Assembly: GCF_041435015.1 (NCBI RefSeq)
Contig: NZ_CP107989.1
Coordinates: 8,370,001 to 8,434,000 of the forward strand
Source: Streptomyces canus
GTDB taxonomy: Bacteria; Actinomycetota; Actinomycetes; Streptomycetales; Streptomycetaceae
DNA: 64,000 nucleotides
Direction of reading: 5' to 3'
Under the pieces are notes generated by a model that was not told where the DNA came from, did not search any database, and saw nothing but the letters and a program-made list of their open reading frames with translations. The position numbers and the translations under genes are program-made. Of the stretch, positions 1 to 64,000 are shown in pieces (positions within the stretch are counted from its first letter, which is position 1; every line of letters starts with the position of its first letter).

Positions 1-2138
1 GCCGTCGTGGCTGGTCGCCCGGCTCCCCGCGCCTCTGGGTCGGTCGGCTCACCGTTGGCCAGTTTGCTGGGCCACCACACCTTCTCGCCCACGTCCAGGA
101 ACAGGGACGTGACCAGCACCGACCGCACGATGAACGTGTCCAGCAGGACGCCCAGCGCCACCGTGAAGCCGATCTCCGCGAAGGCGACCATCGGCAGGGT
201 GCCGAGAGCGGCGAAGGTGCCGGCCAGGACCAGGCCGGCGGAGGTGATGACGGCGCCGGTCGCGGCCAGACCCGTGATCACGCCCGCGCGGGTGCCTCCG
301 TGGGCCGCCTCCTCGCGGATGCGGGTGGTCAGGAAGATGTTGTAGTCGATGCCGAGGGCCACCAGGAAGACGAAGACGAACAGCGGGAAGTCCGTGGTCT
401 CGCCCGCGTAGTCGAACACGTGGCGGAAGGCCAGGGCGCTGATGCCCAGGGCCGCCGCGAAGGACAGGATCACCGTCCCGACCAGCAGCAACGGGGCGAT
501 CAGGGCGCGCAGCAGGCCGCACAGGATCAGCAGGACGACCGCGAGCACCAGCGGGATGATCAGGATGTTGTCGTGCGTGGTCGCCTTGTCCATGTCCAGC
601 AGGGCGGCCGTACCGCCGCCGACCCGGGCGTCGGCGTCCGGGACCGCGTGGACGGCGTCCCGGACCCGCTCCACCGTCTGTTTCGCGGCCTCGCTGTCGG
701 CCGGGGCGGTCATCGTCGCCTCGAAGAGGACCTTGCCTTCGTGTGACGGTTTGGTGCCCGGTGGCAGGCCGAGGGACGTGGGCACGACTCCCCGTGTTCC
801 GGCGACCGCCTCGCCGACCTGTCGTGCCTGGGCCTGGTTGCTGACGACGACCAGGGGATCGCCGCTGCCCGCCGCGAAGTACTTCGCGGAGACCTGCTGG
901 CCGACGATGGAGTCCGGTTTCCCGGTGAACGCGTCCGCGTTGCTGATGCCTTCGGCGCGCAGCTGGATCAGGCCGAGCGAGCAGATCACGAGGGCCGCTG
1001 CCGTGGCGCTCCAGACCATCCGGGGGCGGAGGGCCATACGGCGGCCGGCGCGGGCCCAGAGGCCGGTCTCGATGCGGTCGGGGTCGCCGAAGCGCGGGAT
1101 GGTCGGCCAGAAGATCCAGCGGCCGAAGATCACCAGCAGGGCCGGGAACAGGGTCGTCATCGCCAGCAGGGCGACCGCGACACCGATCGCGGCGACCGGA
1201 CCGAGGCCCCGGGTCGAGTTCATCTCGGCGGTCAGCAGGACCAGCATGCTCAGGACGACGGTCGCGCCGGAGGCGAGCACTGCCGGGCCCGCCCGGTGCA
1301 GGGCGCGGACCATCGCCTCGTGGCGGTCCTCGTGGTGGTGCAGTTCCTCCCGGTAGCGGGCGACCAGCAGCAGGGCATAGTCGGTCCCCGCCCCGAAGAC
1401 GAGCACGGTCAGAATGCCCGCGCTCTGGCCGTTGACGGTCAGTCCCGCGTGCGTGGCGAGCAGATAGATCAAGGCCTGCGCGGTGAACAGCGCGGCGACC
1501 ACGGAGAGCAGCGGGACCAGAAGCAGGGTGGGGCTGCGAAAGGTGATGAGCAGCATGACGATGACGACGGCCATCGCCGACAGCAGCAGCGTCGAGTCGA
1601 TGCCCTCGAAGGCCTTGGAGAAGTCCGCGGACGTGCCGCCGGGGCCGGTGATGTGCACGGCGAGGCCGTCGCCGCCCTTGCCCACGATGTCACGGAGGGA
1701 GTCGACCGCGGGCGCGATCTCCTTCCAGCCCTTCTCGTCCATGGTGACCGGGACGAGGATCTGGGCCGCGCGCGGGTCGCTTGGCCGGTCGTAGATCGGG
1801 CCCCGGGTCTCCGAGCCGCGGACGCCGTGTGCCGTCAGCTGCTTGATCTCGGCCGTGTCCTTGGCGATCGAGGCGCGCTCCTGCGGCGTGAGGCCGCTCT
1901 CGCGCGCGTAGACGACGACCGCGGGGATCTGTTCCGGCCTGAAGTCCTCGGAGAGCTGGAGGACCTGGGTCGACTCCGCGGAGCCGGGCAGCCACGAGGC
2001 CGCGTCGTTGTCCTGGGCGTCGGTGAGCTTGGAGGCCAGGGGCGCCGTCAGGAACAGCACCACCAACCACAGTGCCAGCACCACCCACTTGGCACGCCGT
2101 CCGCAGACGAAGTGCGCGATGCCCCGATTCCCGGTCAT
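1..2138 (-). CDS. MMPL/RND-family membrane transporter (3' end cut by window edge)
   Basis: The reading frame starts at ATG 2138 and stays open to the left edge, giving about 712 visible codons. The start region has a short cytoplasmic stretch and a first membrane helix (KWVVLALWLVVLFLTAPLAS), then a large extracytoplasmic loop, a cluster of helices, a second loop and a second cluster, which is the duplicated layout of MMPL proteins. The visible end (VWWPSKLANGEPTDPE) is the usual C-terminal signature, so only a few codons are missing. Family members are proton-driven exporters of lipids, drugs or siderophores at the cytoplasmic membrane; the substrate cannot be told here. It diverges from rpe across about 130 bp. 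Confidence 0.9.
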   Translation of the reverse strand, partial: MTGNRGIAHFVCGRRAKWVVLALWLVVLFLTAPLASKLTDAQDNDAASWLPGSAESTQVLQLSEDFRPEQIPAVVVYARESGLTPQERASIAKDTAEIKQLTAHGVRGSETRGPIYDRPSDPRAAQILVPVTMDEKGWKEIAPAVDSLRDIVGKGGDGLAVHITGPGGTSADFSKAFEGIDSTLLLSAMAVVIVMLLITFRSPTLLLVPLLSVVAALFTAQALIYLLATHAGLTVNGQSAGILTVLVFGAGTDYALLLVARYREELHHHEDRHEAMVRALHRAGPAVLASGATVVLSMLVLLTAEMNSTRGLGPVAAIGVAVALLAMTTLFPALLVIFGRWIFWPTIPRFGDPDRIETGLWARAGRRMALRPRMVWSATAAALVICSLGLIQLRAEGISNADAFTGKPDSIVGQQVSAKYFAAGSGDPLVVVSNQAQARQVGEAVAGTRGVVPTSLGLPPGTKPSHEGKVLFEATMTAPADSEAAKQTVERVRDAVHAVPDADARVGGGTAALLDMDKATTHDNILIIPLVLAVVLLILCGLLRALIAPLLLVGTVILSFAAALGISALAFRHVFDYAGETTDFPLFVFVFLVALGIDYNIFLTTRIREEAAHGGTRAGVITGLAATGAVITSAGLVLAGTFAALGTLPMVAFAEIGFTVALGVLLDTFIVRSVLVTSLFLDVGEKVWWPSKLANGEPTDPEARGAGRPATT

Positions 2139-2272
2139 GGCCACCCCCGGCGCCACCTGTCGAGCCGATCAGCCGCCCAGCATGACACGCACAGGTCGTT
2201 CACAACATCCGATGAACGGCTTAGGTCTGGACCGGCGCGCCCCTTCGCGCCCCGGCATGGGAGGCTTGGGGC

Positions 2273-2959
2273 ATGGCCGCGCAGATCAATCCCAGCATCC
2301 TGTCCGCCGACTTCGCCCGCCTCGCGGACGAGGCGAAGGCGGTCGAGGGAGCCGACTGGCTCCACGTAGACGTCATGGACAACCATTTCGTCCCGAACCT
2401 CACGCTCGGTGTGCCGGTCGTAGAGTCTCTGGCCCGTGCGACGGACACCCCGCTGGACTGCCATCTGATGATCGAGGCCCCCGATCGCTGGGCGCCCCAG
2501 TACGTAGAGGCGGGGGCTTCCTCCGTCACCTTCCATGTGGAGGCTGCCGCCGCTCCGGTCCGGCTCGCCCGGGAGATCCGGGCCAAGGGCGCCCGCGCCT
2601 CCATGGCGCTGAAGCCCGCGACGCCCATCGAGCCGTACGAGGACCTGCTCCCCGAGCTCGACATGCTGCTGATCATGACGGTCGAGCCCGGTTTCGGGGG
2701 ACAGGCCTTCCTCGACATCATGCTCCCCAAGATTCGCCGGACCCGCGAGTTGATCAGCAAGCACGGCCTTGAGCTGTGGCTCCAGGTCGACGGTGGCGTC
2801 TCGGCCTCCACCATCGAGCGCTGCGCGGACGCGGGCGCCGATGTCTTCGTCGCCGGGTCCGCGGTGTACGGGGCGTCCGACCCGGCCGAGGCGGTACGTG
2901 TATTGCGCAACCAGGCGGAGGGGGCGACCGCTAAGGCTTCGTGGGCGTGCGACCACTGA
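2273..2959 (+). CDS. rpe: Ribulose-phosphate 3-epimerase
   Basis: The 228-residue product is a full-length TIM-barrel epimerase that interconverts ribulose 5-phosphate and xylulose 5-phosphate in the pentose phosphate pathway. It begins with [10 protein letters not shown] and has the metal and catalytic motif [12 protein letters not shown] (about residues 32-43), the CHLMIE strand, [12 protein letters not shown] around residue 145, and VDGGV with a following phosphate-binding glycine region. A GGGAGG ribosome site at 2259-2264 lies 8 nt before the ATG. The last residues ([11 protein letters not shown]) are a non-conserved tail. Only weak intergenic features separate it from the downstream regulator. 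Confidence 0.95.
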
Positions 2960-2981
2960 GCCAAGGGAACGTGAACGGCTT

Positions 2982-2997
2982 CGATCAGGGCTGATCA
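2982..2997. promoter_or_regulatory. Small inverted repeat upstream of the SorC/DeoR-type regulator
   Basis: The arms GATCA (2983-2987) and TGATC (2992-2996) surround GGGC and extend by further partly matching bases. The site lies in the 100-bp gap between rpe and the regulator, where an autoregulatory operator would be expected. It is short and could be chance. Confidence 0.25.
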
Positions 2998-3061
2998 AGT
3001 GCGCCGGATCTGCAAGGATGAACGGCGAATCCAGAGTGTGAACAGCAGTGAGGAGATCGCC

Positions 3062-4081
3062 GTGTCGGGTATGTCGGCTGGCCGGTCAGCCATGCGGATG
3101 GGACCCGCTGAGCTGGTGCAGGCGGCGGCCATGGCCCGCCGCTTCTACCTCGAGGGCAAGTCCAAGATCCAGATCGCGGAGGAGTTCGGCGTCAGCCGCT
3201 TCAAGGTGGCCCGGGTCCTGGAGACCGCCCTCGAACGGGATCTCGTACGCATCGAGATCCGCGTGCCGGCCGAGCTGGACGCCGAGCGCTCCGACGCGCT
3301 CCGCGCCCGGTACGGCCTCAGGCACGCCGTCGTGGTGGAGTCCCCGGCCGAGGCCCAGGACTCGCCGGACCCCGAGAACCTGGGAGAAGTGGCCGCCGAC
3401 CTGCTCGGCGAACTGGTCGACGAGGGCGACATCCTGGGCCTGGCCTGGGGTCGTTCCACCATCCACATGGCGGCCGCCCTCGACCGGCTGCCACCGTGCA
3501 CGGTGGTGCAGTTGACCGGTGTGTACGACGCCGGGACCGCCGAGCGCGGTTCGGTGGAGGCGGTGCGGCGGGCCGCCCAGGTGTCCGGCGGGGACGCCCA
3601 CCCCATCTACGCGCCGATGCTGCTGCCGGACGCGGCCACCGCGGCCGCGTTGCGCAACCAGACCGGGATCGCCCGGGCCTTCGAGTACTTCGACAAGGTC
3701 ACGGTCGCCTGTGTCTCCATCGGCTCCTGGGAGCCGGGCATCTCGACGGTGCACGACATGCTCAGCGACGAGGAGCGCGGCCACTACGCCTCGCTCGGCG
3801 TCGCCGCCGAGATGTCCGCGCACCTCTTCGACTCCGAAGGGCGCCGGGTCGGGCGGGACCTGGGCGAGCGGTGCATCACCGTCAAGGCCGACCAGCTCCG
3901 CCGTATCCCCGAGGTCGTCGCGATCGCCGGGGGACAGCGCAAGGCGGCCGCGATCGACGCGGTGCTGCGGTCCGGACTCGTCACCAGCCTGGTGACGGAC
4001 ACCTCCGCCGCGGACTACCTGATGACGGCGGGGACGACCCCGAAGCCGGCACTCAACAGGGCGGACCCGGACGGGCCCTGA
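3062..4081 (+). CDS. SorC/DeoR-type sugar-binding transcriptional regulator
   Basis: A helix-turn-helix region occupies about residues 12-60 (FYLEGKSKIQIAEEFGVSRF), followed by a long C-terminal sugar-binding domain of the SorC/DeoR type with the characteristic LGLAWGRSTIHMAAAL segment. Such regulators sense a phosphorylated sugar, so its place beside rpe suggests control linked to pentose phosphates, but the target is unknown. I chose GTG 3062 because AGGAG at 3051-3055 lies 6 nt upstream; an in-frame GTG at 3038 would add eight residues. The product is about 339 residues, normal for the family. The gene ends 9 bp before the interrupted ribonuclease gene. Confidence 0.88.
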   Translation: MSGMSAGRSAMRMGPAELVQAAAMARRFYLEGKSKIQIAEEFGVSRFKVARVLETALERDLVRIEIRVPAELDAERSDALRARYGLRHAVVVESPAEAQDSPDPENLGEVAADLLGELVDEGDILGLAWGRSTIHMAAALDRLPPCTVVQLTGVYDAGTAERGSVEAVRRAAQVSGGDAHPIYAPMLLPDAATAAALRNQTGIARAFEYFDKVTVACVSIGSWEPGISTVHDMLSDEERGHYASLGVAAEMSAHLFDSEGRRVGRDLGERCITVKADQLRRIPEVVAIAGGQRKAAAIDAVLRSGLVTSLVTDTSAADYLMTAGTTPKPALNRADPDGP

Positions 4082-4090
4082 CGGAAGGCC

Positions 4091-4372
4091 ATGAGGGACG
4101 GCCGCGGCAGCATCGAGCGCATGCTGCTGCGGTTCGTCTCCCGAATGCTTCTGTGTCTGCTCGTCCTGACGGGGTGTTCGGCCACCGGCACCGAGCCGTC
4201 GACGGGCGGCGGCCTGGCCACCGTCCAGGAGTCGAAGCTCCCGGCCGAGGCCCGGCAGACCCTCGAACTCATCGACAGGGGCGGGCCGTTCCCGTACGCC
4301 AAGGACGGCTCGGTCTTCGGGAACTTCGAGCGACTGCTGCCCGCGCGCCAGCGCGGTTACTACCACGAGTAG
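4091..4372 (+). pseudogene. Guanyl-specific ribonuclease (RNase Sa/barnase family), 5' fragment cut by insertion
   Basis: This encodes a lipoprotein-type export signal (LLCLLVLTGC, with a lipobox cysteine) and the first half of a microbial guanyl-specific ribonuclease: LPAEARQTLELIDRGGPFPY, then VFGNFERLLP and RGYYHE. The frame stops right after the catalytic glutamate of the YYHEY motif because the following DNA is foreign. The missing part, TVPTPGSRDRGARRIVTG through the DDHY motif, lies at 14038-14155 in the matching frame. The 93-residue product keeps the Glu but lacks the catalytic Arg and His, so it should be inactive. GGAAGG at 4083-4088 is close to the ATG. Confidence 0.85.
4361..4371. 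repeat. Left copy of 11-bp direct repeat flanking the insert (attL-like core)
   Basis: TACCACGAGTA occurs here and again at 14027-14037. Bases just outside the match differ on both sides. Joining the host DNA across one copy restores an uninterrupted RNase Sa-type reading frame, so the repeat marks the recombination point. It covers codons for Tyr-His-Glu-Tyr of the active site. Confidence 0.8.
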
Positions 4373-4383
4373 CTGCCTCTGAC

Positions 4384-4399
4384 TGTCTCTGACTGCCTC
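4384..4399. repeat. Left copy of 16-bp repeat near element end
   Basis: TGTCTCTGACTGCCTC is found here and identically at 13931-13946 in the same orientation. Around each copy the DNA has a loose 10-nt periodicity of the type CTGYCTCYGA. Such repeats near both ends could be arm-type recombinase binding sites. Confidence 0.6.
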
Positions 4400-5422
4400 G
4401 CGTCCTCATATGCGCAGATCGGATGGGTGTGTCAGGGGTGCCTGAAGGTGTGGGGTCGATTCAGGGTCGAAGTGGCTGCCCGGTAAACGGCAATTCTCTG
4501 GAAGGCTGGGGAATCTCATCCTGAGAGTTGGCGATCGGTGAGCCAGGACCGGCTCCGCCTTGAGCTGAACCCGGCGTACAGCCCGACTCGTCTGCCGCCA
4601 GGCGCTCCTGACCAGTGAAAGCACCGGCCAAGGGCCCTTTTTGCCGTACTAGGGGCTTGTTCGGATCCCGTTCCGCACCGGGTCAAACCGGACCGCGCGG
4701 CTACGTAAATAGCCACGAGAGTAACCGTGCATAGGGGGCCGGAGGTTGGCGGCTGCGCGGCCTGACCTGGTGCCGGCGCCGCTGCCCTCCGAGACGGCGA
4801 CGATGTAGAGCCTAGGTGGGCAGCAATGCTGCTCAGCCCCAGGACGCCACTGGTGTGAACGAAATGTCCTGCCGGACTGCTCCGGCACGTCGTTCAGCAC
4901 CGTTGTAGAGGTCGTTGCCGCGGCGCAGGGTGACGCTCTGATGGTCTCGGGCCAGCCGATCCCATACCCAAGGGGTCCCGGCCGGCGTGTTTCTGTCAGC
5001 TGGGCCTTGGACGCCGTACGGATGCCGGGCGACGCCCTACGACGGCACCGAGTCACCGGACCGGTCACCCGCCGTTGCACCAGGCCCTGTGCCGTTGCAC
5101 AGGCCCCGTGCTTGCGGCGCCCCACTCGACCTTGCGGCGCTCCACTCGACGCGGTGCCCCCGCCGGGCCTACCTTCGAGGTCCTTCGTCCTTCCCGTGCA
5201 GGGGGACCCATGCGGTCACACAGACCAACGCCGTGGGCGGCAGCGCGGTTGCTGATGTCCGTACGGCTGCTGCTCGCATGGGGTCCCATCCTTCCGGGAC
5301 ATCCATGGCCCGACAACGGACTGTACCTGTGGGTGTGCAAGGGGGAGGGGGCTGCCGGTGGGCGGAGTTCCTGCCGATCGAACCCTCCGACTACTTCCAC
5401 GAATTCGCGCTGCGTCGGGCGG
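4400..5422. other. Gene-poor left end of the element
   Basis: About 1 kb without a reading frame that I recognise. It contains short hairpins, a T-rich run near 4638-4643, and the tandem duplications at 5071-5150. Possible coding-like snippets in several frames do not join into a domain. It may hold eroded genes. Confidence 0.5.
5071..5150. repeat. Two adjacent 20-bp tandem duplications
   Basis: Positions 5071-5090 and 5091-5110 are imperfect copies of a unit starting GCCGTTGCAC. Positions 5111-5130 and 5131-5150 are copies of CTTGCGGCGCCCCACTCGAC with one mismatch. The four units abut, making an 80-bp minisatellite-like block in otherwise non-coding DNA. Confidence 0.7.
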
Positions 5423-6601
5423 CTACACCAGGACGGGCAGCGATACGAGCCCGCGGACGAGACGCGTGTGGCGCCACTCCAACCGGTCGGCTGGTCCCGC
5501 GAGACGGATTCCGGGAAACCGGCTCAGTACCGCCCGCAGGGCGATCTCCGCCTCGGCCTTGGCCAGGGGAGCGCCGACGCAGCGGTGGATGCCGTGGCCG
5601 AAGCTGAGGTGGGCGGTGGCGTCCCGGTCCAGGTCGAGCAGGTCCGGTGACGGGAAGCGGGCCGGGTCGCGGTTGGCGGCTCCGAGGGCGATCAGTACCG
5701 GGGCGCCGGCCGGGATGTCGGTACCGCCGAGCGTGACGGGTTTTGTGGTGAACCGGAAGGTGGCGGTACTGACGGGGGAGTCCCATCGAAGCAACTCGTC
5801 GAGTACGGCCGGGACATCGTCCGGATTCTTCCGGAGGCGATCCAGCTCGGCGGAGCGCTGGAGCAATGCGAGGGTGGCGTTGCCGAGGAAGTTGGTGGTG
5901 GTCTCGTGCCCGGCCACGAGCAGCAGTACCGCCAGGGAGACCAGTTCCTCTTCGCTGAGATGGTCGCCTCCGTCGCGAGCCGAGATGAGTCCGTCGAGGA
6001 GGGAGTTGCCGGGGTTCAGGCGCTTGGCGGCGATGAGGGTCGTCATGTAGTCGGCCAGGGAATGCGAGGCCGCGTCGATGGAGTCGGGGTTGCCTGCCGC
6101 GAACAGCTCTCCGGACCAGCGCCGGACGTCGGGTCGGTCTCCCGCAGGCACTCCGAGCAGTTCGCAGATCACGATGACCGGCAGCGGCACCGCCAGGCCG
6201 GCCACGAAGTCGAACCGTTCGCCGACGGGCCACTGATCCAGCAACTCGTCGGTGACGCGGGCGATGAACGGGCGCAGCTGCGCGACGGCTCCGTTCGTGA
6301 ATGCCTTGGTCACCAGCTTGCGCAGCCGGGTGTGCTGGGGTGGATCGGTGGCCAGCATGGTGTGTGCCACCGCCGGGTGCAGCCGACGCCGTGGCTCCTT
6401 GCCCGCGAAGAACGCGGCCGTGTCCTTCGAGAGCCGAGCGTCGCCGAGGGCATCCCGGGCTTCCGCGTAGCCGGTGACCACGTAGCTGGGGTGACTACCG
6501 GACCCGGTGGGCAGGGGCTGCACGGGGCAACTGGACCGCATGGCCGCGTAGGTGGGGTAGGGGTCCTGGAGGAAGCGGGGGTCTTGGCTCAGGTCGGTCA
6601 T
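5423..6601 (-). CDS. Cytochrome P450 monooxygenase
   Basis: The 392-residue soluble bacterial P450 has the I-helix oxygen-activation motif AGHETTT, the K-helix ExxR in DELLRWDSP, and the heme-cysteine loop FGHGIHRCVGAPLAKAE. It needs ferredoxin and a reductase, neither of which is beside it. MTDLSQDPRF at 6601 fits the usual family N-terminus. The frame stays open upstream to 6880 without a good ribosome site, and that extra segment is not P450-like. It is the leftmost cargo gene of the insert. Substrate and subfamily (CYP105/107-like by feel) are unknown. Confidence 0.9.
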   Translation of the reverse strand: MTDLSQDPRFLQDPYPTYAAMRSSCPVQPLPTGSGSHPSYVVTGYAEARDALGDARLSKDTAAFFAGKEPRRRLHPAVAHTMLATDPPQHTRLRKLVTKAFTNGAVAQLRPFIARVTDELLDQWPVGERFDFVAGLAVPLPVIVICELLGVPAGDRPDVRRWSGELFAAGNPDSIDAASHSLADYMTTLIAAKRLNPGNSLLDGLISARDGGDHLSEEELVSLAVLLLVAGHETTTNFLGNATLALLQRSAELDRLRKNPDDVPAVLDELLRWDSPVSTATFRFTTKPVTLGGTDIPAGAPVLIALGAANRDPARFPSPDLLDLDRDATAHLSFGHGIHRCVGAPLAKAEAEIALRAVLSRFPGIRLAGPADRLEWRHTRLVRGLVSLPVLV

Positions 6602-7115
6602 GCTTTCAGGCTGCAGCCCGCTCCGGCTGGTCGTCATCCCCGACACGCCCAACACAGGGCCCGCAGGCGTCGGTTGGCCGGTTGCCAGGAGGAGCAGGAG
6701 CCGCTTCGTGTCCGCGCGGACGTCCTGGTGGGAGACGGCCTTCGCCGACGGCAGGACGACCTCGTCGGCGAACCGGCCGGTCTTCGAGGCGGGCGGCGCT
6801 GCCTTCACAACCACCGCTTCGACCGCCGTGGCTCCTTGCTCCGTTCCAGCGCCGAACGCGGCCTGGGCCATCTCCCGCACCCGGACCGGTACGGCCGAAG
6901 GACGAGGACCAACCGGTCCAGATTCACGCGGAGATGAGTCCCGTCATCCGCGGAGTGGGGCGCATCAGCTGCACGACGCTCGCCCGCCGGTACCTTCCGC
7001 GCATGGGCGTTGCCCTCGTCCCCTGCACCGCACAGGACTTCATCAACGCCATAGCAGCGTAAGTCTTCACGCCGATCGTCCCTGCGCCGATACGCTGTGA
7101 CGACCATGCAGGTGC
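6602..7115. other. Unassigned DNA between P450 and recombinase remnant
   Basis: About 510 bp. The P450 frame stays open upstream to an ATG at 6880, giving about 93 residues that match nothing I know. Sequence immediately next to the truncated recombinase is also unrecognised and may be another eroded fragment. No convincing promoter is visible. Confidence 0.4.
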
Positions 7116-7661
7116 CTTCAGTTCGCCGGTGAGGAACTCCAGGCCGACGTCGCTCGCCTTCAGCTCCTCGGCGAGCATGGCAAGTTCGATGCCGCGGCCG
7201 GGCTGCTTGTGCTCGTGGACGACGAGGGTCACGGCGACGCCGGAGGAGCGAATCTCCCAGGCGAGCTTCACAGCACCTTCCGGTTCGGGGCGTCGGGTGG
7301 CGCGGGTGGAGACTTCTCCGAAAAGACGCGGGTCACCCCAGCCTTGGCGAGGGAGTCGAGCTGCGCGTCCAGGGACTGCCGGGCGGTCGAGGCACGGGGC
7401 GTATCCGAGGCGGACGTGCCCGACCGGCTCGGCGCCGGCGTTCGCGGGCCGGGGCAGCTCGGCCCATACCGACCCCGCCTTGCGTACGGCGGGGGTCCGC
7501 ACACTGAGCGCCTTGGAGAGTTGGGGCACGAGGCGGAAGCGCGCGGTGTGGTACTCGATGGCCACTCTGCCCTTCCCGGTCCGGCATGGGGAGCCCGCCG
7601 GGGTGGCGCAGGTGGACATCGGGCAGTCGTGGGATTCCACGCGCTTGCAGTCGTCGCTCAC
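7116..7661 (-). pseudogene. Serine recombinase (resolvase/invertase type), frameshifted and truncated
   Basis: The sequence resembles a resolvase-type recombinase I recall as common in Streptomyces: a cysteine-containing leader (DCPMSTC, AGSPCRTGKG), then VGHVRLGYA, the STARQSLDAQLDSL segment, TRVFSEK, STRATRRPE and LAMLAEELKASDVGLEFLTG. It is broken. One extra base near 7396-7399 shifts the frame after LGYA, and one missing base near 7310-7318 restores it after FSEK. Similarity ends abruptly after GELK at about 7116, so the C-terminal half, including the DNA-binding domain, is gone. It is likely a relic of the mobility functions of this insert or of an older element. Confidence 0.8.
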
Positions 7662-7775
7662 GACCCCAAACTGTTTTATGAGGGTGTTTCACGAGCGACC
7701 ACCTAGAAAAGTGGGACTGGCCAATGGGATAGGCAGGCAGCCCCTCCGAAAGCCCTCCACAGACCACAGAAGATG

Positions 7776-8207
7776 TCAGGCGGCGAACACTTGGGAGTCG
7801 TCGGCGAACGCCTTGAATTCCAGGGCGTTGCCGGCCGGGTCGAGCAGGAACATCGTCCATTGCTCGCCGGTTTCGCCTGCGAAGCGCACGTAGGGCTCGA
7901 TGACGAATTCGGTGTCCGCGGCGCGCAGCCGGTCGGCGAGCCGGTGGAAGGCGTCGATGGTCAGGATCAGCCCGAAGTGCGGTACGGGGACGTCGTGGCC
8001 GTCGACCGGGTTGTGTATCTGTCCGGTACGGGCAGGGGCGAGGTGGGTGACGAACTGGTGGCCGTGCAGATTCCAGTCCACCCAGGTGTCGGCGCTACGG
8101 CCCTGCTCCAGGCCGAGCGTCTCGCCGTAGAAGCGGCGGGCGGCGTCCAGGTCGTCGACCGGGACAGCGAGGTGGAAGCGGGGGATGGGGGAGGTGAGAA
8201 CGGACAT
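7776..8207 (-). CDS. VOC-fold (glyoxalase/bleomycin-resistance) protein
   Basis: The 143-residue protein has two beta-alpha-beta-beta-beta modules typical of the vicinal oxygen chelate fold: [17 protein letters not shown] at the N-terminus and [15 protein letters not shown] near the C-terminus. The usual metal ligands (His near residue 12, Glu in ALEFK) can be seen. Members are dioxygenases, isomerases, glutathione transferases or drug-binding proteins. It is the last gene of a leftward set after the SDR and old yellow enzyme genes, so a role in modifying the same electrophilic or aromatic compound is plausible. The exact reaction is unknown. Confidence 0.85.
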
Positions 8208-8248
8208 GGGTCTGGGGTTCCTTCCTTGCGGCGAGGAGTGCCTGGTCC

Positions 8249-9001
8249 TTACCAGCTCTGGCGGGTGGGGGAAATGATCAGGTCGTTGACAGTGACGTCG
8301 GCGGGCTGGGCGAGGGCGTAGACGACGGCGTTGGCGACGCTTTGCGGGCTGATGGCGATGGCGTTCAGTTCCTGGGCCGCCGTTCGTCCGGCGGGGTCGG
8401 TGACCTTGTCGGCCCAGCCGGTGTCGATGACGCCGGGGCTGATCGTGGAGGCCTTGATGCCTTCGCGGACGCCGAGTTCCCTGCGCATGGACTCGGTCAT
8501 GGCCCGGACGAAGAACTTGGTGGAGCTGTAGACACCGGCGCCGTCTCCGACCTGGTGGCCGGCGACCGAGTCCATGTTGAGGATGTGGCCGGCCTTCTGG
8601 CGAAGCATGACCGGAAGGACGGCGTGGACGCCGTTGAGGTAGCCGCGGATGTTCACGTCGATCATCCGGTTCCAGTCGTCCATCGCGCCGTCCTTCCAGA
8701 AGGAGAACAGCATCAGGCCGGCGTTGTTGACCAGGACGTCGATCCGGCCGAACCGTTCGACAGCGAAGTCGGCCAGTGCCTGCATGTCCACGACGTCGGC
8801 GGCGTCGGCGACGTCGGCGAGCCTGGCGACGGCGGTGCCGCCGGTCATGTTGATGTCGGCGACCAGTTGGTCGAGGGTTTCCTGGCCGCGGGCGGCGGCG
8901 ACGATCTTGGCGCCGCGGGCTGAGAGGGCCTTGGCGCTGACGGCGCCGATGCCGGAGGAGGCGCCGGTGATGACGACGACCTTGTCCTGCAGGTGGTTCA
9001 T
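8249..9001 (-). CDS. Short-chain dehydrogenase/reductase
   Basis: A classical 250-residue SDR. The Rossmann glycine motif TGASSGIG lies near residues 13-20, NNAG around 90, the catalytic serine in MDSVAGHQ, and YSSTK gives the Tyr-x3-Lys pair. NAD(P)-dependent oxidation or reduction of a carbonyl or alcohol is expected. The start ATG 9001 follows the old yellow enzyme gene by 73 bp on the same strand, and the VOC gene follows after 41 bp, so co-transcription is likely. Confidence 0.9.
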
Positions 9002-9074
9002 GGGGATCTCTCAGTGCGGTGGTTCAGCGCGCCTTCCCTGGTGAGGGCAGCGTGGCGGAGGCTGTAAGGGGGTG

Positions 9075-10184
9075 TCAGCGCTTGCGGCGCTCGACGACGT
9101 AGGCGTACTGGTCGGGCCAGGTCGGCTCGGCGTCGAGCGTGAGCGCGGCGTGCTGTGGCCAGTAGGGGTTGCGCAGGAGTTCACGGCCGAGGAGGACGGC
9201 GTCGGCCTGCCCGCTGGTGAGGATGTCCTCGGCCTGCTGCGGCTCGGTGATGATGCCGACGGCGCCGGTGGGGATACCGGTGGCCTGGCGGGCCTGGGTG
9301 GCGAAGGGCACCTGGTAGTTGGGCCCGGCGACGATCTTGGCGTCGGGGACCATGCCGCCGGTGGACACGTCGAGCAGGTCGACGCCGTGGGCTTGGAGTT
9401 CCTTGGCGAGGCGGACGGTGTCGTCCCCGGTCCAGCCCTCGCGTTCGTCCTCGGGATTCTCGGTCAGCCAGTCGGTGGCCGAGGTGCGGAAGAAGACCGG
9501 CAGATCCTCGGGCCACACCGCGCGGACGGCGTCGACGACCTCCAGGGCGAAGCGGAGGCGGTTCTCGAAGCTGCCGCCGTAGGCGTCGGTGCGGTGGTTG
9601 GACGCCGGGGAGAGGAAGGAGTTGATCAGGAAGCCGTGGGCGCCGTGCACCTCGACCACCTGGAAGCCGGCGGCCAACGCGCGCCGCGCGGAGTCCGCGA
9701 AGTCCCGGACAAGCTGCTGGATCTCCTCCACGGTCAGTTCATGAGGAACAGCCAGTCCGCCGAACGCGATGGCGCTGGGCGCGACGGGCTGCCAGCCGCC
9801 CTCGGCCTCGGGCACGTACCGGTCGGAGAGCCAGGGCTTGTCCATCGACGTCTTGCGGCCGGCGTGCGCGAGCTGGATGGCCGGGACGGCGCCGTGCGCC
9901 TTGACGGCCTCGGCGATGCGGGTGAACGCCTCCTGCTGGCGGTCGTTCCACAGGCCCAGGTCCCAGGGGCTGATGCGCCCGTCGGGCCGCACGCCGGTGG
10001 CCTCGGCCATGACCAGGCCCGCACCGCCCGCGGCGCGGGAGGCCAGGTGGGTGAGGTGGAAGTCGGTCGGCACACCGGTGTCCGGGCCTTGGGCGGCGGC
10101 GGAGTACATGCACATCGGGGACATCCACACCCGGTTGGGTATCCGAAGCGAACGCAGGGTGAAGGGGGTGAACAGGCTACTCAT
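9075..10184 (-). CDS. NADH:flavin oxidoreductase, old yellow enzyme family (YqjM-like)
   Basis: The roughly 369-residue TIM-barrel flavoprotein starts SSLFTPFTLRSLRIPNRVWM and continues MSPMCMYSA, the YqjM-type FMN site with its cysteine. IQLAHAGRK and VHGAHGFLINSFLSP provide the conserved substrate-binding His residues and the FMN region, and ADAVLLGRELLRNPYW closes the phosphate site. The family reduces activated C=C bonds of enones, nitro compounds and similar electrophiles with NAD(P)H. I chose ATG 10184 over an upstream ATG at 10217 because the fold starts there. It lies in the leftward operon between the NmrA-like and SDR genes. Confidence 0.92.
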   Translation of the reverse strand: MSSLFTPFTLRSLRIPNRVWMSPMCMYSAAAQGPDTGVPTDFHLTHLASRAAGGAGLVMAEATGVRPDGRISPWDLGLWNDRQQEAFTRIAEAVKAHGAVPAIQLAHAGRKTSMDKPWLSDRYVPEAEGGWQPVAPSAIAFGGLAVPHELTVEEIQQLVRDFADSARRALAAGFQVVEVHGAHGFLINSFLSPASNHRTDAYGGSFENRLRFALEVVDAVRAVWPEDLPVFFRTSATDWLTENPEDEREGWTGDDTVRLAKELQAHGVDLLDVSTGGMVPDAKIVAGPNYQVPFATQARQATGIPTGAVGIITEPQQAEDILTSGQADAVLLGRELLRNPYWPQHAALTLDAEPTWPDQYAYVVERRKR

Positions 10185-10347
10185 GCAGGTGGTGCTTCTT
10201 TCGTGGTCGGTGATCACCGGACGGGCCGGCTGCCGTCCGGTGTCAGGCGATGATCGTGTGGAGGCCTGCGCCAGCGGGGCGTAGGCCGCTTCGGGGCCTC
10301 GCCCAGGACGCCGTGGAGATGCGGGGGCGCGGGCAGGAGGGCCGGGT

Positions 10348-10995
10348 TCAGGCGAGGCGGGTGACCGCGTCTGCGACGGGGGTGTCGCCGGAGGTCAGCT
10401 CGACGATGACGCGGCTGAGGGCGGGCTCGTGCAGGGCGGCGTCGATGAACGCGGCGACGTCGTCGCGGTGTACGTCGCCGTACTCGACGGCGGGCCCGGC
10501 GGCGACCCGCCCGGTACCCGGTCCGTCCAGCAGCGTGCCGGGGCGGACGATCAGCCAGTCCAGACCGGTGCGGGTGAGATGGACGTCGGCACTCTTCTTG
10601 ACCCTGACGTAGTGCTCGAAGCCTTCGGACGCTCCAGCGCCGCGCAGGGCGTCGGGGAACACGGAGACGAGGACGAAGCGCGGGACTCCGGCGGCCTCGG
10701 CCGCAGCGGCTGCCTTCTCCAGGCCTTTGCCGTCGATGAGCGTGGTCTTGTCCATGCCGGTTCCGTGGGCGCCGGCCGAGAACACCACTGCGTCGTGCCC
10801 GGCAAGCTTGCCTGCGAGCTCTTCCACGGAGTCGGCGATCAGGTCGCCGGTCACCGGCGTCGCGCCGTTCGCGCGGATCGTGTCGGCCTGGGCCGGGCTG
10901 CGGTGCATGCCGGTCACCTCGTCGCCGCGCTCGGACAGCAGGGCGGCGAGCCTGCTGCCGACACCTCCGGCGGCACCTATCTGGAACACCTTCAT
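10348..10995 (-). CDS. NmrA-like NAD(P)-binding epimerase/reductase
   Basis: The 215-residue atypical SDR begins MKVFQIGAAGGVGSRLA, a dinucleotide-binding GxxGxxG motif. It has FVLVSVFPD in the usual catalytic strand and the C-terminal substrate segment LIVRPGTLLDGPG. Such proteins are NAD(P)H sensors or reductases. A GGAGAGAGG ribosome site lies just upstream of ATG 10995. It is the first gene of the leftward operon and diverges from the GntR gene over a 90-bp region full of palindromes, so it is probably the direct target of that regulator. Confidence 0.88.
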   Translation of the reverse strand: MKVFQIGAAGGVGSRLAALLSERGDEVTGMHRSPAQADTIRANGATPVTGDLIADSVEELAGKLAGHDAVVFSAGAHGTGMDKTTLIDGKGLEKAAAAAEAAGVPRFVLVSVFPDALRGAGASEGFEHYVRVKKSADVHLTRTGLDWLIVRPGTLLDGPGTGRVAAGPAVEYGDVHRDDVAAFIDAALHEPALSRVIVELTSGDTPVADAVTRLA

Positions 10996-11030
10996 GGGAA
11001 TCGCCTCTCTCCTTGCCGGGCCATCGGCCA

Positions 11031-11079
11031 CCCCCGTTGTCCTAATGTTGACATTGCGACAACGGGGGAATGTTAACAT
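11031..11079. promoter_or_regulatory. Divergent operator region for the GntR regulator and redox operon
   Basis: A 38-bp palindrome (11031-11068) has 11-bp arms CCCCCGTTGTC and GACAACGGGGG around an inner AATGT-TG-ACATT. A second perfect palindrome, ATGTTAACAT, lies at 11070-11079, only 6 bp before the regulator ATG. GntR/FadR-type proteins bind short TGT/ACA palindromes like these. Both the NmrA-like gene and the regulator would be repressed by binding here. Confidence 0.7.
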
Positions 11080-11085
11080 CACGAC

Positions 11086-11769
11086 ATGGAGAAGAGTCAA
11101 CCCACAGGAGATCGCGTGGTGGCCCCCGCCCGCCGCCGCGGACTGGCCGACGAGGTCGCCGACCGGATCCGGGAGGCGATCTTCAGCGGTGCATACGCCC
11201 CCGGAGCACCGCTGCGAGAGGTCGAACTCTCCGGCGCACTGCAGGTCAGCAGGGGACCGGTGCGTGAGGCTCTGCGCGTGCTGGAGCGCGAGGGGCTCGT
11301 GCACTGCGCCTGGCACCGCGGCACCGTGGTCACGACGCTGTCCGCCGAGGATGTCGCCGAGCTCGACAGCCTGCGCGGCGCGCTTGAGGACCTCGCCGTC
11401 CAGCAGGCCATCGCGTACGCCTCCGAGGAGGACCTCGCCGGCATCGAGAAGGCAGCCGACGTAATGGACCGCACGACGGACCCGCATGCCATGGTCCGTC
11501 TGGACATCGCCTTCCACGACGCCGTGTTCGCCGCCACCGGCCACCAGCGTCTCGCCGCGGCCTGGGAGACCATCCGCTGCCAGGTCCACCTGTTCCTGCT
11601 GACCCGCATCGGCCTCAGCACCGAGGGCTACCTCGACTGCATCCCCCAGGAACACCACGCACTGGCCGCCGCCCTGCGCACCCGCGACCCCCAGGCCGCA
11701 CTCCCCCTCTTCGCCGTCCACCGCCGCCACGCCATGGACGTCGTGGCCGGCACGTCGAACCCCGCCTGA
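11086..11769 (+). CDS. GntR-family regulator, FadR/FCD type
   Basis: The 227-residue protein has a winged helix (about 20-85: LADEVADRIREAIFSG, ELSGALQVSRGPVREALRVL) and a C-terminal FCD ligand domain. The FCD metal-site residues are suggested by RLDIAFHDAV and the histidines in EEHH-like QEHHALAAAL and FAVHRRH. FCD regulators sense small carboxylates or related metabolites. It is divergent from the NmrA-OYE-SDR-VOC operon and overlaps the palindromic operators, so repression of that operon and of itself is the simplest model. Confidence 0.9.
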   Translation: MEKSQPTGDRVVAPARRRGLADEVADRIREAIFSGAYAPGAPLREVELSGALQVSRGPVREALRVLEREGLVHCAWHRGTVVTTLSAEDVAELDSLRGALEDLAVQQAIAYASEEDLAGIEKAADVMDRTTDPHAMVRLDIAFHDAVFAATGHQRLAAAWETIRCQVHLFLLTRIGLSTEGYLDCIPQEHHALAAALRTRDPQAALPLFAVHRRHAMDVVAGTSNPA

Positions 11770-11987
11770 CGACCGGTCCGCCCGCACCTGAGCACCGCCC
11801 AGCGCTGACGAAGCCTGCTCGTCATCGCCCGCACCGGCACCCATGGACATGTGTGACGGCAATCGGTCGCAGGTGGCCACCGTGTCCTGCCGGCGCAGCT
11901 CGACCGGTCCGTCGCTTCAGCGCCTCACTCCCGAAAGCTGCCCGCGCTCGGCCGAGATCACCCAACGCAATGAAGCACTACTGGTCG

Positions 11988-12584
11988 TTACCCGCGTTTG
12001 TCGCCGGGCCGGCCGTTCGCCTGGAGAGCGGTCGCACGCTGGTCGAGCCTGCGCACCGCGATTGCCCCCCACTGAAGGTTCTCCCGTTCGAACGACATCC
12101 CGCGCAGCAGGGTGAGGTAGGGGCCGATGCGCTCGGCCTCGGCGAAGTAGGCCTCCTCGGAGCGCCCGTCGAGCAGGCGCTGCCGGAGCCGCTCATAGCG
12201 GGCCAGTTTGTCGGCTGCCCACTCCATACGCTCGGTGATGGCCTTGCGGACCGCATGGATGTCGCCCGCGTCCAGGCACTGCACCTTGACCATCAATTCG
12301 TCCCGGATCACCGCAGGCTTGCCCAAAGGCTCTGCCGTGTAGGCGTGTACGGCTTCACGCCCGGCCTCGGTCAGGGAGAACAGTCGCTTGTTGGGGCGGC
12401 GCTCCTGCTCGACGAGGCGGGCCGTGACCAGCCCTTCGGCCTCCATGCGTTCCAGCTCCCGGTAGAGCTGCTGGGGTGTCGACATCCAGAAGTTGGCGAC
12501 CGTCGCGTCGAATCCCTTTGCAAGGTCGTAGCCGGACGCCTCGCCCTCGATCAGCGCGGCCATCACCGCGTTCCGCAATGCCAT
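11988..12584 (-). CDS. PadR-family transcriptional regulator
   Basis: The 198-residue protein has an N-terminal winged helix starting MALRNAVMAALIEGEASGYD, with the PadR signature SGYDLAK and QLYRELERMEAEGLV, then a C-terminal dimerisation coiled coil (ITERMEWAADKLARYERLRQ, followed by RLLDGRSEEA). PadR proteins respond to phenolics or drugs and usually repress a neighbour and themselves. An inverted repeat just upstream at 12610-12629 is a good operator. The SnoaL-like gene diverges across that site. Confidence 0.9.
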   Translation of the reverse strand: MALRNAVMAALIEGEASGYDLAKGFDATVANFWMSTPQQLYRELERMEAEGLVTARLVEQERRPNKRLFSLTEAGREAVHAYTAEPLGKPAVIRDELMVKVQCLDAGDIHAVRKAITERMEWAADKLARYERLRQRLLDGRSEEAYFAEAERIGPYLTLLRGMSFERENLQWGAIAVRRLDQRATALQANGRPGDKRG

Positions 12585-12609
12585 GGGTACACACTAGCAA
12601 CCACCGAGA

Positions 12610-12629
12610 CTAGTCAACTAGGTGACTAG
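12610..12629. promoter_or_regulatory. Putative PadR operator
   Basis: CTAGTCA (12610-12616) and TGACTAG (12623-12629) are perfect 7-bp arms around ACTAGG. The site begins 26 bp upstream of the PadR start codon. The AT-containing arms stand out from the GC-rich surroundings. Confidence 0.65.
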
Positions 12630-12663
12630 AGATCGGCCCCGGAGTCTATGGACAGCGCGTTGG

Positions 12664-12689
12664 TATTCGCTCTATCCTCAAAGCGAATA
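12664..12689. promoter_or_regulatory. Inverted repeat upstream of the SnoaL-like gene
   Basis: Arms TATTCGCT (12664-12671) and AGCGAATA (12682-12689) are separated by 10 bp, about 30 bp before the ATG. It could be an operator for an unlinked regulator or for the PadR protein. Confidence 0.45.
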
Positions 12690-12718
12690 TTCAATTTGTT
12701 GAGTATGCGAGGTGGCTC

Positions 12719-13111
12719 ATGCATCCGTTCCGCAAGGCCGTCGAGAGCGGTGACGTGGACGCCGTGGCCGGCTTGCTGGCCGACAACGTCGTCTTCACCA
12801 GCCCGATCGCCTTCAAGCCGTACTCGGGCAAGGCGATCACCGCCGCGGTCCTGCGTGGTGTCTTCCGCGTCTTTGAGGACTTCACCTACATCCGCGAGAT
12901 CGCCGGTCCCGCCGGCCGCGACCATGTCCTCGTCTTCACCGCGACCGTCGCCGGCAAGAAGCTCCAGGGCTGCGATCTCCTGCACTTCGACGAGAAAGGC
13001 AGGATCGACGACTTCACTGTGATGGTGCGCCCGCTCTCCGCCGCCCAGGCGCTGGCCGAGGCCATGGGCGCCCAGTTCGAGCGGATCGCACGCGAGGCCG
13101 CCGAACAGTGA
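12719..13111 (+). CDS. SnoaL/NTF2-like protein
   Basis: The 130-residue alpha+beta barrel protein has the SnoaL-like pattern: HPFRKAVESGDVDAVAGLLA, then VVFTSPIAFKPYSGK and a later LLHFDEKGRIDDFTVMVRP strand pair. Family members are cyclases, isomerases or small ligand-binding proteins. Active-site identity cannot be called. It is divergent from the PadR gene with two inverted repeats between them, so PadR control is plausible. It is the last confidently called gene of the insert. Confidence 0.82.
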   Translation: MHPFRKAVESGDVDAVAGLLADNVVFTSPIAFKPYSGKAITAAVLRGVFRVFEDFTYIREIAGPAGRDHVLVFTATVAGKKLQGCDLLHFDEKGRIDDFTVMVRPLSAAQALAEAMGAQFERIAREAAEQ

Positions 13112-13132
13112 CCACGAACGCGTTGCACCTCG

Positions 13133-13525
13133 GTGACACAGGGACCGCGGAACATGCCACACGCCTTTGATGCGGAACCTGGTGGAAACCCCCTGCCACG
13201 ACATGGAACGCACCAGCCCGGCGGAGACCGAGAGAGGGACGCGCCTGTTCCACGCAGGTGGCGGCGGCCACTCGCGATCTGTGCAGGCACTTTGACCCTC
13301 CTGGCGTGCGTCACGGTCTCAGTCGCCGCGGCCCACCACCGGACGGGGCAGCCGCAGCCCTCGTCCTGCCTGCCCCAGCAGGCTGCAGACACCTACACGT
13401 CGACGCCGACCCCCCTGCGGAGCCCTCTCGGCACCCCCATGGCCGGCCCGTCCTGTGACGCGACGGCCCCCGACCACGCCCCGGCCCCCGAACCAGCACC
13501 CATGGCGGGCCCTTCGCCGAATTAG
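13133..13525 (+). CDS. Hypothetical membrane-anchored or secreted proline-rich protein
   Basis: A 130-residue frame has a charged N-terminus, one hydrophobic helix (about 48-66: LAICAGTLTLLACVTVSVAA) and a proline/threonine-rich tail with two MAGP segments. An alternative start is ATG 13154. No domain is recognised, and its third-position GC bias is weaker than its neighbours. It could be a real small exported protein or a chance frame. Confidence 0.4.
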   Translation: MTQGPRNMPHAFDAEPGGNPLPRHGTHQPGGDRERDAPVPRRWRRPLAICAGTLTLLACVTVSVAAAHHRTGQPQPSSCLPQQAADTYTSTPTPLRSPLGTPMAGPSCDATAPDHAPAPEPAPMAGPSPN

Positions 13526-13763
13526 ACGGATGCCTCAGCAAGGCCCACCCTCAGTTCGCAGCCAAGGGTCGCTTAACCCGGTGCTAGCTGGACACCTCGT
13601 CACACTGGCGGCGCAGCGCCTCCCGCGGCGAGTCGGCTGAATGGATGAGTGGTCTGCCGCTGTGGTTCTGCACGGTGAGGTCGTCCCGCAAGGACAAGGG
13701 CGCCACCCAGGCCCGCTAGAACCAGGGGTGGTACCCGGAACCGACCTCCGATCGGTGCCGGCG

Positions 13764-13793
13764 ATGCCTCCAGGATTGCCGTCCTGGAGGCAT
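13764..13793. terminator. Perfect 12-bp hairpin in the right end of the element
   Basis: ATGCCTCCAGGA (13764-13775) pairs with TCCTGGAGGCAT (13782-13793) around a 6-nt loop. There is no T-run. It could terminate transcription in either direction or be a folded recognition site for a recombinase or transposase. Confidence 0.5.
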
Positions 13794-13930
13794 TCGTATG
13801 CCTGGCCCCGCTCTGGAGGCAGGCGTCCCCATCGCAACTCGACCAAGGCAGGAACAGAGAGCCGTCGAGGTCACCGCTGCTGATCGATCTCCGTCAACTC
13901 GGGTCTCTCGGAGGCAAGTTGCAGAGGTAT

Positions 13931-13946
13931 TGTCTCTGACTGCCTC
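13931..13946. repeat. Right copy of 16-bp repeat near element end
   Basis: It is identical to 4384-4399 in the same orientation and lies 80 bp inside the right 11-bp core. The neighbouring bases continue a 10-nt periodic pattern. Confidence 0.6.
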
Positions 13947-14026
13947 CGATCGTCTCCGCAACCCGTCCTAGCAGGTCACAGCCGTTTCGACCTTCATCAG
14001 TCCAGGTCAGAGGGGTGCGGTCGGGT

Positions 14027-14037
14027 TACCACGAGTA
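14027..14037. repeat. Right copy of 11-bp direct repeat flanking the insert (attR-like core)
   Basis: TACCACGAGTA, identical to 4361-4371. The ribonuclease frame restarts directly after it in the same phase. Confidence 0.8.
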
Positions 14038-14155
14038 CACCGTCCCCACGCCGGGCTCGCGCGATCGTGGGGCCCGGCGCATCGTCACCGGGCAGGGTGG
14101 GGAGATCTACTACACCGATGATCACTACGACTCGTTCAGGGCGGTACTGAGATGA
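14038..14155 (+). pseudogene. Guanyl-specific ribonuclease, 3' fragment
   Basis: The frame continues from the right repeat as YTVPTPGSRDRGARRIVTG, then EIYYTDDHYDSFRAVLR and a TGA stop. This is the C-terminal half of the RNase Sa family, with the catalytic arginine in RGARR and the catalytic histidine in DDHY. It has no start codon of its own and matches, in phase, the 5' fragment at 4091-4372. Its stop overlaps the barstar ATG by ATGA, the normal translational coupling of an RNase and its inhibitor, so the pair was once an operon. Confidence 0.85.
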
Positions 14156-14466
14156 CGGCACGCGTGGTCATGCTGGACCTCGACGGGGTCGCGGACAAGG
14201 CGGGCCTGATGGAGCGCTGCGTCCGGGACCTGCGGCTGCCGGACTGGTTCGGCCGTAACTGGGACGCGCTGGCCGACGTCCTCTCCGACCCGGGCCTGTG
14301 GTCCGAGGACGGTTCCGAGGACGCTGGCGAAGAGGAGACCGTCGTCGTCGTACGGAACTGGGACCGGTACGCGGGTGCGCGGCCGGACGAGTGGGAGACC
14401 GCGCGCGAGGTGTTCTCGCAGGCGTCCGCGCTCACCGTGGCGCTCGCCCTTGGAGGTTCGTCCTAA
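14152..14466 (+). CDS. Barstar-family ribonuclease inhibitor
   Basis: The 104-residue protein shows the barstar pattern: a first strand VVMLDLDGVADKAGLM, the binding helix region LRLPDWFGRNWDALADVL, then VVVVRNWDRY and a C-terminal strand VALALGG. Barstars bind the active site of cognate guanyl ribonucleases in the cytoplasm and protect the producer. Its start overlaps the stop of the RNase remnant by 4 bp. The gene itself looks intact although its cognate RNase is interrupted, so it is now an orphan inhibitor unless it acts on another RNase. Confidence 0.88.
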   Translation: MTARVVMLDLDGVADKAGLMERCVRDLRLPDWFGRNWDALADVLSDPGLWSEDGSEDAGEEETVVVVRNWDRYAGARPDEWETAREVFSQASALTVALALGGSS

Positions 14467-14556
14467 GGCCCCTCCGGGCGGTCTGGACGATTCGCCCGTG
14501 GGTGGTATTCCGGCCGGCATGGGAGAATGAAGTACGTGCTCTTTCCCCCTGGCTGA

Positions 14557-16041
<1,485 letters not shown>

Positions 16042-16058
16042 ACCCGTCCGCTGTGCGG

Positions 16059-16082
16059 GGCCCCCGTCGAAAATCGGGGGCC
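16059..16082 (+). terminator. Terminator-like hairpin after guaB1
   Basis: GGCCCCCG (16059-16066) pairs with CGGGGGCC (16075-16082) across an 8-nt loop, 18 bp after the stop. There is no T-run, as is common for Streptomyces terminators. Confidence 0.65.
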
Positions 16083-16112
16083 GTTCGCCTTCCCGGTCCG
16101 TACGGTCGTCGT

Positions 16113-16628
16113 ATGGAGATCAGCGTCTGCCGGAGCGGCGATGTCGCGCTGCTGGACCGGTACATGGGATCGCCCGGAGCCACGTCCTTCCACGCCCGGC
16201 GGTTCGCGCGGCAGGAGGCGGGGGAGTGCACGTATCTCGTCGCCCGGCTGGAGGGGCGGCCCGTGGGGCACGCGGAGATGCGCTGGATCGGGTGTGCCGC
16301 CCCCGAGGTCGCCCTGGACTGCCCCGAGATCGGCGGCCTCGCGGTCGCCCCCGAGGAACTGCGCTCACGGGGGATCGGCACCGAGCTGATCCGGGCCGCC
16401 GAGGAACTGGCCCGCAGGCGGGGTCTGACGACCGTGGGCATCGGGGTCGGGCAGGACAACCCGCGCGCGGCGGGCCTGTACGCACGGCTCGGCTACCGGC
16501 CGGCGACGAACTACCTGGACCGCTACTCGTACCGGGATCACGACGGCACGACCCGTGAGTGTGTCGACGCCTGCACGTTCCTCGTCCGAGAACTCTCGTC
16601 AGGCCACCTTGACGTCAAGCCTGCTTGA
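16113..16628 (+). CDS. GNAT-family N-acetyltransferase
   Basis: The 171-residue protein has the acetyl-CoA motif of GNAT enzymes: VALDCPEIGGLAVAPEELRS, then RGIGTELIRAAEELARRRG (motif A, R/Q-x-x-G-x-G/A) and GVGQDNPRAAGLYARLGYRP (motif B). It transfers acetyl to an unknown amine, possibly a protein N-terminus, drug or metabolite. No clear ribosome site precedes ATG 16113, so a leaderless transcript is possible. The C-terminal codons overlap palindromes that appear to control the next gene. Confidence 0.85.
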   Translation: MEISVCRSGDVALLDRYMGSPGATSFHARRFARQEAGECTYLVARLEGRPVGHAEMRWIGCAAPEVALDCPEIGGLAVAPEELRSRGIGTELIRAAEELARRRGLTTVGIGVGQDNPRAAGLYARLGYRPATNYLDRYSYRDHDGTTRECVDACTFLVRELSSGHLDVKPA

Positions 16629-16634
16629 CGCAAG
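16608..16634. promoter_or_regulatory. Paired palindromes before the small HTH gene
   Basis: CTTGACGTCAAG (16608-16619) is a perfect 12-bp palindrome. CTTGACGCAAG (16624-16634) is a close second copy, 16 bp downstream. The stop codon of the acetyltransferase lies inside the second copy, and the next ATG is at 16644. TTGAC also resembles a -35 box, so this may be promoter plus operator. Confidence 0.6.
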
Positions 16635-16643
16635 CCTGGGAGC

Positions 16644-17030
16644 ATGACGACACCCGAGAGCATCGAGCCGCAGTACACCCTGCTGACCGCCGTCTCCCGG
16701 CTCGACGAGCTGCGCATGCGGGAAGCGCTGGGCGGGGCCACGGACACCCCCGACCGGGCCGAACTGCTCGAACTCCTCGCGCTGAGCGAGGTCGTGGCCC
16801 GCAAGGCGTCCTACGGCCGTCAGCTGACCGTGCGCGCGGCCCGCGAGGCCGGCGCCTCCTGGTCGCAGATCGGGGCGGCGACGGGCACCAGCAAACAGGC
16901 CGCGTGGGAGGCCCACACACGCTGGATCGACGCCCAGCGGGAGGCGTACGGCAAGCCCGGCCAGATGGGGTTCGACGAGGCGGACGTGGCTGAGGCGCGG
17001 GCCGTGGCGGGGGAGCCGGAGGACCGCTGA
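16644..17030 (+). CDS. Small helix-turn-helix protein of unknown function
   Basis: The 128-residue mostly helical protein has a C-terminal HTH-like stretch, AAREAGASWSQIGAATGTSK followed by QAAWEAH, typical of small actinobacterial DNA-binding proteins. It is probably a regulator. The paired palindromes just upstream could be its own operator. Its regulon is unknown. Confidence 0.7.
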   Translation: MTTPESIEPQYTLLTAVSRLDELRMREALGGATDTPDRAELLELLALSEVVARKASYGRQLTVRAAREAGASWSQIGAATGTSKQAAWEAHTRWIDAQREAYGKPGQMGFDEADVAEARAVAGEPEDR

Positions 17031-17055
17031 CGAGGGCTGACGGGTGCCGGGCGGG

Positions 17056-17130
17056 GGCACGCGCAACGAACGCCCGCCCATCGGCCCGGAACGCAACGAT
17101 CTTGCGACTGCGTGCAAGGTTGCTGCATTA
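17056..17130. promoter_or_regulatory. Cluster of GCAA/TTGC half-sites before the permease gene
   Basis: CGCAA (17092-17096) faces TTGCG (17102-17106) with 5 bp between. TGCAA (17113-17117) is followed by TTGC (17120-17123), and another GCAAC lies near 17063. Lrp/AsnC proteins often bind arrays of such weak half-sites, and an Lrp gene sits downstream of the permease. Confidence 0.4.
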
Positions 17131-17197
17131 CGACTGTGACGTCCGGGCTCGTAGGGTGCTGCGCTGTACTCACCTGCAGCGACGAAGGAGTCAGCGC

Positions 17198-18664
17198 GTG
17201 CTCGACCAAGGTGCACCCACGCACCACCGCACCCAAGAAGCCCCCACGTCCCCGGGGCTCGGCGCGCGCCTCATGCGGCGCAAACCCGTGGAACGCCTGG
17301 TCGCGGAGGGCGGCCAGGGCGAGGGAGGGGCCCTCAGGCGCTCCCTCGGACTGTGGCAGCTGACGATGATCAGCATCGGCGCCACCCTCGGCACCGGCAT
17401 TTTCGTCGTGCTGGGCGAGGCCGTGCCGAAGGCAGGTCCCGCCGTCACGCTCTCCTTCGTGATCGCCGGCCTCACGGCCCTCTTCTCGGCCCTCTCCTAC
17501 GCCGAGCTCGCGGGCACCATCCCGGTCGCCGGGTCCTCGTACTCGTACGCGTACGCAACCATGGGCGAACTGATCGCCTGGATCTGCGGCTGGTGCCTGG
17601 TCCTGGAGTACGGCGTCTCGGTCGCCGCCGTGGCCGTCGGCTGGGGCGAATACCTGAACGAGCTCCTGGACGGGACCATCGGCGTCACCATCCCGGACGC
17701 GCTGTCGGCCCCGCCCGGCGACGGCGGCATCTTCAACCTGCCGGCGCTGATCGTCGTCCTCCTCGCCATGGCCTTCCTGCTGGGCGGGGCCCGCGAGTCC
17801 GCCCGCGCCAACACCGTCATGGTCGTCGTGAAGATCGCCGCGCTGGTGCTGTTCTGCGCGATCGGCATCCAGGGCTTCCGCTCCGGCAACTACGCGCACT
17901 TCATGCCGCTCGGGATGGCCGGGGTCAGCGCGGCCGGTGCCACGCTCTTCTTCTCGTACATCGGCTTCGACGCCGCCTCCACGGCCGGTGAGGAGGCGAA
18001 GAACGCCCAGCGCGACCTGCCCCGCGCGATCATGCTGTCGCTGGTCATCGTGACCGCGCTGTACGTGCTGGTCGCCGCCGTCGCGGTCGGCGCGAAGCCC
18101 TGGCAGCACTTCAACGACTCCGAGGCCGCCCTCGCCCAGATCATGCGCGAGGTCACCGGGCAGAGCTTCTGGGGCACCCTGCTGGCGTTCTGCGCGGTCA
18201 TCGCCATCGCGAGCGTCGTCCTGACCGTGCTCTACGGCCAGACCCGCATCCTCTTCGCGATGTCCCGGGACGGACTCGCACCGAAGGTGTTCGGCCGGGT
18301 CCACCCGAAGACCGGCGCGCCCCGGGCGAACACGGTGATCGTGTCCCTGTTCTGCGGGGTGCTGGCGGCGGCCATCCCGCTCGGCCAGCTCGCGGACGCC
18401 ACCAGCATCGGCACGCTCTTCGCCTTCGCCCTGGTCAACATCGCCGTCGTGGTGCTGCGCCGGACCCGCCCCGACATGCCCCGCACCTTCCGCGTCCCGC
18501 TCTCGCCGGTCTTCCCGGCCCTGGGCTTCGCCTTCTGCCTCTGGATGATGGGCAGCCTGTCCGCCGTCACCTGGGTGGTCTTCGGGGTCTGGATGGCCGT
18601 CGGGCTCGTGTTCTACTTCCTGTACGGCCATCGCCGTTCCCGACTCGCAACACCCGAAGGCTGA
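17198..18664 (+). CDS. Amino-acid permease, APC superfamily
   Basis: The roughly 488-residue polytopic protein has about 12 hydrophobic helices. The first core helix carries the APC motif IGATLGTGIFVV, and FFSYIGFDAASTAGEEAKNA is the conserved middle segment. These features fit the cationic-amino-acid-transporter-like branch. GTG 17198 was chosen because GAAGGAG lies 7 nt upstream. Ten base pairs separate it from the Lrp gene, so the two are probably co-transcribed. The substrate amino acid is not predictable from the sequence. Confidence 0.9.
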   Translation: MLDQGAPTHHRTQEAPTSPGLGARLMRRKPVERLVAEGGQGEGGALRRSLGLWQLTMISIGATLGTGIFVVLGEAVPKAGPAVTLSFVIAGLTALFSALSYAELAGTIPVAGSSYSYAYATMGELIAWICGWCLVLEYGVSVAAVAVGWGEYLNELLDGTIGVTIPDALSAPPGDGGIFNLPALIVVLLAMAFLLGGARESARANTVMVVVKIAALVLFCAIGIQGFRSGNYAHFMPLGMAGVSAAGATLFFSYIGFDAASTAGEEAKNAQRDLPRAIMLSLVIVTALYVLVAAVAVGAKPWQHFNDSEAALAQIMREVTGQSFWGTLLAFCAVIAIASVVLTVLYGQTRILFAMSRDGLAPKVFGRVHPKTGAPRANTVIVSLFCGVLAAAIPLGQLADATSIGTLFAFALVNIAVVVLRRTRPDMPRTFRVPLSPVFPALGFAFCLWMMGSLSAVTWVVFGVWMAVGLVFYFLYGHRRSRLATPEG

Positions 18665-18674
18665 TCCACCCACC

Positions 18675-19127
18675 GTGCTGAACGATCTCGACGAACGCAT
18701 CGTGCACGCCCTCGCCGAGGACGCCCGCCGCTCCTACGCGGACATCGGGCAGATCGTCGGCCTGTCCGCGCCCGCCGTGAAGCGCCGCGTGGACCGGCTG
18801 CGCGCCACCGGGGCCATCACCGGATTCACCGTACGGGTGGATCCGGCGGCCCTCGGCTGGGAGACCGAGGGGTTCGTCGAGATCTACTGCCGGCGCAACA
18901 CCTCCCCGGAGACCATCCAGCGGGGTCTGGAGCGCTACCAGGAGGTGGTGGCCGCCTCCACCGTCACCGGAGAGGCGGACGCGGTCGTCCAGGTCTTCGC
19001 CTCCGACATGCGGCACTTCGAACGGGTCCTGGAGCGGATCGCGGGGGAGCCGTTCGTCGAGCGCACCAAGTCGGTCCTGGTCCTCTCCCCGTTGCTGCGT
19101 CGCTTCTCCTCGGGCTCGCCTACCTGA
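18675..19127 (+). CDS. Lrp/AsnC-family regulator
   Basis: The 150-residue protein has an N-terminal HTH (LDERIVHALAEDARRSYADI, then GLSAPAVKRRVDRLRATG) and a C-terminal RAM-like ligand domain (EVVAASTVTGEADAVVQVFA). It starts at GTG 18675 right after the permease gene and is likely to sense the transported amino acid. Its 3' end overlaps by 8 bp the convergent SRPBCC gene. Confidence 0.9.
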   Translation: MLNDLDERIVHALAEDARRSYADIGQIVGLSAPAVKRRVDRLRATGAITGFTVRVDPAALGWETEGFVEIYCRRNTSPETIQRGLERYQEVVAASTVTGEADAVVQVFASDMRHFERVLERIAGEPFVERTKSVLVLSPLLRRFSSGSPT

Positions 19128-19578
19128 CCTGCTCGGCACGCCGCCGGACCGTCGCCAGCAGCCGCCCGGTGAGCAGGGCGTGCGCGCCGGAGGAGATGAC
19201 CAGCAGCCGGTAGAGGGCACCGCCGGGCCCGGGGAACCGGGCCCGGGTCTCGGCCTGCAGCCGGGTGCGCCCTGGGCTGGTCTCCTCGAGGCGGAAGACC
19301 AGGGCGTACGTCGAGAAGTGGTGCCGTCCGACGAGGACCAGCTCCTGTCCCGGGATCGCGTCGGCCACCCGGAACCCGGGAAAGGCCGACCCCTCGGCAA
19401 GGGGCCGGGGCCCGGACGCCGTACGGTCGACGACTCCGACGAGACGGGCGTAGCGGGCGGAGCGGGGTCGGCCGAAGGACTGTTCCAGGGTCTCGCCGAG
19501 CGCATCCCAGACCTCGACGACCGTCGCCGAGACGATCACCGCATGCTCGTCGACCGGGGGCAGCATACCGATGTCCAA
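19120..19578 (-). CDS. SRPBCC/START-like hypothetical protein
   Basis: The 152-residue protein has the beta-strand/long C-terminal helix pattern of the SRPBCC fold: AVIVSATVVEVWDALGETL at the start, middle strands FRVADAIPGQELVLVGRHHF, and a final helix ALYRLLVISSGAHALLTGRL. Such proteins bind hydrophobic ligands. It follows the GntR gene on the same strand after 25 bp and may be co-transcribed. No specific function can be assigned. Confidence 0.7.
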   Translation of the reverse strand: MDIGMLPPVDEHAVIVSATVVEVWDALGETLEQSFGRPRSARYARLVGVVDRTASGPRPLAEGSAFPGFRVADAIPGQELVLVGRHHFSTYALVFRLEETSPGRTRLQAETRARFPGPGGALYRLLVISSGAHALLTGRLLATVRRRAEQVR

Positions 19579-19603
19579 CGGAACCTCCTGTCGGGCGGGA
19601 GCC

Positions 19604-20344
19604 CTACTCCGCTGTCTTCCGTGCCAGCGCGTTGTTGCCGATCGAGTTGTGCACGCTGAAGCTCACCGCGTCCGAACGGTAGCGGTCGTCCGACCACTCG
19701 ACCGGGCGTCCTTCACGGGTGGTGGTCACCCGGCGGACCCTCAGGAGCGGGCTCGTGCGCCGGACTTCCAGCAACTCCGCGTCCTGCGCTCCCGCCGCCA
19801 CCGCGTCGATGACGTGTTCCCCGTAGGCGAAGACCAACCCCGTGTCGTCGTACAGGCGTTGGGTGACCGAGGGACACTCGGGCTCGATGGACTCGACGGT
19901 CGGGGAGATCCAGTCGGCGTACACCGTCCGCTCCAGCAACACCGGTTCGCCGTCCAGTCCACGCACCCGTAGGACATGCAACACCGGTGTACCCATGGCC
20001 AGTTGGAGGCGCACCGAGTCCTCCTTCGTGGCCGGACGGTACTCCTGGGCCACCACCCGCCCGGTCGCCGCACGGCCCATCGCGCGGGCCCATTCGGCGA
20101 AACTCCTGAGCTCCGCGAAGCTCTGGCTGCGGCGACTGGCGAGAACCACGCGACGGGCACCCTGCCGGGAGCCGATCAGGCCCTCCGTGGTCAGCGCCGC
20201 GACCGCCTGACGGACCGTCCCGCGTGAGACGCCGTAGTGCGCCGCGAGCTCCGTCTCGGCGGGCAGCAGACTGCCGACGGTGTACTCCTCGCGGTCGATC
20301 GCCCGACGCAGTTCGTCGGCGATCTCCTCGTGTCGCGCCCCCAT
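19604..20344 (-). CDS. GntR-family regulator, HutC/UTRA type
   Basis: The 246-residue protein has a winged helix (LRRAIDREEYTVGSLLPAET, then HYGVSRGTVRQAVAALTTEG) and a UTRA effector domain with the typical VLLERTVYADW and LRVRRVTTTREGRPVEW segments. It is divergent from the ABC importer operon, and a palindrome at 20497-20512 lies between them. It probably represses that operon until the imported substrate or a derivative is present. Confidence 0.9.
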   Translation of the reverse strand: MGARHEEIADELRRAIDREEYTVGSLLPAETELAAHYGVSRGTVRQAVAALTTEGLIGSRQGARRVVLASRRSQSFAELRSFAEWARAMGRAATGRVVAQEYRPATKEDSVRLQLAMGTPVLHVLRVRGLDGEPVLLERTVYADWISPTVESIEPECPSVTQRLYDDTGLVFAYGEHVIDAVAAGAQDAELLEVRRTSPLLRVRRVTTTREGRPVEWSDDRYRSDAVSFSVHNSIGNNALARKTAE

Positions 20345-20496
20345 GCTTCCCCTCTGAGTCGGTCTCTGTGCACAGCGTGACCAGGGTAGTCGACATTCCG
20401 AGGCATCCGGAGAGGGCTCAGATTGTGCGGGAATTCGGGGTCAGCGTTTCGCCAGTGTTTACCGGCGCGACACCAGCGGCAGCCTTACTGAGGCCA

Positions 20497-20512
20497 ACTT
20501 GTTCAGACAAGT
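20497..20512. promoter_or_regulatory. Putative GntR operator upstream of the ABC operon
   Basis: ACTTGT (20497-20502) and ACAAGT (20507-20512) flank TCAG in the 220-bp divergent region. This has the form of HutC-type GntR operators. It lies 53 bp upstream of the binding-protein start. Confidence 0.6.
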
Positions 20513-20564
20513 CATCCCTCTTTGGCTCCTGCACCCTCGCGCGTCCCCTGGAGAAGCCGTGACC

Positions 20565-21704
20565 GTGTCCCTCCCGAGAACAGCCGCCCTCGGCGTCCTC
20601 GCCGCCCTCGCCCTGAGCGCGTGCGGCGCAGCCCCCGACAACGCGTCGACCACCGCCGACGGCAAGAACGCCGCCACCGCCACCTCGGCCGCCGACTTCG
20701 GCGGTATGGACAAGCTGGTCGCCGCGGCGAAGAAGGAGGGCACGCTCAACGCCATCGCACTGCCCCGCGACTGGGCCAACTACGGCGCCCTCATCGACGG
20801 CTTCACGAAGAAGTACGGCATCAAGATCTCCGTCGAGAACCCCGACGGCTCCAGCCAGGACGAGATCAACGCCGTGACCTCGCGCAAGGGGCAGTCCCGG
20901 GCGCCCGACGTCCTCGACCTCGGCAGCTCCTTCGCCCTCAGCGCCGCCCAGCAGGGCCTGCTCGCGCCGTACAAGGTGGCGTCCTACGGCGACATCCCCA
21001 CCGGGCAGAAGGACCTGCAGGCCCGCTGGTACAACGACTACGGCGGCTACATCTCCATCGGCTGCGACGCGAAGCGGGTCAAGACCTGCCCCACCACCTT
21101 CGCCGACCTGCTCAAGCCGCAGTACAAGGGCCAGGTCGCCCTCAACGGCAACCCCACCAAGTCCGGTTCGGCCTTCGGCGGTGTCTACGCGGCCTCGCTC
21201 GCCAGCGGCGGCTCCTTCGACGACATCCAGCCCGGCCTCGACTTCTTCGCCAAGATCAAGAAGAACGGCAACTACACGCCCGTCGAGTCGACCCCGGCCA
21301 CCGTCGAGAAGGGCGAGACGCCGATCAGCATCGACTGGGACTACCTGAACGCCGGGTACGCCGACGAGTTCACGTCCAAGGGCGTCGACTGGAAGGTGTC
21401 GGTGCCCAGCGACGGCCAGTTCTCGCAGTACTACTCCCAGGCCGTCAACAAGGACGCCCCGCACCCTGCGGCCGCCCGCCTGTGGCAGGAGTACCTCTAC
21501 AGCACCGAGGGCCAGAACCTGTGGCTCAAGGGATACGCCCGCCCGGCCCTGATGACCGCCATGGAGAAGGCCGGCACGCTGGACAAGACAGCCGCCGCCA
21601 AGCTGCCCCAGGTCACCGGCACCCCGTCCTTCCCGACCGAGGCCCAGCAGGACAAGGCCAAGACGGTCCTCGGACAGGGCTGGGCGAAGGCCGTCTCCGG
21701 ATGA
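20565..21704 (+). CDS. ABC transporter solute-binding lipoprotein (2-AEP/iron/polyamine-type family)
   Basis: The roughly 379-residue lipoprotein has signal ALGVLAALALSACGAAP, lipobox Cys near residue 20. The mature part has KLVAAAKKEGTLNAIALPRD near its start and later FDDIQPGLDFFAKIKKNG, the pattern of family-1 binding proteins that feed two-permease importers for Fe3+, thiamine, polyamines or phosphonates. GTG 20565 lies 8-9 nt after GGAGAAG; GTG 20559 is a close alternative. Its stop overlaps the first permease start (ATGA). The ligand is unknown. Confidence 0.88.
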   Translation: MSLPRTAALGVLAALALSACGAAPDNASTTADGKNAATATSAADFGGMDKLVAAAKKEGTLNAIALPRDWANYGALIDGFTKKYGIKISVENPDGSSQDEINAVTSRKGQSRAPDVLDLGSSFALSAAQQGLLAPYKVASYGDIPTGQKDLQARWYNDYGGYISIGCDAKRVKTCPTTFADLLKPQYKGQVALNGNPTKSGSAFGGVYAASLASGGSFDDIQPGLDFFAKIKKNGNYTPVESTPATVEKGETPISIDWDYLNAGYADEFTSKGVDWKVSVPSDGQFSQYYSQAVNKDAPHPAAARLWQEYLYSTEGQNLWLKGYARPALMTAMEKAGTLDKTAAAKLPQVTGTPSFPTEAQQDKAKTVLGQGWAKAVSG

Positions 21705-22597
21705 CGGCCACCGCCGTACGGGTGGACACGGCGCCCGCCGCGCAGGTGAAGCGGCGGCGCCGGTCCCTCGGCTGGATCGCCGTCGTCCCGCTGCTCGCGT
21801 TCGTCGCGGTCGCCTTCGGGCTGCCAGCGATCGCCATGCTGGACGGCGCCTTCACCGCCAAGAACCCGGCCACCGGAGCGACTTCGTACACCGTCGACAA
21901 TCTGACGGCCTCCCTCAAGGGCGCGTATCTCACCGCGCTGCTCGGCAGCGTGAAGCTGTCGGCCGTGTCCGCCGCCCTGGCGACGCTCTTCGGTCTGCCG
22001 CTGGCGCAGGCCGTGGTGTCCTCCCGCTTCCGCGGGCTGCGCGAGGCCGTGCTCACCGCGTCCGGAGTCCTCGCCAACTTCGGCGGAGTCCCGCTGGCCT
22101 TCGCCTTCGTCGCCACGCTCGGCAACGCCGGCGTGCTGACCCGGCAGCTGGGCCTCACCGACAAAGGCTGGGACCTCTACAGCTTCTGGGGCCTCGTCAT
22201 CGTCTACCTGTACTTCCTGATCCCCCTCATGGTGCTCACGATCACCCCCGCCCTGGACGGACTGCGCACCCAGTGGCGCGAGGCGGCACAGAACAACGGG
22301 GCGACGGGCACGCAGTACTGGCGCTTTGTCGCCCTGCCCGTCCTGCTGCCCACGCTTCTCGGCGGGTTCGTGCTGCTCTTCGGCAGCGCCTTCGCCGCGT
22401 ACGCCACCGCCGCCGCGATGGTGGGCAGCTCCATCCCGCTGGTCACCCTCCAGATCGCCGACGCGATCTCCGGCAACGTGCTCGTCGGCCAGGAGAACGT
22501 GGCGCTCGCCCTCAGCCTCGACATGGTCCTGGTCGCCGGCCTGGTCATGGCCGTCTACCTGCCCCTGCAGCGGAGGAGTGCGCGATGGCTCGCCTGA
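21701..22597 (+). CDS. ABC transporter permease 1
   Basis: The 298-residue protein has six predicted helices and the cytoplasmic EAA-type loop WREAAQNNGATGTQYWRFVALP that contacts the ATPase. It overlaps the binding-protein stop by 4 bp and the second permease start by 13 bp, showing tight translational coupling. It should form a heterodimeric channel with permease 2. Confidence 0.9.
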   Translation: MTATAVRVDTAPAAQVKRRRRSLGWIAVVPLLAFVAVAFGLPAIAMLDGAFTAKNPATGATSYTVDNLTASLKGAYLTALLGSVKLSAVSAALATLFGLPLAQAVVSSRFRGLREAVLTASGVLANFGGVPLAFAFVATLGNAGVLTRQLGLTDKGWDLYSFWGLVIVYLYFLIPLMVLTITPALDGLRTQWREAAQNNGATGTQYWRFVALPVLLPTLLGGFVLLFGSAFAAYATAAAMVGSSIPLVTLQIADAISGNVLVGQENVALALSLDMVLVAGLVMAVYLPLQRRSARWLA

Positions 22598-23397
22598 ACC
22601 TGTGGCGGTGGGGCGTGCTGGGCCTCGCCGGACTGTATTTCCTGGTGCCGCTCGCCGCGTCCGTCGTCTTCACCGTCGACGTGCCTGGCCAGGGGATCAC
22701 CTTCGACGCGTACACACAGATCTTCTCCACCGACGGCTTCGTCTCCAGCCTGCTGCTCTCGCTGGAGCTGGCCCTCGCCACCATCGCCGTCGTCCTGCTG
22801 CTGATGGTGCCCGCGATGGTCGCGCTGCGGCTCGGCGCGCCCCGGCTCAGGCCGCTCGTCGAGGTGGTGTGCTCGCTGCCGCTGGTCGTCCCGCCGATCG
22901 CGTTCGTAGCCGGCCTCGGCACGGTCCTCAAGTGGGGGCCCGACCACCTCTCCCGCACCCCGCTGTTCGAGACCTTCGTGGCGATCCAGAACCCCGACTT
23001 CCCTTTCGTTCTGGTCCTGGCCTACGTCGTGATGGCGCTGCCGTTCGTCTATCGGGCACTGGACGCCGGGCTCCGCGCCGTCGACGTCCGCACCCTCGTG
23101 GAGGCCGCCCGCAGCTGCGGTGCCGGCTGGCCGCAGGCCCTCGTCCAGGCTGTACTGCCCAATCTGCGCGGCGCCCTGCTCAACGCCTCCTTCCTCACGC
23201 TGGCCCTCGTGCTCGGCGAGTTCACCGTGGCCCAGCTCCTGGGCTTCAGGCCCTTCGCCGTGTGGATCGTCAACGTCAGCGGCTCGCAGGCCCAGTTGTC
23301 CGTCGCCGTGTCCGTGCTCAGCCTGCTCGTGACGTGGGTGCTGCTCCTCGTCCTGGCCGGCTTCGGCGGCCGCACCCGTACTACTTCCCGGGGATGA
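22585..23397 (+). CDS. ABC transporter permease 2
   Basis: The 270-residue permease has six hydrophobic helices and the EAA loop EAARSCGAGWPQALVQAVLP. GGAGGAG at 22572-22578 is a strong ribosome site for ATG 22585, inside the end of permease 1. It is followed by the ATPase gene after 3 bp. Confidence 0.9.
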   Translation: MARLNLWRWGVLGLAGLYFLVPLAASVVFTVDVPGQGITFDAYTQIFSTDGFVSSLLLSLELALATIAVVLLLMVPAMVALRLGAPRLRPLVEVVCSLPLVVPPIAFVAGLGTVLKWGPDHLSRTPLFETFVAIQNPDFPFVLVLAYVVMALPFVYRALDAGLRAVDVRTLVEAARSCGAGWPQALVQAVLPNLRGALLNASFLTLALVLGEFTVAQLLGFRPFAVWIVNVSGSQAQLSVAVSVLSLLVTWVLLLVLAGFGGRTRTTSRG

Positions 23398-23400
23398 CCC

Positions 23401-24450
23401 ATGCTTGAATCAGCGGCAACCGTCGAATTCCGGGGGATCAGGCGGGAGTTCGGCCCGACCGTCGCCCTCGACGGCCTCGATCTGACCGTCCGGCCCGGTG
23501 AGCTCGTCGCCCTGCTCGGCCCGTCCGGCTGCGGCAAGACCACCGCGCTCAGGATGCTCGCCGGCTTCGAACACCCCGACTCGGGGGACGTGCTGGTGGA
23601 CGGCGAGGACGTCACCCGGGTTCCGGCCCACCGCCGGGACGCCGGGATGGTCTTCCAGTCGTACAGCCTCTTCCCGCATCTCGACGCGCTCGACAACGTG
23701 GCCTTCGGACTGCGGATGCGCAAGGTCCGGACGGCCGAACGGCGGTCCAGAGCCGCCGAGTTGCTGGAACTGGTCGGTCTCGCCGAGAAGGGCGGGCGGT
23801 TCCCGCACCAGCTCTCCGGCGGTCAGCAGCAGCGCGTCGCGCTCGCCCGGGCCCTCGCCCTGCGCCCGCGCGTGCTGCTGCTCGACGAGCCCTTGTCGGC
23901 GCTGGACGCCAAGGTGCGGCTCGCCCTGCGCGAGGAGATCCGGCGGCTCCAGCAGGAGCTCGGCATCACCACCCTGTTCGTCACCCACGACCAGGAGGAG
24001 GCCCTGTCCATGGCGGACCGGGTCGCCGTGATGCACGCAGGGAAGCTCGAACAGTGCGCGGCGCCGAGCGAGTTGTACAGCCGCCCCGCCACCGCCTTCG
24101 TCGCCGAGTTCGTCGGCACGATGAGCCGGATCCCGGGACGGCTCGCCGACGGGACGGTCGACGTGCTCGGGCAGCGGCTGCCGGTCGACGGCCCGGTGCC
24201 GTCCGCGACCGAGGTCGACGTGCTGGTGCGGCCGGAGGCCGTGCGGGTACGGGCCGCGGCCGACGGGAAGTCCCGCGTGGTCGCCACGTCCTTCCTGGGC
24301 GCGGCCGTCCGTGTCACCGTCCGGCTCGCCGACGGCACCGCCGTGAAGGCCGATCTGCCCGCGCACGAGGCCGCCGAGCTCACGGCGGGTGCCGCGGTGA
24401 GTGTGTCGCTGCCGGAACGGCCGGTGCTCGTGGCCGAACGTACGTCCTGA
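23401..24450 (+). CDS. ABC transporter ATP-binding protein
   Basis: The 349-residue ATPase has Walker A GPSGCGKTT (about 41-49), Q-loop VFQSYSLFPH, signature LSGGQQQRVALARAL, Walker B VLLLDEPLSAL and the switch histidine in VTHDQEEAL. A C-terminal TOBE-like domain follows residue 240 or so (VDVLVRPEAVRVRAA). This is the PotA/FbpC/PhnT-like class that powers import. It is fourth in the operon, 20 bp before the HAD-EEP gene. Confidence 0.93.
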   Translation: MLESAATVEFRGIRREFGPTVALDGLDLTVRPGELVALLGPSGCGKTTALRMLAGFEHPDSGDVLVDGEDVTRVPAHRRDAGMVFQSYSLFPHLDALDNVAFGLRMRKVRTAERRSRAAELLELVGLAEKGGRFPHQLSGGQQQRVALARALALRPRVLLLDEPLSALDAKVRLALREEIRRLQQELGITTLFVTHDQEEALSMADRVAVMHAGKLEQCAAPSELYSRPATAFVAEFVGTMSRIPGRLADGTVDVLGQRLPVDGPVPSATEVDVLVRPEAVRVRAAADGKSRVVATSFLGAAVRVTVRLADGTAVKADLPAHEAAELTAGAAVSVSLPERPVLVAERTS

Positions 24451-24470
24451 ACTTCCAGAAAGAGGCACCC

Positions 24471-25877
24471 GTGAACCGACTCCCGCTCCAGGCCGTCCTG
24501 TTCGACATGGACGGCACGCTCGTCGACACCGAGCGGCTGTGGTGGGAGGCGGTGGAGCAGGTCGCCGGGCGGGTCCTGACCGAGGAGGACCGGCCCGAGG
24601 TGCTCGGCCGCCCGGTCGAGTACACGGCCGCCTGGCTGGCCGCGCTCACGGGCACGGTGGCCGCGGACCTCGCCGAGACCCTCCACCGGGAGTTCGCGGA
24701 CCGCGTCCGCACCGGCATCGTGCCCCGCCCCGGCGCCCTCGCCCTGCTTGACGCCCTGGCCCGCGAGGGCGTCCCCACGGCTCTGGTGACCGCGTCCCCC
24801 CGGGCCGTCGCCGACACCGTGCTCGACGCGCTCGGCGCCGATCGCTTCGCGGTCTCCGTCACCGCCGACGACACGCCACACACCAAGCCGGCCCCCGACC
24901 CCTACCTCGCCGCGTGCCGGACGCTCGGCGTCGATCCGGCGGGCTGCGTGGCCGTGGAGGACACGGAGACCGGCGTCGCCTCGGCGGAAGCGGCGGGCTG
25001 CGCGGTGCTCGCGGTGCCCTCGCTCGCCCCCATAGAGCCCGCGCCCGGCCGGACGGTACTGGCCAGCCTGGAGGGCGTCACCGTCGACAGGCTCCGCTCC
25101 CTGCTGCCCCACCGGCTCCGCGTGATGACCTGGAACCTCTGGTACGGCGGCACCAAGGTCCGCGATCACCGGGCCAAGCAGCTCAAGGTCATCGCGGAGA
25201 CCGACGTGGACGTGGTCGGGCTCCAGGAGACGTACGGCGGCGCCGCCGAGGAACTTGCCGAGGCGCTCGGCTGGCACCACCACAGCGCGGGACCGAACCT
25301 CGGCATCATCAGCCGGTTCCCGATCGCGGCCGTGCTGGGCGACCCGGACGTCGGTTTCTACGGGGCCGCCGGGGCCCGGATCGCCGTAGGGGATCAGGAG
25401 GTCGAGGTCTGGACGGCACACCTCGACGCCGAGCACTACGGGCCCTACGCGTCCGAGCCGCTCGCCCATGAGGAGGTGCGGACCGGGCAGATGCGGGACA
25501 CGCTGCGCCGGATTGCGGGTGCGGCGCCCGTCGTCCTCGTCGGCGACTTCAACAGCCCCTCCCACCTGGATCGGCCGGACGTCGAGTGGCCGGTGACCAA
25601 GGCGGCGGAGGAGGCGGGTTTCGGGGACTCCTTCCGGCAGGCCCGTCCCGATGTCGTACGCGACCCGGGCCACACCTGGTCGCCGGTGCACGCTCACCCC
25701 GAGCCGCAGGACCGGATCGACTTCGTCCTCCACCGCGGCCTGCGGGTTCTCCACTCCCGGACCTACGTCAGCGGCACCCCGCGGACCTGGCCGGACGTCG
25801 AGGACAACGACTGGCCGTCCGACCACGCCGCGGTGATCACCACATTTTCGCTGGGCAGCGGGCCCGGGACTGTCTAA
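24471..25877 (+). CDS. HAD phosphatase fused to endonuclease/exonuclease/phosphatase (EEP) domain
   Basis: One uninterrupted 468-codon frame encodes two hydrolases. Residues 1-215 are a HAD-IA phosphatase: FDMDGTLVDTE with the nucleophile Asp12, LVTASPRA, HTKPAPDPYL and AVEDTETGVASAEAAGC. From about 219 (MTWNLWYGG) an EEP domain follows, with LQETYGG, WTAHLDAEHY, VVLVGDFNSP, QDRIDFVL and WPSDHAAV, so all metal and catalytic residues are present. There is no signal peptide, so it acts in the cytosol. The start GTG follows AAAGAGG by 5 nt. Together the domains could cleave a phosphodiester and then the monoester. An internal ATG at 25125 could also start the EEP domain alone. Confidence 0.88.
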   Translation: MNRLPLQAVLFDMDGTLVDTERLWWEAVEQVAGRVLTEEDRPEVLGRPVEYTAAWLAALTGTVAADLAETLHREFADRVRTGIVPRPGALALLDALAREGVPTALVTASPRAVADTVLDALGADRFAVSVTADDTPHTKPAPDPYLAACRTLGVDPAGCVAVEDTETGVASAEAAGCAVLAVPSLAPIEPAPGRTVLASLEGVTVDRLRSLLPHRLRVMTWNLWYGGTKVRDHRAKQLKVIAETDVDVVGLQETYGGAAEELAEALGWHHHSAGPNLGIISRFPIAAVLGDPDVGFYGAAGARIAVGDQEVEVWTAHLDAEHYGPYASEPLAHEEVRTGQMRDTLRRIAGAAPVVLVGDFNSPSHLDRPDVEWPVTKAAEEAGFGDSFRQARPDVVRDPGHTWSPVHAHPEPQDRIDFVLHRGLRVLHSRTYVSGTPRTWPDVEDNDWPSDHAAVITTFSLGSGPGTV

Positions 25878-25982
25878 CATCGGTGCCATGACCTGGCGAC
25901 ATTGATCCACCAGCCGTGCCTCCCGAGGGCCACCTCGGACGCCGTACCGACGACGTCCGAACCGCCCTTCCGGGAAGGCCTC

Positions 25983-27203
25983 ATGACACTCTCACCCGCA
26001 CGTGTGCCCGCGACCGGCGTCCGCCGGCTGACGACCACGCTGTACGGCTACGCGTTCCTCGACGATCTCGTCCTGCTCTACCCGGTGTACGCGCTGCTGT
26101 TCGCCGACACCGGCCTGCCGCTCTGGCAGATCTCCTCACTGTTCGCCCTGTGGTCGATCACGGCCGTCGTCCTCGAGGTGCCCTCCGGCGCCTGGGCCGA
26201 CACCGTCTCGCGCCGCAGGCTGCTGTGGATCGGCCCGCTGCTCACGGCCGTCGGCTTCACGCTGTGGGTGACCATCCCGTCGTACGGGGCCTTCGCGGTG
26301 GGCTTCATGCTGTGGGGTGCCGGCGGCGCGCTCGGCTCGGGTGCGCTGGAAGCCCTCGTGTACGACGAGCTGGAGCGACTCGGGGGCGCCGAGCGGTACG
26401 CGCGCGTGATGGGGCGGGCCCGGGCGGCCCGGCTGCTGGCCACCGTCGTGGCGATGGGCCTCGCCGGACCGGTCCTCGCACTGGGCGGTTACGAGGCCGT
26501 GGGCGCCGCGAGTGTCCTGGCCTGTCTGCTGGCCGCGGTGACGGCGACCCGGCTGCCGGAACACCGGGTACCGGCCGAGAAGGGGAGCACGCGCTGGGCG
26601 GCGACCCTGCGGGCCGGTGTCGCCGAGGCTCGTGGGGACCGGACCGTCCGGGGCGCCCTGCTGCTCGTCCCGGCCGTCGCCGCGGTGTGGGGCGCGCTCG
26701 ACGAGTACGTCTCGCTGCTGATCCGCGACCTCGGCGTGGCCGACGCGACCGTGCCCTATCTGGTCCTGCTGGTCTGGGCGATCGTCACCGTCGGCAGCCT
26801 GTTCGCCGGGCCGGCCGAGCGCCTGGGCACCCGGGGCCTCGCCGCCATGATCGCGGGCTCCGCACTCGCCCTCGCCATGGGCGCCGGGGTCCGCACCCCC
26901 GCCGGCATCGTTCTCGTGGGCCTCGCCTTCGCGGGCTTCCAGCTGGCCGAGGTGCTCGCCGACGTCAGGCTCCAGCACCGCATCGACGACGCCCGCCGGG
27001 CCACGCTGACCTCGGTGGCGAGCCTGGGCACGGAACTGGTCACGGTCGCCGTGTTCGGTGCGTACACCCTGCTCGGGGCGTCCCTGGCGCACAGCACGGT
27101 GTTCGTGATCCTCTCGGTGCCGTATCTGGTGACGGCGCTGGTGCTGGGCCGGGGCGGCGGCGCACGCAACGAATCGCCGGGGGGCCGCCCGCGCACGCAA
27201 TGA
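25983..27203 (+). CDS. MFS transporter
   Basis: The roughly 406-residue protein has about 12 hydrophobic segments. The loop between helices 2 and 3 reads VPSGAWADTVSRRRLLWIGP, the major facilitator motif A region. ATG 25983 begins MTLSPARVPATG. It follows the HAD-EEP gene by 105 bp and may be a separate unit. The substrate is unknown; drug or metabolite export is likely. Confidence 0.87.
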   Translation: MTLSPARVPATGVRRLTTTLYGYAFLDDLVLLYPVYALLFADTGLPLWQISSLFALWSITAVVLEVPSGAWADTVSRRRLLWIGPLLTAVGFTLWVTIPSYGAFAVGFMLWGAGGALGSGALEALVYDELERLGGAERYARVMGRARAARLLATVVAMGLAGPVLALGGYEAVGAASVLACLLAAVTATRLPEHRVPAEKGSTRWAATLRAGVAEARGDRTVRGALLLVPAVAAVWGALDEYVSLLIRDLGVADATVPYLVLLVWAIVTVGSLFAGPAERLGTRGLAAMIAGSALALAMGAGVRTPAGIVLVGLAFAGFQLAEVLADVRLQHRIDDARRATLTSVASLGTELVTVAVFGAYTLLGASLAHSTVFVILSVPYLVTALVLGRGGGARNESPGGRPRTQ

Positions 27204-27320
27204 AACGCTTACCGGCGCGCAACGGCTCCTCCTTGTCCGCCCTGGTGAGCCGCCCGTACCGTCTAGGTGGCCCCTCTCTGTGGCCCCCACGACCACCTTC
27301 CGCCCCGGTGAGGATCACGC

Positions 27321-28109
27321 ATGCGCACCGCCCTGCTCCAGAGCTCCGGCCGCCCCGGCTCCGTCGAGGGGAACCTCAAGGTCCTCGACGAGGCCGCGGG
27401 CCGGGCCGCCGCCGCGGGCGCCGCGCTGCTGGCCGCGCCGGAGATGTTCCTCACCGGGTACGCGATCGGCGACGACATCGCCCGCCTCGCCGAACCGGCC
27501 GACGGCGACTCCGCGGACACGGTCGCGGAGATCGCCGAGCGGCACGGGATCGCGATCGCGTACGGCTATCCCGAACGTGTCTCCCACGCGGTTCACAACT
27601 CCGCCCAGCTGATCTCCGCCGACGGTGTCCGTCTCGCGAACTATCGCAAGACCCACCTCTTCGGCTGCTTCGAGCGCGACCACTTCGAGCCCGGTGAACA
27701 GCCGGTGATCCAGGCGGAGCTGGGCGGACTCACCGTCGGCCTCATGATCTGCTACGACGTCGAGTTCCCGGAGAACGTCCGCGCCCACGCCCTCGCCGGT
27801 ACCGACCTCCTCCTCGTGCCGACGGCCCAGATGCACCCGTTCCAGTTCGTCGCCGAGTCCCTCGTGCCGGTGCGGGCCTGGGAGAGCCAGATGTACGTCG
27901 CCTACGTCAACCGGGTCGGCCAGGAAGGGGAGTTCGAGTTCGTCGGGCTCTCCACGCTGGCCGGCCCCGACGGGGTGGCCCGGGCCCGCGCCGGACACGG
28001 CGAGGAGCTGGTGTTCGCCGACGCCGACGCCGCCCTGCTGGCCGACTCCCGTGCGGCGAACCCGTATCTGACGGACCGCCGGCCCGGCCTCTACAGGTCC
28101 CTCGTCTGA
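27321..28109 (+). CDS. Carbon-nitrogen hydrolase (nitrilase superfamily amidase)
   Basis: The 262-residue protein has the full Glu-Lys-Cys triad: E41 in LAAPEMFLTGY, K110 in ANYRKTHLFG and C144 in LMICYDVEFPEN. It belongs to the aliphatic amidase/carbamylase/omega-amidase part of the nitrilase superfamily and hydrolyses an amide to an acid and ammonia. The flavin monooxygenase gene starts 40 bp downstream on the same strand, which suggests that the amidase acts on the amide the flavoenzyme makes. Confidence 0.9.
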   Translation: MRTALLQSSGRPGSVEGNLKVLDEAAGRAAAAGAALLAAPEMFLTGYAIGDDIARLAEPADGDSADTVAEIAERHGIAIAYGYPERVSHAVHNSAQLISADGVRLANYRKTHLFGCFERDHFEPGEQPVIQAELGGLTVGLMICYDVEFPENVRAHALAGTDLLLVPTAQMHPFQFVAESLVPVRAWESQMYVAYVNRVGQEGEFEFVGLSTLAGPDGVARARAGHGEELVFADADAALLADSRAANPYLTDRRPGLYRSLV

Positions 28110-28149
28110 CGTCCGAACCACCCTCATCGCTTCAAGGAGTCCGTACCCC

Positions 28150-29850
28150 ATGACGTCCACCGTGCCCAACGCCGTCGAGCACGCAGACGCGCAGCAGCCG
28201 CCGATCACCATGTTCGGGCCGGACTTCCCGTACGCCTACGACGACTTCCTCGCCCACCCGGCGGGCCTCGGTCAGATACCGGCGACCGAGCACGGCACCG
28301 AGGTCGCGGTGATCGGCGGCGGTCTCTCCGGCATCGTGGCCGCGTACGAGCTGATGAAGATGGGCCTCAGGCCGGTGGTGTACGAGGCCGACCGGATCGG
28401 CGGGCGGCTGCGGACCGTCGGCTTCGACGGCCAGGGCACCCAGGGACTCACCGCCGAGATGGGCGCGATGCGCTTCCCGCCCTCCTCGACGGCGCTCCAG
28501 CACTACATCGACCTCGTCGGCCTGGAGACCCGTCCCTTCCCCAACCCCCTCGCGGAGGCGACCCCTTCGACGGTCGTCGACCTCAAGGGCGAGTCCCACT
28601 ACGCCGAGACGATCGCCGATCTCCCGCAGGTCTACCGCGATGTCGCCGAGGCCTGGAACAGGTGCCTCGAAGAGGGCGCCGACTTCACCGACATGAACCG
28701 GGCCCTGCGCGAGCGGGACGTGCCGCGCATCCGCGAGATCTGGGCACGGCTCGTCGAGAAGCTCGACAACCAGACCTTCTACGGATTCCTCTGCGACTCG
28801 GAGGCGTTCAGGTCCTTCCGCCACCGCGAGATCTTCGGGCAGGTCGGCTTCGGCACCGGCGGCTGGGACACCGACTTCCCCAACTCCATCCTGGAGATCC
28901 TGCGCGTCGTCTACACCGAGGCCGACGACCACCACCGGGGGATCGTGGGGGGTTCCCAGCAGCTGCCGCTCAGGCTGTGGGAGCGCGAGCCGGAGAAGAT
29001 CGTGCACTGGGCCCAGGGCACCTCGCTCGCGGCACTGCACCAGGGTGGCGAGCCCCGCCCGGCGGTCACCCGCCTGCACCGCACGGCCGGCAACCGGATC
29101 ACCGTGACGGACGCGCGAGGAGACATCCGCACCTATGCGGCGGCGATCTTCACCGCCCAGTCCTGGATGCTGCTGTCGAAGATCGCATGCGACGACTCGC
29201 TCTTCCCGATCGACCACTGGACGGCGATCGAGCGCACCCACTACATGGAGTCCAGCAAGCTGTTCGTGCCCGTCGACCGGCCGTTCTGGCTCGACAAGGA
29301 CGAGGAAACCGGGCGTGACGTCATGTCGATGACGCTCACCGACCGGATGACGCGCGGGACTTACCTCCTCGACGACGGTCCCGACAAGCCCGCCGTCATC
29401 TGCCTCTCCTACACCTGGTGCGACGACAGCCTGAAGTGGCTCCCGCTGTCCGCGAACGAGCGGATGGAGGTCATGCTGAAGTCGCTCGGCGAGATCTATC
29501 CCAAGGTCGACATCAGGAAGCACGTCATCGGCAACCCGGTGACCGTCTCCTGGGAGAACGAGCCCTACTTCATGGGCGCGTTCAAGGCCAACCTGCCCGG
29601 CCACTACCGCTACCAGCGGCGCCTGTTCACGCACTTCATGCAGGACCGGCTGCCCGAGGACAAGCGGGGCGTCTTCCTCGCCGGCGACGACATCTCCTGG
29701 ACGGCCGGCTGGGCCGAGGGCGCGATCCAGACCGCGCTGAACGCGGTCTGGGGCGTCATGCACCACTTCGGCGGCGAGACCGACGCGACCAACCCGGGTC
29801 CGGGGGACGTGTACGAGGAGATCGCGCCGGTCGAGCTTCCCGAGGACTAG
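28150..29850 (+). CDS. Flavin monoamine oxidase / tryptophan 2-monooxygenase-like enzyme
   Basis: The 566-residue flavoprotein has the Rossmann motif VAVIGGGLSGIVAAYELMK (about 50-68), the GG doublet in RIGGRLRT, EMGAMRFPPSS and the C-terminal FAD motif FLAGDDISWTAGWAEGAIQ. The size and the GAMRFP segment are closer to bacterial tryptophan or phenylalanine 2-monooxygenases, which convert an amino acid to an amide by oxidative decarboxylation, than to simple amine oxidases. The upstream amidase supports an amide product. Substrate specificity cannot be read from sequence. Confidence 0.85.
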   Translation: MTSTVPNAVEHADAQQPPITMFGPDFPYAYDDFLAHPAGLGQIPATEHGTEVAVIGGGLSGIVAAYELMKMGLRPVVYEADRIGGRLRTVGFDGQGTQGLTAEMGAMRFPPSSTALQHYIDLVGLETRPFPNPLAEATPSTVVDLKGESHYAETIADLPQVYRDVAEAWNRCLEEGADFTDMNRALRERDVPRIREIWARLVEKLDNQTFYGFLCDSEAFRSFRHREIFGQVGFGTGGWDTDFPNSILEILRVVYTEADDHHRGIVGGSQQLPLRLWEREPEKIVHWAQGTSLAALHQGGEPRPAVTRLHRTAGNRITVTDARGDIRTYAAAIFTAQSWMLLSKIACDDSLFPIDHWTAIERTHYMESSKLFVPVDRPFWLDKDEETGRDVMSMTLTDRMTRGTYLLDDGPDKPAVICLSYTWCDDSLKWLPLSANERMEVMLKSLGEIYPKVDIRKHVIGNPVTVSWENEPYFMGAFKANLPGHYRYQRRLFTHFMQDRLPEDKRGVFLAGDDISWTAGWAEGAIQTALNAVWGVMHHFGGETDATNPGPGDVYEEIAPVELPED

Positions 29851-29881
29851 CGCCGAGGCACGGGATCCCGACGGCACGCGC

Positions 29882-30028
29882 CTACTCGTACAGCTCGGCG
29901 GCGAGGTCACGCAACTGACGCCACTCCTCGGCGAGTTGCCGATGCCCGACCAGGACGTTGGGCATCCAGCCGTCGGCCCGGTCGACCGGCCGGAGCATCG
30001 CCTTCCTGTTGTAGGAGGGCAGTAGGAC
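29882..30028 (-). pseudogene. Possible C-terminal remnant of an F420-dependent LLM-class oxidoreductase
   Basis: A 48-codon open stretch ends in TAG and reads LLPSYNRKAMLRPVDRADGW followed by MPN, then a helix LAEEWRQLRDLAAE. The ADGWMP motif and the following helix are typical of the C-terminal part of luciferase-like F420 enzymes. Nothing upstream in any frame continues the domain, so it appears to be a stranded gene end. Confidence 0.4.
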
Positions 30029-30116
30029 GGATCGGCTACGAGGATGTGCGCTCCATTGCGTCGGGTCGCATCGAGCGGTTCACCGGCCAACGTAAGCCGG
30101 ACACACGTGAGGTGGT

Positions 30117-30803
30117 TCAGTCTGGCAGCGGAGTGAGCAGCATGCGTCCCGCGAATCCCACCGCCGTGTCCAGGCGCTGGGTGAACTCCTCGGCCACGTC
30201 GGGCAGTCCGCGCAGCGCCCACAGGGCCCGTGCCGCGGTCCAGGTGGCCTCGCGGGCGCGCTCCAGGCTCCAGGCGCCGAGCAGATGGGTGAGCGGATCG
30301 GCGATCTGCAGCAGGTCGGGGCCCGGCATCAGATCTTCGCGGATGCGCTCCTCCAGCGAGACGAGGAGATCACCCACGCGGTCGAACTCGTCCTCCACGT
30401 CGGCGGGTTCGCAGTCGAGGCTACGACAGGTGTCCACGACGGCGAGCGCCAGGTCGTGGCCGATGTGCGCGTTGATGCCCGCGAGCGCGAACTGCAGTGG
30501 TCGTACGCCGGGATGACGGCGGAACTGGAACAGGGGCCGCCAGCAGGCCGGCGGACGGCGTTCGCGGGCGACCGCGTCCACCGCCGCGAGATAGCGCTCC
30601 GCGAACCGCACGTCCAGCGTGATCGCGGCCCGGGCGTCCGCGAACCGGCCTCCGTCGACGCACCGGTCGACCGCCTCGGTGACGGCGAGGTAGACACGGT
30701 TGAAGACCGCTACGCCGTCCCGGTCCGGCAGGTCCTCCTCCAGGGCGCGCATACGGGAGACGACCGCGTCGAGGGGAGTGGTGAACTGTTCCAATTGCGC
30801 CAT
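30117..30803 (-). CDS. DUF5995-family protein
   Basis: The 228-residue mainly helical protein has FNRVYLAVTEAVDR near residues 34-47, and the conserved polar segment FALAGINAHIGHDLALAVVD containing histidines that could bind metal. I recognise it as DUF5995, common in actinobacteria, without a known role. It diverges from the GH6 gene over about 100 bp. Confidence 0.8.
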   Translation of the reverse strand: MAQLEQFTTPLDAVVSRMRALEEDLPDRDGVAVFNRVYLAVTEAVDRCVDGGRFADARAAITLDVRFAERYLAAVDAVARERRPPACWRPLFQFRRHPGVRPLQFALAGINAHIGHDLALAVVDTCRSLDCEPADVEDEFDRVGDLLVSLEERIREDLMPGPDLLQIADPLTHLLGAWSLERAREATWTAARALWALRGLPDVAEEFTQRLDTAVGFAGRMLLTPLPD

Positions 30804-30901
30804 AGCGGCAGGGTCCCAGTCCTAGGGTGGCCGGAGTACCGGCGGGCCCGACGCTTCCCCAGAACGGGGGAACATTCCCTGCCGTGCGAGGGGGCGACAG
30901 G

Positions 30902-32104
30902 GTGTCAGGCCTACGTGCCCAGCGGCTGGCCGCGCGCCGGGCCGCGCGCAGGCGCGCCATGGGCCGCGGCGCGATGGTCGCGGCGGCCTCCGTGGTGGTC
31001 GCCGTCGGCACCGCGACCGGGATGCTCTCCGCGCTCGGCGACCGGGGCGGCTCCGACGAGGCGCGGCCGGGGCTCGTCAGCGGCTCCCCGAGCCCGGACT
31101 CGACGCCCGTCCTACCGTCGGCGTCCGAGCCGGCCCCTCCCTCCGCCTCCGCCCCTGCCTCGCCCTCGGCGAAGGTGAGCGCGTCCCCGTCCCCCGAGAA
31201 GGCGAGCCCCGGTTACGGGAAGACCCGGACCAGCACCGCCACCCGCCTCTACCGCTACCCCTCCTCCCAGGTGCTCGACTGGGTGCAGGACAATCCGCGC
31301 GACCGGCGTGCCTATGTCATAGAGTCCCGCATCGCCGACCGGCCGGCCGCCGTCTGGTTCGCCGACTACGCCCCGGCGACCATCACCTCCAGGGTCCGCG
31401 CGGTCACGTCGGGAGGTGCCGCGCACGACCGGGTCCCGGTGGTCGTGGCGTACGCGATCCCTGACCGTGACTGCGGCGGCGCCTCCCAGGGCGGGGCGCC
31501 GGACCTCGGGGCGTACGACGCCTGGATCGACAGGTTCGCCGCCGGGCTCGGCTCCGGCGAGGTCGTCGTGGTCCTGGAGCCCGACTCGATCGCCCAGTCG
31601 GAGTGCCTCCCGGCCGCTCGAAGGGCAGACCGCTTCGCCTCGCTGGCCCGCGCGGGCCGGGTCCTGAAGGCCGCGAACCCCGAGGCACGCGTCTACTACG
31701 ACGCCGGTCACTCCGGCTGGCGTCCGGCGGCCGAGCAGGCGGCCCTGCTGAAGCAGGCGGGCGCAGCCTCGGCCGCCTCCTCCGACGGGATCTTCAGCAA
31801 TGTCTCCAACTTCCACACCACGGCTGCCGAGATCGCCTACGACCGCCAGATCCTCGACGCCCTGGACGGACCGCCCGGCCTGGGCGCCGTCATCGACACC
31901 AGCCGCAACGGCAACGGTGCGCCGCCCGGCGGCGAGTGGTGCGACCCGCCCGGCCGGAAGATCGGTCGGGCACCGACTCTGGACACCGGCGAGCCGAGGA
32001 TCGACGCCTATCTGTGGGTGAAGCTCCCGGGGGAATCGGACGGCTGCAAGGGGACACCGGGCACGTTCAGCCCGTCGTACGCCTATGAGCTGGCCTCGCC
32101 CTAG
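30902..32104 (+). CDS. Glycoside hydrolase family 6 (secreted endoglucanase/cellobiohydrolase)
   Basis: About 400 residues: a basic N-terminus with one membrane helix (AMVAAASVVVAVGTATGMLS), a Ser/Pro-rich linker to about residue 105, then a GH6 domain. Catalytic-region motifs are VVVAYAIPDRDCGGASQGG and VVVLEPDSIAQ, with later FSNVSNFHTT and VIDTSRNGNG. It hydrolyses beta-1,4-glucan outside the cell, possibly held at the membrane by the uncleaved helix. No cellulose-binding module is visible. GTG 30902 follows a G-rich ribosome site. Confidence 0.9.
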   Translation: MSGLRAQRLAARRAARRRAMGRGAMVAAASVVVAVGTATGMLSALGDRGGSDEARPGLVSGSPSPDSTPVLPSASEPAPPSASAPASPSAKVSASPSPEKASPGYGKTRTSTATRLYRYPSSQVLDWVQDNPRDRRAYVIESRIADRPAAVWFADYAPATITSRVRAVTSGGAAHDRVPVVVAYAIPDRDCGGASQGGAPDLGAYDAWIDRFAAGLGSGEVVVVLEPDSIAQSECLPAARRADRFASLARAGRVLKAANPEARVYYDAGHSGWRPAAEQAALLKQAGAASAASSDGIFSNVSNFHTTAAEIAYDRQILDALDGPPGLGAVIDTSRNGNGAPPGGEWCDPPGRKIGRAPTLDTGEPRIDAYLWVKLPGESDGCKGTPGTFSPSYAYELASP

Positions 32105-32114
32105 AGCTACGGCT

Positions 32115-33326
32115 TCAGGACTGCCGGTCGGGAACTGCCGCGGCCGTGGGGCTCAGCTTCGGGCGGTCGCGGTCTCCGGCGCGCAGGACGCCCGCGAAGG
32201 CGACGAGGCCCCCGGCCAGGACGGTCACCAGGACGAAGGAGACCGTCAGGTTGGTGGCCTGGGCCACCCCGCCCAGCAGGCTCGGCGCGATGAGCCCCGA
32301 GGTGTAGGTGATGGTCGCGACGCCCGCGATGGCCTGGCTCGGATTGGGCCCGCTGCGCCCCGCCGCCGCGAAGCACAGTGGCACGACCACCGCGATGCCG
32401 AGACCCATCAGGGCGAAGCCGGTCATGGCCACCGCCGGATGGTTCGCGACGACGATGAGCAGCCCGCCGCCGGCGGCCAGGACACCGCCCAGGCGGACCG
32501 TGCGGACCGACCCGAAGCGGTTGACCACGGCGTCGCCCGCGATCCGGGCCACCGCCATGGTGAGCATGAAGCCGGTCGTGCAGGCGGCGGCGAGTCCTGC
32601 CGAGGAGTCCAGCCGGTCCTTGAGATACACGGCGGACCAGTCCAGGCTCGCCCCCTCCGCGAACACCGCGCAGAAACCGACCGTACCGATCAACAGGGCC
32701 GACTTCGGGGGCAGCGCGAACCGGGGCGGCGGCTCCTCGTCCGCACCGGCCTGCACGTCGAGGACCCACCGGCAGGCCAGCACACCGAGCACGGTGAGGC
32801 AGGCCGTCGCCAGCGCGAAGTGCACGCGCGCGTCCGCGCCCAGATGCGCGGCGAGCGTGCCGCCCGCCGAGCCGACAAGCGCACCCGCGCTCCACATGCC
32901 GTGCAACCCGGACATGATCGACTTGCCCAGCAGGTTCTCCACCTCGACACCCAGCGCGTTCATGACCACGTCGGCCATACCGGCGCTCGCGCCGTACACG
33001 AACATCGCCAGGCACAAGGTGTAGAGGTTGGGCGCGAGCGCGGGCAGAACGAGGGACAGCGTCCACAGCACGATCAGCCCGCGCAGGGCCGTCCGGCTGC
33101 CGAAGCGGTGGCTGACCCGGGCCGCCAACGGCATCGCGCAGGACGCGCCGAACGCCGTGAAGGCCAGGGCGAAGCCCAGTTGACCCGCGCCGACCGAGGC
33201 ATGGTCCTGGATCCAGGGCACCCGCGTCGCGAACGAACCGGTCACGGCCCCGTGCACGGCGAACACGGCGGCCACGGCGTACCGGGCCCGCCGTACCTCT
33301 GCCGACGCGCGCACCACATCGCTCAT
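32115..33326 (-). CDS. MFS transporter, divergent from ROK regulator
   Basis: The 403-residue protein has 12 hydrophobic helices. The loop after helix 2 (ARVSHRFGSRTALRG) and the MSGLHGMWSAGALVGSAGG segment resemble sugar-type or fucose-permease-like major facilitators. It faces the ROK gene across a 113-bp region with a clear operator, so it is probably regulated by the ROK protein and may move the sensed sugar. It converges with the GH6 gene, 10 bp apart. Confidence 0.88.
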   Translation of the reverse strand: MSDVVRASAEVRRARYAVAAVFAVHGAVTGSFATRVPWIQDHASVGAGQLGFALAFTAFGASCAMPLAARVSHRFGSRTALRGLIVLWTLSLVLPALAPNLYTLCLAMFVYGASAGMADVVMNALGVEVENLLGKSIMSGLHGMWSAGALVGSAGGTLAAHLGADARVHFALATACLTVLGVLACRWVLDVQAGADEEPPPRFALPPKSALLIGTVGFCAVFAEGASLDWSAVYLKDRLDSSAGLAAACTTGFMLTMAVARIAGDAVVNRFGSVRTVRLGGVLAAGGGLLIVVANHPAVAMTGFALMGLGIAVVVPLCFAAAGRSGPNPSQAIAGVATITYTSGLIAPSLLGGVAQATNLTVSFVLVTVLAGGLVAFAGVLRAGDRDRPKLSPTAAAVPDRQS

Positions 33327-33374
33327 TGTCGGGCCCCTCCCCGGATCCTCGTCGTCCCGCTGCCGCCGCGTAAA

Positions 33375-33397
33375 CTATCAGGAACCCTGCCTGATAG
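33375..33397. promoter_or_regulatory. Putative ROK operator between MFS and ROK genes
   Basis: CTATCAGG (33375-33382) and CCTGATAG (33390-33397) are perfect 8-bp arms with a 7-bp spacer. The site lies 49 bp from the MFS start and 43 bp from the ROK start, placed to control both. Confidence 0.7.
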
Positions 33398-33439
33398 ATA
33401 GCGCACTTTCGGCACTGCGAATCTGAGAGGATTCCCGGC

Positions 33440-34612
33440 ATGCCCGCATCCCCGAGCACCGCCCGGGCCATCAACGACCGGCTCGCCCTGCGACTGCTCC
33501 AGCAGGAAGGCCCGCTGACGGCAGGGCAGTTGAAGCAGCTCACCGGACTGTCCCGGCCGAGCGTCGCCGACCTCGTCGAGCGCCTCGCCGCCGCCGGACT
33601 GATCGACGTGGTCGGGGAGTCGGGGGAGCAGCGCCGCGGCCCCAACGCCAGGCTGTACGGCATCGTCGCCGACCAGGCCCACCTCGCGGCTCTCGACGTG
33701 CGCACCGAGGGTGTCTCCGTCGTCGTCTCCGACCTGCTGGGTCGGGTGCTGGCCGAGGCGTCGGTGCCCATCGAAGGGGACATGGGGACCGGGCCCGCGG
33801 TCGAGCGGGCGGTCGCGCTGGTCGAGCGCGCGGCGAAGGAGGCGGGGGTGCCGGAACTCCATACCGTCGGCATCGGCGCTCCCGGCCTCATCGACCCGGT
33901 CACCGGCGAGCTCCGCGACTCCGGTGGCCTGCCCGAATGGCACCGGCGCCTGGTGCTGGCGTTGCAGGAGCGGCTCCCGAACACGCGCATCCACGTCGAG
34001 AACGAGACCAACCTCGCGGCGCTGGCGGAGCAGCGCGACGGGGCGGCCCGGGACCGGGACACCTTCGTCCTGCTGTGGCTCGGCCACGGCACGGGCGCGG
34101 CGGTCGTCCTGGACGGCATCCTGCGCCGGGGCGCGTCGGGCGGCACCGGGGAGATCGGTTTCCTGCCGGTGCCGGGGACGGTGGGACTGCCCTCCGCGGT
34201 GGACTGTGAGGGGGGCTTCCACTCCCTCGCGGGGTCGTCGGCGATCGTGAGACTGGCGGAGCGGCACGGGCCGGCGGTCGAGGTGGACGGGCACGAGCCT
34301 CCGGCCGCGCACGTGGTGCGGGAGGCGGTGGCCGACGGCTCGGCGGACTTCCTCGACGCCCTCGCGGACCGCCTGGCCATAGGGGTCGCGTCGGTCGTGG
34401 CCATTCTCGATCCGGGTTGCCTGGTCCTGGGCGGCGAGGTGGGCCGGGCCGGCGGGGCGGACCTCGCGGCACGGGTGGAAAGCCGGGTCCGCCGTATGTC
34501 ACCTCTGGCCACGGAGGTGAGAGCGAGCACGCTGGGCGGAGAAGCGGTCCTGCGAGGAGCCCTGCTCACGGCGAGAGACAGGGCTCAGGACGACTTGTTC
34601 GCACCGCGCTAG
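33440..34612 (+). CDS. ROK-family transcriptional regulator
   Basis: The 390-residue protein has an N-terminal winged helix (ALRLLQQEGPLTAGQLKQLT, then GLSRPSVADLVERLAAAGLI) and a C-terminal ROK domain with GIGAPGLID, NETNLAALAEQ and WLGHGTGAAVV. The usual ROK zinc motif with three closely spaced cysteines is replaced here by GLPSAVDCEGG, so zinc binding may be lost. Expected to bind a sugar and control the divergent MFS gene through the inverted repeat upstream. Confidence 0.9.
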   Translation: MPASPSTARAINDRLALRLLQQEGPLTAGQLKQLTGLSRPSVADLVERLAAAGLIDVVGESGEQRRGPNARLYGIVADQAHLAALDVRTEGVSVVVSDLLGRVLAEASVPIEGDMGTGPAVERAVALVERAAKEAGVPELHTVGIGAPGLIDPVTGELRDSGGLPEWHRRLVLALQERLPNTRIHVENETNLAALAEQRDGAARDRDTFVLLWLGHGTGAAVVLDGILRRGASGGTGEIGFLPVPGTVGLPSAVDCEGGFHSLAGSSAIVRLAERHGPAVEVDGHEPPAAHVVREAVADGSADFLDALADRLAIGVASVVAILDPGCLVLGGEVGRAGGADLAARVESRVRRMSPLATEVRASTLGGEAVLRGALLTARDRAQDDLFAPR

Positions 34613-34878
34613 GGTCGCGGGGCCCGCAGGTGGTGGCCCCCCAGGGGGAGGCCCGGCGGCGGGCAAGGGCCGTCGTCACCGCCGCCGGACCCGTCTCTAC
34701 GGGTGTCCACGCAAGGCGACCCTAAAAAGGACTAGACCAATAGTCAATGGATCTGCGCCATCCGCCACTTGGGAGTGCGGGCCTGAAATGTCCATCGGTA
34801 CTGTCTGTGAGCCACCCCACACCCTTCGCCCATATGGACGTCGATCAGGCGTGGCACACTGGCTCTGTACCAGAAGCA

Positions 34879-35005
34879 GCGCACTCCGGGGTCGGTGAAA
34901 GTCCGAACCGGCGGTTACAGTCCGCGACCCGACCGCTTCCAGCGGCCGGTTGACCAGGTGAAATTCCTGGACCGACGGTTAAAGTCCGGATGGGAGGCAG
35001 TGCGC
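34879..35005 (+). ncRNA. FMN riboswitch (RFN element)
   Basis: The closing stem P1 is GCGCACT (34879-34885) with AGTGCGC (34999-35005). Inside are the conserved RFN blocks CGGGGTCGGTGAAAGTCC, AACCGGCGGTTACAGTCC, CCAGGTGAAATTCCTGG, ACCGACGGTTAAAGTCCGGA and TGGGAGGCAG. FMN binding should switch off the rib operon that starts at 35156. A hairpin, CCGTCC-TTCG-GGACGG at 35041-35056, lies between the aptamer and ribE and is a candidate expression platform. Confidence 0.95.
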
Positions 35006-35040
35006 GGCGGGCGGGCATTCGTGCGCGCCGCCGTATCGGT

Positions 35041-35056
35041 CCGTCCTTCGGGACGG
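35041..35056 (+). promoter_or_regulatory. UUCG-capped hairpin in the riboswitch expression platform
   Basis: CCGTCC (35041-35046), TTCG loop and GGACGG (35051-35056). It is placed after the aptamer and 100 nt before the ribE start. No T-run follows. Confidence 0.5.
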
Positions 35057-35155
35057 GTGCGTCCGGCGTCGCCCCCGGTGTCCCTGCTCGTTTCATTCTG
35101 TCGTCATCGACAGCCCCGGAGTCCGTGCCCCCATGAGGCAGGGAGGACCCGGGAC

Positions 35156-35761
35156 GTGTTCACCGGAATCGTCGAAGAGCTGGGCGAGATCACCGCCGTC
35201 GAGAACCTCGGCGACGCCTGTCGCTTCCGACTGCGCGGCCCCGTCGTCACCGAGGGCGCGAAACACGGGGACTCCATCGCCGTCAACGGCGTCTGCCTCA
35301 CCGTCGTCGACCACGAGGGCGACGAGTTCACCGCCGACGTGATGGCCGAGACCCTCGACCGATCGAGCCTCGGCGCCCTGGGTGTCGGCTCCCGCGTCAA
35401 CCTCGAGCGTCCCACCGCCGTGGGCGCGCGCCTCGGCGGGCACATCGTGCAGGGGCACGTGGACGGCACCGGCGAGGTCCTGGAGCGCAAGCCCTCCGAG
35501 AACTGGGAGATCATCAAGATCTCGCTGCCCGCGGACCTCGCGCGCTACGTCGTGGAGAAGGGCTCCATCACGGTCGACGGCATCAGCCTCACCGTCGTGG
35601 ACGCCGGTCCGGACTACTTCACCGTCAGCCTCATCCCCACCACCCTCGCCCTGACCACGCTCGGCCTCAAGCAGCCCGGCGCCCCGGTCAACCTCGAGGT
35701 CGACGTCGTCGCCAAGTACGTGGAGCGCCTGCTCGCGAGCAATCAGGGGGCGGGGAAGTGA
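35156..35761 (+). CDS. ribE: Riboflavin synthase alpha subunit
   Basis: The 201-residue two-barrel protein has the duplicated synthase signature. The N-terminal half carries FTGIVEELGEI, AVNGVCLTVV and GGHIVQGHVDGTGEV; the C-terminal half has ITVDGISLTVVDAG and FTVSLIPTTLALTTL. It dismutates two 6,7-dimethyl-8-ribityllumazines to riboflavin. The start GTG 35156 follows GGGAGGA by 8 nt. First gene after the FMN riboswitch, with GTGA overlap into ribM. Confidence 0.95.
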   Translation: MFTGIVEELGEITAVENLGDACRFRLRGPVVTEGAKHGDSIAVNGVCLTVVDHEGDEFTADVMAETLDRSSLGALGVGSRVNLERPTAVGARLGGHIVQGHVDGTGEVLERKPSENWEIIKISLPADLARYVVEKGSITVDGISLTVVDAGPDYFTVSLIPTTLALTTLGLKQPGAPVNLEVDVVAKYVERLLASNQGAGK

Positions 35762-36399
35762 ACTCCCTCAACACCGAGGCCTTCACCCTGTTCGGCCAGC
35801 ACATCCTCTGGTCGGACATGATCGGCAACATCCTCGGCCTCATCGCCCTCGCCCTCGGCTGGCGGCGCAACCTGTGGAGCTGGCCGGTGCAGTTCGCCTC
35901 CGGCCTCATCCTCTTCGGCGCCTTCTTCGGGCACCTCACCGGCAGCGCCGGTAAGCAGACCGTCGTCATGGTCGTCGCGCTGTACGGCTGGTGGCAGTGG
36001 AACCGCGACAAGACCAAGTCCGGGGACGGCCACATCGCCCCGCGCTTCGCCACCTGGCGCGAGCGGGCCGCCCTCGTCGGCGCCGCCGCCGTCGGCACCG
36101 TCGCGGTCGCCCTGCTCTTCAAGGCCTACCCGACCCTGTCCTGGGACCCCTGGCCGGACGCCTACATCTTCGTCGGCACCGTGGTCGCCATGTACGCCCA
36201 GGCCCGCGGCATGGTCGAGTTCTGGTTCGCCTGGCTCCTCGTCGACCTCGTCGGCGTCCCGCTGAACTTCGCCAACGGCTACGCCTTCTCCGGCTTCGTC
36301 TACGTCATCTACGGCGCGCTCGTCCTGTGGGGCATGCGCGACTGGTGGCTGCGCTCCCGTGAGTCCGCGCAGCCCGCCCTGGAAGGAGCGCCGGCATGA
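35758..36399 (+). CDS. ribM: PnuC-like riboflavin transporter RibM
   Basis: The 213-residue membrane protein has about seven helices, with [20 protein letters not shown] and [11 protein letters not shown] typical of the PnuC family. In Corynebacterium and in S. davawensis the PnuC-like gene in the FMN-riboswitch operon is the riboflavin/roseoflavin facilitator RibM. Its position between ribE and ribBA, with overlaps on both sides (GTGA and ATGA), identifies it as that protein rather than an NMN transporter. Confidence 0.88.
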
Positions 36400-37685
36400 G
36401 TGCCGCACCCATTCTGTACAGCACCGACGGCTTCGAGGACTTCGCGCTTGACCCGGTCGAGCAGGCCATCGCCGACATCGCGGCCGGCCGCCCCATCGTG
36501 GTCGTCGACGACGAGGACCGCGAGAACGAGGGCGACCTGGTCGTCGCCGCCGAGAAGGTCACCCCCGAGATCGTCGCCTTCATGATGAGCGAGTGCCGCG
36601 GCCTGATCTGCGCCCCCATGGAGGGCGACGAACTGGACCGGCTCAAGCTGCCGCAGATGGTCGACGACAACACCGAGTCGATGAAGACCGCGTTCACCGT
36701 CTCCGTGGACGCCTCCGGTGCTCACGGAGTGACCACCGGGATCTCGGCCTCCGACCGCGCGACCACGCTCCAGCTCCTCGCGAGCGGCGCGGCCGAGCCC
36801 ACCGACTTCGTCCGGCCCGGCCACATCTTCCCGCTGCGTGCCAAGGACGGAGGCGTCCTCACCCGCAACGGCCACACCGAGGCCGCCGTCGACCTCGCCC
36901 GGCTCGCGGGACTGCGCCCGGCCGGAGCGATCGTCGAGATCGCCGGCGAGGACGGCCGGATGCTCCGGCTGCCCGAGCTGATCCCCTTCGCCCGCAAGCA
37001 CGGCCTGACGATCATCTCCATCGAGGACCTGATCGCCTACCGCCGGACCAGCGAGCCCACGGTCCGCCGCGAGGCCGAGACCCGGCTGCCCACCGCCCAC
37101 GGCACCTTCAGGGCGTACGGCTACCGCTCCACCGTCGACGGCGTCGAGCACGTCGCCCTGGTGCACGGCGAGATCGGCGACGGCGAGGACGTCCTGGTCC
37201 GCGTCCACTCCGAGTGCCTCACCGGCGACATCTTCGGCTCCCTGCGCTGCGACTGCGGCCCCCAACTGGACGCCTCCCTGGAGCGCATCCAGGCCGAGGG
37301 CAGGGGAGTGGTGGTCTACCTGCGCGGCCACGAGGGGCGCGGCATCGGCCTGCTCTCCAAGCTGCGCGCGTACGAACTCCAGGAGCAGGGCCACGACACC
37401 CTCGACGCCAACCTGGAACTCGGCCTGCCCGCCGACGCCCGCGACTACGGCGCCGGCGCGCAGATCCTGGAGGACCTCGGCGTCCACAGCCTGCGCCTGA
37501 TGACCAACAACCCCGACAAGTCCGACGCCCTCCTGCGGCACGGACTCAAGGTCACGGGACGGGAGCCGATGCCCGTACAGGCGGGCGAGCACAACCTCCG
37601 CTACCTGCGCACCAAGCGGGACCGGATGGGCCACGACCTGCCCTGGCTGGACACCACCCCCGTGTCCACCTGCAGCAACCAGTAG
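36396..37685 (+). CDS. ribBA: Bifunctional DHBP synthase / GTP cyclohydrolase II
   Basis: The 429-residue fusion starts with DHBP synthase (RibB): [31 protein letters not shown] and [18 protein letters not shown] with [16 protein letters not shown]. From about residue 215 it continues as GTP cyclohydrolase II (RibA): [18 protein letters not shown], the zinc site [17 protein letters not shown] and [20 protein letters not shown]. It supplies both riboflavin precursors. ATG overlaps the ribM stop by 4 bp. Confidence 0.96.
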
Positions 37686-37713
37686 CACAAGCACCTCGAG
37701 GAGACTGAAGAAC

Positions 37714-38199
37714 GTGAGCGGCAAGGGCGCACCGGAGCTGTCCGTACGCAACGTGGGTGACCTGCGGGTCGCCGTCATCGCGGCGCAGTGGCACGAGAAG
37801 GTGATGGACGGACTGGTGGACGGCGCCCTGCGCGCCCTGCACGACCTGGGCATCGACGAGCCGACCCTGCTCCGGGTCCCCGGCAGCTGGGAGCTCCCGG
37901 TCGTCGCCAAGGTCCTCGCGGGCCGCGGCTACGACGCGATCGTCGCCCTCGGCGTCGTCATCCGCGGCGGCACCCCGCACTTCGAGTACGTGTGCCAGGG
38001 CGTCACCCAGGGCCTCACCCAGGTCTCGGTGGACACCGGCGTCCCCGTCGGCATGGGCGTCCTCACCTGCGACACCGAGGAACAGGCCCTGGACCGCGCG
38101 GGCATCGAGGGCTCCAACGAGGACAAGGGGCACGAGGCGGTGACCGCCGCGGTGGCCACGGCGGCCACCCTCCGCTCAGTATCTGAACCATGGCGTTAG
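37714..38199 (+). CDS. ribH: 6,7-dimethyl-8-ribityllumazine synthase
   Basis: The 161-residue protein shows the lumazine synthase fold. [20 protein letters not shown] binds the pyrimidine, [15 protein letters not shown] the phosphate, and [20 protein letters not shown] carries the catalytic His. It condenses the RibBA products and supplies RibE. GTG start after a GAGGAGA ribosome site. Last gene of the rib operon, 34 bp before hisE. Confidence 0.95.
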
Positions 38200-38210
38200 G
38201 TGGTGCGGGC

Positions 38211-38220
38211 TTACGCGTAA
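38211..38220. promoter_or_regulatory. Perfect palindrome just upstream of hisE
   Basis: TTACGCGTAA, 13 bp before the hisE ATG and 11 bp after the ribH stop. It could be part of a promoter or operator for a his transcript independent of the riboswitch. Confidence 0.35.
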
Positions 38221-38233
38221 AGTGGGCGCCACC

Positions 38234-38506
38234 ATGTCCAATAAGACGTTCGAGGAGCTCTTCACCGAGCTCCAGCACAAGGCCGCCAACGGCGATCCCG
38301 CCACTTCCCGCACCGCAGAGCTGGTCGGCAAGGGCGTCCATGCCATCGGCAAGAAGGTCGTCGAAGAGGCCGCCGAGGTCTGGATGGCCGCCGAGTACGA
38401 GGGCAAGGAGGCGGCCGCCGAGGAGATCTCGCAGCTGCTGTACCACGTCCAGGTGATGATGGTCGCGCGCGGGATCTCCCTCGACGACGTCTACGCCCAC
38501 CTGTAA
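38234..38506 (+). CDS. hisE: Phosphoribosyl-ATP pyrophosphatase
   Basis: The 90-residue all-helical MazG-like enzyme starts [15 protein letters not shown] and has [18 protein letters not shown], the EExxE metal motif of HisE. It removes pyrophosphate from PR-ATP, the second step of histidine synthesis. In actinobacteria it is separate from HisI. I took ATG 38234; a GTG at 38222 is also in frame. No strong ribosome site is seen. Confidence 0.94.
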
Positions 38507-38551
38507 GCCACTCGCCGCAACAAACCCCTGAGAGCAAAGGAAGCCGACCTC

Positions 38552-39409
38552 ATGCTGCGCATCGCCGTCCCCAACAAGGGTTCCCTGTCAGGCCCCGCGG
38601 GGGAGATGCTGCATGAGGCCGGCTACCAGCAGCGCCGCGAGTCCAAGGAACTGCGGATCGTCGACCCGGTCAACGACGTGGAGTTCTTCTACCTCCGCCC
38701 CCGGGACATCGCGATCTACGTCTCCTCCGGCCAGCTCGACATCGGTATCACCGGCCGCGACCTGCTGATCGACTCCGGAGCCGACGCCGAGGAGATCCTT
38801 CCGCTCGGCTTCGCCCGCTCCACCTTCCGCTTCGCGTCCAAGCCCGGTGAGGCGAACGGCGTCGAGGACCTGAAGGGCAAGACGGTCGCCACCTCGTACG
38901 AGGGGATCGTCGCGGGGCACCTCGCCGACCACGGCATCGACGCCTCCGTCGTCCACCTCGACGGCGCCGTCGAGACCGCCATCGAGCTCGGGGTCGCCGA
39001 GGTCATCGCCGACGTCGTCGAGACCGGCACCAGTCTGCGCAACGCGGGCCTGGAGGTCTTCGGCGAGCCCATCATGAAGTCCGAGGCCGTCGTCATCCGC
39101 CGCACCGGCGCCGACAGCGACGAGGCTGCCGAGTCGAAGGTTCAGCAGTTCCTGCGCCGCCTCCAGGGCGTCCTCGTGGCCCGGACGTACGTGATGATGG
39201 ACTACGACTGCCGCGTCGAGCAGCTCGAGAAGGCCGTCGCACTCACGCCGGGCCTCGAGTCCCCGACCGTCTCCCCGCTGCACAACGAGGGCTGGGTCGC
39301 CGTCCGCGCGATGGTCCCCGCCAAGGAGGCGCAGCGGATCATGGACGACCTGTACGACATCGGCGCGCGGGCCATCCTGACGACGGCCATCCACGCCTGC
39401 CGTCTCTGA
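38552..39409 (+). CDS. hisG: ATP phosphoribosyltransferase (long form)
   Basis: The 285-residue enzyme starts LRIAVPNKGSLSGPAGEML and has the PRPP-binding segment EVIADVVETGTSLRNAGLEV plus the C-terminal ACT-like regulatory domain (VSPLHNEGWVAVRAMVPAK). This long form is allosterically inhibited by histidine and does not need HisZ. It catalyses the first step of histidine synthesis. It follows hisE by 45 bp with a ribosome site in AAAGGAAG. Confidence 0.95.
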   Translation: MLRIAVPNKGSLSGPAGEMLHEAGYQQRRESKELRIVDPVNDVEFFYLRPRDIAIYVSSGQLDIGITGRDLLIDSGADAEEILPLGFARSTFRFASKPGEANGVEDLKGKTVATSYEGIVAGHLADHGIDASVVHLDGAVETAIELGVAEVIADVVETGTSLRNAGLEVFGEPIMKSEAVVIRRTGADSDEAAESKVQQFLRRLQGVLVARTYVMMDYDCRVEQLEKAVALTPGLESPTVSPLHNEGWVAVRAMVPAKEAQRIMDDLYDIGARAILTTAIHACRL

Positions 39410-39423
39410 GGGGCGTACCGCAG

Positions 39424-39882
39424 ATGTCCTCCGAACTGCCCACTCTTCCCGTCACGTTCCGGCCGAGCCGCACGCGCGCGGTGCTGCTCACCGCGGGCGT
39501 CGCGATCTTCGTGACCATCACGGTGATCGCGCTGCTCCTCGAGCAGCTGGGACCCGGCGAGCGCCTGAGCTTCATCTTCACGGCGGCCCTGCTCGCCGGT
39601 GTGCTGTTCCTGCTGGCCAGGGTGAAGGTCGTCGCCGACGAGTCCGGTGTCACCGTCCAGAACATCGCCGGCAGACGGCATCTGGAATGGGCCGAGATCA
39701 TCCAGGTGAACCTCCGACCGGGCGATCCATGGGTGTTTCTCAACCTCAGCGACGGCACCAGCCTGCCCGCCCTCGGCATCCAGCCGGGTATCGCGAAGCA
39801 GCAGGCCATCGCCGACGCGAAGGCCCTGCGCGCGCTCGCTGAGGCCCGTTCCACAGCCCGCTCCGACGAAGATCAGGGCTGA
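39424..39882 (+). CDS. PH-domain membrane protein
   Basis: The 152-residue protein has two N-terminal helices (about 17-60: VLLTAGVAIFVTITVIALLL, then LSFIFTAALLAGVLFLLA) and a bacterial PH-like domain (VVADESGVTVQNIAGRRHLE, WAEIIQVNLRPGDPWVFLNL). It is conserved behind hisG in streptomycetes as far as I recall. Function unknown, possibly a membrane stress or envelope sensor. Fourteen bp after hisG, so probably co-transcribed. Confidence 0.8.
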   Translation: MSSELPTLPVTFRPSRTRAVLLTAGVAIFVTITVIALLLEQLGPGERLSFIFTAALLAGVLFLLARVKVVADESGVTVQNIAGRRHLEWAEIIQVNLRPGDPWVFLNLSDGTSLPALGIQPGIAKQQAIADAKALRALAEARSTARSDEDQG

Positions 39883-39932
39883 CTCGGGGGCTTCCACCCT
39901 GCCGCAGTCGGCCATGTCTTGATTAATCTGTT

Positions 39933-39961
39933 GGCGGAGGCGTTTTCCTTGCGCCTCCGCC
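39933..39961 (+). terminator. Terminator hairpin after the rib/his transcript
   Basis: GGCGGAGGCG (39933-39942) pairs perfectly with CGCCTCCGCC (39952-39961) around a T-rich 9-nt loop, 50 bp after the PH-domain gene. Confidence 0.75.
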
Positions 39962-40061
39962 TCTCGTTGTTCCTGCTACCCGAGGAGTGACTCCCTCCAG
40001 CGATGGACGGATCGTCCTGTAGTACCTGCGCCGCCCCCTCCCGGCATATCGAGGCGGCGGC

Positions 40062-41396
40062 ATGACCATCCCCTTGCTGCTCCTCGGAGCGGCGTTTCTG
40101 CTGATCCTCGCCAACGGCTTCTTCGTGGCGGCCGAGTTCGGCCTCGTCACCGTCGAGGCCACGGATGCCGAAAGGGCCGCCGCGGAAGGCGACCGACGGG
40201 CCCGTCGCGTCGCCGACTCGCTCAAGGAGCTGTCCTTCCAGCTCTCCGGCACCCAGCTCGGCATCACCATCACCTCCCTCGTCGTCGGCATGCTCGCCGA
40301 ACCGGCGCTCGCGGAACTGCTGCACGGCCCGTTCACGGCCATCGGCATCCCCGAGGGCGCGGTCTCCGGCGTGGCCGTCGTCGTCGGCATGCTGCTGGCC
40401 TCCGCCGTGCAGATGGTGATCGGCGAACTCGTGCCCAAGAACTGGGCCGTGTCCAAGCCGATGCAGGTCGCCCGCTTCGTCGCCGGCCCGCAGCACGCCT
40501 TCGCCCGGTTGTTCCGGCCGGTGATCGCCGCCCTGAACGCGGTCGCCAACCGCCTCGTCCGCGCGCTCGGCATCGAGCCCGCCGACGAACTGGCCTCCGC
40601 CCGCACCCCCGGCGAGCTCGTCTCCCTGGCCCGGCACTCGGCCCAGGCCGGCGCCCTGGAGCAGGACACCGCGGACCTCTTCGTCCGCACGCTGTCGCTC
40701 GCCGAGCTGACCGCCCAGCACGTCATGACCCCGCGCGTGAAGGTCAGCTCGCTCCAGGCCTCGGCCACCGCCGAGGACGTCGTCAACCTCACCCGCGCCA
40801 CGGGCCTGTCCCGCTTCCCGGTCTACCGCGAGAAGATCGACGAGATCGTCGGCATGGCCCACCTCAAGGACGCCCTGGCGGTCCCCGTCCAGGACCGTCT
40901 GCGCACCCCTGTATCCCGCATCGCCCGCCCGGCCCTGCTGGTGCCCGAGACCCTCCCGGTCCAGCCCCTCCTCGCCCAGCTGCGCAGTGAGCAGCCCATC
41001 GCCGTCGTCGTCGACGAGTACGGCGGCACGGCGGGCGTGGTCACCCTGGAGGACATCGTCGAGGAGATCGTCGGCGAGGTCCGCGACGAGCACGACGGAC
41101 AGGACGTCCCCGAACTCGCCGCCGCCCCGTCGGAGGACGGCCGCCTCACCTGGGACGCCGACGGCAGCTGCCGGGTCGACATCCTCCAGCGCATAGGCCT
41201 CGACGTGCCCGAGGGGCCGTACGAGACCGTCGCCGGGCTGGTCGCCGACCTGCTCGGCCGCATCCCCGCCGTCGGCGACCGGGCCGAGCTGCCCGGCTGG
41301 CGGCTCACCGTCCGCCAGGTCGGGCACTACCGCGCCGAGCGCGTCCGCCTGGTCCGCCTGGTGCCCACGGTCAACGTCATGGAGGCCGCCCGATGA
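40062..41396 (+). CDS. CNNM/CorC-type (hemolysin-family) membrane protein 1
   Basis: The 444-residue protein has a DUF21/CNNM membrane domain (about 1-190: ANGFFVAAEFGLVTVEATDA, QLGITITSLVVGMLAEPAL, VIGELVPKNWAVSKP), a cytosolic CBS pair (HVMTPRVKVSSL, VVVDEYGGTAGVVTLEDIVE) and a C-terminal CorC_HlyC domain (ETVAGLVADLLGRIP). Related proteins move or regulate Mg2+ and other divalent ions. The 'hemolysin' label is historical. It overlaps the second copy by ATGA. Confidence 0.9.
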   Translation: MTIPLLLLGAAFLLILANGFFVAAEFGLVTVEATDAERAAAEGDRRARRVADSLKELSFQLSGTQLGITITSLVVGMLAEPALAELLHGPFTAIGIPEGAVSGVAVVVGMLLASAVQMVIGELVPKNWAVSKPMQVARFVAGPQHAFARLFRPVIAALNAVANRLVRALGIEPADELASARTPGELVSLARHSAQAGALEQDTADLFVRTLSLAELTAQHVMTPRVKVSSLQASATAEDVVNLTRATGLSRFPVYREKIDEIVGMAHLKDALAVPVQDRLRTPVSRIARPALLVPETLPVQPLLAQLRSEQPIAVVVDEYGGTAGVVTLEDIVEEIVGEVRDEHDGQDVPELAAAPSEDGRLTWDADGSCRVDILQRIGLDVPEGPYETVAGLVADLLGRIPAVGDRAELPGWRLTVRQVGHYRAERVRLVRLVPTVNVMEAAR

Positions 41397-42469
41397 GCGT
41401 GCTCCAACTCCTCTTCGCGGCGCTGCTCGTGCTCGCCAACGGGTTCTTCGTCGGCGCCGAGTTCGCGCTCGTCTCCGTGCGCCGCAGCCAGATCGAACCG
41501 CTCGGCACGGCGCGGGCCCGACAGGTGCTGTACGGCCTCGAGCGGCTCCCGCAGATGATGGCGGCGGCCCAGTTCGGCATCACGGTGTGCTCGCTGACGC
41601 TCGGCGCGGTCGCCGAACCGACGGTCGCGCATCTGCTGGAGCCGGTCTTCGAGTGGATCCACCTTCCGACCGGCGTGATCCACCCGCTGGGGTACGTCAT
41701 CGCCCTGGCCGCGGTGGTCTTCTTCCACCTCGTCATCGGCGAGATGGTCCCGAAGAACCTCGCGATGGCGGCCCCGGAGAAGGTCGCGCTGTGGCTCAGC
41801 CCCGGCCTGGTCTACTTCGCCCGCTTCTGCAGGCCGATCACCATCGCCCTCGGCGCCTGCGCCCGGGCCATCCTGCGGCTCTTCCACGTCGAGCCCAAGG
41901 ACGAGGTCGAGGCCGTCTTCACGAGCGAACAGCTGAACCGGCTGGTCGAGGACTCCGGCCAGGCGGGCCTGCTCGACCCCGAGGAACAGGAACGCCTGGA
42001 GGACGCGCTGGAACTGGGCTCGCGCCCGGTGACGGATGTCCTGCTGAAGCGCGAGTCCCTGGTGACGGTCCGCCCCTCGGTGACCCCGGGCCAGATCATC
42101 GAACTCACCGGCCGTACCGGGTACTCACGCTTCCCGGTCGCCGCGGAGAACGGCGCCTTCATGGGGTACCTGCATGTGAAGGACGTACTGGATCTGGAGG
42201 ACTCGCAGCGTGCGGTGCCCCAGCAGATCTGGCGGCCGATGACGAAGCTCCGCTCCGACCTGCCGCTGGATGACGCCCTGACGGTGATGCGGCGCGCGGC
42301 CACACACCTGGCCCAGGTGGCGGACGGGTCCGGGAAGGTGCTGGGTCTGGTGGCCCTGGAGGACGTACTGGAACTGCTGGTCGGTGAGGTACGAGACCCG
42401 GCGCACCGGGAGCTGCCGGAGGTTCGGGTCACCGAGCCCCGTAGCAGCGAGGAGGCGCTGGCGTCATAG
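41393..42469 (+). CDS. CNNM/CorC-type (hemolysin-family) membrane protein 2
   Basis: The 358-residue paralogue of the upstream gene has ANGFFVGAEFALVSVRRSQ, QFGITVCSLTLGAVAEPTV and VIGEMVPKNLAMAAPEK, then a CBS pair ending in VALEDVLELLVGEV. It lacks the C-terminal CorC_HlyC domain of its partner. Overlapping starts suggest that the two form a heteromer in a fixed ratio. Divalent metal homeostasis is the family-based guess. Confidence 0.9.
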   Translation: MSVLQLLFAALLVLANGFFVGAEFALVSVRRSQIEPLGTARARQVLYGLERLPQMMAAAQFGITVCSLTLGAVAEPTVAHLLEPVFEWIHLPTGVIHPLGYVIALAAVVFFHLVIGEMVPKNLAMAAPEKVALWLSPGLVYFARFCRPITIALGACARAILRLFHVEPKDEVEAVFTSEQLNRLVEDSGQAGLLDPEEQERLEDALELGSRPVTDVLLKRESLVTVRPSVTPGQIIELTGRTGYSRFPVAAENGAFMGYLHVKDVLDLEDSQRAVPQQIWRPMTKLRSDLPLDDALTVMRRAATHLAQVADGSGKVLGLVALEDVLELLVGEVRDPAHRELPEVRVTEPRSSEEALAS

Positions 42470-42532
42470 CGCAGTTCTCCGCGCCCCTGGGTGGGTGCAG
42501 GCACGCCTCTTCAGGGGCGCGGGGAACTGCGC
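42469..42532. terminator. Large inverted repeat between convergent genes, carrying a dispersed repeat
   Basis: The left arm (42469-42489) starts GCGCAGTTCTCCGCGCCCCT. The right arm (42512-42532) is its reverse complement with one mismatch, so 21 bp pair around a 22-nt loop. It lies between the end of the CNNM gene and the end of the AAA+ gene, as a bidirectional terminator would. The right arm with its flank recurs at 63553-63577. Confidence 0.75.
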
Positions 42533-42565
42533 GATCAGCCCCCCGCCGGCCCTCAGACGAAGGAC

Positions 42566-44428
42566 TCACATCGCCGACGGATCCTGCGGCCCGCGCCCCG
42601 ACAGGACCTCCCCGTACGCCTGCATCAGATCCGGCAGCCGCAACGTCGACAAGTCGTCCCGGCTCAGCATCCCCGGATATGTCGACAACCGAAGATCCCG
42701 ATACGCGCAGCTCTTCTCGTACAGCGTGCGCAGGAACCGCCCGTTGCCCAGTTCGTCGATCCACCCCTGGTCCACCACGTGCCCGGCGATGGAGCGCAGC
42801 TCGTCCAGCGCCTCCTCGTCCCAGATGTCGCCGTTCTCGGCCGCCAGCACCTCGCCGATGGAAGTGAGTTCGAGAGGGCGGTACGAGGGAAAGTCGACGC
42901 GGGTCGTGAAGCGGGACGACAGTCCGGGGTTCGCGGCCAGCAGGCGGTCCATGCCCTCGGGGTAACCCGCCAGGATCACGACCAGGTGGTCCCGGTTGTC
43001 CTCGGCCCGCTTCAGCAGCACCTGGAGCGCCTCGTCGCCGTACGCGTCCCCCTTGCCGTAACCGGAGTTGGAGAGCGAGTACGCCTCGTCGACGAAGAGC
43101 ACCCCGCCGAGGGCCGAGTCGATGAGTTCGTTGGCCTTGACCGCCGTCTGGCCGAGGTACTCCCCGACCAGATCCGCCCGTTGCGCCTCGACGAGATGGT
43201 CACCGCCGAGCAGTCCGAGGGCGTAGAAGACGCGGCCCAGGATGCGGGCCACCGTGGTCTTGCCGGTGCCGGAGGGGCCCGAGAAGACGAAGTGACGCTT
43301 GGGCGGCTGGACGGGCAGGCCCTGCCCGGTGCGCAGCCGGGCCATGTTCAACTGCGCGGAGAGCGCTTTGACCTGGCGCTTGACCGGTTCGAGCCCCACC
43401 ATGCGCTCGAGTTCGGTGAGCGCCTCCTCCAGTAAGACCGGATCGGTGGGCCCCGCGGGCAGCGGCCCCACGGGTGGGCCGGACCTCTCGCGTCCTGCCG
43501 GGTCGGTCATCGAGGGCAGGGGACCGGTCGGCGGCTCCGGATCGGAGAGCTTCAGCTCCCGCCCCTCGATGCCGAACAGCGGATCCATCCCGTCGGGCCC
43601 CTCCAACATGTCCTGCCCGAACCCCGTGAGCGTGATCGCCGCGAGGTCGGCGGAGTCGTCGTACCCGTCGCTCTCGGCGATCGCGGCGAGCCGGGCCGAG
43701 GTGTCCATGAAGGCGGGGTCGACGCGGTGCACGGCCCGGTACAGGGGGAGGGCGGCCGCGGACCGCCCCGTGCCCTCGTGGGCCCTGGCCAGCCAGTACC
43801 GCAGTTCCTTGCGCTGGGGCTGTTCGCTGCGGCAGCGCATCAGGGCCGCCGACAGCAGCGGTTCGGCCTGGCCGTACATCTCCAGGCGGACCCGGGCCAT
43901 GCCGCCGAACAGTCCGGCCTCGATGCCGAGCATGGCGTCGTCGATCAACGGGTCGGTGTGCCGGACCAGTTGCTCCCAGTCCTTGACGAGATAGGCACGG
44001 CAGGCGTGCAGGAAGCGAACCTGGTGGTCGGTGTCCACCGGGGGCAGGCCCGCGAGGGCCCGGTCCAGTTCGGGGACATGGCGGCCGTCCAGCCAGTGCG
44101 AGGCGTGCGCGAGGAGCAGGTCACGCGGGCTCTCCAGCACCGGTTGCACCCACCAGCCCAGCCAGTACCAGGAGTTGAGGGTGCGCCGGTGCCGGGCGCG
44201 CTGTTCGCCGAAACGCTCGCGGTGCCGGAACATCCGCAGCAGCGCGGTCGTCGTGTCGACGCGCAGCGCGTGCAGTCCGAGCCAGCCGTCGGCCATCCCG
44301 GGATCGATCCGCACCGCGGCCCGGAACTCCTCCTCGGCCTGCGGATAGGCGCCCATCGTGTAGGCGTCCACACCTCGCAGCCAGGCGAGGTCGGCCGGGG
44401 CCTCGGGGCCCTGCGTGCCGAAATCCAT
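42566..44428 (-). CDS. EccA/CbbX-like AAA+ ATPase with TPR-like N-terminus
   Basis: The roughly 620-residue protein has an N-terminal helical TPR-like half (1 to about 300: GAYPQAEEEFRAAVRIDPGM, RYWLARAHEGTGRSAAALPL), a proline-rich linker, then a CbbX/SpoVK AAA+ module. Walker A is FSGPSGTGKTTVA, Walker B GGVLFVDEAYSL, sensor 1 VVILAGYPEG and an arginine finger in NPGLSSRF. The architecture is that of EccA of type VII secretion systems, but no esx or ecc genes are near. ATG 44428 follows GGGGGA; GTG 44440 would add four residues. Confidence 0.88.
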   Translation of the reverse strand: MDFGTQGPEAPADLAWLRGVDAYTMGAYPQAEEEFRAAVRIDPGMADGWLGLHALRVDTTTALLRMFRHRERFGEQRARHRRTLNSWYWLGWWVQPVLESPRDLLLAHASHWLDGRHVPELDRALAGLPPVDTDHQVRFLHACRAYLVKDWEQLVRHTDPLIDDAMLGIEAGLFGGMARVRLEMYGQAEPLLSAALMRCRSEQPQRKELRYWLARAHEGTGRSAAALPLYRAVHRVDPAFMDTSARLAAIAESDGYDDSADLAAITLTGFGQDMLEGPDGMDPLFGIEGRELKLSDPEPPTGPLPSMTDPAGRERSGPPVGPLPAGPTDPVLLEEALTELERMVGLEPVKRQVKALSAQLNMARLRTGQGLPVQPPKRHFVFSGPSGTGKTTVARILGRVFYALGLLGGDHLVEAQRADLVGEYLGQTAVKANELIDSALGGVLFVDEAYSLSNSGYGKGDAYGDEALQVLLKRAEDNRDHLVVILAGYPEGMDRLLAANPGLSSRFTTRVDFPSYRPLELTSIGEVLAAENGDIWDEEALDELRSIAGHVVDQGWIDELGNGRFLRTLYEKSCAYRDLRLSTYPGMLSRDDLSTLRLPDLMQAYGEVLSGRGPQDPSAM

Positions 44429-44860
44429 CACGTCCCCCACAAACCGTGCCCCCGTGGTTTCACCACCGGGCCGACGCCCGGTGGCCGCCTTCGTTCAACC
44501 GCTGTGCCGCGGACCGGAGTTGCAACGGTGCGCAGAGCAGTCGTCCGAAGGTCGCACCGAGGGCATCGTACCTGCGGTGGTGTCGCCCGCCGTAGGGTGC
44601 CGCACAGGCCGTTTGACGAGGTGGGAGCAGATGGGGCGCACGACGGATGGTGACCGAGGGTGAGCGAATCGCGCCTCACGGCGTCCGAAAATCCGTGTCA
44701 GGGCAGAACGAAGCCCCCGATCACGGGGGAACAACCGGGGGCTTCGCGACTGCGGGCGGCCTCGAACGGCCGCACATTCAGAACGTAAGACCTGTACGGC
44801 CCCTCGGTCAAGCGGAGTTGGGCGACTCAGGCAAGTTCCTACTGAGGGGTCTTCACAGGT
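44429..44860. other. Intergenic region with hairpins, no gene seen
   Basis: About 430 bp between the AAA+ and kinase-like genes, both leftward. It contains the 11-bp-arm hairpin at 44709-44746 and a smaller GCGGCC/GGCCGC-type hairpin near 44752-44774. I see no tRNA fold and no good reading frame. The promoter of the AAA+ gene should be here. Confidence 0.5.
44709..44746. terminator. Hairpin downstream of the uridine-kinase-like gene
   Basis: CGAAGCCCCCG (44709-44719) and CGGGGGCTTCG (44736-44746) are perfect 11-bp arms with a 16-nt loop, 115 bp past the kinase-like stop. Probably a terminator. Confidence 0.6.
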
Positions 44861-45484
44861 TCAACACATCGCCGATGGGTCGTCACCGTGTGTGACATCG
44901 CGGTCCGGTCCAACGGTCTCCGCAGGCCCACTGGTGATCGCGTACCCCTTTTGACACTGCCGTACCAGGAGATCGGCGAAGGGCCTGGAGGGGTCTTCGG
45001 CGAAATGCCGCTGTTCCGCCGCGACCCATCCCTCCCAGAACTCCCGCAGCTCCGCCCCGTCCCGGGAGCGGCCACGTGCCCAGGACTCCTCGCGGGGCAG
45101 GTCCATCCACAGCAGCCGCGCCAAATGCGGTCGCAGTACGCGGCGGCCCGCGCCGACCCCTTCCAGAAGGATCACCGGCGCGGGCGGCAGGGCGCGGGAC
45201 GGTCCGAAGCGGCGGGCGTGCCAGTCGTACACGGCGTAGTGCGCGGTCTCGCCGTGGCCGAGCGGGGTGATCACCTCGCTCAGCAGCCGCCCGGTCCAGG
45301 CGAACAGTTCGTCGTGACTGGCGATGTCGTCGAGGCGCAGCACCGGCGCGCCGCCGAGGGCGTCGGCCAGTTGTCCGGCGAACGTGGACTTTCCGGAGCC
45401 GGCGTGCCCGTCGACGCCGATCAGGCGGACCGGACCGCAGGACGGGGGCAGTCGGCGGAGCCGGGAGGCGAGGTCGTGGATCAC
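44861..45484 (-). CDS. Uridine kinase-like P-loop protein
   Basis: The 207-residue protein has Walker A GVDGHAGSGKSTFAGQLADA (about 23-42), then LRLDDIASHDELFAW, VYDWHARRFG, VILLEGVGAGRR and LLWMDLPREES with a lid region RGRSRDG. This is the uridine kinase/phosphoribulokinase fold. It may phosphorylate a nucleoside or other small molecule; the exact substrate is unknown. It stands alone on its strand. Confidence 0.8.
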   Translation of the reverse strand: MIHDLASRLRRLPPSCGPVRLIGVDGHAGSGKSTFAGQLADALGGAPVLRLDDIASHDELFAWTGRLLSEVITPLGHGETAHYAVYDWHARRFGPSRALPPAPVILLEGVGAGRRVLRPHLARLLWMDLPREESWARGRSRDGAELREFWEGWVAAEQRHFAEDPSRPFADLLVRQCQKGYAITSGPAETVGPDRDVTHGDDPSAMC

Positions 45485-45714
45485 GGTTCCTGGGGACGGA
45501 CGAAGGGGCGGACGGGTGGTCGCGGCCAGTCTAGTGACGGCCCGCCCCCGGCAGCGGAACCACAGGTTCCCAGGTCATGCCAGTGGACGAGACCAATATT
45601 CGTGGGCGTGGCATGGGCCGAAGTGCTGGCAGGAGCATGCCGCCTGATCCATAGTTGGCGCACAACCGTGCATTGGACCCGCCCGACTCGGACACCCTGG
45701 GGGTCTTCCCACCC

Positions 45715-47076
45715 ATGAGCAGAGCCGAACAGCCGTCCCGCAGAACCGTCCTGGCCGTCGCGGTCGCCGCCGCGGTGACCGGCAGCGCGGGCCCCGCGGC
45801 CGCCGCCGGCAGTGCGGCCGACGCGGCACCCGACGAGACTGCCGCCCACCTGGTGGACAACCACGCCTGGACCACGTACAGCGACTGGCGCAGTGGCGCC
45901 GCGAAGGGCACCCGTGCAGTCGCCGGCAGCCGCCCCGGAGTCGTGATCGGCGCCCCCGCGGGCACCACCGAGTACACCGACCCGCATACCGGGACCACCG
46001 CCACCTGGGAGTACGCGACCTGGACCTCCCCGGTCCACGAGCTCGCCGTGCCCGCGACCGAGGTGATCGCCTCCTGGAGCGCCCGCACCCCGGCCGGCAG
46101 CTGGATCCAGATCGAGCTCCAGGGGACGTACTCCGACAGCGCGGCCACCCCCTGGTACGTGATGGGGCGCTGGGCGGCCGGCGACGGGGACATCAAGCGC
46201 ACCTCGGTCGACGACCAGACCGACGACAAGAGCACGATCTGGACGGACACCTTCGCCATCGACGACCCGTCGACCGGGCTGCGCCTGTCGTCGTACCGGC
46301 TGCGGCTGACCCTGTACCGCAAGCCCGGCACGAAGACCACACCGACCGTCTGGCGGCTGGGCGCGATGGGCTCGGACGTCCCCGACCGCTTCACCGTCCC
46401 GGCCTCCGCACCCGGCCTCGCCCGGGAGCTGATCGTCCCGCGCTACTCGCAGGAGATCCACGCGGGTCAGTACCCGGAGTACGACAACGGCGGCGAGGCC
46501 TGGTGCAGCCCCACCTCCTCGCAGATGATCATCGAGTACTGGGGCGGCCGGCTCACCGAGGAGCAACTGGCCTGGGTCGACCCGTCGTACGCGGACCCGC
46601 AGGTCTGCCACGCGGCCCGCTACACCTACGACTACCAGTACGCGGGCTGCGGCAACTGGCCGTTCAACGCGGCCTACGCGGCCACCTTCAAGGACCTGCA
46701 GGGCGTGGTGACCCGGCTCGGCTCGCTCACCGACCTGGAGACGCTGATCGCGGCCGGTATCCCGGCCATAACGTCCCAGTCGTTCCTCAAGGAGGAGCTC
46801 ACCGGGGCGGGTTACGGCACCTCCGGCCATCTGATGACCGTCATCGGCTTCACCGCCGAGGGCGATGTGATCGCCAACGACCCGGCCTCGCCCGGCGACG
46901 CGGCGGTGCGGCGCGTCTACAAGCGGCGCGAGTGGGAGAACATCTGGCTGCGCACCAAGCGGTACAACGCCAGCGGCAAGGCCGTCTCCGGCACCGGAGG
47001 CGTCTGCTATCTGTACTTCCCCGCCCGGCCGACCGCGCGCCAGCGCAAGGCGCTCGCGGCGGTGGGCGTGCGCTGA
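45715..47076 (+). CDS. Secreted C39-type cysteine peptidase (Tat signal)
   Basis: The 453-residue protein starts with a Tat-like signal SRRTVLAVAVAAAVTGSAG. About 200 residues of beta-rich sequence are followed by a C39_2-like papain-fold domain: IVPRYSQEIHAGQY, the catalytic cysteine in GGEAWCSPTSSQMIIEYW, and the histidine in SGHLMTVIGFTAEG with NDPASPGD. Likely exported folded through Tat and active outside the cell. The target is unknown. A hairpin terminator follows. Confidence 0.88.
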   Translation: MSRAEQPSRRTVLAVAVAAAVTGSAGPAAAAGSAADAAPDETAAHLVDNHAWTTYSDWRSGAAKGTRAVAGSRPGVVIGAPAGTTEYTDPHTGTTATWEYATWTSPVHELAVPATEVIASWSARTPAGSWIQIELQGTYSDSAATPWYVMGRWAAGDGDIKRTSVDDQTDDKSTIWTDTFAIDDPSTGLRLSSYRLRLTLYRKPGTKTTPTVWRLGAMGSDVPDRFTVPASAPGLARELIVPRYSQEIHAGQYPEYDNGGEAWCSPTSSQMIIEYWGGRLTEEQLAWVDPSYADPQVCHAARYTYDYQYAGCGNWPFNAAYAATFKDLQGVVTRLGSLTDLETLIAAGIPAITSQSFLKEELTGAGYGTSGHLMTVIGFTAEGDVIANDPASPGDAAVRRVYKRREWENIWLRTKRYNASGKAVSGTGGVCYLYFPARPTARQRKALAAVGVR

Positions 47077-47086
47077 GCTCCTCGGT

Positions 47087-47114
47087 ACGGCCCCCGGCAC
47101 CTGTCGGGGGCCGT
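47087..47114 (+). terminator. Terminator hairpin after the C39 peptidase gene
   Basis: ACGGCCCCCG (47087-47096) pairs with CGGGGGCCGT (47105-47114) around an 8-nt loop, 10 bp after the stop. Confidence 0.75.
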
Positions 47115-47216
47115 TCGCTGTGACCAAGCTCTCGGCCGCAAAAGCGACCAGGAATGGCAAGGTGGACGAATCGGCGGGGGGATTCCGACCACTACATCCG
47201 AGATCAGCGAGACGCC

Positions 47217-47357
47217 ATGACCGCACACTCAGCCACAGCCGCCCGCGCCCGTACCGGCGGCCCCAAGGACGACGGTCCGAAGGTCCTCGAGCATATCGCG
47301 GGCTGGACCCTCGTCGCCGTGATCGCGATGCTGGTCACGCAGCTCGGTCTGCTGTGA
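47217..47357 (+). CDS. SCO1431-family small membrane protein
   Basis: A 46-residue protein: TAHSATAARARTGGPKDDG, then one C-terminal helix HIAGWTLVAVIAMLVTQLGL. I recognise it as the tiny membrane protein family named after SCO1431 of S. coelicolor. Function unknown. It lies between the C39 peptidase and the TetR gene. Confidence 0.8.
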   Translation: MTAHSATAARARTGGPKDDGPKVLEHIAGWTLVAVIAMLVTQLGLL

Positions 47358-47422
47358 CCTGATCCGTCGTTGACTGACATACTGCGGATGTCCCGCCGCC
47401 AGCCCGAGATCAGGGTCGAAAC

Positions 47423-48082
47423 TTGAATATCAGTGATCAGCGTGAAGCCCGGCCGCGGGCGCGCGGCACCGAGCGCTCGGTGGCTCGCCGCGCCGAACTC
47501 ATCGCCATCGGGCGCAAGTTGTTCGCGGACACGTCCTACGACGCGCTCTCCATGGATGACATCGCCCGCCAGGCGCATGTCGCCAAGGGGCTGATCTACT
47601 ACTACTTCCAGTCCAAGCGGGGCTACTACCTGGCGATCATCCAGGACTCCGTCGCCGACCTGGTCACCTATGCGGCGAGCGGCCTCGAAATGGAGCAGGT
47701 GGACCGCGTCCACCGCACTCTGGACAGTTATCTGCGCTACGCCGAGCACAACCAGGCGGCCTACCGCACCGTCGTCAGCGGCGGTGTCGGTTTCGACGCC
47801 GAGGTGCACGCCATCCGGGACGGGGTGCGCGACGCGATCGTCGCGACCATCGCCGACGGGGCGTACGGCCGTACCGACATCTCCCCGCTGGCCCGCATGG
47901 GCCTGCTCGCCTGGGTGTGCAGCGTCGAGGGCGCCACCCTCGACTGGATCGACGGTCCGCCCCAGCTCTCCCGCGACACCATGCGCGACCTGCTGGTGAA
48001 GACGCTCGGCGCCTCGATGCGTGCCATCGAGGAGATGGATCCGGCCCATCCGGCTCCGGCTCCGGCCCGCCGCGACGGCTGA
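47423..48082 (+). CDS. TetR-family transcriptional regulator
   Basis: The 219-residue protein has an N-terminal HTH (RAELIAIGRKLFADTSYDAL, SMDDIARQAHVAKGLIYYYF) and a helical ligand-binding domain. The apparent start is TTG 47423; a GTG at 47480 would give a shorter N-terminus. There is no obvious divergent partner, and the downstream chitinase is convergent, 61 bp away. Ligand and targets are unknown. Confidence 0.87.
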   Translation: MNISDQREARPRARGTERSVARRAELIAIGRKLFADTSYDALSMDDIARQAHVAKGLIYYYFQSKRGYYLAIIQDSVADLVTYAASGLEMEQVDRVHRTLDSYLRYAEHNQAAYRTVVSGGVGFDAEVHAIRDGVRDAIVATIADGAYGRTDISPLARMGLLAWVCSVEGATLDWIDGPPQLSRDTMRDLLVKTLGASMRAIEEMDPAHPAPAPARRDG

Positions 48083-48143
48083 CCGGCCGACCGGTTGGGG
48101 CGGAGGCTCGTGGTCCCCCGCCCCAAGTCCTGCTCTCGTTCGG

Positions 48144-49376
<1,233 letters not shown>

Positions 49377-49453
49377 CGGTGTCTCCTCGTGGGGGAGAGG
49401 GGAACGCCAGCCGATTGGCATGAACGCGAAAAAGCGTTGCCGGAACAGTAGGA

Positions 49454-49487
49454 GGACTAGACCACCGCGTCAATGGTTCGGACCAAT
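49454..49487 (-). promoter_or_regulatory. Chitinase promoter: 12-bp direct repeats and DasR-like site
   Basis: Read on the minus strand, TTGGTCCGAACC (from 49486) and GTGGTCTAGTCC (from 49465) are 12-bp direct repeats spaced by 21 bp. The first copy extends to ATTGGTCCGAACCATT (49472-49487), close to the DasR consensus (ACTGGTCTAGACCAGT-like). Chitin-inducible Streptomyces promoters carry such repeats. Confidence 0.6.
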
Positions 49488-49718
49488 CCGGAGCCGATTC
49501 CTGGCCGACTGTGAGCGCCCTGGGATATCTTGAAGTAAGCGGTCGTTAACCAGTGACCGGGTGTCTCCGATCGGGCATACTCACAGGACGCAGCCGCTGG
49601 TCAGCAGCTTCCGTGACCCGGGAGACGCGAGCAGCGACCGGCGTTCAGTGATACCGGCGGAGCCGTCCCACCCCACGGCGTGCGTCCGTCAGCGCCCTAC
49701 AGGGAGGAGAGCGTCGCC

Positions 49719-50927
49719 ATGCCCGACCGCGCCCCGCAGCCGGTGGACCGGCAACTGCCCACGGACGAGGCCCGGGATCTGATCTCGCTCGTCCGCGACA
49801 TCGCGCAGCATGAGATCGCCCCGAAGGCGGCCGAGGAGGAAGGCGCCGGGCACTTCCCGCGCGAGGTCTTCACCCTGCTCTCCCGGACCGGCCTGCTCGG
49901 TCTGCCCTACGCCTCCGAGCACGGCGGCGCCGACCAGCCGTACGAGGTCTATCTCCAGGTCCTCGAAGAACTCGCCGCCGCCCGCCTCACCGTCGGTCTC
50001 GGCGTCAGCGTGCACACCCTCTCCTCCTACGCGCTCGCCACCTACGGCACCAAGGAACAGCAGGTCGAGTTCCTGCCCGCGATGCTGGGCGGCGGACTGC
50101 TCGGCGCCTACTGCCTCTCCGAGCCCTCGTCCGGTTCGGACGCGGCCTCGCTGCGGACCAGAGCGGTCCGGGACGATGGGGGCCCCTCCCGCGTGAGCGC
50201 AGTCGAGCGTGGGGGAGACTGGGTGATCACCGGCACCAAGGCCTGGATCACGCACGGCGGCGTCGCCGACTTCTACACCGTCATGGCGCGCACCGGCGAG
50301 GAAGGGCCGCGCGGGATCACCGCCTTCCTGGTGCCCGCCGACGCGGAGGGCGTGAGCGCCGCGGCGCCGGAGAAGAAGATGGGCATGAAGGGCTCGCCCA
50401 CCGCCCAGGTCCACTTCGACGGTGTGCGGGTCCCGGACGGGCGGCGCATCGGCGACGAGGGGCAGGGTTTCGCGATCGCCCTGTCCGCGCTCGACTCGGG
50501 GCGGCTCGGCATCGCGGCCTGCGCGATCGGAGTGGCCCAGGCGGCCCTCGACGAGGCGGTGGGCTATGCCACCGGGCGGCAGCAGTTCGGGCGTCCGATC
50601 GCCGACTTCCAGGGCCTGCGCTTCATGCTCGCCGACATGGCGACCCAGATCGAGGCGGGCCGGGCGCTGTACCTCGCGGCGGCGCGGCTGCGCGACGCCG
50701 GACGGCCCTTCGCCAAACAGGCGGCCATGGCCAAACTGCACTGCACCGACACCGCGATGAAGGTCACCATCGACGCCGTCCAGGTCCTCGGCGGCTATGG
50801 CTACACCGCGGACTTCCCCGCCGAGCGGTACATGCGCGAGGCCAAGGTCCTGCAGATCGTCGAGGGCACCAACCAGATCCAGCGGATGGTCATCGCCCGT
50901 CACCTAGCGGGTCCGGAGACCCGCTGA
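49719..50927 (+). CDS. Acyl-CoA dehydrogenase
   Basis: The 402-residue flavoenzyme has EVYLQVLEELAAARLTVGLG, the FAD motif YCLSEPSSGSDAASLRT, WVITGTKAWITHGG, RQQFGRPIADFQGLRFMLAD and the catalytic glutamate in VLQIVEGTNQIQ. It oxidises an acyl-CoA to the enoyl-CoA. Between RAVRD and DWVITG it has about 14 extra residues (DGGPSRVSAVERGG) encoded by an interspersed GC-rich repeat, an in-frame insertion in a surface loop. GGGAGGAG precedes ATG 49719. The 3' end overlaps a small minus-strand gene. Confidence 0.93.
   Translation: MPDRAPQPVDRQLPTDEARDLISLVRDIAQHEIAPKAAEEEGAGHFPREVFTLLSRTGLLGLPYASEHGGADQPYEVYLQVLEELAAARLTVGLGVSVHTLSSYALATYGTKEQQVEFLPAMLGGGLLGAYCLSEPSSGSDAASLRTRAVRDDGGPSRVSAVERGGDWVITGTKAWITHGGVADFYTVMARTGEEGPRGITAFLVPADAEGVSAAAPEKKMGMKGSPTAQVHFDGVRVPDGRRIGDEGQGFAIALSALDSGRLGIAACAIGVAQAALDEAVGYATGRQQFGRPIADFQGLRFMLADMATQIEAGRALYLAAARLRDAGRPFAKQAAMAKLHCTDTAMKVTIDAVQVLGGYGYTADFPAERYMREAKVLQIVEGTNQIQRMVIARHLAGPETR
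50177..50219. repeat. Interspersed GC-rich repeat inserted in frame in the acyl-CoA dehydrogenase gene
   Basis: The segment beginning GGGGGCCCCTCCCGCGTGAG and ending GAGCGTGGGGGAG interrupts the conserved junction of RAVRD with DWVITG. I recognise near-identical short sequences as common interspersed repeats between and in Streptomyces genes. Length keeps the frame. Confidence 0.6.
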
Positions 50928-51126
50928 ACTGACCCGGTCTGACCTGCGGCGCCGCCAGCCGGACCCACTCCGGGTCGTGGCGTCCCGGAAGGGTCCGGCC
51001 GCGGTTGGCCCACGTGCGCATCAGGTCACGGTAGATGGGCGGGTCCTGAGGCGGCGGCGGGGCCGGGCGGAAGGGGGACGGAGCCGACGGAGCCGATTCT
51101 GCGACCGGTGCATACGTACGGGTCAT
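50890..51126 (-). CDS. Small conserved hypothetical protein
   Basis: A 78-residue protein with a proline-rich N-terminus and a compact motif IYRDLMRTWANRGRTLPGRH followed by DPEWVRLAAP. The motif looks conserved rather than random, but I cannot name it. It converges on and overlaps the last 38 bp of the acyl-CoA dehydrogenase gene. No strong ribosome site. Confidence 0.5.
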   Translation of the reverse strand: MTRTYAPVAESAPSAPSPFRPAPPPPQDPPIYRDLMRTWANRGRTLPGRHDPEWVRLAAPQVRPGQFSGSPDPLGDGR

Positions 51127-51264
51127 ACCGGGGCAACGCGGAAACCGGTGGCCGGGTCACCGCTCCCCGCAATCGAGAGTGAGTTCGCGGACGTCCGGCC
51201 GGACATCTGGCCAGTCACAGCGGTCTGACATACCGTCAGCCAACTGCCGGCAGGGAGGTTGGCC

Positions 51265-52377
51265 ATGACCGACGACCGCCCCGTACCGCTCGACGAGTAC
51301 CCCGTGCACCAGGTGCCCCTGTCCATGAAGTACGTCGCGACGGGGGACCGCAACGCCTACGACCGCTGCATCTTCCACGTCCTCGACCACGACGGTCGCG
51401 CCCTGCTGATCCTCGGGCTCGGTGTGTACCCCAACCTCGGGGTGATCGACGCCTACGCGACCCTCCGCCTCGGCGAGACCCTGCACGCGGTGCGCGCCTC
51501 GGACGCCCTACGGGACGACTCGCGCACGAACCTGGCCGTCGGCCCGCTGCGCATTCTCGTCGAACGCCCCCTGCGCGACTTCGTGTTGAGCTGCGAGGCG
51601 GCTCCCGACGACCCGGACGGGCTGTCGTACGAGATCAACTGGAGCGCCGACTTCCCTGCGCTCTGGGAACCGCACCACCTTCAGCGGCGGGGCGGCCGGC
51701 TCACCCTGGAGGGGAGGCGTTTCGCGCAGGCCGGTCACTGCGACGGCTGGATCCGGGTGGGCGGGCGCGAGCTGCGCGTGCGGGGCTGGACCGGGACCCG
51801 GGACCGCAGCTGGGGTGTGCGGCCGGTGCCGGGGGAGGAGGGCGGCCGGCTCGCCGAGGAACATCCGACTGCGGGCTTTCACTGGATCTGGTGTCCGGTC
51901 CGCTTCGAGGACCGCTTCCTCATGGTGATCGTCCAGGAGGACGCCGACGGCCACCGCTCGCTCAACGACGCGACTCTGGTCCGACCGGGCCACCGAGACC
52001 GCCAACTCGGCTGGCCCCAGACCGAGATCACCTACCGCTCAGGCACCCGCCACCCGGAACGCGCTCTCGTCCACCTTGGTGACCTCCGCAAGCCCATGGA
52101 GCTGGAGGTGGAGGTCCTCACCTCCTCACCGCTCGCACTCGGCGCCGGCTACCCGCCTGCCGACGACTGGCAACACGGCACCTGGCAGGGCCGCGACTGG
52201 ACCGACCGCCGCACCTACGACCTCGCCGAGCCGCACCCCCTGGCCGCGTTCGGCGTCACCGACCACGCGGCCCGCTTCCGGCTGGACGGCCGGATCGGCC
52301 ACGGCATCTTCGAACACGGATCATTCGGACGGCACGACCCGAGCGGTTTCACCGGCTTCGACTCGGTGGCTCCGTGA
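51265..52377 (+). CDS. DUF7064/CrtC-like lipocalin-type protein
   Basis: The 370-residue beta-rich protein has the paired-barrel look of hydroxyneurosporene-synthase (CrtC)-like proteins now split into DUF7064/7065: RCIFHVLDHDGRALLILGLG, WTGTRDRSWGVRPV, FHWIWCPVRFEDRFLMVIV and the C-terminal HGIFEHGSFGRHDPSGF. Function unproven; often encoded beside APH-type kinases, and here it ends 30 bp before one. GGGAGG precedes ATG 51265. Confidence 0.72.
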   Translation: MTDDRPVPLDEYPVHQVPLSMKYVATGDRNAYDRCIFHVLDHDGRALLILGLGVYPNLGVIDAYATLRLGETLHAVRASDALRDDSRTNLAVGPLRILVERPLRDFVLSCEAAPDDPDGLSYEINWSADFPALWEPHHLQRRGGRLTLEGRRFAQAGHCDGWIRVGGRELRVRGWTGTRDRSWGVRPVPGEEGGRLAEEHPTAGFHWIWCPVRFEDRFLMVIVQEDADGHRSLNDATLVRPGHRDRQLGWPQTEITYRSGTRHPERALVHLGDLRKPMELEVEVLTSSPLALGAGYPPADDWQHGTWQGRDWTDRRTYDLAEPHPLAAFGVTDHAARFRLDGRIGHGIFEHGSFGRHDPSGFTGFDSVAP

Positions 52378-52407
52378 GGCAGTCCCGGAGACAAGGGAGT
52401 TGACGAC

Positions 52408-53502
52408 GTGGCCACGGCACCCCGCCCCCGCACCACCACCCGCGACCCGGAGGAACTCGCCCACCGCCTCACCGCCTGGCTCGGCACCCGCCTGCCCGGC
52501 GCGAAGGCCGTCGACGTGACGGTCCCCGCCTCGAACGGCCTGTCCAGCGAGACCCTGCTCTTCGACATCGAGCACCCCGAACCGCCCCTCCGCTCCTGCG
52601 CGTTGCGGCTCGCAGCGGATCCGTCGGCGTACACGGTCTTCCCGGTCTACGACATGGTCCGCCAGTACCGCACGATGGAAGTGGTCGGCCGCTCGTCGGA
52701 ACTCCCGGTCCCGAAGGTGCGGTGGCTGGAGGAGAACCCGGGCCCGCTCGGGGCACCGTTCTTCGTCATGGAGCGCGTGCGGGGACGCGTACCGCCGGAT
52801 GTCATGCCCTACACCTACGAGGGCAACTGGCTGCACGCCGCGAGCGACACCGAACGCGAACACCTCGAGACCGCCACGGTCGGGCTGTTGGCGCACCTCC
52901 ACGACCAAGTCCCCGTGCAGGAAGCGGGGTTCCTGGAGCTGCCCGGCGAGGGCGACGCGCTGCGCCGCCATGTCACCGCCCAACGCGCTTACTACGACTG
53001 GGTGGTGGACGGACTCGCCCGCTCACCCCTCATCGAGCGTGCCTTCGACCGGCTGGAGCAGCTCTGGCCGCCCGACCCGGGCCCACCCGTCCTCAACTGG
53101 GGCGACGCACGCATCGGGAACGTGATCTACGACGGCTTCGACCCCGTCGCCGTCCTGGACTGGGAGATGGCGGCCCTGGCCCCGCGCGAGGTCGACCTCG
53201 GCTGGACCGTCTATCTGCACCGCTTCTTCCAGGACCTGACGGTCGCCTTCGGCCAGCGCGGACTGCCCGACTTCCTGCGCCGCGACCGGGTCGAGGCCCG
53301 CTATGCCCGGCTCACCGGCCACACGCCGCGCGACATGGACTTCTTCACGCTGTACGCCGCGCTGCGGCACGCGATCGTCATGCTGCGCATCGCCCACCGC
53401 CAGGCGTTCTTCGGCGAGGTGGACCTCCCGGCGGACCCGGACACACTGATCCTGCACCACGGCAGCCTGCGAGCCATGGTGCACGGCAGCTACTGGGACT
53501 GA
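52408..53502 (+). CDS. APH-family phosphotransferase (ACAD10/11 kinase-domain type)
   Basis: The 364-residue protein has an aminoglycoside-phosphotransferase-like kinase fold with ATP-site FFVMERVRGRVPPDV, the catalytic loop PPVLNWGDARIGNVIYDG and the metal-binding aspartate in AVLDWEMAALAPREVDLGW. In APH proteins the loop is HGDxxxxN; here it is NWGDxxxGN, as in the kinase domain of ACAD10/11. Those enzymes act on 4-hydroxyacyl-CoA substrates. An acyl-CoA dehydrogenase lies 1.5 kb upstream on the same strand. Confidence 0.85.
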   Translation: MATAPRPRTTTRDPEELAHRLTAWLGTRLPGAKAVDVTVPASNGLSSETLLFDIEHPEPPLRSCALRLAADPSAYTVFPVYDMVRQYRTMEVVGRSSELPVPKVRWLEENPGPLGAPFFVMERVRGRVPPDVMPYTYEGNWLHAASDTEREHLETATVGLLAHLHDQVPVQEAGFLELPGEGDALRRHVTAQRAYYDWVVDGLARSPLIERAFDRLEQLWPPDPGPPVLNWGDARIGNVIYDGFDPVAVLDWEMAALAPREVDLGWTVYLHRFFQDLTVAFGQRGLPDFLRRDRVEARYARLTGHTPRDMDFFTLYAALRHAIVMLRIAHRQAFFGEVDLPADPDTLILHHGSLRAMVHGSYWD

Positions 53503-53512
53503 GCGAGGCGGC

Positions 53513-53947
53513 TCAGGCGGCCTGACGGCGCATCACCGGCACGCGCATGGGGCGCGAACCCGGGCCACCGACGTGCGAGAACGGCTGGGTCCGCCAGTCG
53601 AGTCCCTGCGGGAGCGTCAACAGGAGGGCGGTGTGCTGCTCCTGGGGCTCCGCCGACTCGTCCGCCGACCGGGCCTCGGAGGCCTTACGGCCCGTACCGG
53701 CGCAGACCGTGAGGCCGAAGGGGTTCCACGGCGAGGCGCACAACGCGTGCTCCGGCAGCACCTCCTCGTCCGCCAGCAGGGCGATGGGCTGCGCGCAGTC
53801 CGGGCAGATCACCCGGTACATCTCGAAGGTGTCGTACGCGTCGAAGTCGTCGTCGAGAGCGTCGGGTTCGACGCCCTCCGGCTCGGACTGGACAACCGCC
53901 TGGAGGCGCTTGGGCGCGGTACGACCAGGGCGCTGAAGACTCTGCAT
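53513..53947 (-). CDS. Conserved hypothetical protein with zinc-ribbon-like cysteines
   Basis: The 144-residue protein has an acidic stretch (about 28-42), then YRVICPDCAQPIALLADEEV with a CxxC pair, and HALCASPWNPFGLTVCAGTG with two more cysteines, together a possible zinc site. The last part reads LPQGLDWRTQPFSHV. GGGGGAG lies 6 nt before ATG 53947. I recall similar proteins in streptomycetes but no function. Confidence 0.7.
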   Translation of the reverse strand: MQSLQRPGRTAPKRLQAVVQSEPEGVEPDALDDDFDAYDTFEMYRVICPDCAQPIALLADEEVLPEHALCASPWNPFGLTVCAGTGRKASEARSADESAEPQEQHTALLLTLPQGLDWRTQPFSHVGGPGSRPMRVPVMRRQAA

Positions 53948-54215
53948 TGGGTTCTCCCCCTCGGACTGGGCCGTGACGGCGCTGCGGTCTCGACCACAGC
54001 AAGCACTTCCCGTCCCGTCATCGCGGTAATCACGAGAACATCACGGAGGCCGTTCGGTGGGTGTGGCCTTCGTCACATGCCGCTCGCAGATGCCCGTGGC
54101 GGTCGCTTTGTCCCTCAGGTGGCTCACAGGCACCTCTCGGTCACATCACGAACCGGGCATGACCTGGGGCGCTCAGGTATCCGAGGAGATCAGGCGCACT
54201 GTAGGTTCTTGCGCC

Positions 54216-54656
54216 ATGGAGGAGCTGGACCGACAAATCGTGCAGCTGCTCGTCAAGGACGGGCGGATGAGTTACACGGACCTGGGCAAGGCCACGGGCC
54301 TGTCCACCTCGGCCGTGCACCAGCGGGTGCGACGGCTGGAGCAGCGTGGTGTCATCCGCGGGTACGCCGCGGTGGTCGACCCCGAGGCGGTGGGCCTGCC
54401 CATGACCGCCTTCATCTCGGTGAAACCGTTCGACCCCAGCGCCCCCGACGACATCGCGGACCGCCTGGCCGGCGTCCCCGAGATCGAGGCGTGCCACAGC
54501 GTGGCGGGCGACGAGAACTACATCCTGAAGGTTCGCGTGGCGACCCCGCACGAGCTGGAGGAGCTGCTGGCGAGGGTCAGGAGCCTGGCGGGGGTCTCGA
54601 CGCGTACGACGGTGGTCCTGTCGACCCCGTACGAGGCAAGGCCACCGCGCATCTGA
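54216..54656 (+). CDS. Lrp/AsnC-family regulator
   Basis: The roughly 146-residue protein has a HTH (EELDRQIVQLLVKDGRMSYT, GLSTSAVHQRVRRLEQRGVI) and a RAM-type ligand domain (IEACHSVAGDENYILKVRVA). ATG 54216 gives the normal family N-terminus. The amidohydrolase gene starts 69 bp downstream, but no functional link is shown. Effector unknown. Confidence 0.9.
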   Translation: MEELDRQIVQLLVKDGRMSYTDLGKATGLSTSAVHQRVRRLEQRGVIRGYAAVVDPEAVGLPMTAFISVKPFDPSAPDDIADRLAGVPEIEACHSVAGDENYILKVRVATPHELEELLARVRSLAGVSTRTTVVLSTPYEARPPRI

Positions 54657-54725
54657 ATCGGCGAGGGCTGTGCCGGCTGAGGGGCGCGGCTCCACGGCGG
54701 GACCGCCCCTGAAACACTGTCCCCC

Positions 54726-56321
54726 ATGAGCGCACAGCACACCGTCCTCCTCCGCCGAGGCGAAGTCCACAGCCCCGCCGACCCTTTCGCCACCGCGATG
54801 GTCGTCGAGCGCGGACAGGTGGCCTGGGTCGGTTCTGAAGGCGCCGCCGACGCCTTCGCGGACGGCGTCGACGAGGTCGTGGACCTGGACGGCGCTCTGG
54901 TCACCCCTGCGTTCACGGACGCACATGTGCACACGACCGCCACGGGTCTTGCCCTCACCGGCCTGGACCTGTCCACCGCACCTGATCTGTCCGCCGTCCT
55001 GGCCCGCGTGCGAGACTTCGCCGCCGCCCGCCCCGACGACCACGTCCTCCTCGGCCATGGCTGGGACGCCTCCCGCTGGCCCGACAGCCGCCCTCCCACA
55101 CGCGCGGAACTCGACGCGGCCACAGGCGGCCGCCCCCTCTATCTGAGCCGCATCGACGTCCACTCGGCGGTGGCGACGACGGCACTGCTCGACATGGCGT
55201 CCCTCGGAGCGGTGGACGGTCCCCTGACGGCCGACGCCCACCACGCGGTCCGCTCCAAGGCGCTCGCCTCCGTCTCCCCGGCCCAACGCGCGCAAGCGCA
55301 GCGCGCCGCCCTCGCCCACGCCGCCTCCCTCGGTATCGGCACGCTTCACGAATGCGCAGGCCCCGAGATCTCCTCCGAGGACGACTTCACCGGACTGCTG
55401 CGGCTCGCGAGCCAGGAGCCGGGCCCGAGGGTGGTCGGCTACTGGGCCGAGCGGGCCGATGAAGGCGTTGCCAAGGCGCGGCAGCTCGGTGCCCTCGGCG
55501 CCGCCGGAGACCTCTTCGTCGACGGCGCTCTCGGTTCCCACACGGCGTGCCTGCACGAGCCGTACACCGACGCCGACCACACCGGGATCGCCTACCTGGA
55601 CGCCGCCGCCGTGGCCGATCATGTGACCGCCTGCACCGAGGCGGGCCTGCAGGCCGGCTTCCACGCGATCGGCGACGCGGCGGTGGACGCCGTGGTCGAG
55701 GGCGTCCGCGCCGCCGCGGAGAAGCTGGGCCTCGCCCGCGTCCGTGCCGCCCGGCACCGTGTCGAGCACGTCGAGATGCTCACCCCCGAGGCCGTCGCCG
55801 CCTTCGCCGAACTCGGTCTGACCGCCTCCGTCCAGCCCGCCTTCGACGCCCTGTGGGGCGGCGAGGACGGCATGTACGCCCGGCGCCTGGGCCGGGAGCG
55901 GGCGAGTCGTCTGAACCCCTTCGCGGCCCTCCTGCGCGCCGGTGTCCCGCTCGCCTTCGGCTCCGACAGCCCCGTCACGCCCCTCGACCCGTGGGGCACC
56001 CTGCGTGCGGCCGCCTTCCACCGCACCCCCGAGCACCGGGTCTCGGTGCGCGCCGCCTTCACCGCGCACACCCGCGGCGGCTGGCGGGCGATCGGCCGGG
56101 ACGACGCGGGAGTCCTGGTGCCCGGCGCCCCCGCGGACTACGCCGTGTGGCGCACCGACCAACTGATCGTGCAGGCCCCCGACGACCGGGTCGCCCGCTG
56201 GTCCACCGACCCTCGCTCCGGCACCCCCGGTCTGCCCGACCTGACGCCGGGCCGTGACCTCCCCGTCTGTCTGCGGACCGTGGTCGGCGGACGGACGGTC
56301 TTCGTACGGCCGGGCGAGTGA
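54726..56321 (+). CDS. Amidohydrolase (YtcJ-like)
   Basis: The 531-residue metal-dependent hydrolase of the amidohydrolase-3 type has the metal site TPAFTDAHVHTTATG, HAIGDAAVDAV, RVEHVEMLTPEAVAAFAEL and the aspartate in PLAFGSDSPVTPLDPWGTL. YtcJ-type proteins resemble exoenzymes with broad or unknown amide substrates. No signal peptide, so cytosolic. Confidence 0.87.
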   Translation: MSAQHTVLLRRGEVHSPADPFATAMVVERGQVAWVGSEGAADAFADGVDEVVDLDGALVTPAFTDAHVHTTATGLALTGLDLSTAPDLSAVLARVRDFAAARPDDHVLLGHGWDASRWPDSRPPTRAELDAATGGRPLYLSRIDVHSAVATTALLDMASLGAVDGPLTADAHHAVRSKALASVSPAQRAQAQRAALAHAASLGIGTLHECAGPEISSEDDFTGLLRLASQEPGPRVVGYWAERADEGVAKARQLGALGAAGDLFVDGALGSHTACLHEPYTDADHTGIAYLDAAAVADHVTACTEAGLQAGFHAIGDAAVDAVVEGVRAAAEKLGLARVRAARHRVEHVEMLTPEAVAAFAELGLTASVQPAFDALWGGEDGMYARRLGRERASRLNPFAALLRAGVPLAFGSDSPVTPLDPWGTLRAAAFHRTPEHRVSVRAAFTAHTRGGWRAIGRDDAGVLVPGAPADYAVWRTDQLIVQAPDDRVARWSTDPRSGTPGLPDLTPGRDLPVCLRTVVGGRTVFVRPGE

Positions 56322-56872
56322 TCTCCGGGGGTGGCGGGGCACGGATCGTCCGCCGCCCCGCTGTCGCGCGACCTGCGCATCCTCCGCTCTGACCAGGGCG
56401 TTGTCGACAGACGTGCAGGTCAAACGACTGTTGACAGCCGACGGCAGGAGGCCGGTAGGTTCGGCCGGGTCCACCACCGGACGCCCGACCGGGGAATCTC
56501 CGCCCAGTCGTCGCAGCGCCGCTGGGTCAGGGACGGTGTGCCGCACCGGAACACCGTCACTGGGAGCCAGGCCCAGCGCTCGCGCCACGGCGAGGAGACG
56601 TTCCGTCCGGCCGGGGAGGTGTGACCCGGGTGGGGCCCGGGCGCTCAGTAGACAACGGCTTTCGGTCGACCCGCAGCCAGCGGGCCCCAGGTCGGCCCGA
56701 AGGGCGCCGGGCCCCCATCCGCAGCGAGGGCGGTGATTCCGCCATCATGGCCGAAACCATTATTCTTACCCCACTCTTGAGAAAACGACACCAGCATACG
56801 AACGCCTTGTCACGTCATCGCAGGCCGTGCGCACTATGGTGGACGCCTGCGCATTGACTCGAAGGGGCAGCA
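56322..56872. other. Long intergenic region upstream of ppm1
   Basis: About 550 bp with no supportable gene. The last 130 bp are noticeably AT-richer, and TTGTCA near 56808 could be a -35 box of the ppm1 promoter. Earlier parts give only short unrecognised frames, possibly eroded coding DNA. Confidence 0.45.
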
Positions 56873-57667
56873 GTGAACGACGGCGACGGGACCCTCACGG
56901 GCCAGGAGAGGCGATTCGGCCCGCTCGGCACGGCGTTGGTGATCATTCCGACCTTCAACGAGGCGGAGAACATCAAGGCCATCGTCGGCCGGGTGCGCAA
57001 GGCCGTCCCGGAGGCGCACGTGCTCGTGGCCGACGACAACAGCCCCGATGGCACCGGCAAGCTCGCCGACGAACTGGCCGTCGAGGACGACCAGGTCCAG
57101 GTGCTGCACCGCAAGGGCAAGGAGGGCCTCGGCGCGGCCTATCTCGCGGGCTTCCACTGGGGCCTGGAGCACGGCTACGGCGTCCTGGTCGAGATGGATG
57201 CCGACGGCTCCCACCAGCCCGAGGAACTGCCCCGCCTGCTGACCGCCCTCAAGAATGCCGACCTGGTCCTCGGCTCCCGCTGGGTGCCCGGCGGCCGGGT
57301 CGTGAACTGGCCCAAGTCCCGCGAGTTCATCTCCCGCGGCGGCAGCCTCTACTCACGCGTGGCCCTCGACCTTCCGCTGCGTGACATCACCGGCGGCTAC
57401 CGTGCCTTCCGCCGCGAGACCCTCGAAGGCCTCGGCCTCGACGACGTCGCCTCCCAGGGCTACTGCTTCCAGGTCGACCTCGCCCGCCGCGCGGTCAAGG
57501 CCGGTTACCACGTCGTCGAGGTGCCGATCACCTTCGTGGAGCGCGAACTCGGCGACTCCAAGATGAGTCGCGACATCCTCGTGGAGGCCCTGTGGCGGGT
57601 CACCACCTGGGGCGTGGGGGAGCGGGTCGGCAGGATCACCGCGCGGGGAAAGCGCGCACAGCCGTAG
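56873..57667 (+). CDS. ppm1: Polyprenol monophosphomannose synthase
   Basis: The 264-residue GT2 enzyme has VIIPTFNEAENIKAIVGRV, VLVADDNSPDGTGKLADEL, EMDADGSHQPEELPRLL (metal-binding DxD) and GSRWVPGG, then DITGGYRAFRRETLEGL. It moves mannose from GDP-mannose to polyprenol phosphate for protein O-mannosylation and other extracytoplasmic glycosylation. In S. coelicolor, Ppm1 is required for phage phiC31 infection. It has no fused lipoprotein acyltransferase, unlike mycobacterial Ppm1. GAAGGGG precedes GTG 56873. Confidence 0.93.
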   Translation: MNDGDGTLTGQERRFGPLGTALVIIPTFNEAENIKAIVGRVRKAVPEAHVLVADDNSPDGTGKLADELAVEDDQVQVLHRKGKEGLGAAYLAGFHWGLEHGYGVLVEMDADGSHQPEELPRLLTALKNADLVLGSRWVPGGRVVNWPKSREFISRGGSLYSRVALDLPLRDITGGYRAFRRETLEGLGLDDVASQGYCFQVDLARRAVKAGYHVVEVPITFVERELGDSKMSRDILVEALWRVTTWGVGERVGRITARGKRAQP

Positions 57668-57739
57668 TCCTACCGCCTCACAGCCGCGGCTGATCGTCCC
57701 CTTATCCCGTGCTGAGCCGCACCCAGGCACACTGGACGT

Positions 57740-57833
57740 ATGACGACAGGCGCTTCCGACCCCCACGTACCCCGCCCGGCCCCGCCGCTCCCGTACGCGC
57801 ACCTTCCTGCCGCTGGGCGTCGCCGCCTGGCTG
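57740..57833 (+). other. Out-of-frame N-terminal segment of fxsA
   Basis: ATG 57740 starts MTTGASDPH and reads into a frame that does not match FxsA. Removing one C from the run CCCCC at 57760-57764 would join it to the second frame, which reads ARPRRSRTRTFLPLGVAAWL and runs into LVLEIW. A one-base insertion, real or a sequencing error, separates the start codon from the gene. Confidence 0.6.
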
Positions 57834-58307
57834 GTGCTGGAGATCTGGCTGCTGACCGTGGTCGCGAGCGCGACGAGCGGATTCGCGGTGTTCCTGCTGC
57901 TGGTCGCGGGCTTCGTGCTCGGCTCGGTGGTGATCAAGCGGGCCGGCCGCCGCGCCTTCCAGAACCTGAACGAGGCGCTTCAGCGGGGCGGGGCCCCCTC
58001 GAGCTCCGGCAGTAGTGGCAACGGCCTGATGATGCTGGGCGGCCTGCTCCTGATGATCCCGGGCCTGATCTCCGACGCCGTGGGCCTGCTCCTGCTGATC
58101 CCGCCGGTCCAGAAGGCCATCGGCCGGTACGCCGAGCGCACCTTCGACCGCAAGCTGCGCGAGGCCGCTCCGGGCACCCTGGGCGATGCCTTCCAGCAGG
58201 CCCGTATGCAGCGCCCCGACGGCAAGGTGGTCCAGGGCGAGGTCATCGTCCGGGACGAGCCGGGCGGCGACACTCCGCAGGAGCCGCGGCCGCCGCTCAC
58301 GCGCTGA
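57834..58307 (+). CDS. fxsA: FxsA-family membrane protein (N-terminus lost by apparent frameshift)
   Basis: 157 residues remain in frame from GTG 57834: LEIWLLTVVASATSGFAVFL and LLVAGFVLGSVVIKRAGRRA, then GLMMLGGLLLMIPGLISDAV and GLLLLIPPVQKAIGRYAERT. This is the FxsA pattern of four membrane segments with a polar tail. The usual first segment (FLPLGVAAWLVLEIW) is present in the DNA but lies out of phase with ATG 57740. FxsA was named from F-plasmid/T7 exclusion in E. coli; its role here is unknown. Confidence 0.82.
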   Translation: MLEIWLLTVVASATSGFAVFLLLVAGFVLGSVVIKRAGRRAFQNLNEALQRGGAPSSSGSSGNGLMMLGGLLLMIPGLISDAVGLLLLIPPVQKAIGRYAERTFDRKLREAAPGTLGDAFQQARMQRPDGKVVQGEVIVRDEPGGDTPQEPRPPLTR

Positions 58308-58336
58308 GGCGGTCGCGGGCAACCGCGGGCAGCACA

Positions 58337-58379
58337 AACCGCGGGCGCGGTACGTGAATCACGTACCGCGCCCGCGGTT
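58337..58379. terminator. Bidirectional terminator between fxsA and rbpA
   Basis: A perfect 20-bp stem: the left arm (58337-58356) AACCGCGGGCGCGGTACGTG, loop AAT and right arm (58360-58379) CACGTACCGCGCCCGCGGTT. It lies between two convergent genes. Confidence 0.85.
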
Positions 58380-58402
58380 ACTTGTATGTGCTGTGTTCCC
58401 GC

Positions 58403-58777
58403 TCAGGCCGACTTGCGGCTGTCCCGGGGATGAACAGCGATGTTCATCGCGCCGGAACGCAGAACCGCCAGACGCTCCTCGAGGACCTCTTCGAGTTCCT
58501 CTCGGGTGCGTCGCTCCATCAGCATGTCCCAATGCGTACGCGCGGGCTTGGCCTTCTTCTCTTCAGGGCCGTCGCCGTCCACGAGGAGTGCCTGGGCCCC
58601 GCAGACCTTGCACTCCCACTCCGGCGGGATCTCCGCCTCGACCGAGAAGGGCATCTCAAAGCGATGTCCCTTCTCGCATGCGTACTCCACGGCCTGGCGC
58701 GGGGCCAGGTCGATGCCGCGGTCCGTCTCGTAGCTGGTCACCACGAGGCGCGTGCCGCGAAGAGCTCGCTCACTCAT
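58403..58777 (-). CDS. rbpA: RNA polymerase-binding protein RbpA
   Basis: The 124-residue actinobacterial protein starts SERALRGTRLVVTSYETDRG and has EYACEKGHRFEMPFSVEAEI with PPEWECKVCGAQALL (three zinc-type cysteines), then the basic linker and sigma-interaction domain THWDMLMERRTREELEEVLE. RbpA binds RNA polymerase and group 1 and 2 sigma factors and stabilises the open complex; it also affects rifampicin tolerance. A SigR-type promoter lies upstream. Confidence 0.96.
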   Translation of the reverse strand: MSERALRGTRLVVTSYETDRGIDLAPRQAVEYACEKGHRFEMPFSVEAEIPPEWECKVCGAQALLVDGDGPEEKKAKPARTHWDMLMERRTREELEEVLEERLAVLRSGAMNIAVHPRDSRKSA

Positions 58778-58838
58778 GAATCGTGCCTCCCGGGCTTGTC
58801 GCCCACAGGACAGGTGTCGCTGTCGTCGTCATCCGGTC

Positions 58839-58865
58839 AACGTCCGGTCGGCGGTAAAGATTCCC
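58839..58865 (-). promoter_or_regulatory. SigR-type promoter of rbpA
   Basis: On the minus strand GGGAAT (58865-58860), an 18-bp spacer, then GTT (58841-58839). This is the SigR consensus for disulfide-stress promoters, and rbpA is a known SigR target in S. coelicolor. It lies about 60 bp upstream of the rbpA ATG. Confidence 0.8.
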
Positions 58866-59044
58866 GTTCCGGGTCCCGTCCCGGGCAATGCATCGCCGTC
58901 GTAGCCGCCCCTTGTTGTACCCACCAGTGCCCGGTTTGTCACATCTACTAACAGATGTCACCCAGCGTTTCGGTATCTTTGACGCGCAGTAACGGTACGC
59001 CTGGCAGGCCAAACGCGTACACTACAGCGCTTTGGTGTTGAACG

Positions 59045-60400
59045 CTAAATCCTTTCGGGTACGGGATTGCCCGCGTCGCTGATCGCCCGCCGCACCGGAA
59101 CCCGTGCGAGCAGGGCGAATCCGATGACGAAGAAGGCCACCAGCGAGATGATCGCGTCTCGATAACTTCCGGTTACCTGGTAGGTGATCCCGAACAGGAG
59201 CGGGCCCAGCCAGCTCATGCCGCGGTCGCTCATCTCGTACGCCGAGAAGTATTCGGCCTCCTTGCCGGGCGGGACGAGATGCGAGAACAGGGAGCGGGAC
59301 AGGGCCTGGCTCCCGCCGAGGACGAGTCCGATGCCGGAAGCCAGGACGAAGAACCACACGGGTGCGCCGGCGGGCAGGAAGTATCCCGCGCCCAGGACCA
59401 CCGCCCAGGCGACCAGGGATCCGAGGATCGTGCGCTTGGCCCCGTACACCCGGGCGATCCGGCCGAGCGCCAGCGCCCCCGCCACCGCGAGCACCTGGAC
59501 CAGGAGCACGGCCGCGATGAGCGTCGACTGCCCGAGGCCCAGCTCCTCCGAGCCGTAGATCGACGCCTGGGAGATCACGGTCTGGATGCCGTCGTTGTAG
59601 ACGAGGTACGCGAGCAGGAAGGCGAGGGTGAGCGGGTGGCGGCGCATGCCGCGGACGGTGGCCGCGAGCTGCCGGAAGCCGGGTGCCGTCGTTTCCGTCG
59701 GCCCTTCTTCGCGGGAGCGGCGATCTCGCAGCCGGCGGAGCGGAATCAGCGCGAAGGCGCCCCACCACAGTCCGGCCGAGGCCAGACAGATGCGGACGGC
59801 GGCACTCTCGGAGAGGCCGAAGGAGTCGTGGCCCGTGTAGAGAACGAGGTTCGCGACCAGGACGAGGGCGCCCGCCGCGTAGCCGAAGGCCCAGCCCTTG
59901 GAGGAGACGGCGTCGCGTTCCTCGGGTGGGGCGATCTGCGGGAGGTAGGAGTTGTAGAGCATGGTGCCGACGGCCGCCGCGGCGTTCGCGACGACCAGCA
60001 GGACCCCGCCGAGGAGATACCGGTCGCCGCCGAGGAAGAACATGCCGGTCGTCGCGGCGGCCCCGGTGTAGGCGGCGGCCGCCAGGAGGGGCTTCTTACG
60101 GCCGCTGCGGTCGGCGGCGGCCCCCACCAGGGGCATCACCAGCACGGCCACGATCACCGACAGGGACACCGAGTAGGCGAAGAAGGAGCCGGCCCGCACC
60201 GGGACGCCCAGCGGATGGACGTAGCCGTCCGGGTCCGCCGCCTTCTTGGCGACCGACGTCAGATAGGGGCCGAGGAACACGGTGAGGACGCTCGTCGAGT
60301 AGACGGAGCACGCCCAGTCGTAGAAGTACCAGCCGCGCTGCTCGCGCCGCCGGTCGGCGGCCTCGTCCGTCGAGCCCGCCCGCACGGTGTCGGTGCCCAC
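59045..60400 (-). CDS. MFS transporter, Atg22/UMF1-like
   Basis: The 451-residue protein has about 12 helices. It starts RGWYFYDWACSVYSTSVLTV, the FYDWA motif of the Atg22/UMF1-like branch of MFS, and has ALVGAAADRSGRKKPLL-type motif A (PLVGAAADRSGRKKPLLAAA) and LVYNDGIQTVISQASIYGSE. Atg22 proteins export amino acids from the yeast vacuole; bacterial members are undefined. It starts 54 bp after the GDPD gene on the same strand and may be co-transcribed with it. Confidence 0.88.
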   Translation of the reverse strand: MGTDTVRAGSTDEAADRRREQRGWYFYDWACSVYSTSVLTVFLGPYLTSVAKKAADPDGYVHPLGVPVRAGSFFAYSVSLSVIVAVLVMPLVGAAADRSGRKKPLLAAAAYTGAAATTGMFFLGGDRYLLGGVLLVVANAAAAVGTMLYNSYLPQIAPPEERDAVSSKGWAFGYAAGALVLVANLVLYTGHDSFGLSESAAVRICLASAGLWWGAFALIPLRRLRDRRSREEGPTETTAPGFRQLAATVRGMRRHPLTLAFLLAYLVYNDGIQTVISQASIYGSEELGLGQSTLIAAVLLVQVLAVAGALALGRIARVYGAKRTILGSLVAWAVVLGAGYFLPAGAPVWFFVLASGIGLVLGGSQALSRSLFSHLVPPGKEAEYFSAYEMSDRGMSWLGPLLFGITYQVTGSYRDAIISLVAFFVIGFALLARVPVRRAISDAGNPVPERI

Positions 60401-60454
60401 CCGTGCCCTCGCTTCCCCGTGAAGGTGCCGTGCGCGGCCCGGGAGCGGGACGGG

Positions 60455-61222
60455 TCAGACCCAGACGCCCCGCTCCTCCATGACCTTGCGCAGTGTGTCG
60501 ATGTGATCGGTCATGATGCCATCGACGCCCAGGTCCAGAACCCGGTGCATGCGATCGGGTTCGTTGATGGTCCACACGTGCACCTGCAGCCCACGCGCGT
60601 GTGCGGCGCGCACGAAGCGGTGGTCGACCACCTGGATGCCGGACTGGGCCTCGGGCACCTGTGCGGCGACGGCCGAGCGGCGCAGTGCGGCGGGGACTCC
60701 CCAGGAGCGCAGCCGCAGGTTCAGTACACCCCGGGTGCCGTACGACGTCGCCAGGCGTGGCCCGGCCAGCCGCTGGGCGCGCATCACCCGCGCCTCGGAG
60801 AACGAGCCGACGCAGACGCGGTCCCAGGTGTCGGTGCGCTCGATGAGGTCCAGGAACGGCTGGAGGGCGGGCCCGGCCTTGATGTCCACGTTCCAGCGCG
60901 CCTCGGGGAAGGTCTCCAGGAGCTCCTCGAACAGCGGCACCGGTTCCTTGCCCGCCACACGCGCGTGCCGTACGTCGGCCCAGGGCAGGTCGGCTATCCG
61001 GCCCGCCCCGTCGGTCACCCGGTCCAGGGTCGCGTCGTGGAAGGCGACCAGCCTGCCGTCCGCCGTGGCGTGGACGTCGGTCTCCAGGTACCGGTAACCC
61101 GCCTCGACCGCCCGCCGGAACTGGAAGGCGGTGTTCTCCAGCCCGTCCGCCGCCCCGCCCCGGTGGGCGAAGGGGATGGGGCCGGGATGGTCGAGGTAGG
61201 GGTGGCGTATCCGCGAGGTCAC
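60455..61222 (-). CDS. Glycerophosphodiester phosphodiesterase
   Basis: The 255-residue GDPD barrel has AHRGGAADGLENTAFQF, YLETDVHATADGRLVAFHD, LDRVTDGAGRI and VHVWTINEPDRM near the C-terminus. The catalytic His, Glu and Asp are present. There is no signal peptide, so it is cytosolic. It cleaves deacylated phospholipids to glycerol 3-phosphate. GTG 61222 overlaps the YczE-like stop by 4 bp (GTGA). Confidence 0.9.
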   Translation of the reverse strand: MTSRIRHPYLDHPGPIPFAHRGGAADGLENTAFQFRRAVEAGYRYLETDVHATADGRLVAFHDATLDRVTDGAGRIADLPWADVRHARVAGKEPVPLFEELLETFPEARWNVDIKAGPALQPFLDLIERTDTWDRVCVGSFSEARVMRAQRLAGPRLATSYGTRGVLNLRLRSWGVPAALRRSAVAAQVPEAQSGIQVVDHRFVRAAHARGLQVHVWTINEPDRMHRVLDLGVDGIMTDHIDTLRKVMEERGVWV

Positions 61223-61872
61223 GGACGCAGTATCGCTCCCCGCGGTTGCCCGCTGGCAACGACCGTGCTGCCCTCGGATGCCGGGAGGACGGCGAACACA
61301 CGCAGGAAGAGCTGGGCGAGGGGGCCGATGGACACCGCGTACAGGACGGTTCCGATGCCGATGGTGCCGCCGAGGACGAATCCCGTGACCACGACGGCCA
61401 CTTCGACCGCGGTCCGCATCAGCCGGATCGAGCGTCCCGTCCGCCGGTGCAGCCCGGTCATGAGGCCGTCCCTGGGGCCCGGACCGAAGTCGGCGGCGAT
61501 GTAGAGGCCGGTGGCCATGCCGTTGAGGACGATGCCGGCCAGCAGGAGAGGGGTCCGTATCGCGAGACCGTGCACCTCGGGGACGGCGGCGAGGGTGGCG
61601 TCCATGGCGATGCCGACCACGAAGACGTTGGACACCGTGCCGAGTCCCGGCCGCTGGCGCAGCGGGATCCACAGGAGCAGTACCGCCGCGCCCACGATGA
61701 TCGACACGACCCCGATGGACAGTCCCGTCAGCTCGGCGAGGCCCTGGTGCAGCACGTTCCAGGGCTCGAGGCCCAGGCCCGCCTCGACGAGCAGCGCCGA
61801 GCTGGCCCCGTAGAGGGCGAGTCCGACGTACAGCTGGATCAACCGTCGTCCGCGACGGTTCTGCGTGGACAA
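61219..61872 (-). CDS. YczE/YitT-like membrane protein
   Basis: The roughly 217-residue protein has five or so helices: YVGLALYGASSALLVEAGLG, LSIGVVSIIVGAAVLLLWIP, GTVSNVFVVGIAMDATLAAV and VVVTGFVLGGTIGIGTVLYA. It is the YczE-like branch of the YitT family, of unknown function. I favour the TTG start at 61872 because GGGGGA lies 6-7 nt upstream; ATG 61914 would add 14 residues. It diverges from the MocR gene, a pairing also found in Bacillus (yczE/ycxD). Confidence 0.82.
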   Translation of the reverse strand: MSTQNRRGRRLIQLYVGLALYGASSALLVEAGLGLEPWNVLHQGLAELTGLSIGVVSIIVGAAVLLLWIPLRQRPGLGTVSNVFVVGIAMDATLAAVPEVHGLAIRTPLLLAGIVLNGMATGLYIAADFGPGPRDGLMTGLHRRTGRSIRLMRTAVEVAVVVTGFVLGGTIGIGTVLYAVSIGPLAQLFLRVFAVLPASEGSTVVASGQPRGAILRP

Positions 61873-61973
61873 GGCGCGGTCCCCCTGTGGTGGTAGTGGC
61901 CTGACGCATGACACCCTGTGGCTTGGGATGACACGCCATCCATGGCCAATTCGGGGAAGGTGGACTGATTTCA

Positions 61974-63473
61974 GTGGCGCAGTGGACCTCGGCGGTGGGT
62001 GCGGCGCAGCTCGCCCGGCTGCTCAACTCCCAGCAGGACCGTCCGGCGGGCCCCGGCACGCGCCGCCCACCGGCCTACCGCGCGCTCGCCGACGGCGTCC
62101 GCCTGCTGGTCCTGGAGGGCCGCGTTCCGGTGGCCGCCCGCCTGCCCGCGGAACGCGAACTGGCCCTCTCCCTGTCCGTCAGCCGTACGACCGTGGCGGC
62201 GGCCTACGAGGCGCTGCGGGCCGAGGGTTTCCTGGAGTCCCGGCGCGGCGCGGGCAGCTGGACGGCGGTCCCGGCCGGCAATCCCCTCCCGGCGCGCGGT
62301 CTCGAACCCCTCCCTCCCGAGGCCCTCGGGTCGATGATCGACCTGGGCTGCGCGGCACTGCCCGCGCCGGAGCCGTGGCTGACGCGGGCGGTGCAGGGGG
62401 CCCTGGAGGAACTGCCGCCGTACGCCCACACGCACGGCGACTACCCGGCGGGTCTTCCGGCACTGCGGACGATGATCGCCGAGCGGTACACCGCGCGCGG
62501 AATCCCCACGATGCCCGAGCAGATCATGGTCACGACCGGGGCGATGGGCGCGATCGACGCGATCTGTCATCTGTTCGGTGGCCGGGGCGAGCGCATCGCT
62601 GTGGAGTCCCCGTCCTACGCGAACATCCTCCAGCTGATGCGGGAGGCGGGCGCCCGGCTCGTGCCCGTCGCGATGGCGGAGGGGCTGACCGGATGGGACG
62701 TGGACCGCTGGCGGCAGGTGCTGCGGGACGCGGCGCCGCGGATCGCCTACGTCGTCGCCGACTTCCACAATCCGACCGGCGCGCTGGCCGACGAGGACCA
62801 GCGGCGGCGGCTGGTGGAGGCGGCACGGTCCGCGGGGACCGTGCTGGTGGCCGACGAGACGATGACCGAGCTGTGGCTGGACGAGGACGTCTCGATGCCG
62901 CGGCAGGTGTGCGCGTTCGACCCGGCCGGCTCGACCGTGGTCACCGTCGGCTCTGCCAGCAAGGCGTTCTGGGCGGGGATGCGGATCGGGTGGGTGCGGG
63001 CGGCGCCGGACGTGATCCGCAGCCTGGTCGCCGCGCGGGCCTATGCCGACCTGGGCACGCCCGTGCTGGAGCAGCTGGCCGTGAACTGGCTGTTCAGCAC
63101 CGGGGGGTGGGAGCAGGCCGTGGAGCTGCGGCGCGGACAGGCCCGGGAGAACCGGGACGCGCTGGTGGCGGCGATGCGCAGGGAACTGCCGTCGTGGGAG
63201 TTCGAGGTGCCGCAGGGTGGCCTGACGCTGTGGGTGCGGGCCGGGGGATTGTCCGGCTCGCGGCTGGCGGAAGTGGGGGAGCGGGTGGGCGTACGCGTGC
63301 CGTCGGGACCGCGGTTCGGGGTCGACGGGGCCTTCGAGGGCTATGTGCGTCTGCCGTTCACCGTCGGGGGAGCGGTGGCCGACGAGGCCGCGGCGCGGTT
63401 GGCCGCGGCGGCGCGGGTGGTGGAGAGCGGCGGGTCCGGGGGCGGGGAGGCGCCGCGTACGTTCGTCGCGTGA
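61974..63473 (+). CDS. MocR-family regulator (GntR winged helix + aminotransferase fold)
   Basis: The 499-residue protein has an N-terminal GntR winged helix (about 30-95: YRALADGVRLLVLEGRVPVA, SRTTVAAAYEALRAEGFLES) joined to a type I aminotransferase domain with PSYANILQLMREAG, ADFHNPTGALADEDQ and the PLP lysine in TVGSASKAFWAGMRIGW. MocR proteins use PLP as a sensor. It probably regulates the divergent yczE-like gene. GTG 61974. Confidence 0.92.
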   Translation: MAQWTSAVGAAQLARLLNSQQDRPAGPGTRRPPAYRALADGVRLLVLEGRVPVAARLPAERELALSLSVSRTTVAAAYEALRAEGFLESRRGAGSWTAVPAGNPLPARGLEPLPPEALGSMIDLGCAALPAPEPWLTRAVQGALEELPPYAHTHGDYPAGLPALRTMIAERYTARGIPTMPEQIMVTTGAMGAIDAICHLFGGRGERIAVESPSYANILQLMREAGARLVPVAMAEGLTGWDVDRWRQVLRDAAPRIAYVVADFHNPTGALADEDQRRRLVEAARSAGTVLVADETMTELWLDEDVSMPRQVCAFDPAGSTVVTVGSASKAFWAGMRIGWVRAAPDVIRSLVAARAYADLGTPVLEQLAVNWLFSTGGWEQAVELRRGQARENRDALVAAMRRELPSWEFEVPQGGLTLWVRAGGLSGSRLAEVGERVGVRVPSGPRFGVDGAFEGYVRLPFTVGGAVADEAAARLAAAARVVESGGSGGGEAPRTFVA

Positions 63474-63552
63474 GACGGAGCGAGTGGCAGGTCGGGGTGG
63501 TCGGGGTCGTCGCAGCCTCGGCGCTGTGGGACTGACGGCAACTGCCCCGGCC

Positions 63553-63577
63553 CAGGGGCGCGGGGAACTGCGCGATC
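63553..63577. repeat. Dispersed 25-bp GC-rich repeat, second copy
   Basis: CAGGGGCGCGGGGAACTGCG, followed by CGATC, occurs here and at 42512-42536. Here it stands alone without the complementary arm. I recognise it as a common Streptomyces intergenic repeat. Confidence 0.7.
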
Positions 63578-63615
63578 CCCCCACGCACCCGCAGCCGCAC
63601 GACAACCGCTGATGG

Positions 63616-64000
63616 TCACGGCGCTTCCGCGGCCACCGCTTCCGGCTCCGCTTTCGACAGGACTGGCTCTGCTTTCGAGAGGACCGGCTCTGCTTCCGAG
63701 GGGGCCCCTTCCGGCTCCGCTTCCGCGGTGACCGTCTCCCCGTCGGCCGGAGTCGTCCGCGCCGGCAACAGCGCCAGCACCGCCTGCCGGTCCGCCTCGC
63801 TCGTTGCTTCGTCGTACGGGTCCGGTGTGGCCGGCACCTGGAGACGATGGACCGGTCCCGTCCCCAGACGGGCGTACCCGCGGCCGGGCGGGACCTGCCC
63901 CGCCGGGGTCGTGTGCGGGGGCGCCCCCAGGAACGTCTCCAACTGGTCCGGCGTCGCCGGGCCCAGCACGACACGCGCGCGTGTGTGCTGCCGTACCGGA
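63616..64000 (-). CDS. FtsK/SpoIIIE-type ATPase, C-terminal end only
   Basis: The frame enters from the right edge and ends at 63616. It reads VRQHTRARVVLGPATPDQLE, FLGAPPHTTPAGQVPPGRGY and ARLGTGPVHRLQVPATPDPY, the C-terminal region I know from streptomycete FtsK/SpoIIIE-domain proteins. A low-complexity acidic tail follows, with a 7-residue repeat (PVLSKAE) encoded by 21-bp units. Only about 128 codons are visible; the ATPase core lies outside the window. Confidence 0.7.
   Translation of the reverse strand, partial: PVRQHTRARVVLGPATPDQLETFLGAPPHTTPAGQVPPGRGYARLGTGPVHRLQVPATPDPYDEATSEADRQAVLALLPARTTPADGETVTAEAEPEGAPSEAEPVLSKAEPVLSKAEPEAVAAEAP
63644..63706. repeat. Three 21-bp tandem units in the FtsK-like C-terminal tail
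   Basis: Units begin GGCTCCGCTTTCGACAGGAC (63644), GGCTCTGCTTTCGAGAGGAC (63665) and GGCTCTGCTTCCGAGGGGGC (63686). They encode a 7-residue Ala/Glu/Pro/Ser repeat at the protein end. Confidence 0.7.

Follow-up and report, generated by a model that had tools for sequence, protein, structure and literature searches.

An RNase Sa-type gene of Streptomyces canus split at its active-site codons by a probable integrase-less remnant of a target-switching integrative element family

Introduction

Actinomycete integrative and conjugative elements (AICE) and their decayed counterparts (DAICE) are chromosomal elements made by integrases and bounded by short direct repeats. According to the main text of PMC9513070, 14 of 51 reported insertions lie in protein-coding genes, one family member resides in rlmN between 11-nt repeats, the target changes along with the integrase, and there are remnants in which part of an integrase persists together with cargo and two repeats. 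PAISt of Streptomyces turgidiscabies is described as using a palindrome of 8 bp at the bacA 3' end, as containing internal att copies and as undergoing modular excision (PMC4057263).

Here, we analyze a locus within a 64-kb stretch of S. canus DNA (referred to as the window), in which a preliminary description had recognized an RNase/barstar pair split at the catalytic motif and had proposed RNase Sa genes as the attachment sites of an integrating element. We conclude, with a probability of roughly 0.86, that the insert represents what is left of an integrative element after site-specific entry into the RNase Sa gene at an 11-bp core, and that the integrase responsible was most likely of the tyrosine type.

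Results

The RNase Sa-type gene is interrupted directly 3' of its YYHE codons, the glutamate of which we take to be the catalytic base of the enzyme. The site is composed as follows:

2999..4081, + strand: upstream regulator with PF04198 sugar-binding domain, a conserved neighbour of the empty site
4091..4372, + strand: 5' piece of the RNase Sa-type gene, 93 aa, YYHE followed by TAG (PF00545, E=4e-9, profile positions 9-56)
4361..4371, + strand: left copy of the 11-bp core TACCACGAGTA (attL)
14027..14037, + strand: right copy of the 11-bp core TACCACGAGTA (attR)
14027..14155, + strand: 3' piece of the RNase gene, reading in frame from YHEY up to its stop codon (PF00545, profile positions 52-97)
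14152..14466, + strand: barstar gene (PF01337, E=3.6e-22)
14590..16041, + strand: IMPDH/GuaB-like gene, conserved neighbour (PF00478)

The two halves lie 9,666 bp apart, each flanked by the core, of which the window contains exactly these two copies, and the insert amounts to 9,655 bp plus one 11-bp copy (about 9.66 kb). Both RNase pieces were independently matched by PF00545 in a profile search, and the 3' piece forms a single open frame, the TGA of which (14153-14155) overlaps the barstar ATG (14152). The proposed split at the catalytic motif is thereby borne out, as is the integrity of the inhibitor gene, whose reading frame is whole. With P0012, a relative of the split gene that is intact, matches were obtained to RNase Sa3 (E=4.7e-33) and to RNase Sa (PDB 1mgr, 1ay7 and others).

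S. canus DSM 40017 and LUP47B hold the empty site: the left flank of the window aligns up to position 4371 and the right flank from position 14027, DNA identity near the site being 97-98%, and the 3' piece of the RNase is 100% identical to the protein of S. canus DSM 40017 over 42 aa. A search for intact RNase Sa-barstar loci, as suggested in the preliminary description, showed that the barstar-linked RNase is uninterrupted at the insertion point in 47 of 54 named Streptomyces barstar loci and absent beside barstar in six; in the last one (L063), a 5'-shortened RNase piece, together with an inverted other RNase, adjoins barstar without arm sequence. The view that the two fragments are separate ancestral genes is untenable, since relatives hold one uninterrupted gene. 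A duplicated core at both insert ends and an empty site in relatives, both to be expected of a decayed tyrosine-integrase element, were found.

Just inside the two core copies lie the ends of the element:

4372..4566, + strand: left arm, in which a 16-bp repeat occupies 4384-4399 and a GTCGA-type motif 4452-4471
4567..4598, + strand: 32 bp resembling the rnpB 3' end, the alternative attachment core of the family
13631..14026, + strand: right arm of the element family, 77-80% identical to G049 and G063 across the same junction

When the whole insert was used as a DNA query (E<=1e-30), some part of it was matched in 379 of 392 genomes, including its own, and the best match listed outside its own genome covered 2.7 kb. 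This search scored one or two candidates per genome and did not bring out the ends; they were then revealed by a 378-bp query taken from the right arm and core (13660-14037), which matched 41 of the 392 Streptomyces genomes, again including the window's own. In two genomes, G049 and G063, the homologous right arm adjoins another RNase Sa paralog that is cut at the same codons (45- and 52-kb inserts), in agreement with the proposal that RNase Sa genes serve as attachment sites. The junction is not a product of chance, since other genomes show it again, likewise with homologous element ends. An assembly error at one or both borders is scarcely conceivable, as the window ends are matched across both junctions by one independently assembled genome and across the right one by a second, and truncated RNase proteins are present in other data. 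Two other candidates were rejected: in G289 an RNase 3' half lies beside barstar but the preceding DNA is unlike the window arm, and G375 shows no such junction.

The left arm is common to the window and G049 (78.6% identity over 238 bp, core counted in), whose insert gave no match to tyrosine or serine recombinases by profile. Except for a 20-bp motif, which is matched at 90% in the left arms of G095 and G069, it is distinct from the integrase-bearing left arm found in G063, G095 and G069. In G063 the RNase half adjoins the C-terminus of an integrase, a remnant of a tyrosine integrase, and the left arms of G063 and G095 share 84% identity. It is the right arm of the window that is homologous to integrase-bearing elements. 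The 16-bp direct repeat occurs just within both insert ends (4384 and 13931), and the segment 4567-4598 is identical to the rnpB-type junctions of L199 and L200 over 32 and 30 bp.

The presence of a barstar neighbour had been offered as a reason for the choice of target, an idea that we abandon: most identified targets are not RNases, and no credible barstar was found near the RNase targets of G049 and G063, the single match (E=0.017) lying about 11 kb away in L167. The suggested search for further elements at the same YYHE codons was positive for the RNase Sa paralog in these two genomes; at the barstar-linked gene no second insertion is documented, as none of 80 named barstar loci carried an arm. 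Two truncated RNase proteins (P0001 and P0010), found among the best 120 of 824 protein matches, stop at the same codon and hint at such a second insertion.

At the 30 right-arm junctions retrieved, the targets as judged by eye were rnpB, encoding RNase P RNA, in 10 cases, a gene for a VanA-like Rieske oxygenase in nine, RNase Sa in three and citrate synthase in two; six were unclear. The notion that conserved codons offer a stable target accords with ends that also abut citrate synthase and Rieske oxygenase coding sequence as well as the rnpB 3' end. Identification of rnpB relied on RF00010 in L256; Rfam gave no match in the window (3000-16500) or in 13 short junction loci, which hold just the last 30-35 nt of rnpB. 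In G095 a citrate synthase gene is split, with residues 39-385 ending at the core TACTGACGGTA and adjoining left arm and integrase, and with residues 1-41 located at the right arm together with TACTGGCGGTA. The cores of the family resemble TAC-N5-GTA. A tree of right arms clusters by target (seven label changes versus 14.3 in shuffles); the VanA arms form one clade with support of 100/98, and the RNase-targeting arms are not one clean clade but are intermixed with those for citrate synthase and other targets. For the VanA-type elements, no left border was encountered over 30-58 kb.

A tyrosine integrase (PF00589, with Pfam assignments for G239 and G095) shares a contig with the right arm in G239 (about 20 kb away), G212 (about 25 kb), G292 (about 21 kb), G069 (about 27 kb, broken) and G095 (about 160 kb). 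In relatives, the left end carries the tyrosine integrase and the right end an HTH/ParA-like module, and Gabija-like defence genes occur in three elements of the family. Gene A, which has HTH regions and lies beside the right arm in relatives, may be a disguised recombinase and was also considered with regard to the replication gene of an AICE, but its matches are of the HTH type only and public sources label it HTH regulator or hypothetical. In the window, right-arm homology stops near the start of gene A and the body of this gene is missing.

These data bear on two further explanations. A transposon with an 11-bp target duplication would likewise leave an insert flanked by 11-bp direct repeats, but is very improbable: there is no inverted match of at least 10 bp between 4300-5000 and 13400-14100, the junction sequence differs by target yet retains a common pattern, relatives carry tyrosine integrases, and the structure of the site is att-like. 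Illegitimate integration of circular DNA through a single crossover at 11 bp shared by chance would yield exactly the pattern seen, and the interior is indeed a mosaic of unrelated blocks; we give it an equally slim chance, because the same ends occur at the same codons in two other genomes, three further recurrent sites account for 21 more of the 30 inspected junctions, and relatives have integrases on the same contigs.

The interior of the insert contains the following genes:

5423..6880, - strand: cargo, cytochrome P450 (PF00067)
6924..7661, - strand: serine resolvase-like recombinase pseudogene, frameshifted, 3' end cut off
7776..8207, - strand: cargo, glyoxalase/VOC protein (PF00903)
8249..9001, - strand: cargo, SDR oxidoreductase (PF00106)
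9075..10217, - strand: cargo, FMN oxidoreductase of the OYE type (PF00724)
10348..10992, - strand: cargo, NAD(P)-binding (NmrA-like) protein, start approximate (PF13460)
11086..11769, + strand: cargo, GntR/FCD regulator (PF07729, PF00392)
11988..12584, - strand: cargo, PadR regulator (PF03551)
12719..13111, + strand: cargo, SnoaL-like protein (PF12680)

Judged by its gene content, the window copy is a metabolic-gene mosaic between two preserved ends that has apparently lost integrase and backbone. The absence of an integrase and, save for the ends, of the family backbone had not been foreseen in the preliminary description. A profile search of the window's own genome with PF00589 and PF00239 found nothing within the insert (the profile misses the resolvase pseudogene), no piece of the family integrase came up in the window when the G292 integrase served as tblastn query, and none of the nine main insert ORFs had a Pfam match to an FtsK (TraB-type) translocase. 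The idea that end segments lacking matches conceal an integrase was rejected: PHROGs yielded nothing for 10 ORFs, and DNA searches gave only trivial matches against plasmids and none against phages. Three pattern scans of viral contigs returned three, two and no contigs; these five have a GC content of 44-62% and by eye show no resemblance around the match. The resolvase pseudogene, which has 75% amino acid identity to a Streptomyces plasmid 'recombinase family protein' (residues 1-182 of 289), was rejected as the agent of insertion: it is truncated, related to plasmid genes and not close to either end.

Since its own integrase gene is absent, we consider the window element a remnant rather than a working element. 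A form without integrase could nevertheless itself be mobile, its ends being moved in trans by the integrase of a related element (cis-mobilisable), and would then be a living cassette. The window and G049 share the integrase-less left end despite different RNase genes, both have cargo between conserved arms, and P0001 and P0010, from the best 120 of 824 matches as noted above, end at the same codon. On the other hand, the common left end could be older than both integrase losses, the window's genome has no close relative of the family integrase (best 26% identity), and scans for left-junction and left-repeat patterns matched this genome alone among the 392, so that we regard mobility in trans as rather unlikely.

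Discussion

The insert in the window is best read as a stranded, integrase-less remnant that probably belongs to a target-switching integrative element family. The element would have entered the RNase Sa gene through site-specific recombination at TACCACGAGTA, the stretch that contains the active-site codons for YHE(Y), with catalysis most likely by a tyrosine integrase belonging to the family seen at the left end of relatives. Recombination would leave a core on either side, with the left arm by the 5' half of the RNase gene and the right arm by the 3' half. Integrase and HTH/ParA-like backbone would have been lost later, leaving an interior that is now a metabolic-gene mosaic with a resolvase pseudogene and an element that is presumably immobile today.

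More tentatively, and with appreciably less than an even chance of being correct, one integrase lineage may have repeatedly switched its site from the rnpB 3' end to codons for catalytic or signature residues in RNase Sa, citrate synthase and Rieske oxygenase genes, with nothing but a TAC-N5-GTA-like core retained, and pairs of ends devoid of integrase may move in trans as target-disrupting cargo cassettes.

In the literature searched, we found no description of an attachment site within a secreted RNase gene at its active-site codons. Because a single family of ends occurs in a ribozyme gene as well as in three protein genes, target switching by tyrosine integrases can be followed at the sequence level. 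About one in ten of the Streptomyces genomes examined (41 of 392) contains the end sequence, and arms and core are defined substrates for a direct recombination test.

How does the locus compare with known systems? With regard to the RNase Sa/barstar pair, the likeness is that the intact relative of the split gene is of the RNase Sa type and that the inhibitor gene overlaps the RNase gene; the difference is that the RNase in the window is broken at its active-site codons. Short direct repeats, protein-gene targets and decayed remnants are shared with AICE/DAICE, for which RNase Sa and rnpB are not reported as targets in the main text of PMC9513070. Unlike AICEs, the family has a backbone of an HTH gene and ParA-like genes, and no FtsK/TraB was present on the element contig of G212 (no match to PF01580, FtsK/TraB family, on contig C26). 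PAISt, likened here by its description, resembles the window element in integrating at a very short core within a protein gene (PMC4057263), but it does so at the 3' end of bacA, whereas here the coding sequence is cut mid-gene.

The RNase Sa gene is interrupted precisely at an 11-bp core

The genome of the Streptomyces canus strain (G000) comprises 10.68 Mb in 5 contigs, and within the window two copies of the 11-mer TACCACGAGTA begin at 4361 and 14027. They delimit a precise insertion, which amounts to one copy of the core and a further 9,655 bp, and each half of the RNase gene matches PF00545:

4091-4372, RNase 5' piece, 93 aa, PF00545 profile positions 9-56
from 14027, RNase 3' piece, PF00545 profile positions 52-97

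The split with an 11-bp repeat at both borders, as put forward in the preliminary description, is thus confirmed, and so is the overlap of the RNase stop codon with the barstar ATG, which is seen in the window sequence, the barstar gene itself being supported by Pfam. A third PF00545 gene of G000, uninterrupted, lies away from this locus (C1:2241774). When the window was compared with S. canus DSM 40017, the left flank (1-4371) aligned at 97.2% and the right flank (14027-24000) at 97.4%. Over the stretches compared, the RNase halves are still 97.3% and 98.5% identical to that strain, so no additional decay is seen in the broken gene.

The preliminary description had proposed RNase Sa genes as attachment sites of an integrating element; intact RNase Sa-barstar loci and, in another RNase Sa paralog, elements at the same codons were both found in other Streptomyces. 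A barstar search of named genomes yielded the best 80 of 90 loci, 54 of them from Streptomyces. The barstar-linked RNase is gap-free across the cut point at 47 of these 54 loci, 30 of the 47 contain the exact core, and six have no RNase beside barstar. At the remaining locus (L063, S. xylophagus, 9506-10001), a shortened RNase piece adjoins barstar next to an inverted RNase that is complete and of another type; arm sequence was not detected there, nor at any of the 80 named barstar loci (0/80). The six Streptomyces barstar genes without detectable RNase at the locus (L043, L047, L049, L056, L064 and L067) are orphan inhibitors. A guaB-like gene in S. sp. S.PB5 (L041 10423-10479) was matched over its first 19 codons only, and in HmicA12 (L069 10276-19736) barstar and guaB are about 9.4 kb apart.

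The insertion recurs in other RNase genes

PF00545 matched in 322 of the 392 genus genomes; the best matches were listed and 13 genomes were inspected closely. Among these, two further RNase genes split in the same way were identified (G049 and G063), and since only 13 genomes were inspected in detail, the number among the 392 may exceed that found. Both are cut at the same codons as in the window, with core TACCACGAGTA and a homologous right arm, the sequence upstream of the right core being almost equal to that of the window. The affected gene is another RNase Sa paralog (5' piece 57%, 3' piece 71% identical to the window's), and a credible barstar was looked for beside it in both genomes and not found. 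The inserts measure about 45 kb (G049) and 52 kb (G063). The left end of G049 is homologous to that of the window (78.6% over 238 bp); G063 is rearranged, with the RNase 5' half on the opposite strand near an intact copy. The RNase proteins P0001 and P0010 are truncated at the same codon as the 5' piece in the window. In G289 (C21:41825-41962, L173), an RNase 3' half adjoins barstar and is preceded by unrelated DNA, a break of a different kind at nearly the same codons.

Right arms belong to a family with target-dependent cores

The right end of the insert (13660-14037) has matches in 41 of the 392 genus genomes, the window's own being one of them. At the 30 best right-arm loci, junction targets were assigned by eye. 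The arm is followed by RNase Sa at three loci (window, G049, G063), by the start of the coding sequence of a VanA-like Rieske oxygenase at nine (protein match verified in three genomes, family by Pfam), by citrate synthase at two (family by Pfam on the intact G292 paralog) and by the 3' end of rnpB at ten (based on RF00010 at the matching place in G069, L256, and on shared sequence); six lack a clear target. The core depends on the target: it is TACCACGAGTA at RNase, TACTGGCGGTA at citrate synthase, (A/T)ACCCGGCGTA at rnpB and, assuming equal length, TACCACTGGTT at VanA-like genes. The common likeness is TAC-N5-GTA, from which the VanA-like core deviates at the last base, the rnpB core being variable at the first.

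A maximum-likelihood tree was calculated for 27 right arms (L186, L196 and L204 were left out), and it is apparent that they group by target (7 label changes versus a shuffled mean of 14.3). VanA arms form a single clade (support 100/98); RNase arms share a 96/97 clade with citrate synthase and two other arms and do not form a clean clade of their own. G000 contains a second, decayed right arm beside a short VanA-type core (C1:1724525-1724624, L216), where gene A, the HTH gene adjoining right arms in related elements, is absent.

Integrases lie on the other side of related elements

The first tyrosine integrase of the family was detected in G292, and relatives (47-58% identity) share a contig with the right arm in G239, G212, G095 and G069, the G069 copy being broken. 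In G063, a C-terminal integrase remnant adjoins the RNase half. Some integrase match was obtained in 10 of 12 genomes searched, several being distant and unlinked to the arm. The complete layout is present in G095, where citrate synthase residues 39-385, core, left arm and integrase are followed about 160 kb on by gene A, right arm, core and citrate synthase residues 1-41. PF00589 and PF00239 searches revealed no recombinase near the arm in five of six genomes; such matches were absent from the window and G049 inserts and, for G040, G228 and G267, from 56-58 kb to the left of the arm. For VanA-type elements, the left border was not located.

Homology at 76-84% links the left arms of G063 (RNase), G095 (citrate synthase) and G069 (rnpB), and the window and G049 have a left arm of a different type. 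A 20-bp GTCGAATC-type motif occurs at similar distance in the window/G049 left arm and in G095 and G069, and that of G049 also in G063. Some 195 bp away from the core, 30-32 bp of the window left arm are the same as in rnpB-type junctions. This rnpB 3'-end-like stretch (4567-4598), present in G049 too, may be a remnant of tandem accretion.

Gene A (about 500 aa) matched near the right arm at 16 of 17 loci checked, partially in several; in many, the genes that come next are of HTH_58 and ParA-like type, together with small ones. It has 333 relatives at E<=0.001; among the 120 listed, the named ones are HTH/transcriptional regulators or hypothetical. As to cargo, PADLOC identified a Gabija-like GajA/GajB pair in G049 (L167:1-3418), which recurs in G292 (GajA 97% identical, composite 58931-62195) and G212 (GajA 80%, composite 22787-24427) and was not found in the stretches examined of G239, G069 and G095. 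An NB-ARC/TPR protein is encoded in G239 and a helicase-nuclease protein in G212. Intact paralogs of the broken target were seen inside or near the insert in G049 (RNase, inverted, inside, L166:16302-16691), G292 (citrate synthase, composite 57677-58837, L215/L222-L224) and G040 (VanA-like, composite 14444-15505, L229, at 41 kb from the arm); they may be spare copies of the target carried by the elements.

The window insert is a mosaic that probably lost its integrase

Pfam assigned the genes of the window insert to P450, VOC, SDR, OYE-type, NmrA-like, GntR/FCD, PadR and SnoaL-like families; a serine-recombinase gene, kin to plasmid recombinases, is frameshifted and shortened. The closest relatives differ block by block: up to 89% for the P450 block in single genus genomes, 86-89% for the recombinase piece, about 88-90% on an S. 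anulatus plasmid (L116) and 93% in G264 for the operon 7713-11913, and up to 85% for the PadR/SnoaL pair. Some part of the insert matches in 379 of 392 genomes (own included, E<=1e-30); among the matches listed, the best one outside the own genome covers 2.7 kb. For the two end segments, the plasmid matches were all trivial, and phages gave none.

The left end common to the window and G049 lacks an integrase and occurs in two different genes, and for this reason we retain the idea that integrase-less ends are moved in trans, albeit as an unlikely one. A precise insertion that recurs, cores that depend on the target, repeats in the arms and integrases on the opposite side in relatives are all observed. 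We favor a history in which the integrase family of the relatives also acted at the window RNase gene, after which integrase and backbone would have been lost and the cargo replaced. The family integrase has no close relative in the window's genome, and the insert is probably not mobile at present by means of its own genome.

Comparison with known integrative elements

In the literature searched, there was no report of rnpB or RNase P as an integrase attachment site in Streptomyces, the RNase P work retrieved concerning Bacillus to judge from its listing, and no paper on protein-coding integration sites of tyrosine recombinases in Actinobacteria. Nor was rnpB found reported as a genomic-island integration site, a cyanophage study, in its accessible parts, treating it as a promoter only. 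Judged by listings, RNase Sa-barstar literature on Streptomyces concerns protein interaction and modelling. According to the accessible parts of the respective papers, Streptomyces AICEs integrate mostly into tRNA genes (36/51), 14 of 51 reside in protein genes, one of them in rlmN, where the repeats measure 11 nt, and what persists in decayed forms is part of the integrase, cargo and a pair of repeats (PMC9513070); tRNA genes are the site of most tyrosine-integrase AICEs (PMC3218068), and an 8-bp palindromic core is described in bacA (PMC4057263). From these papers and our searches, which fell short of most subscription journals, it follows that no description of these targets and this end family was found and that the kind of element is already known.
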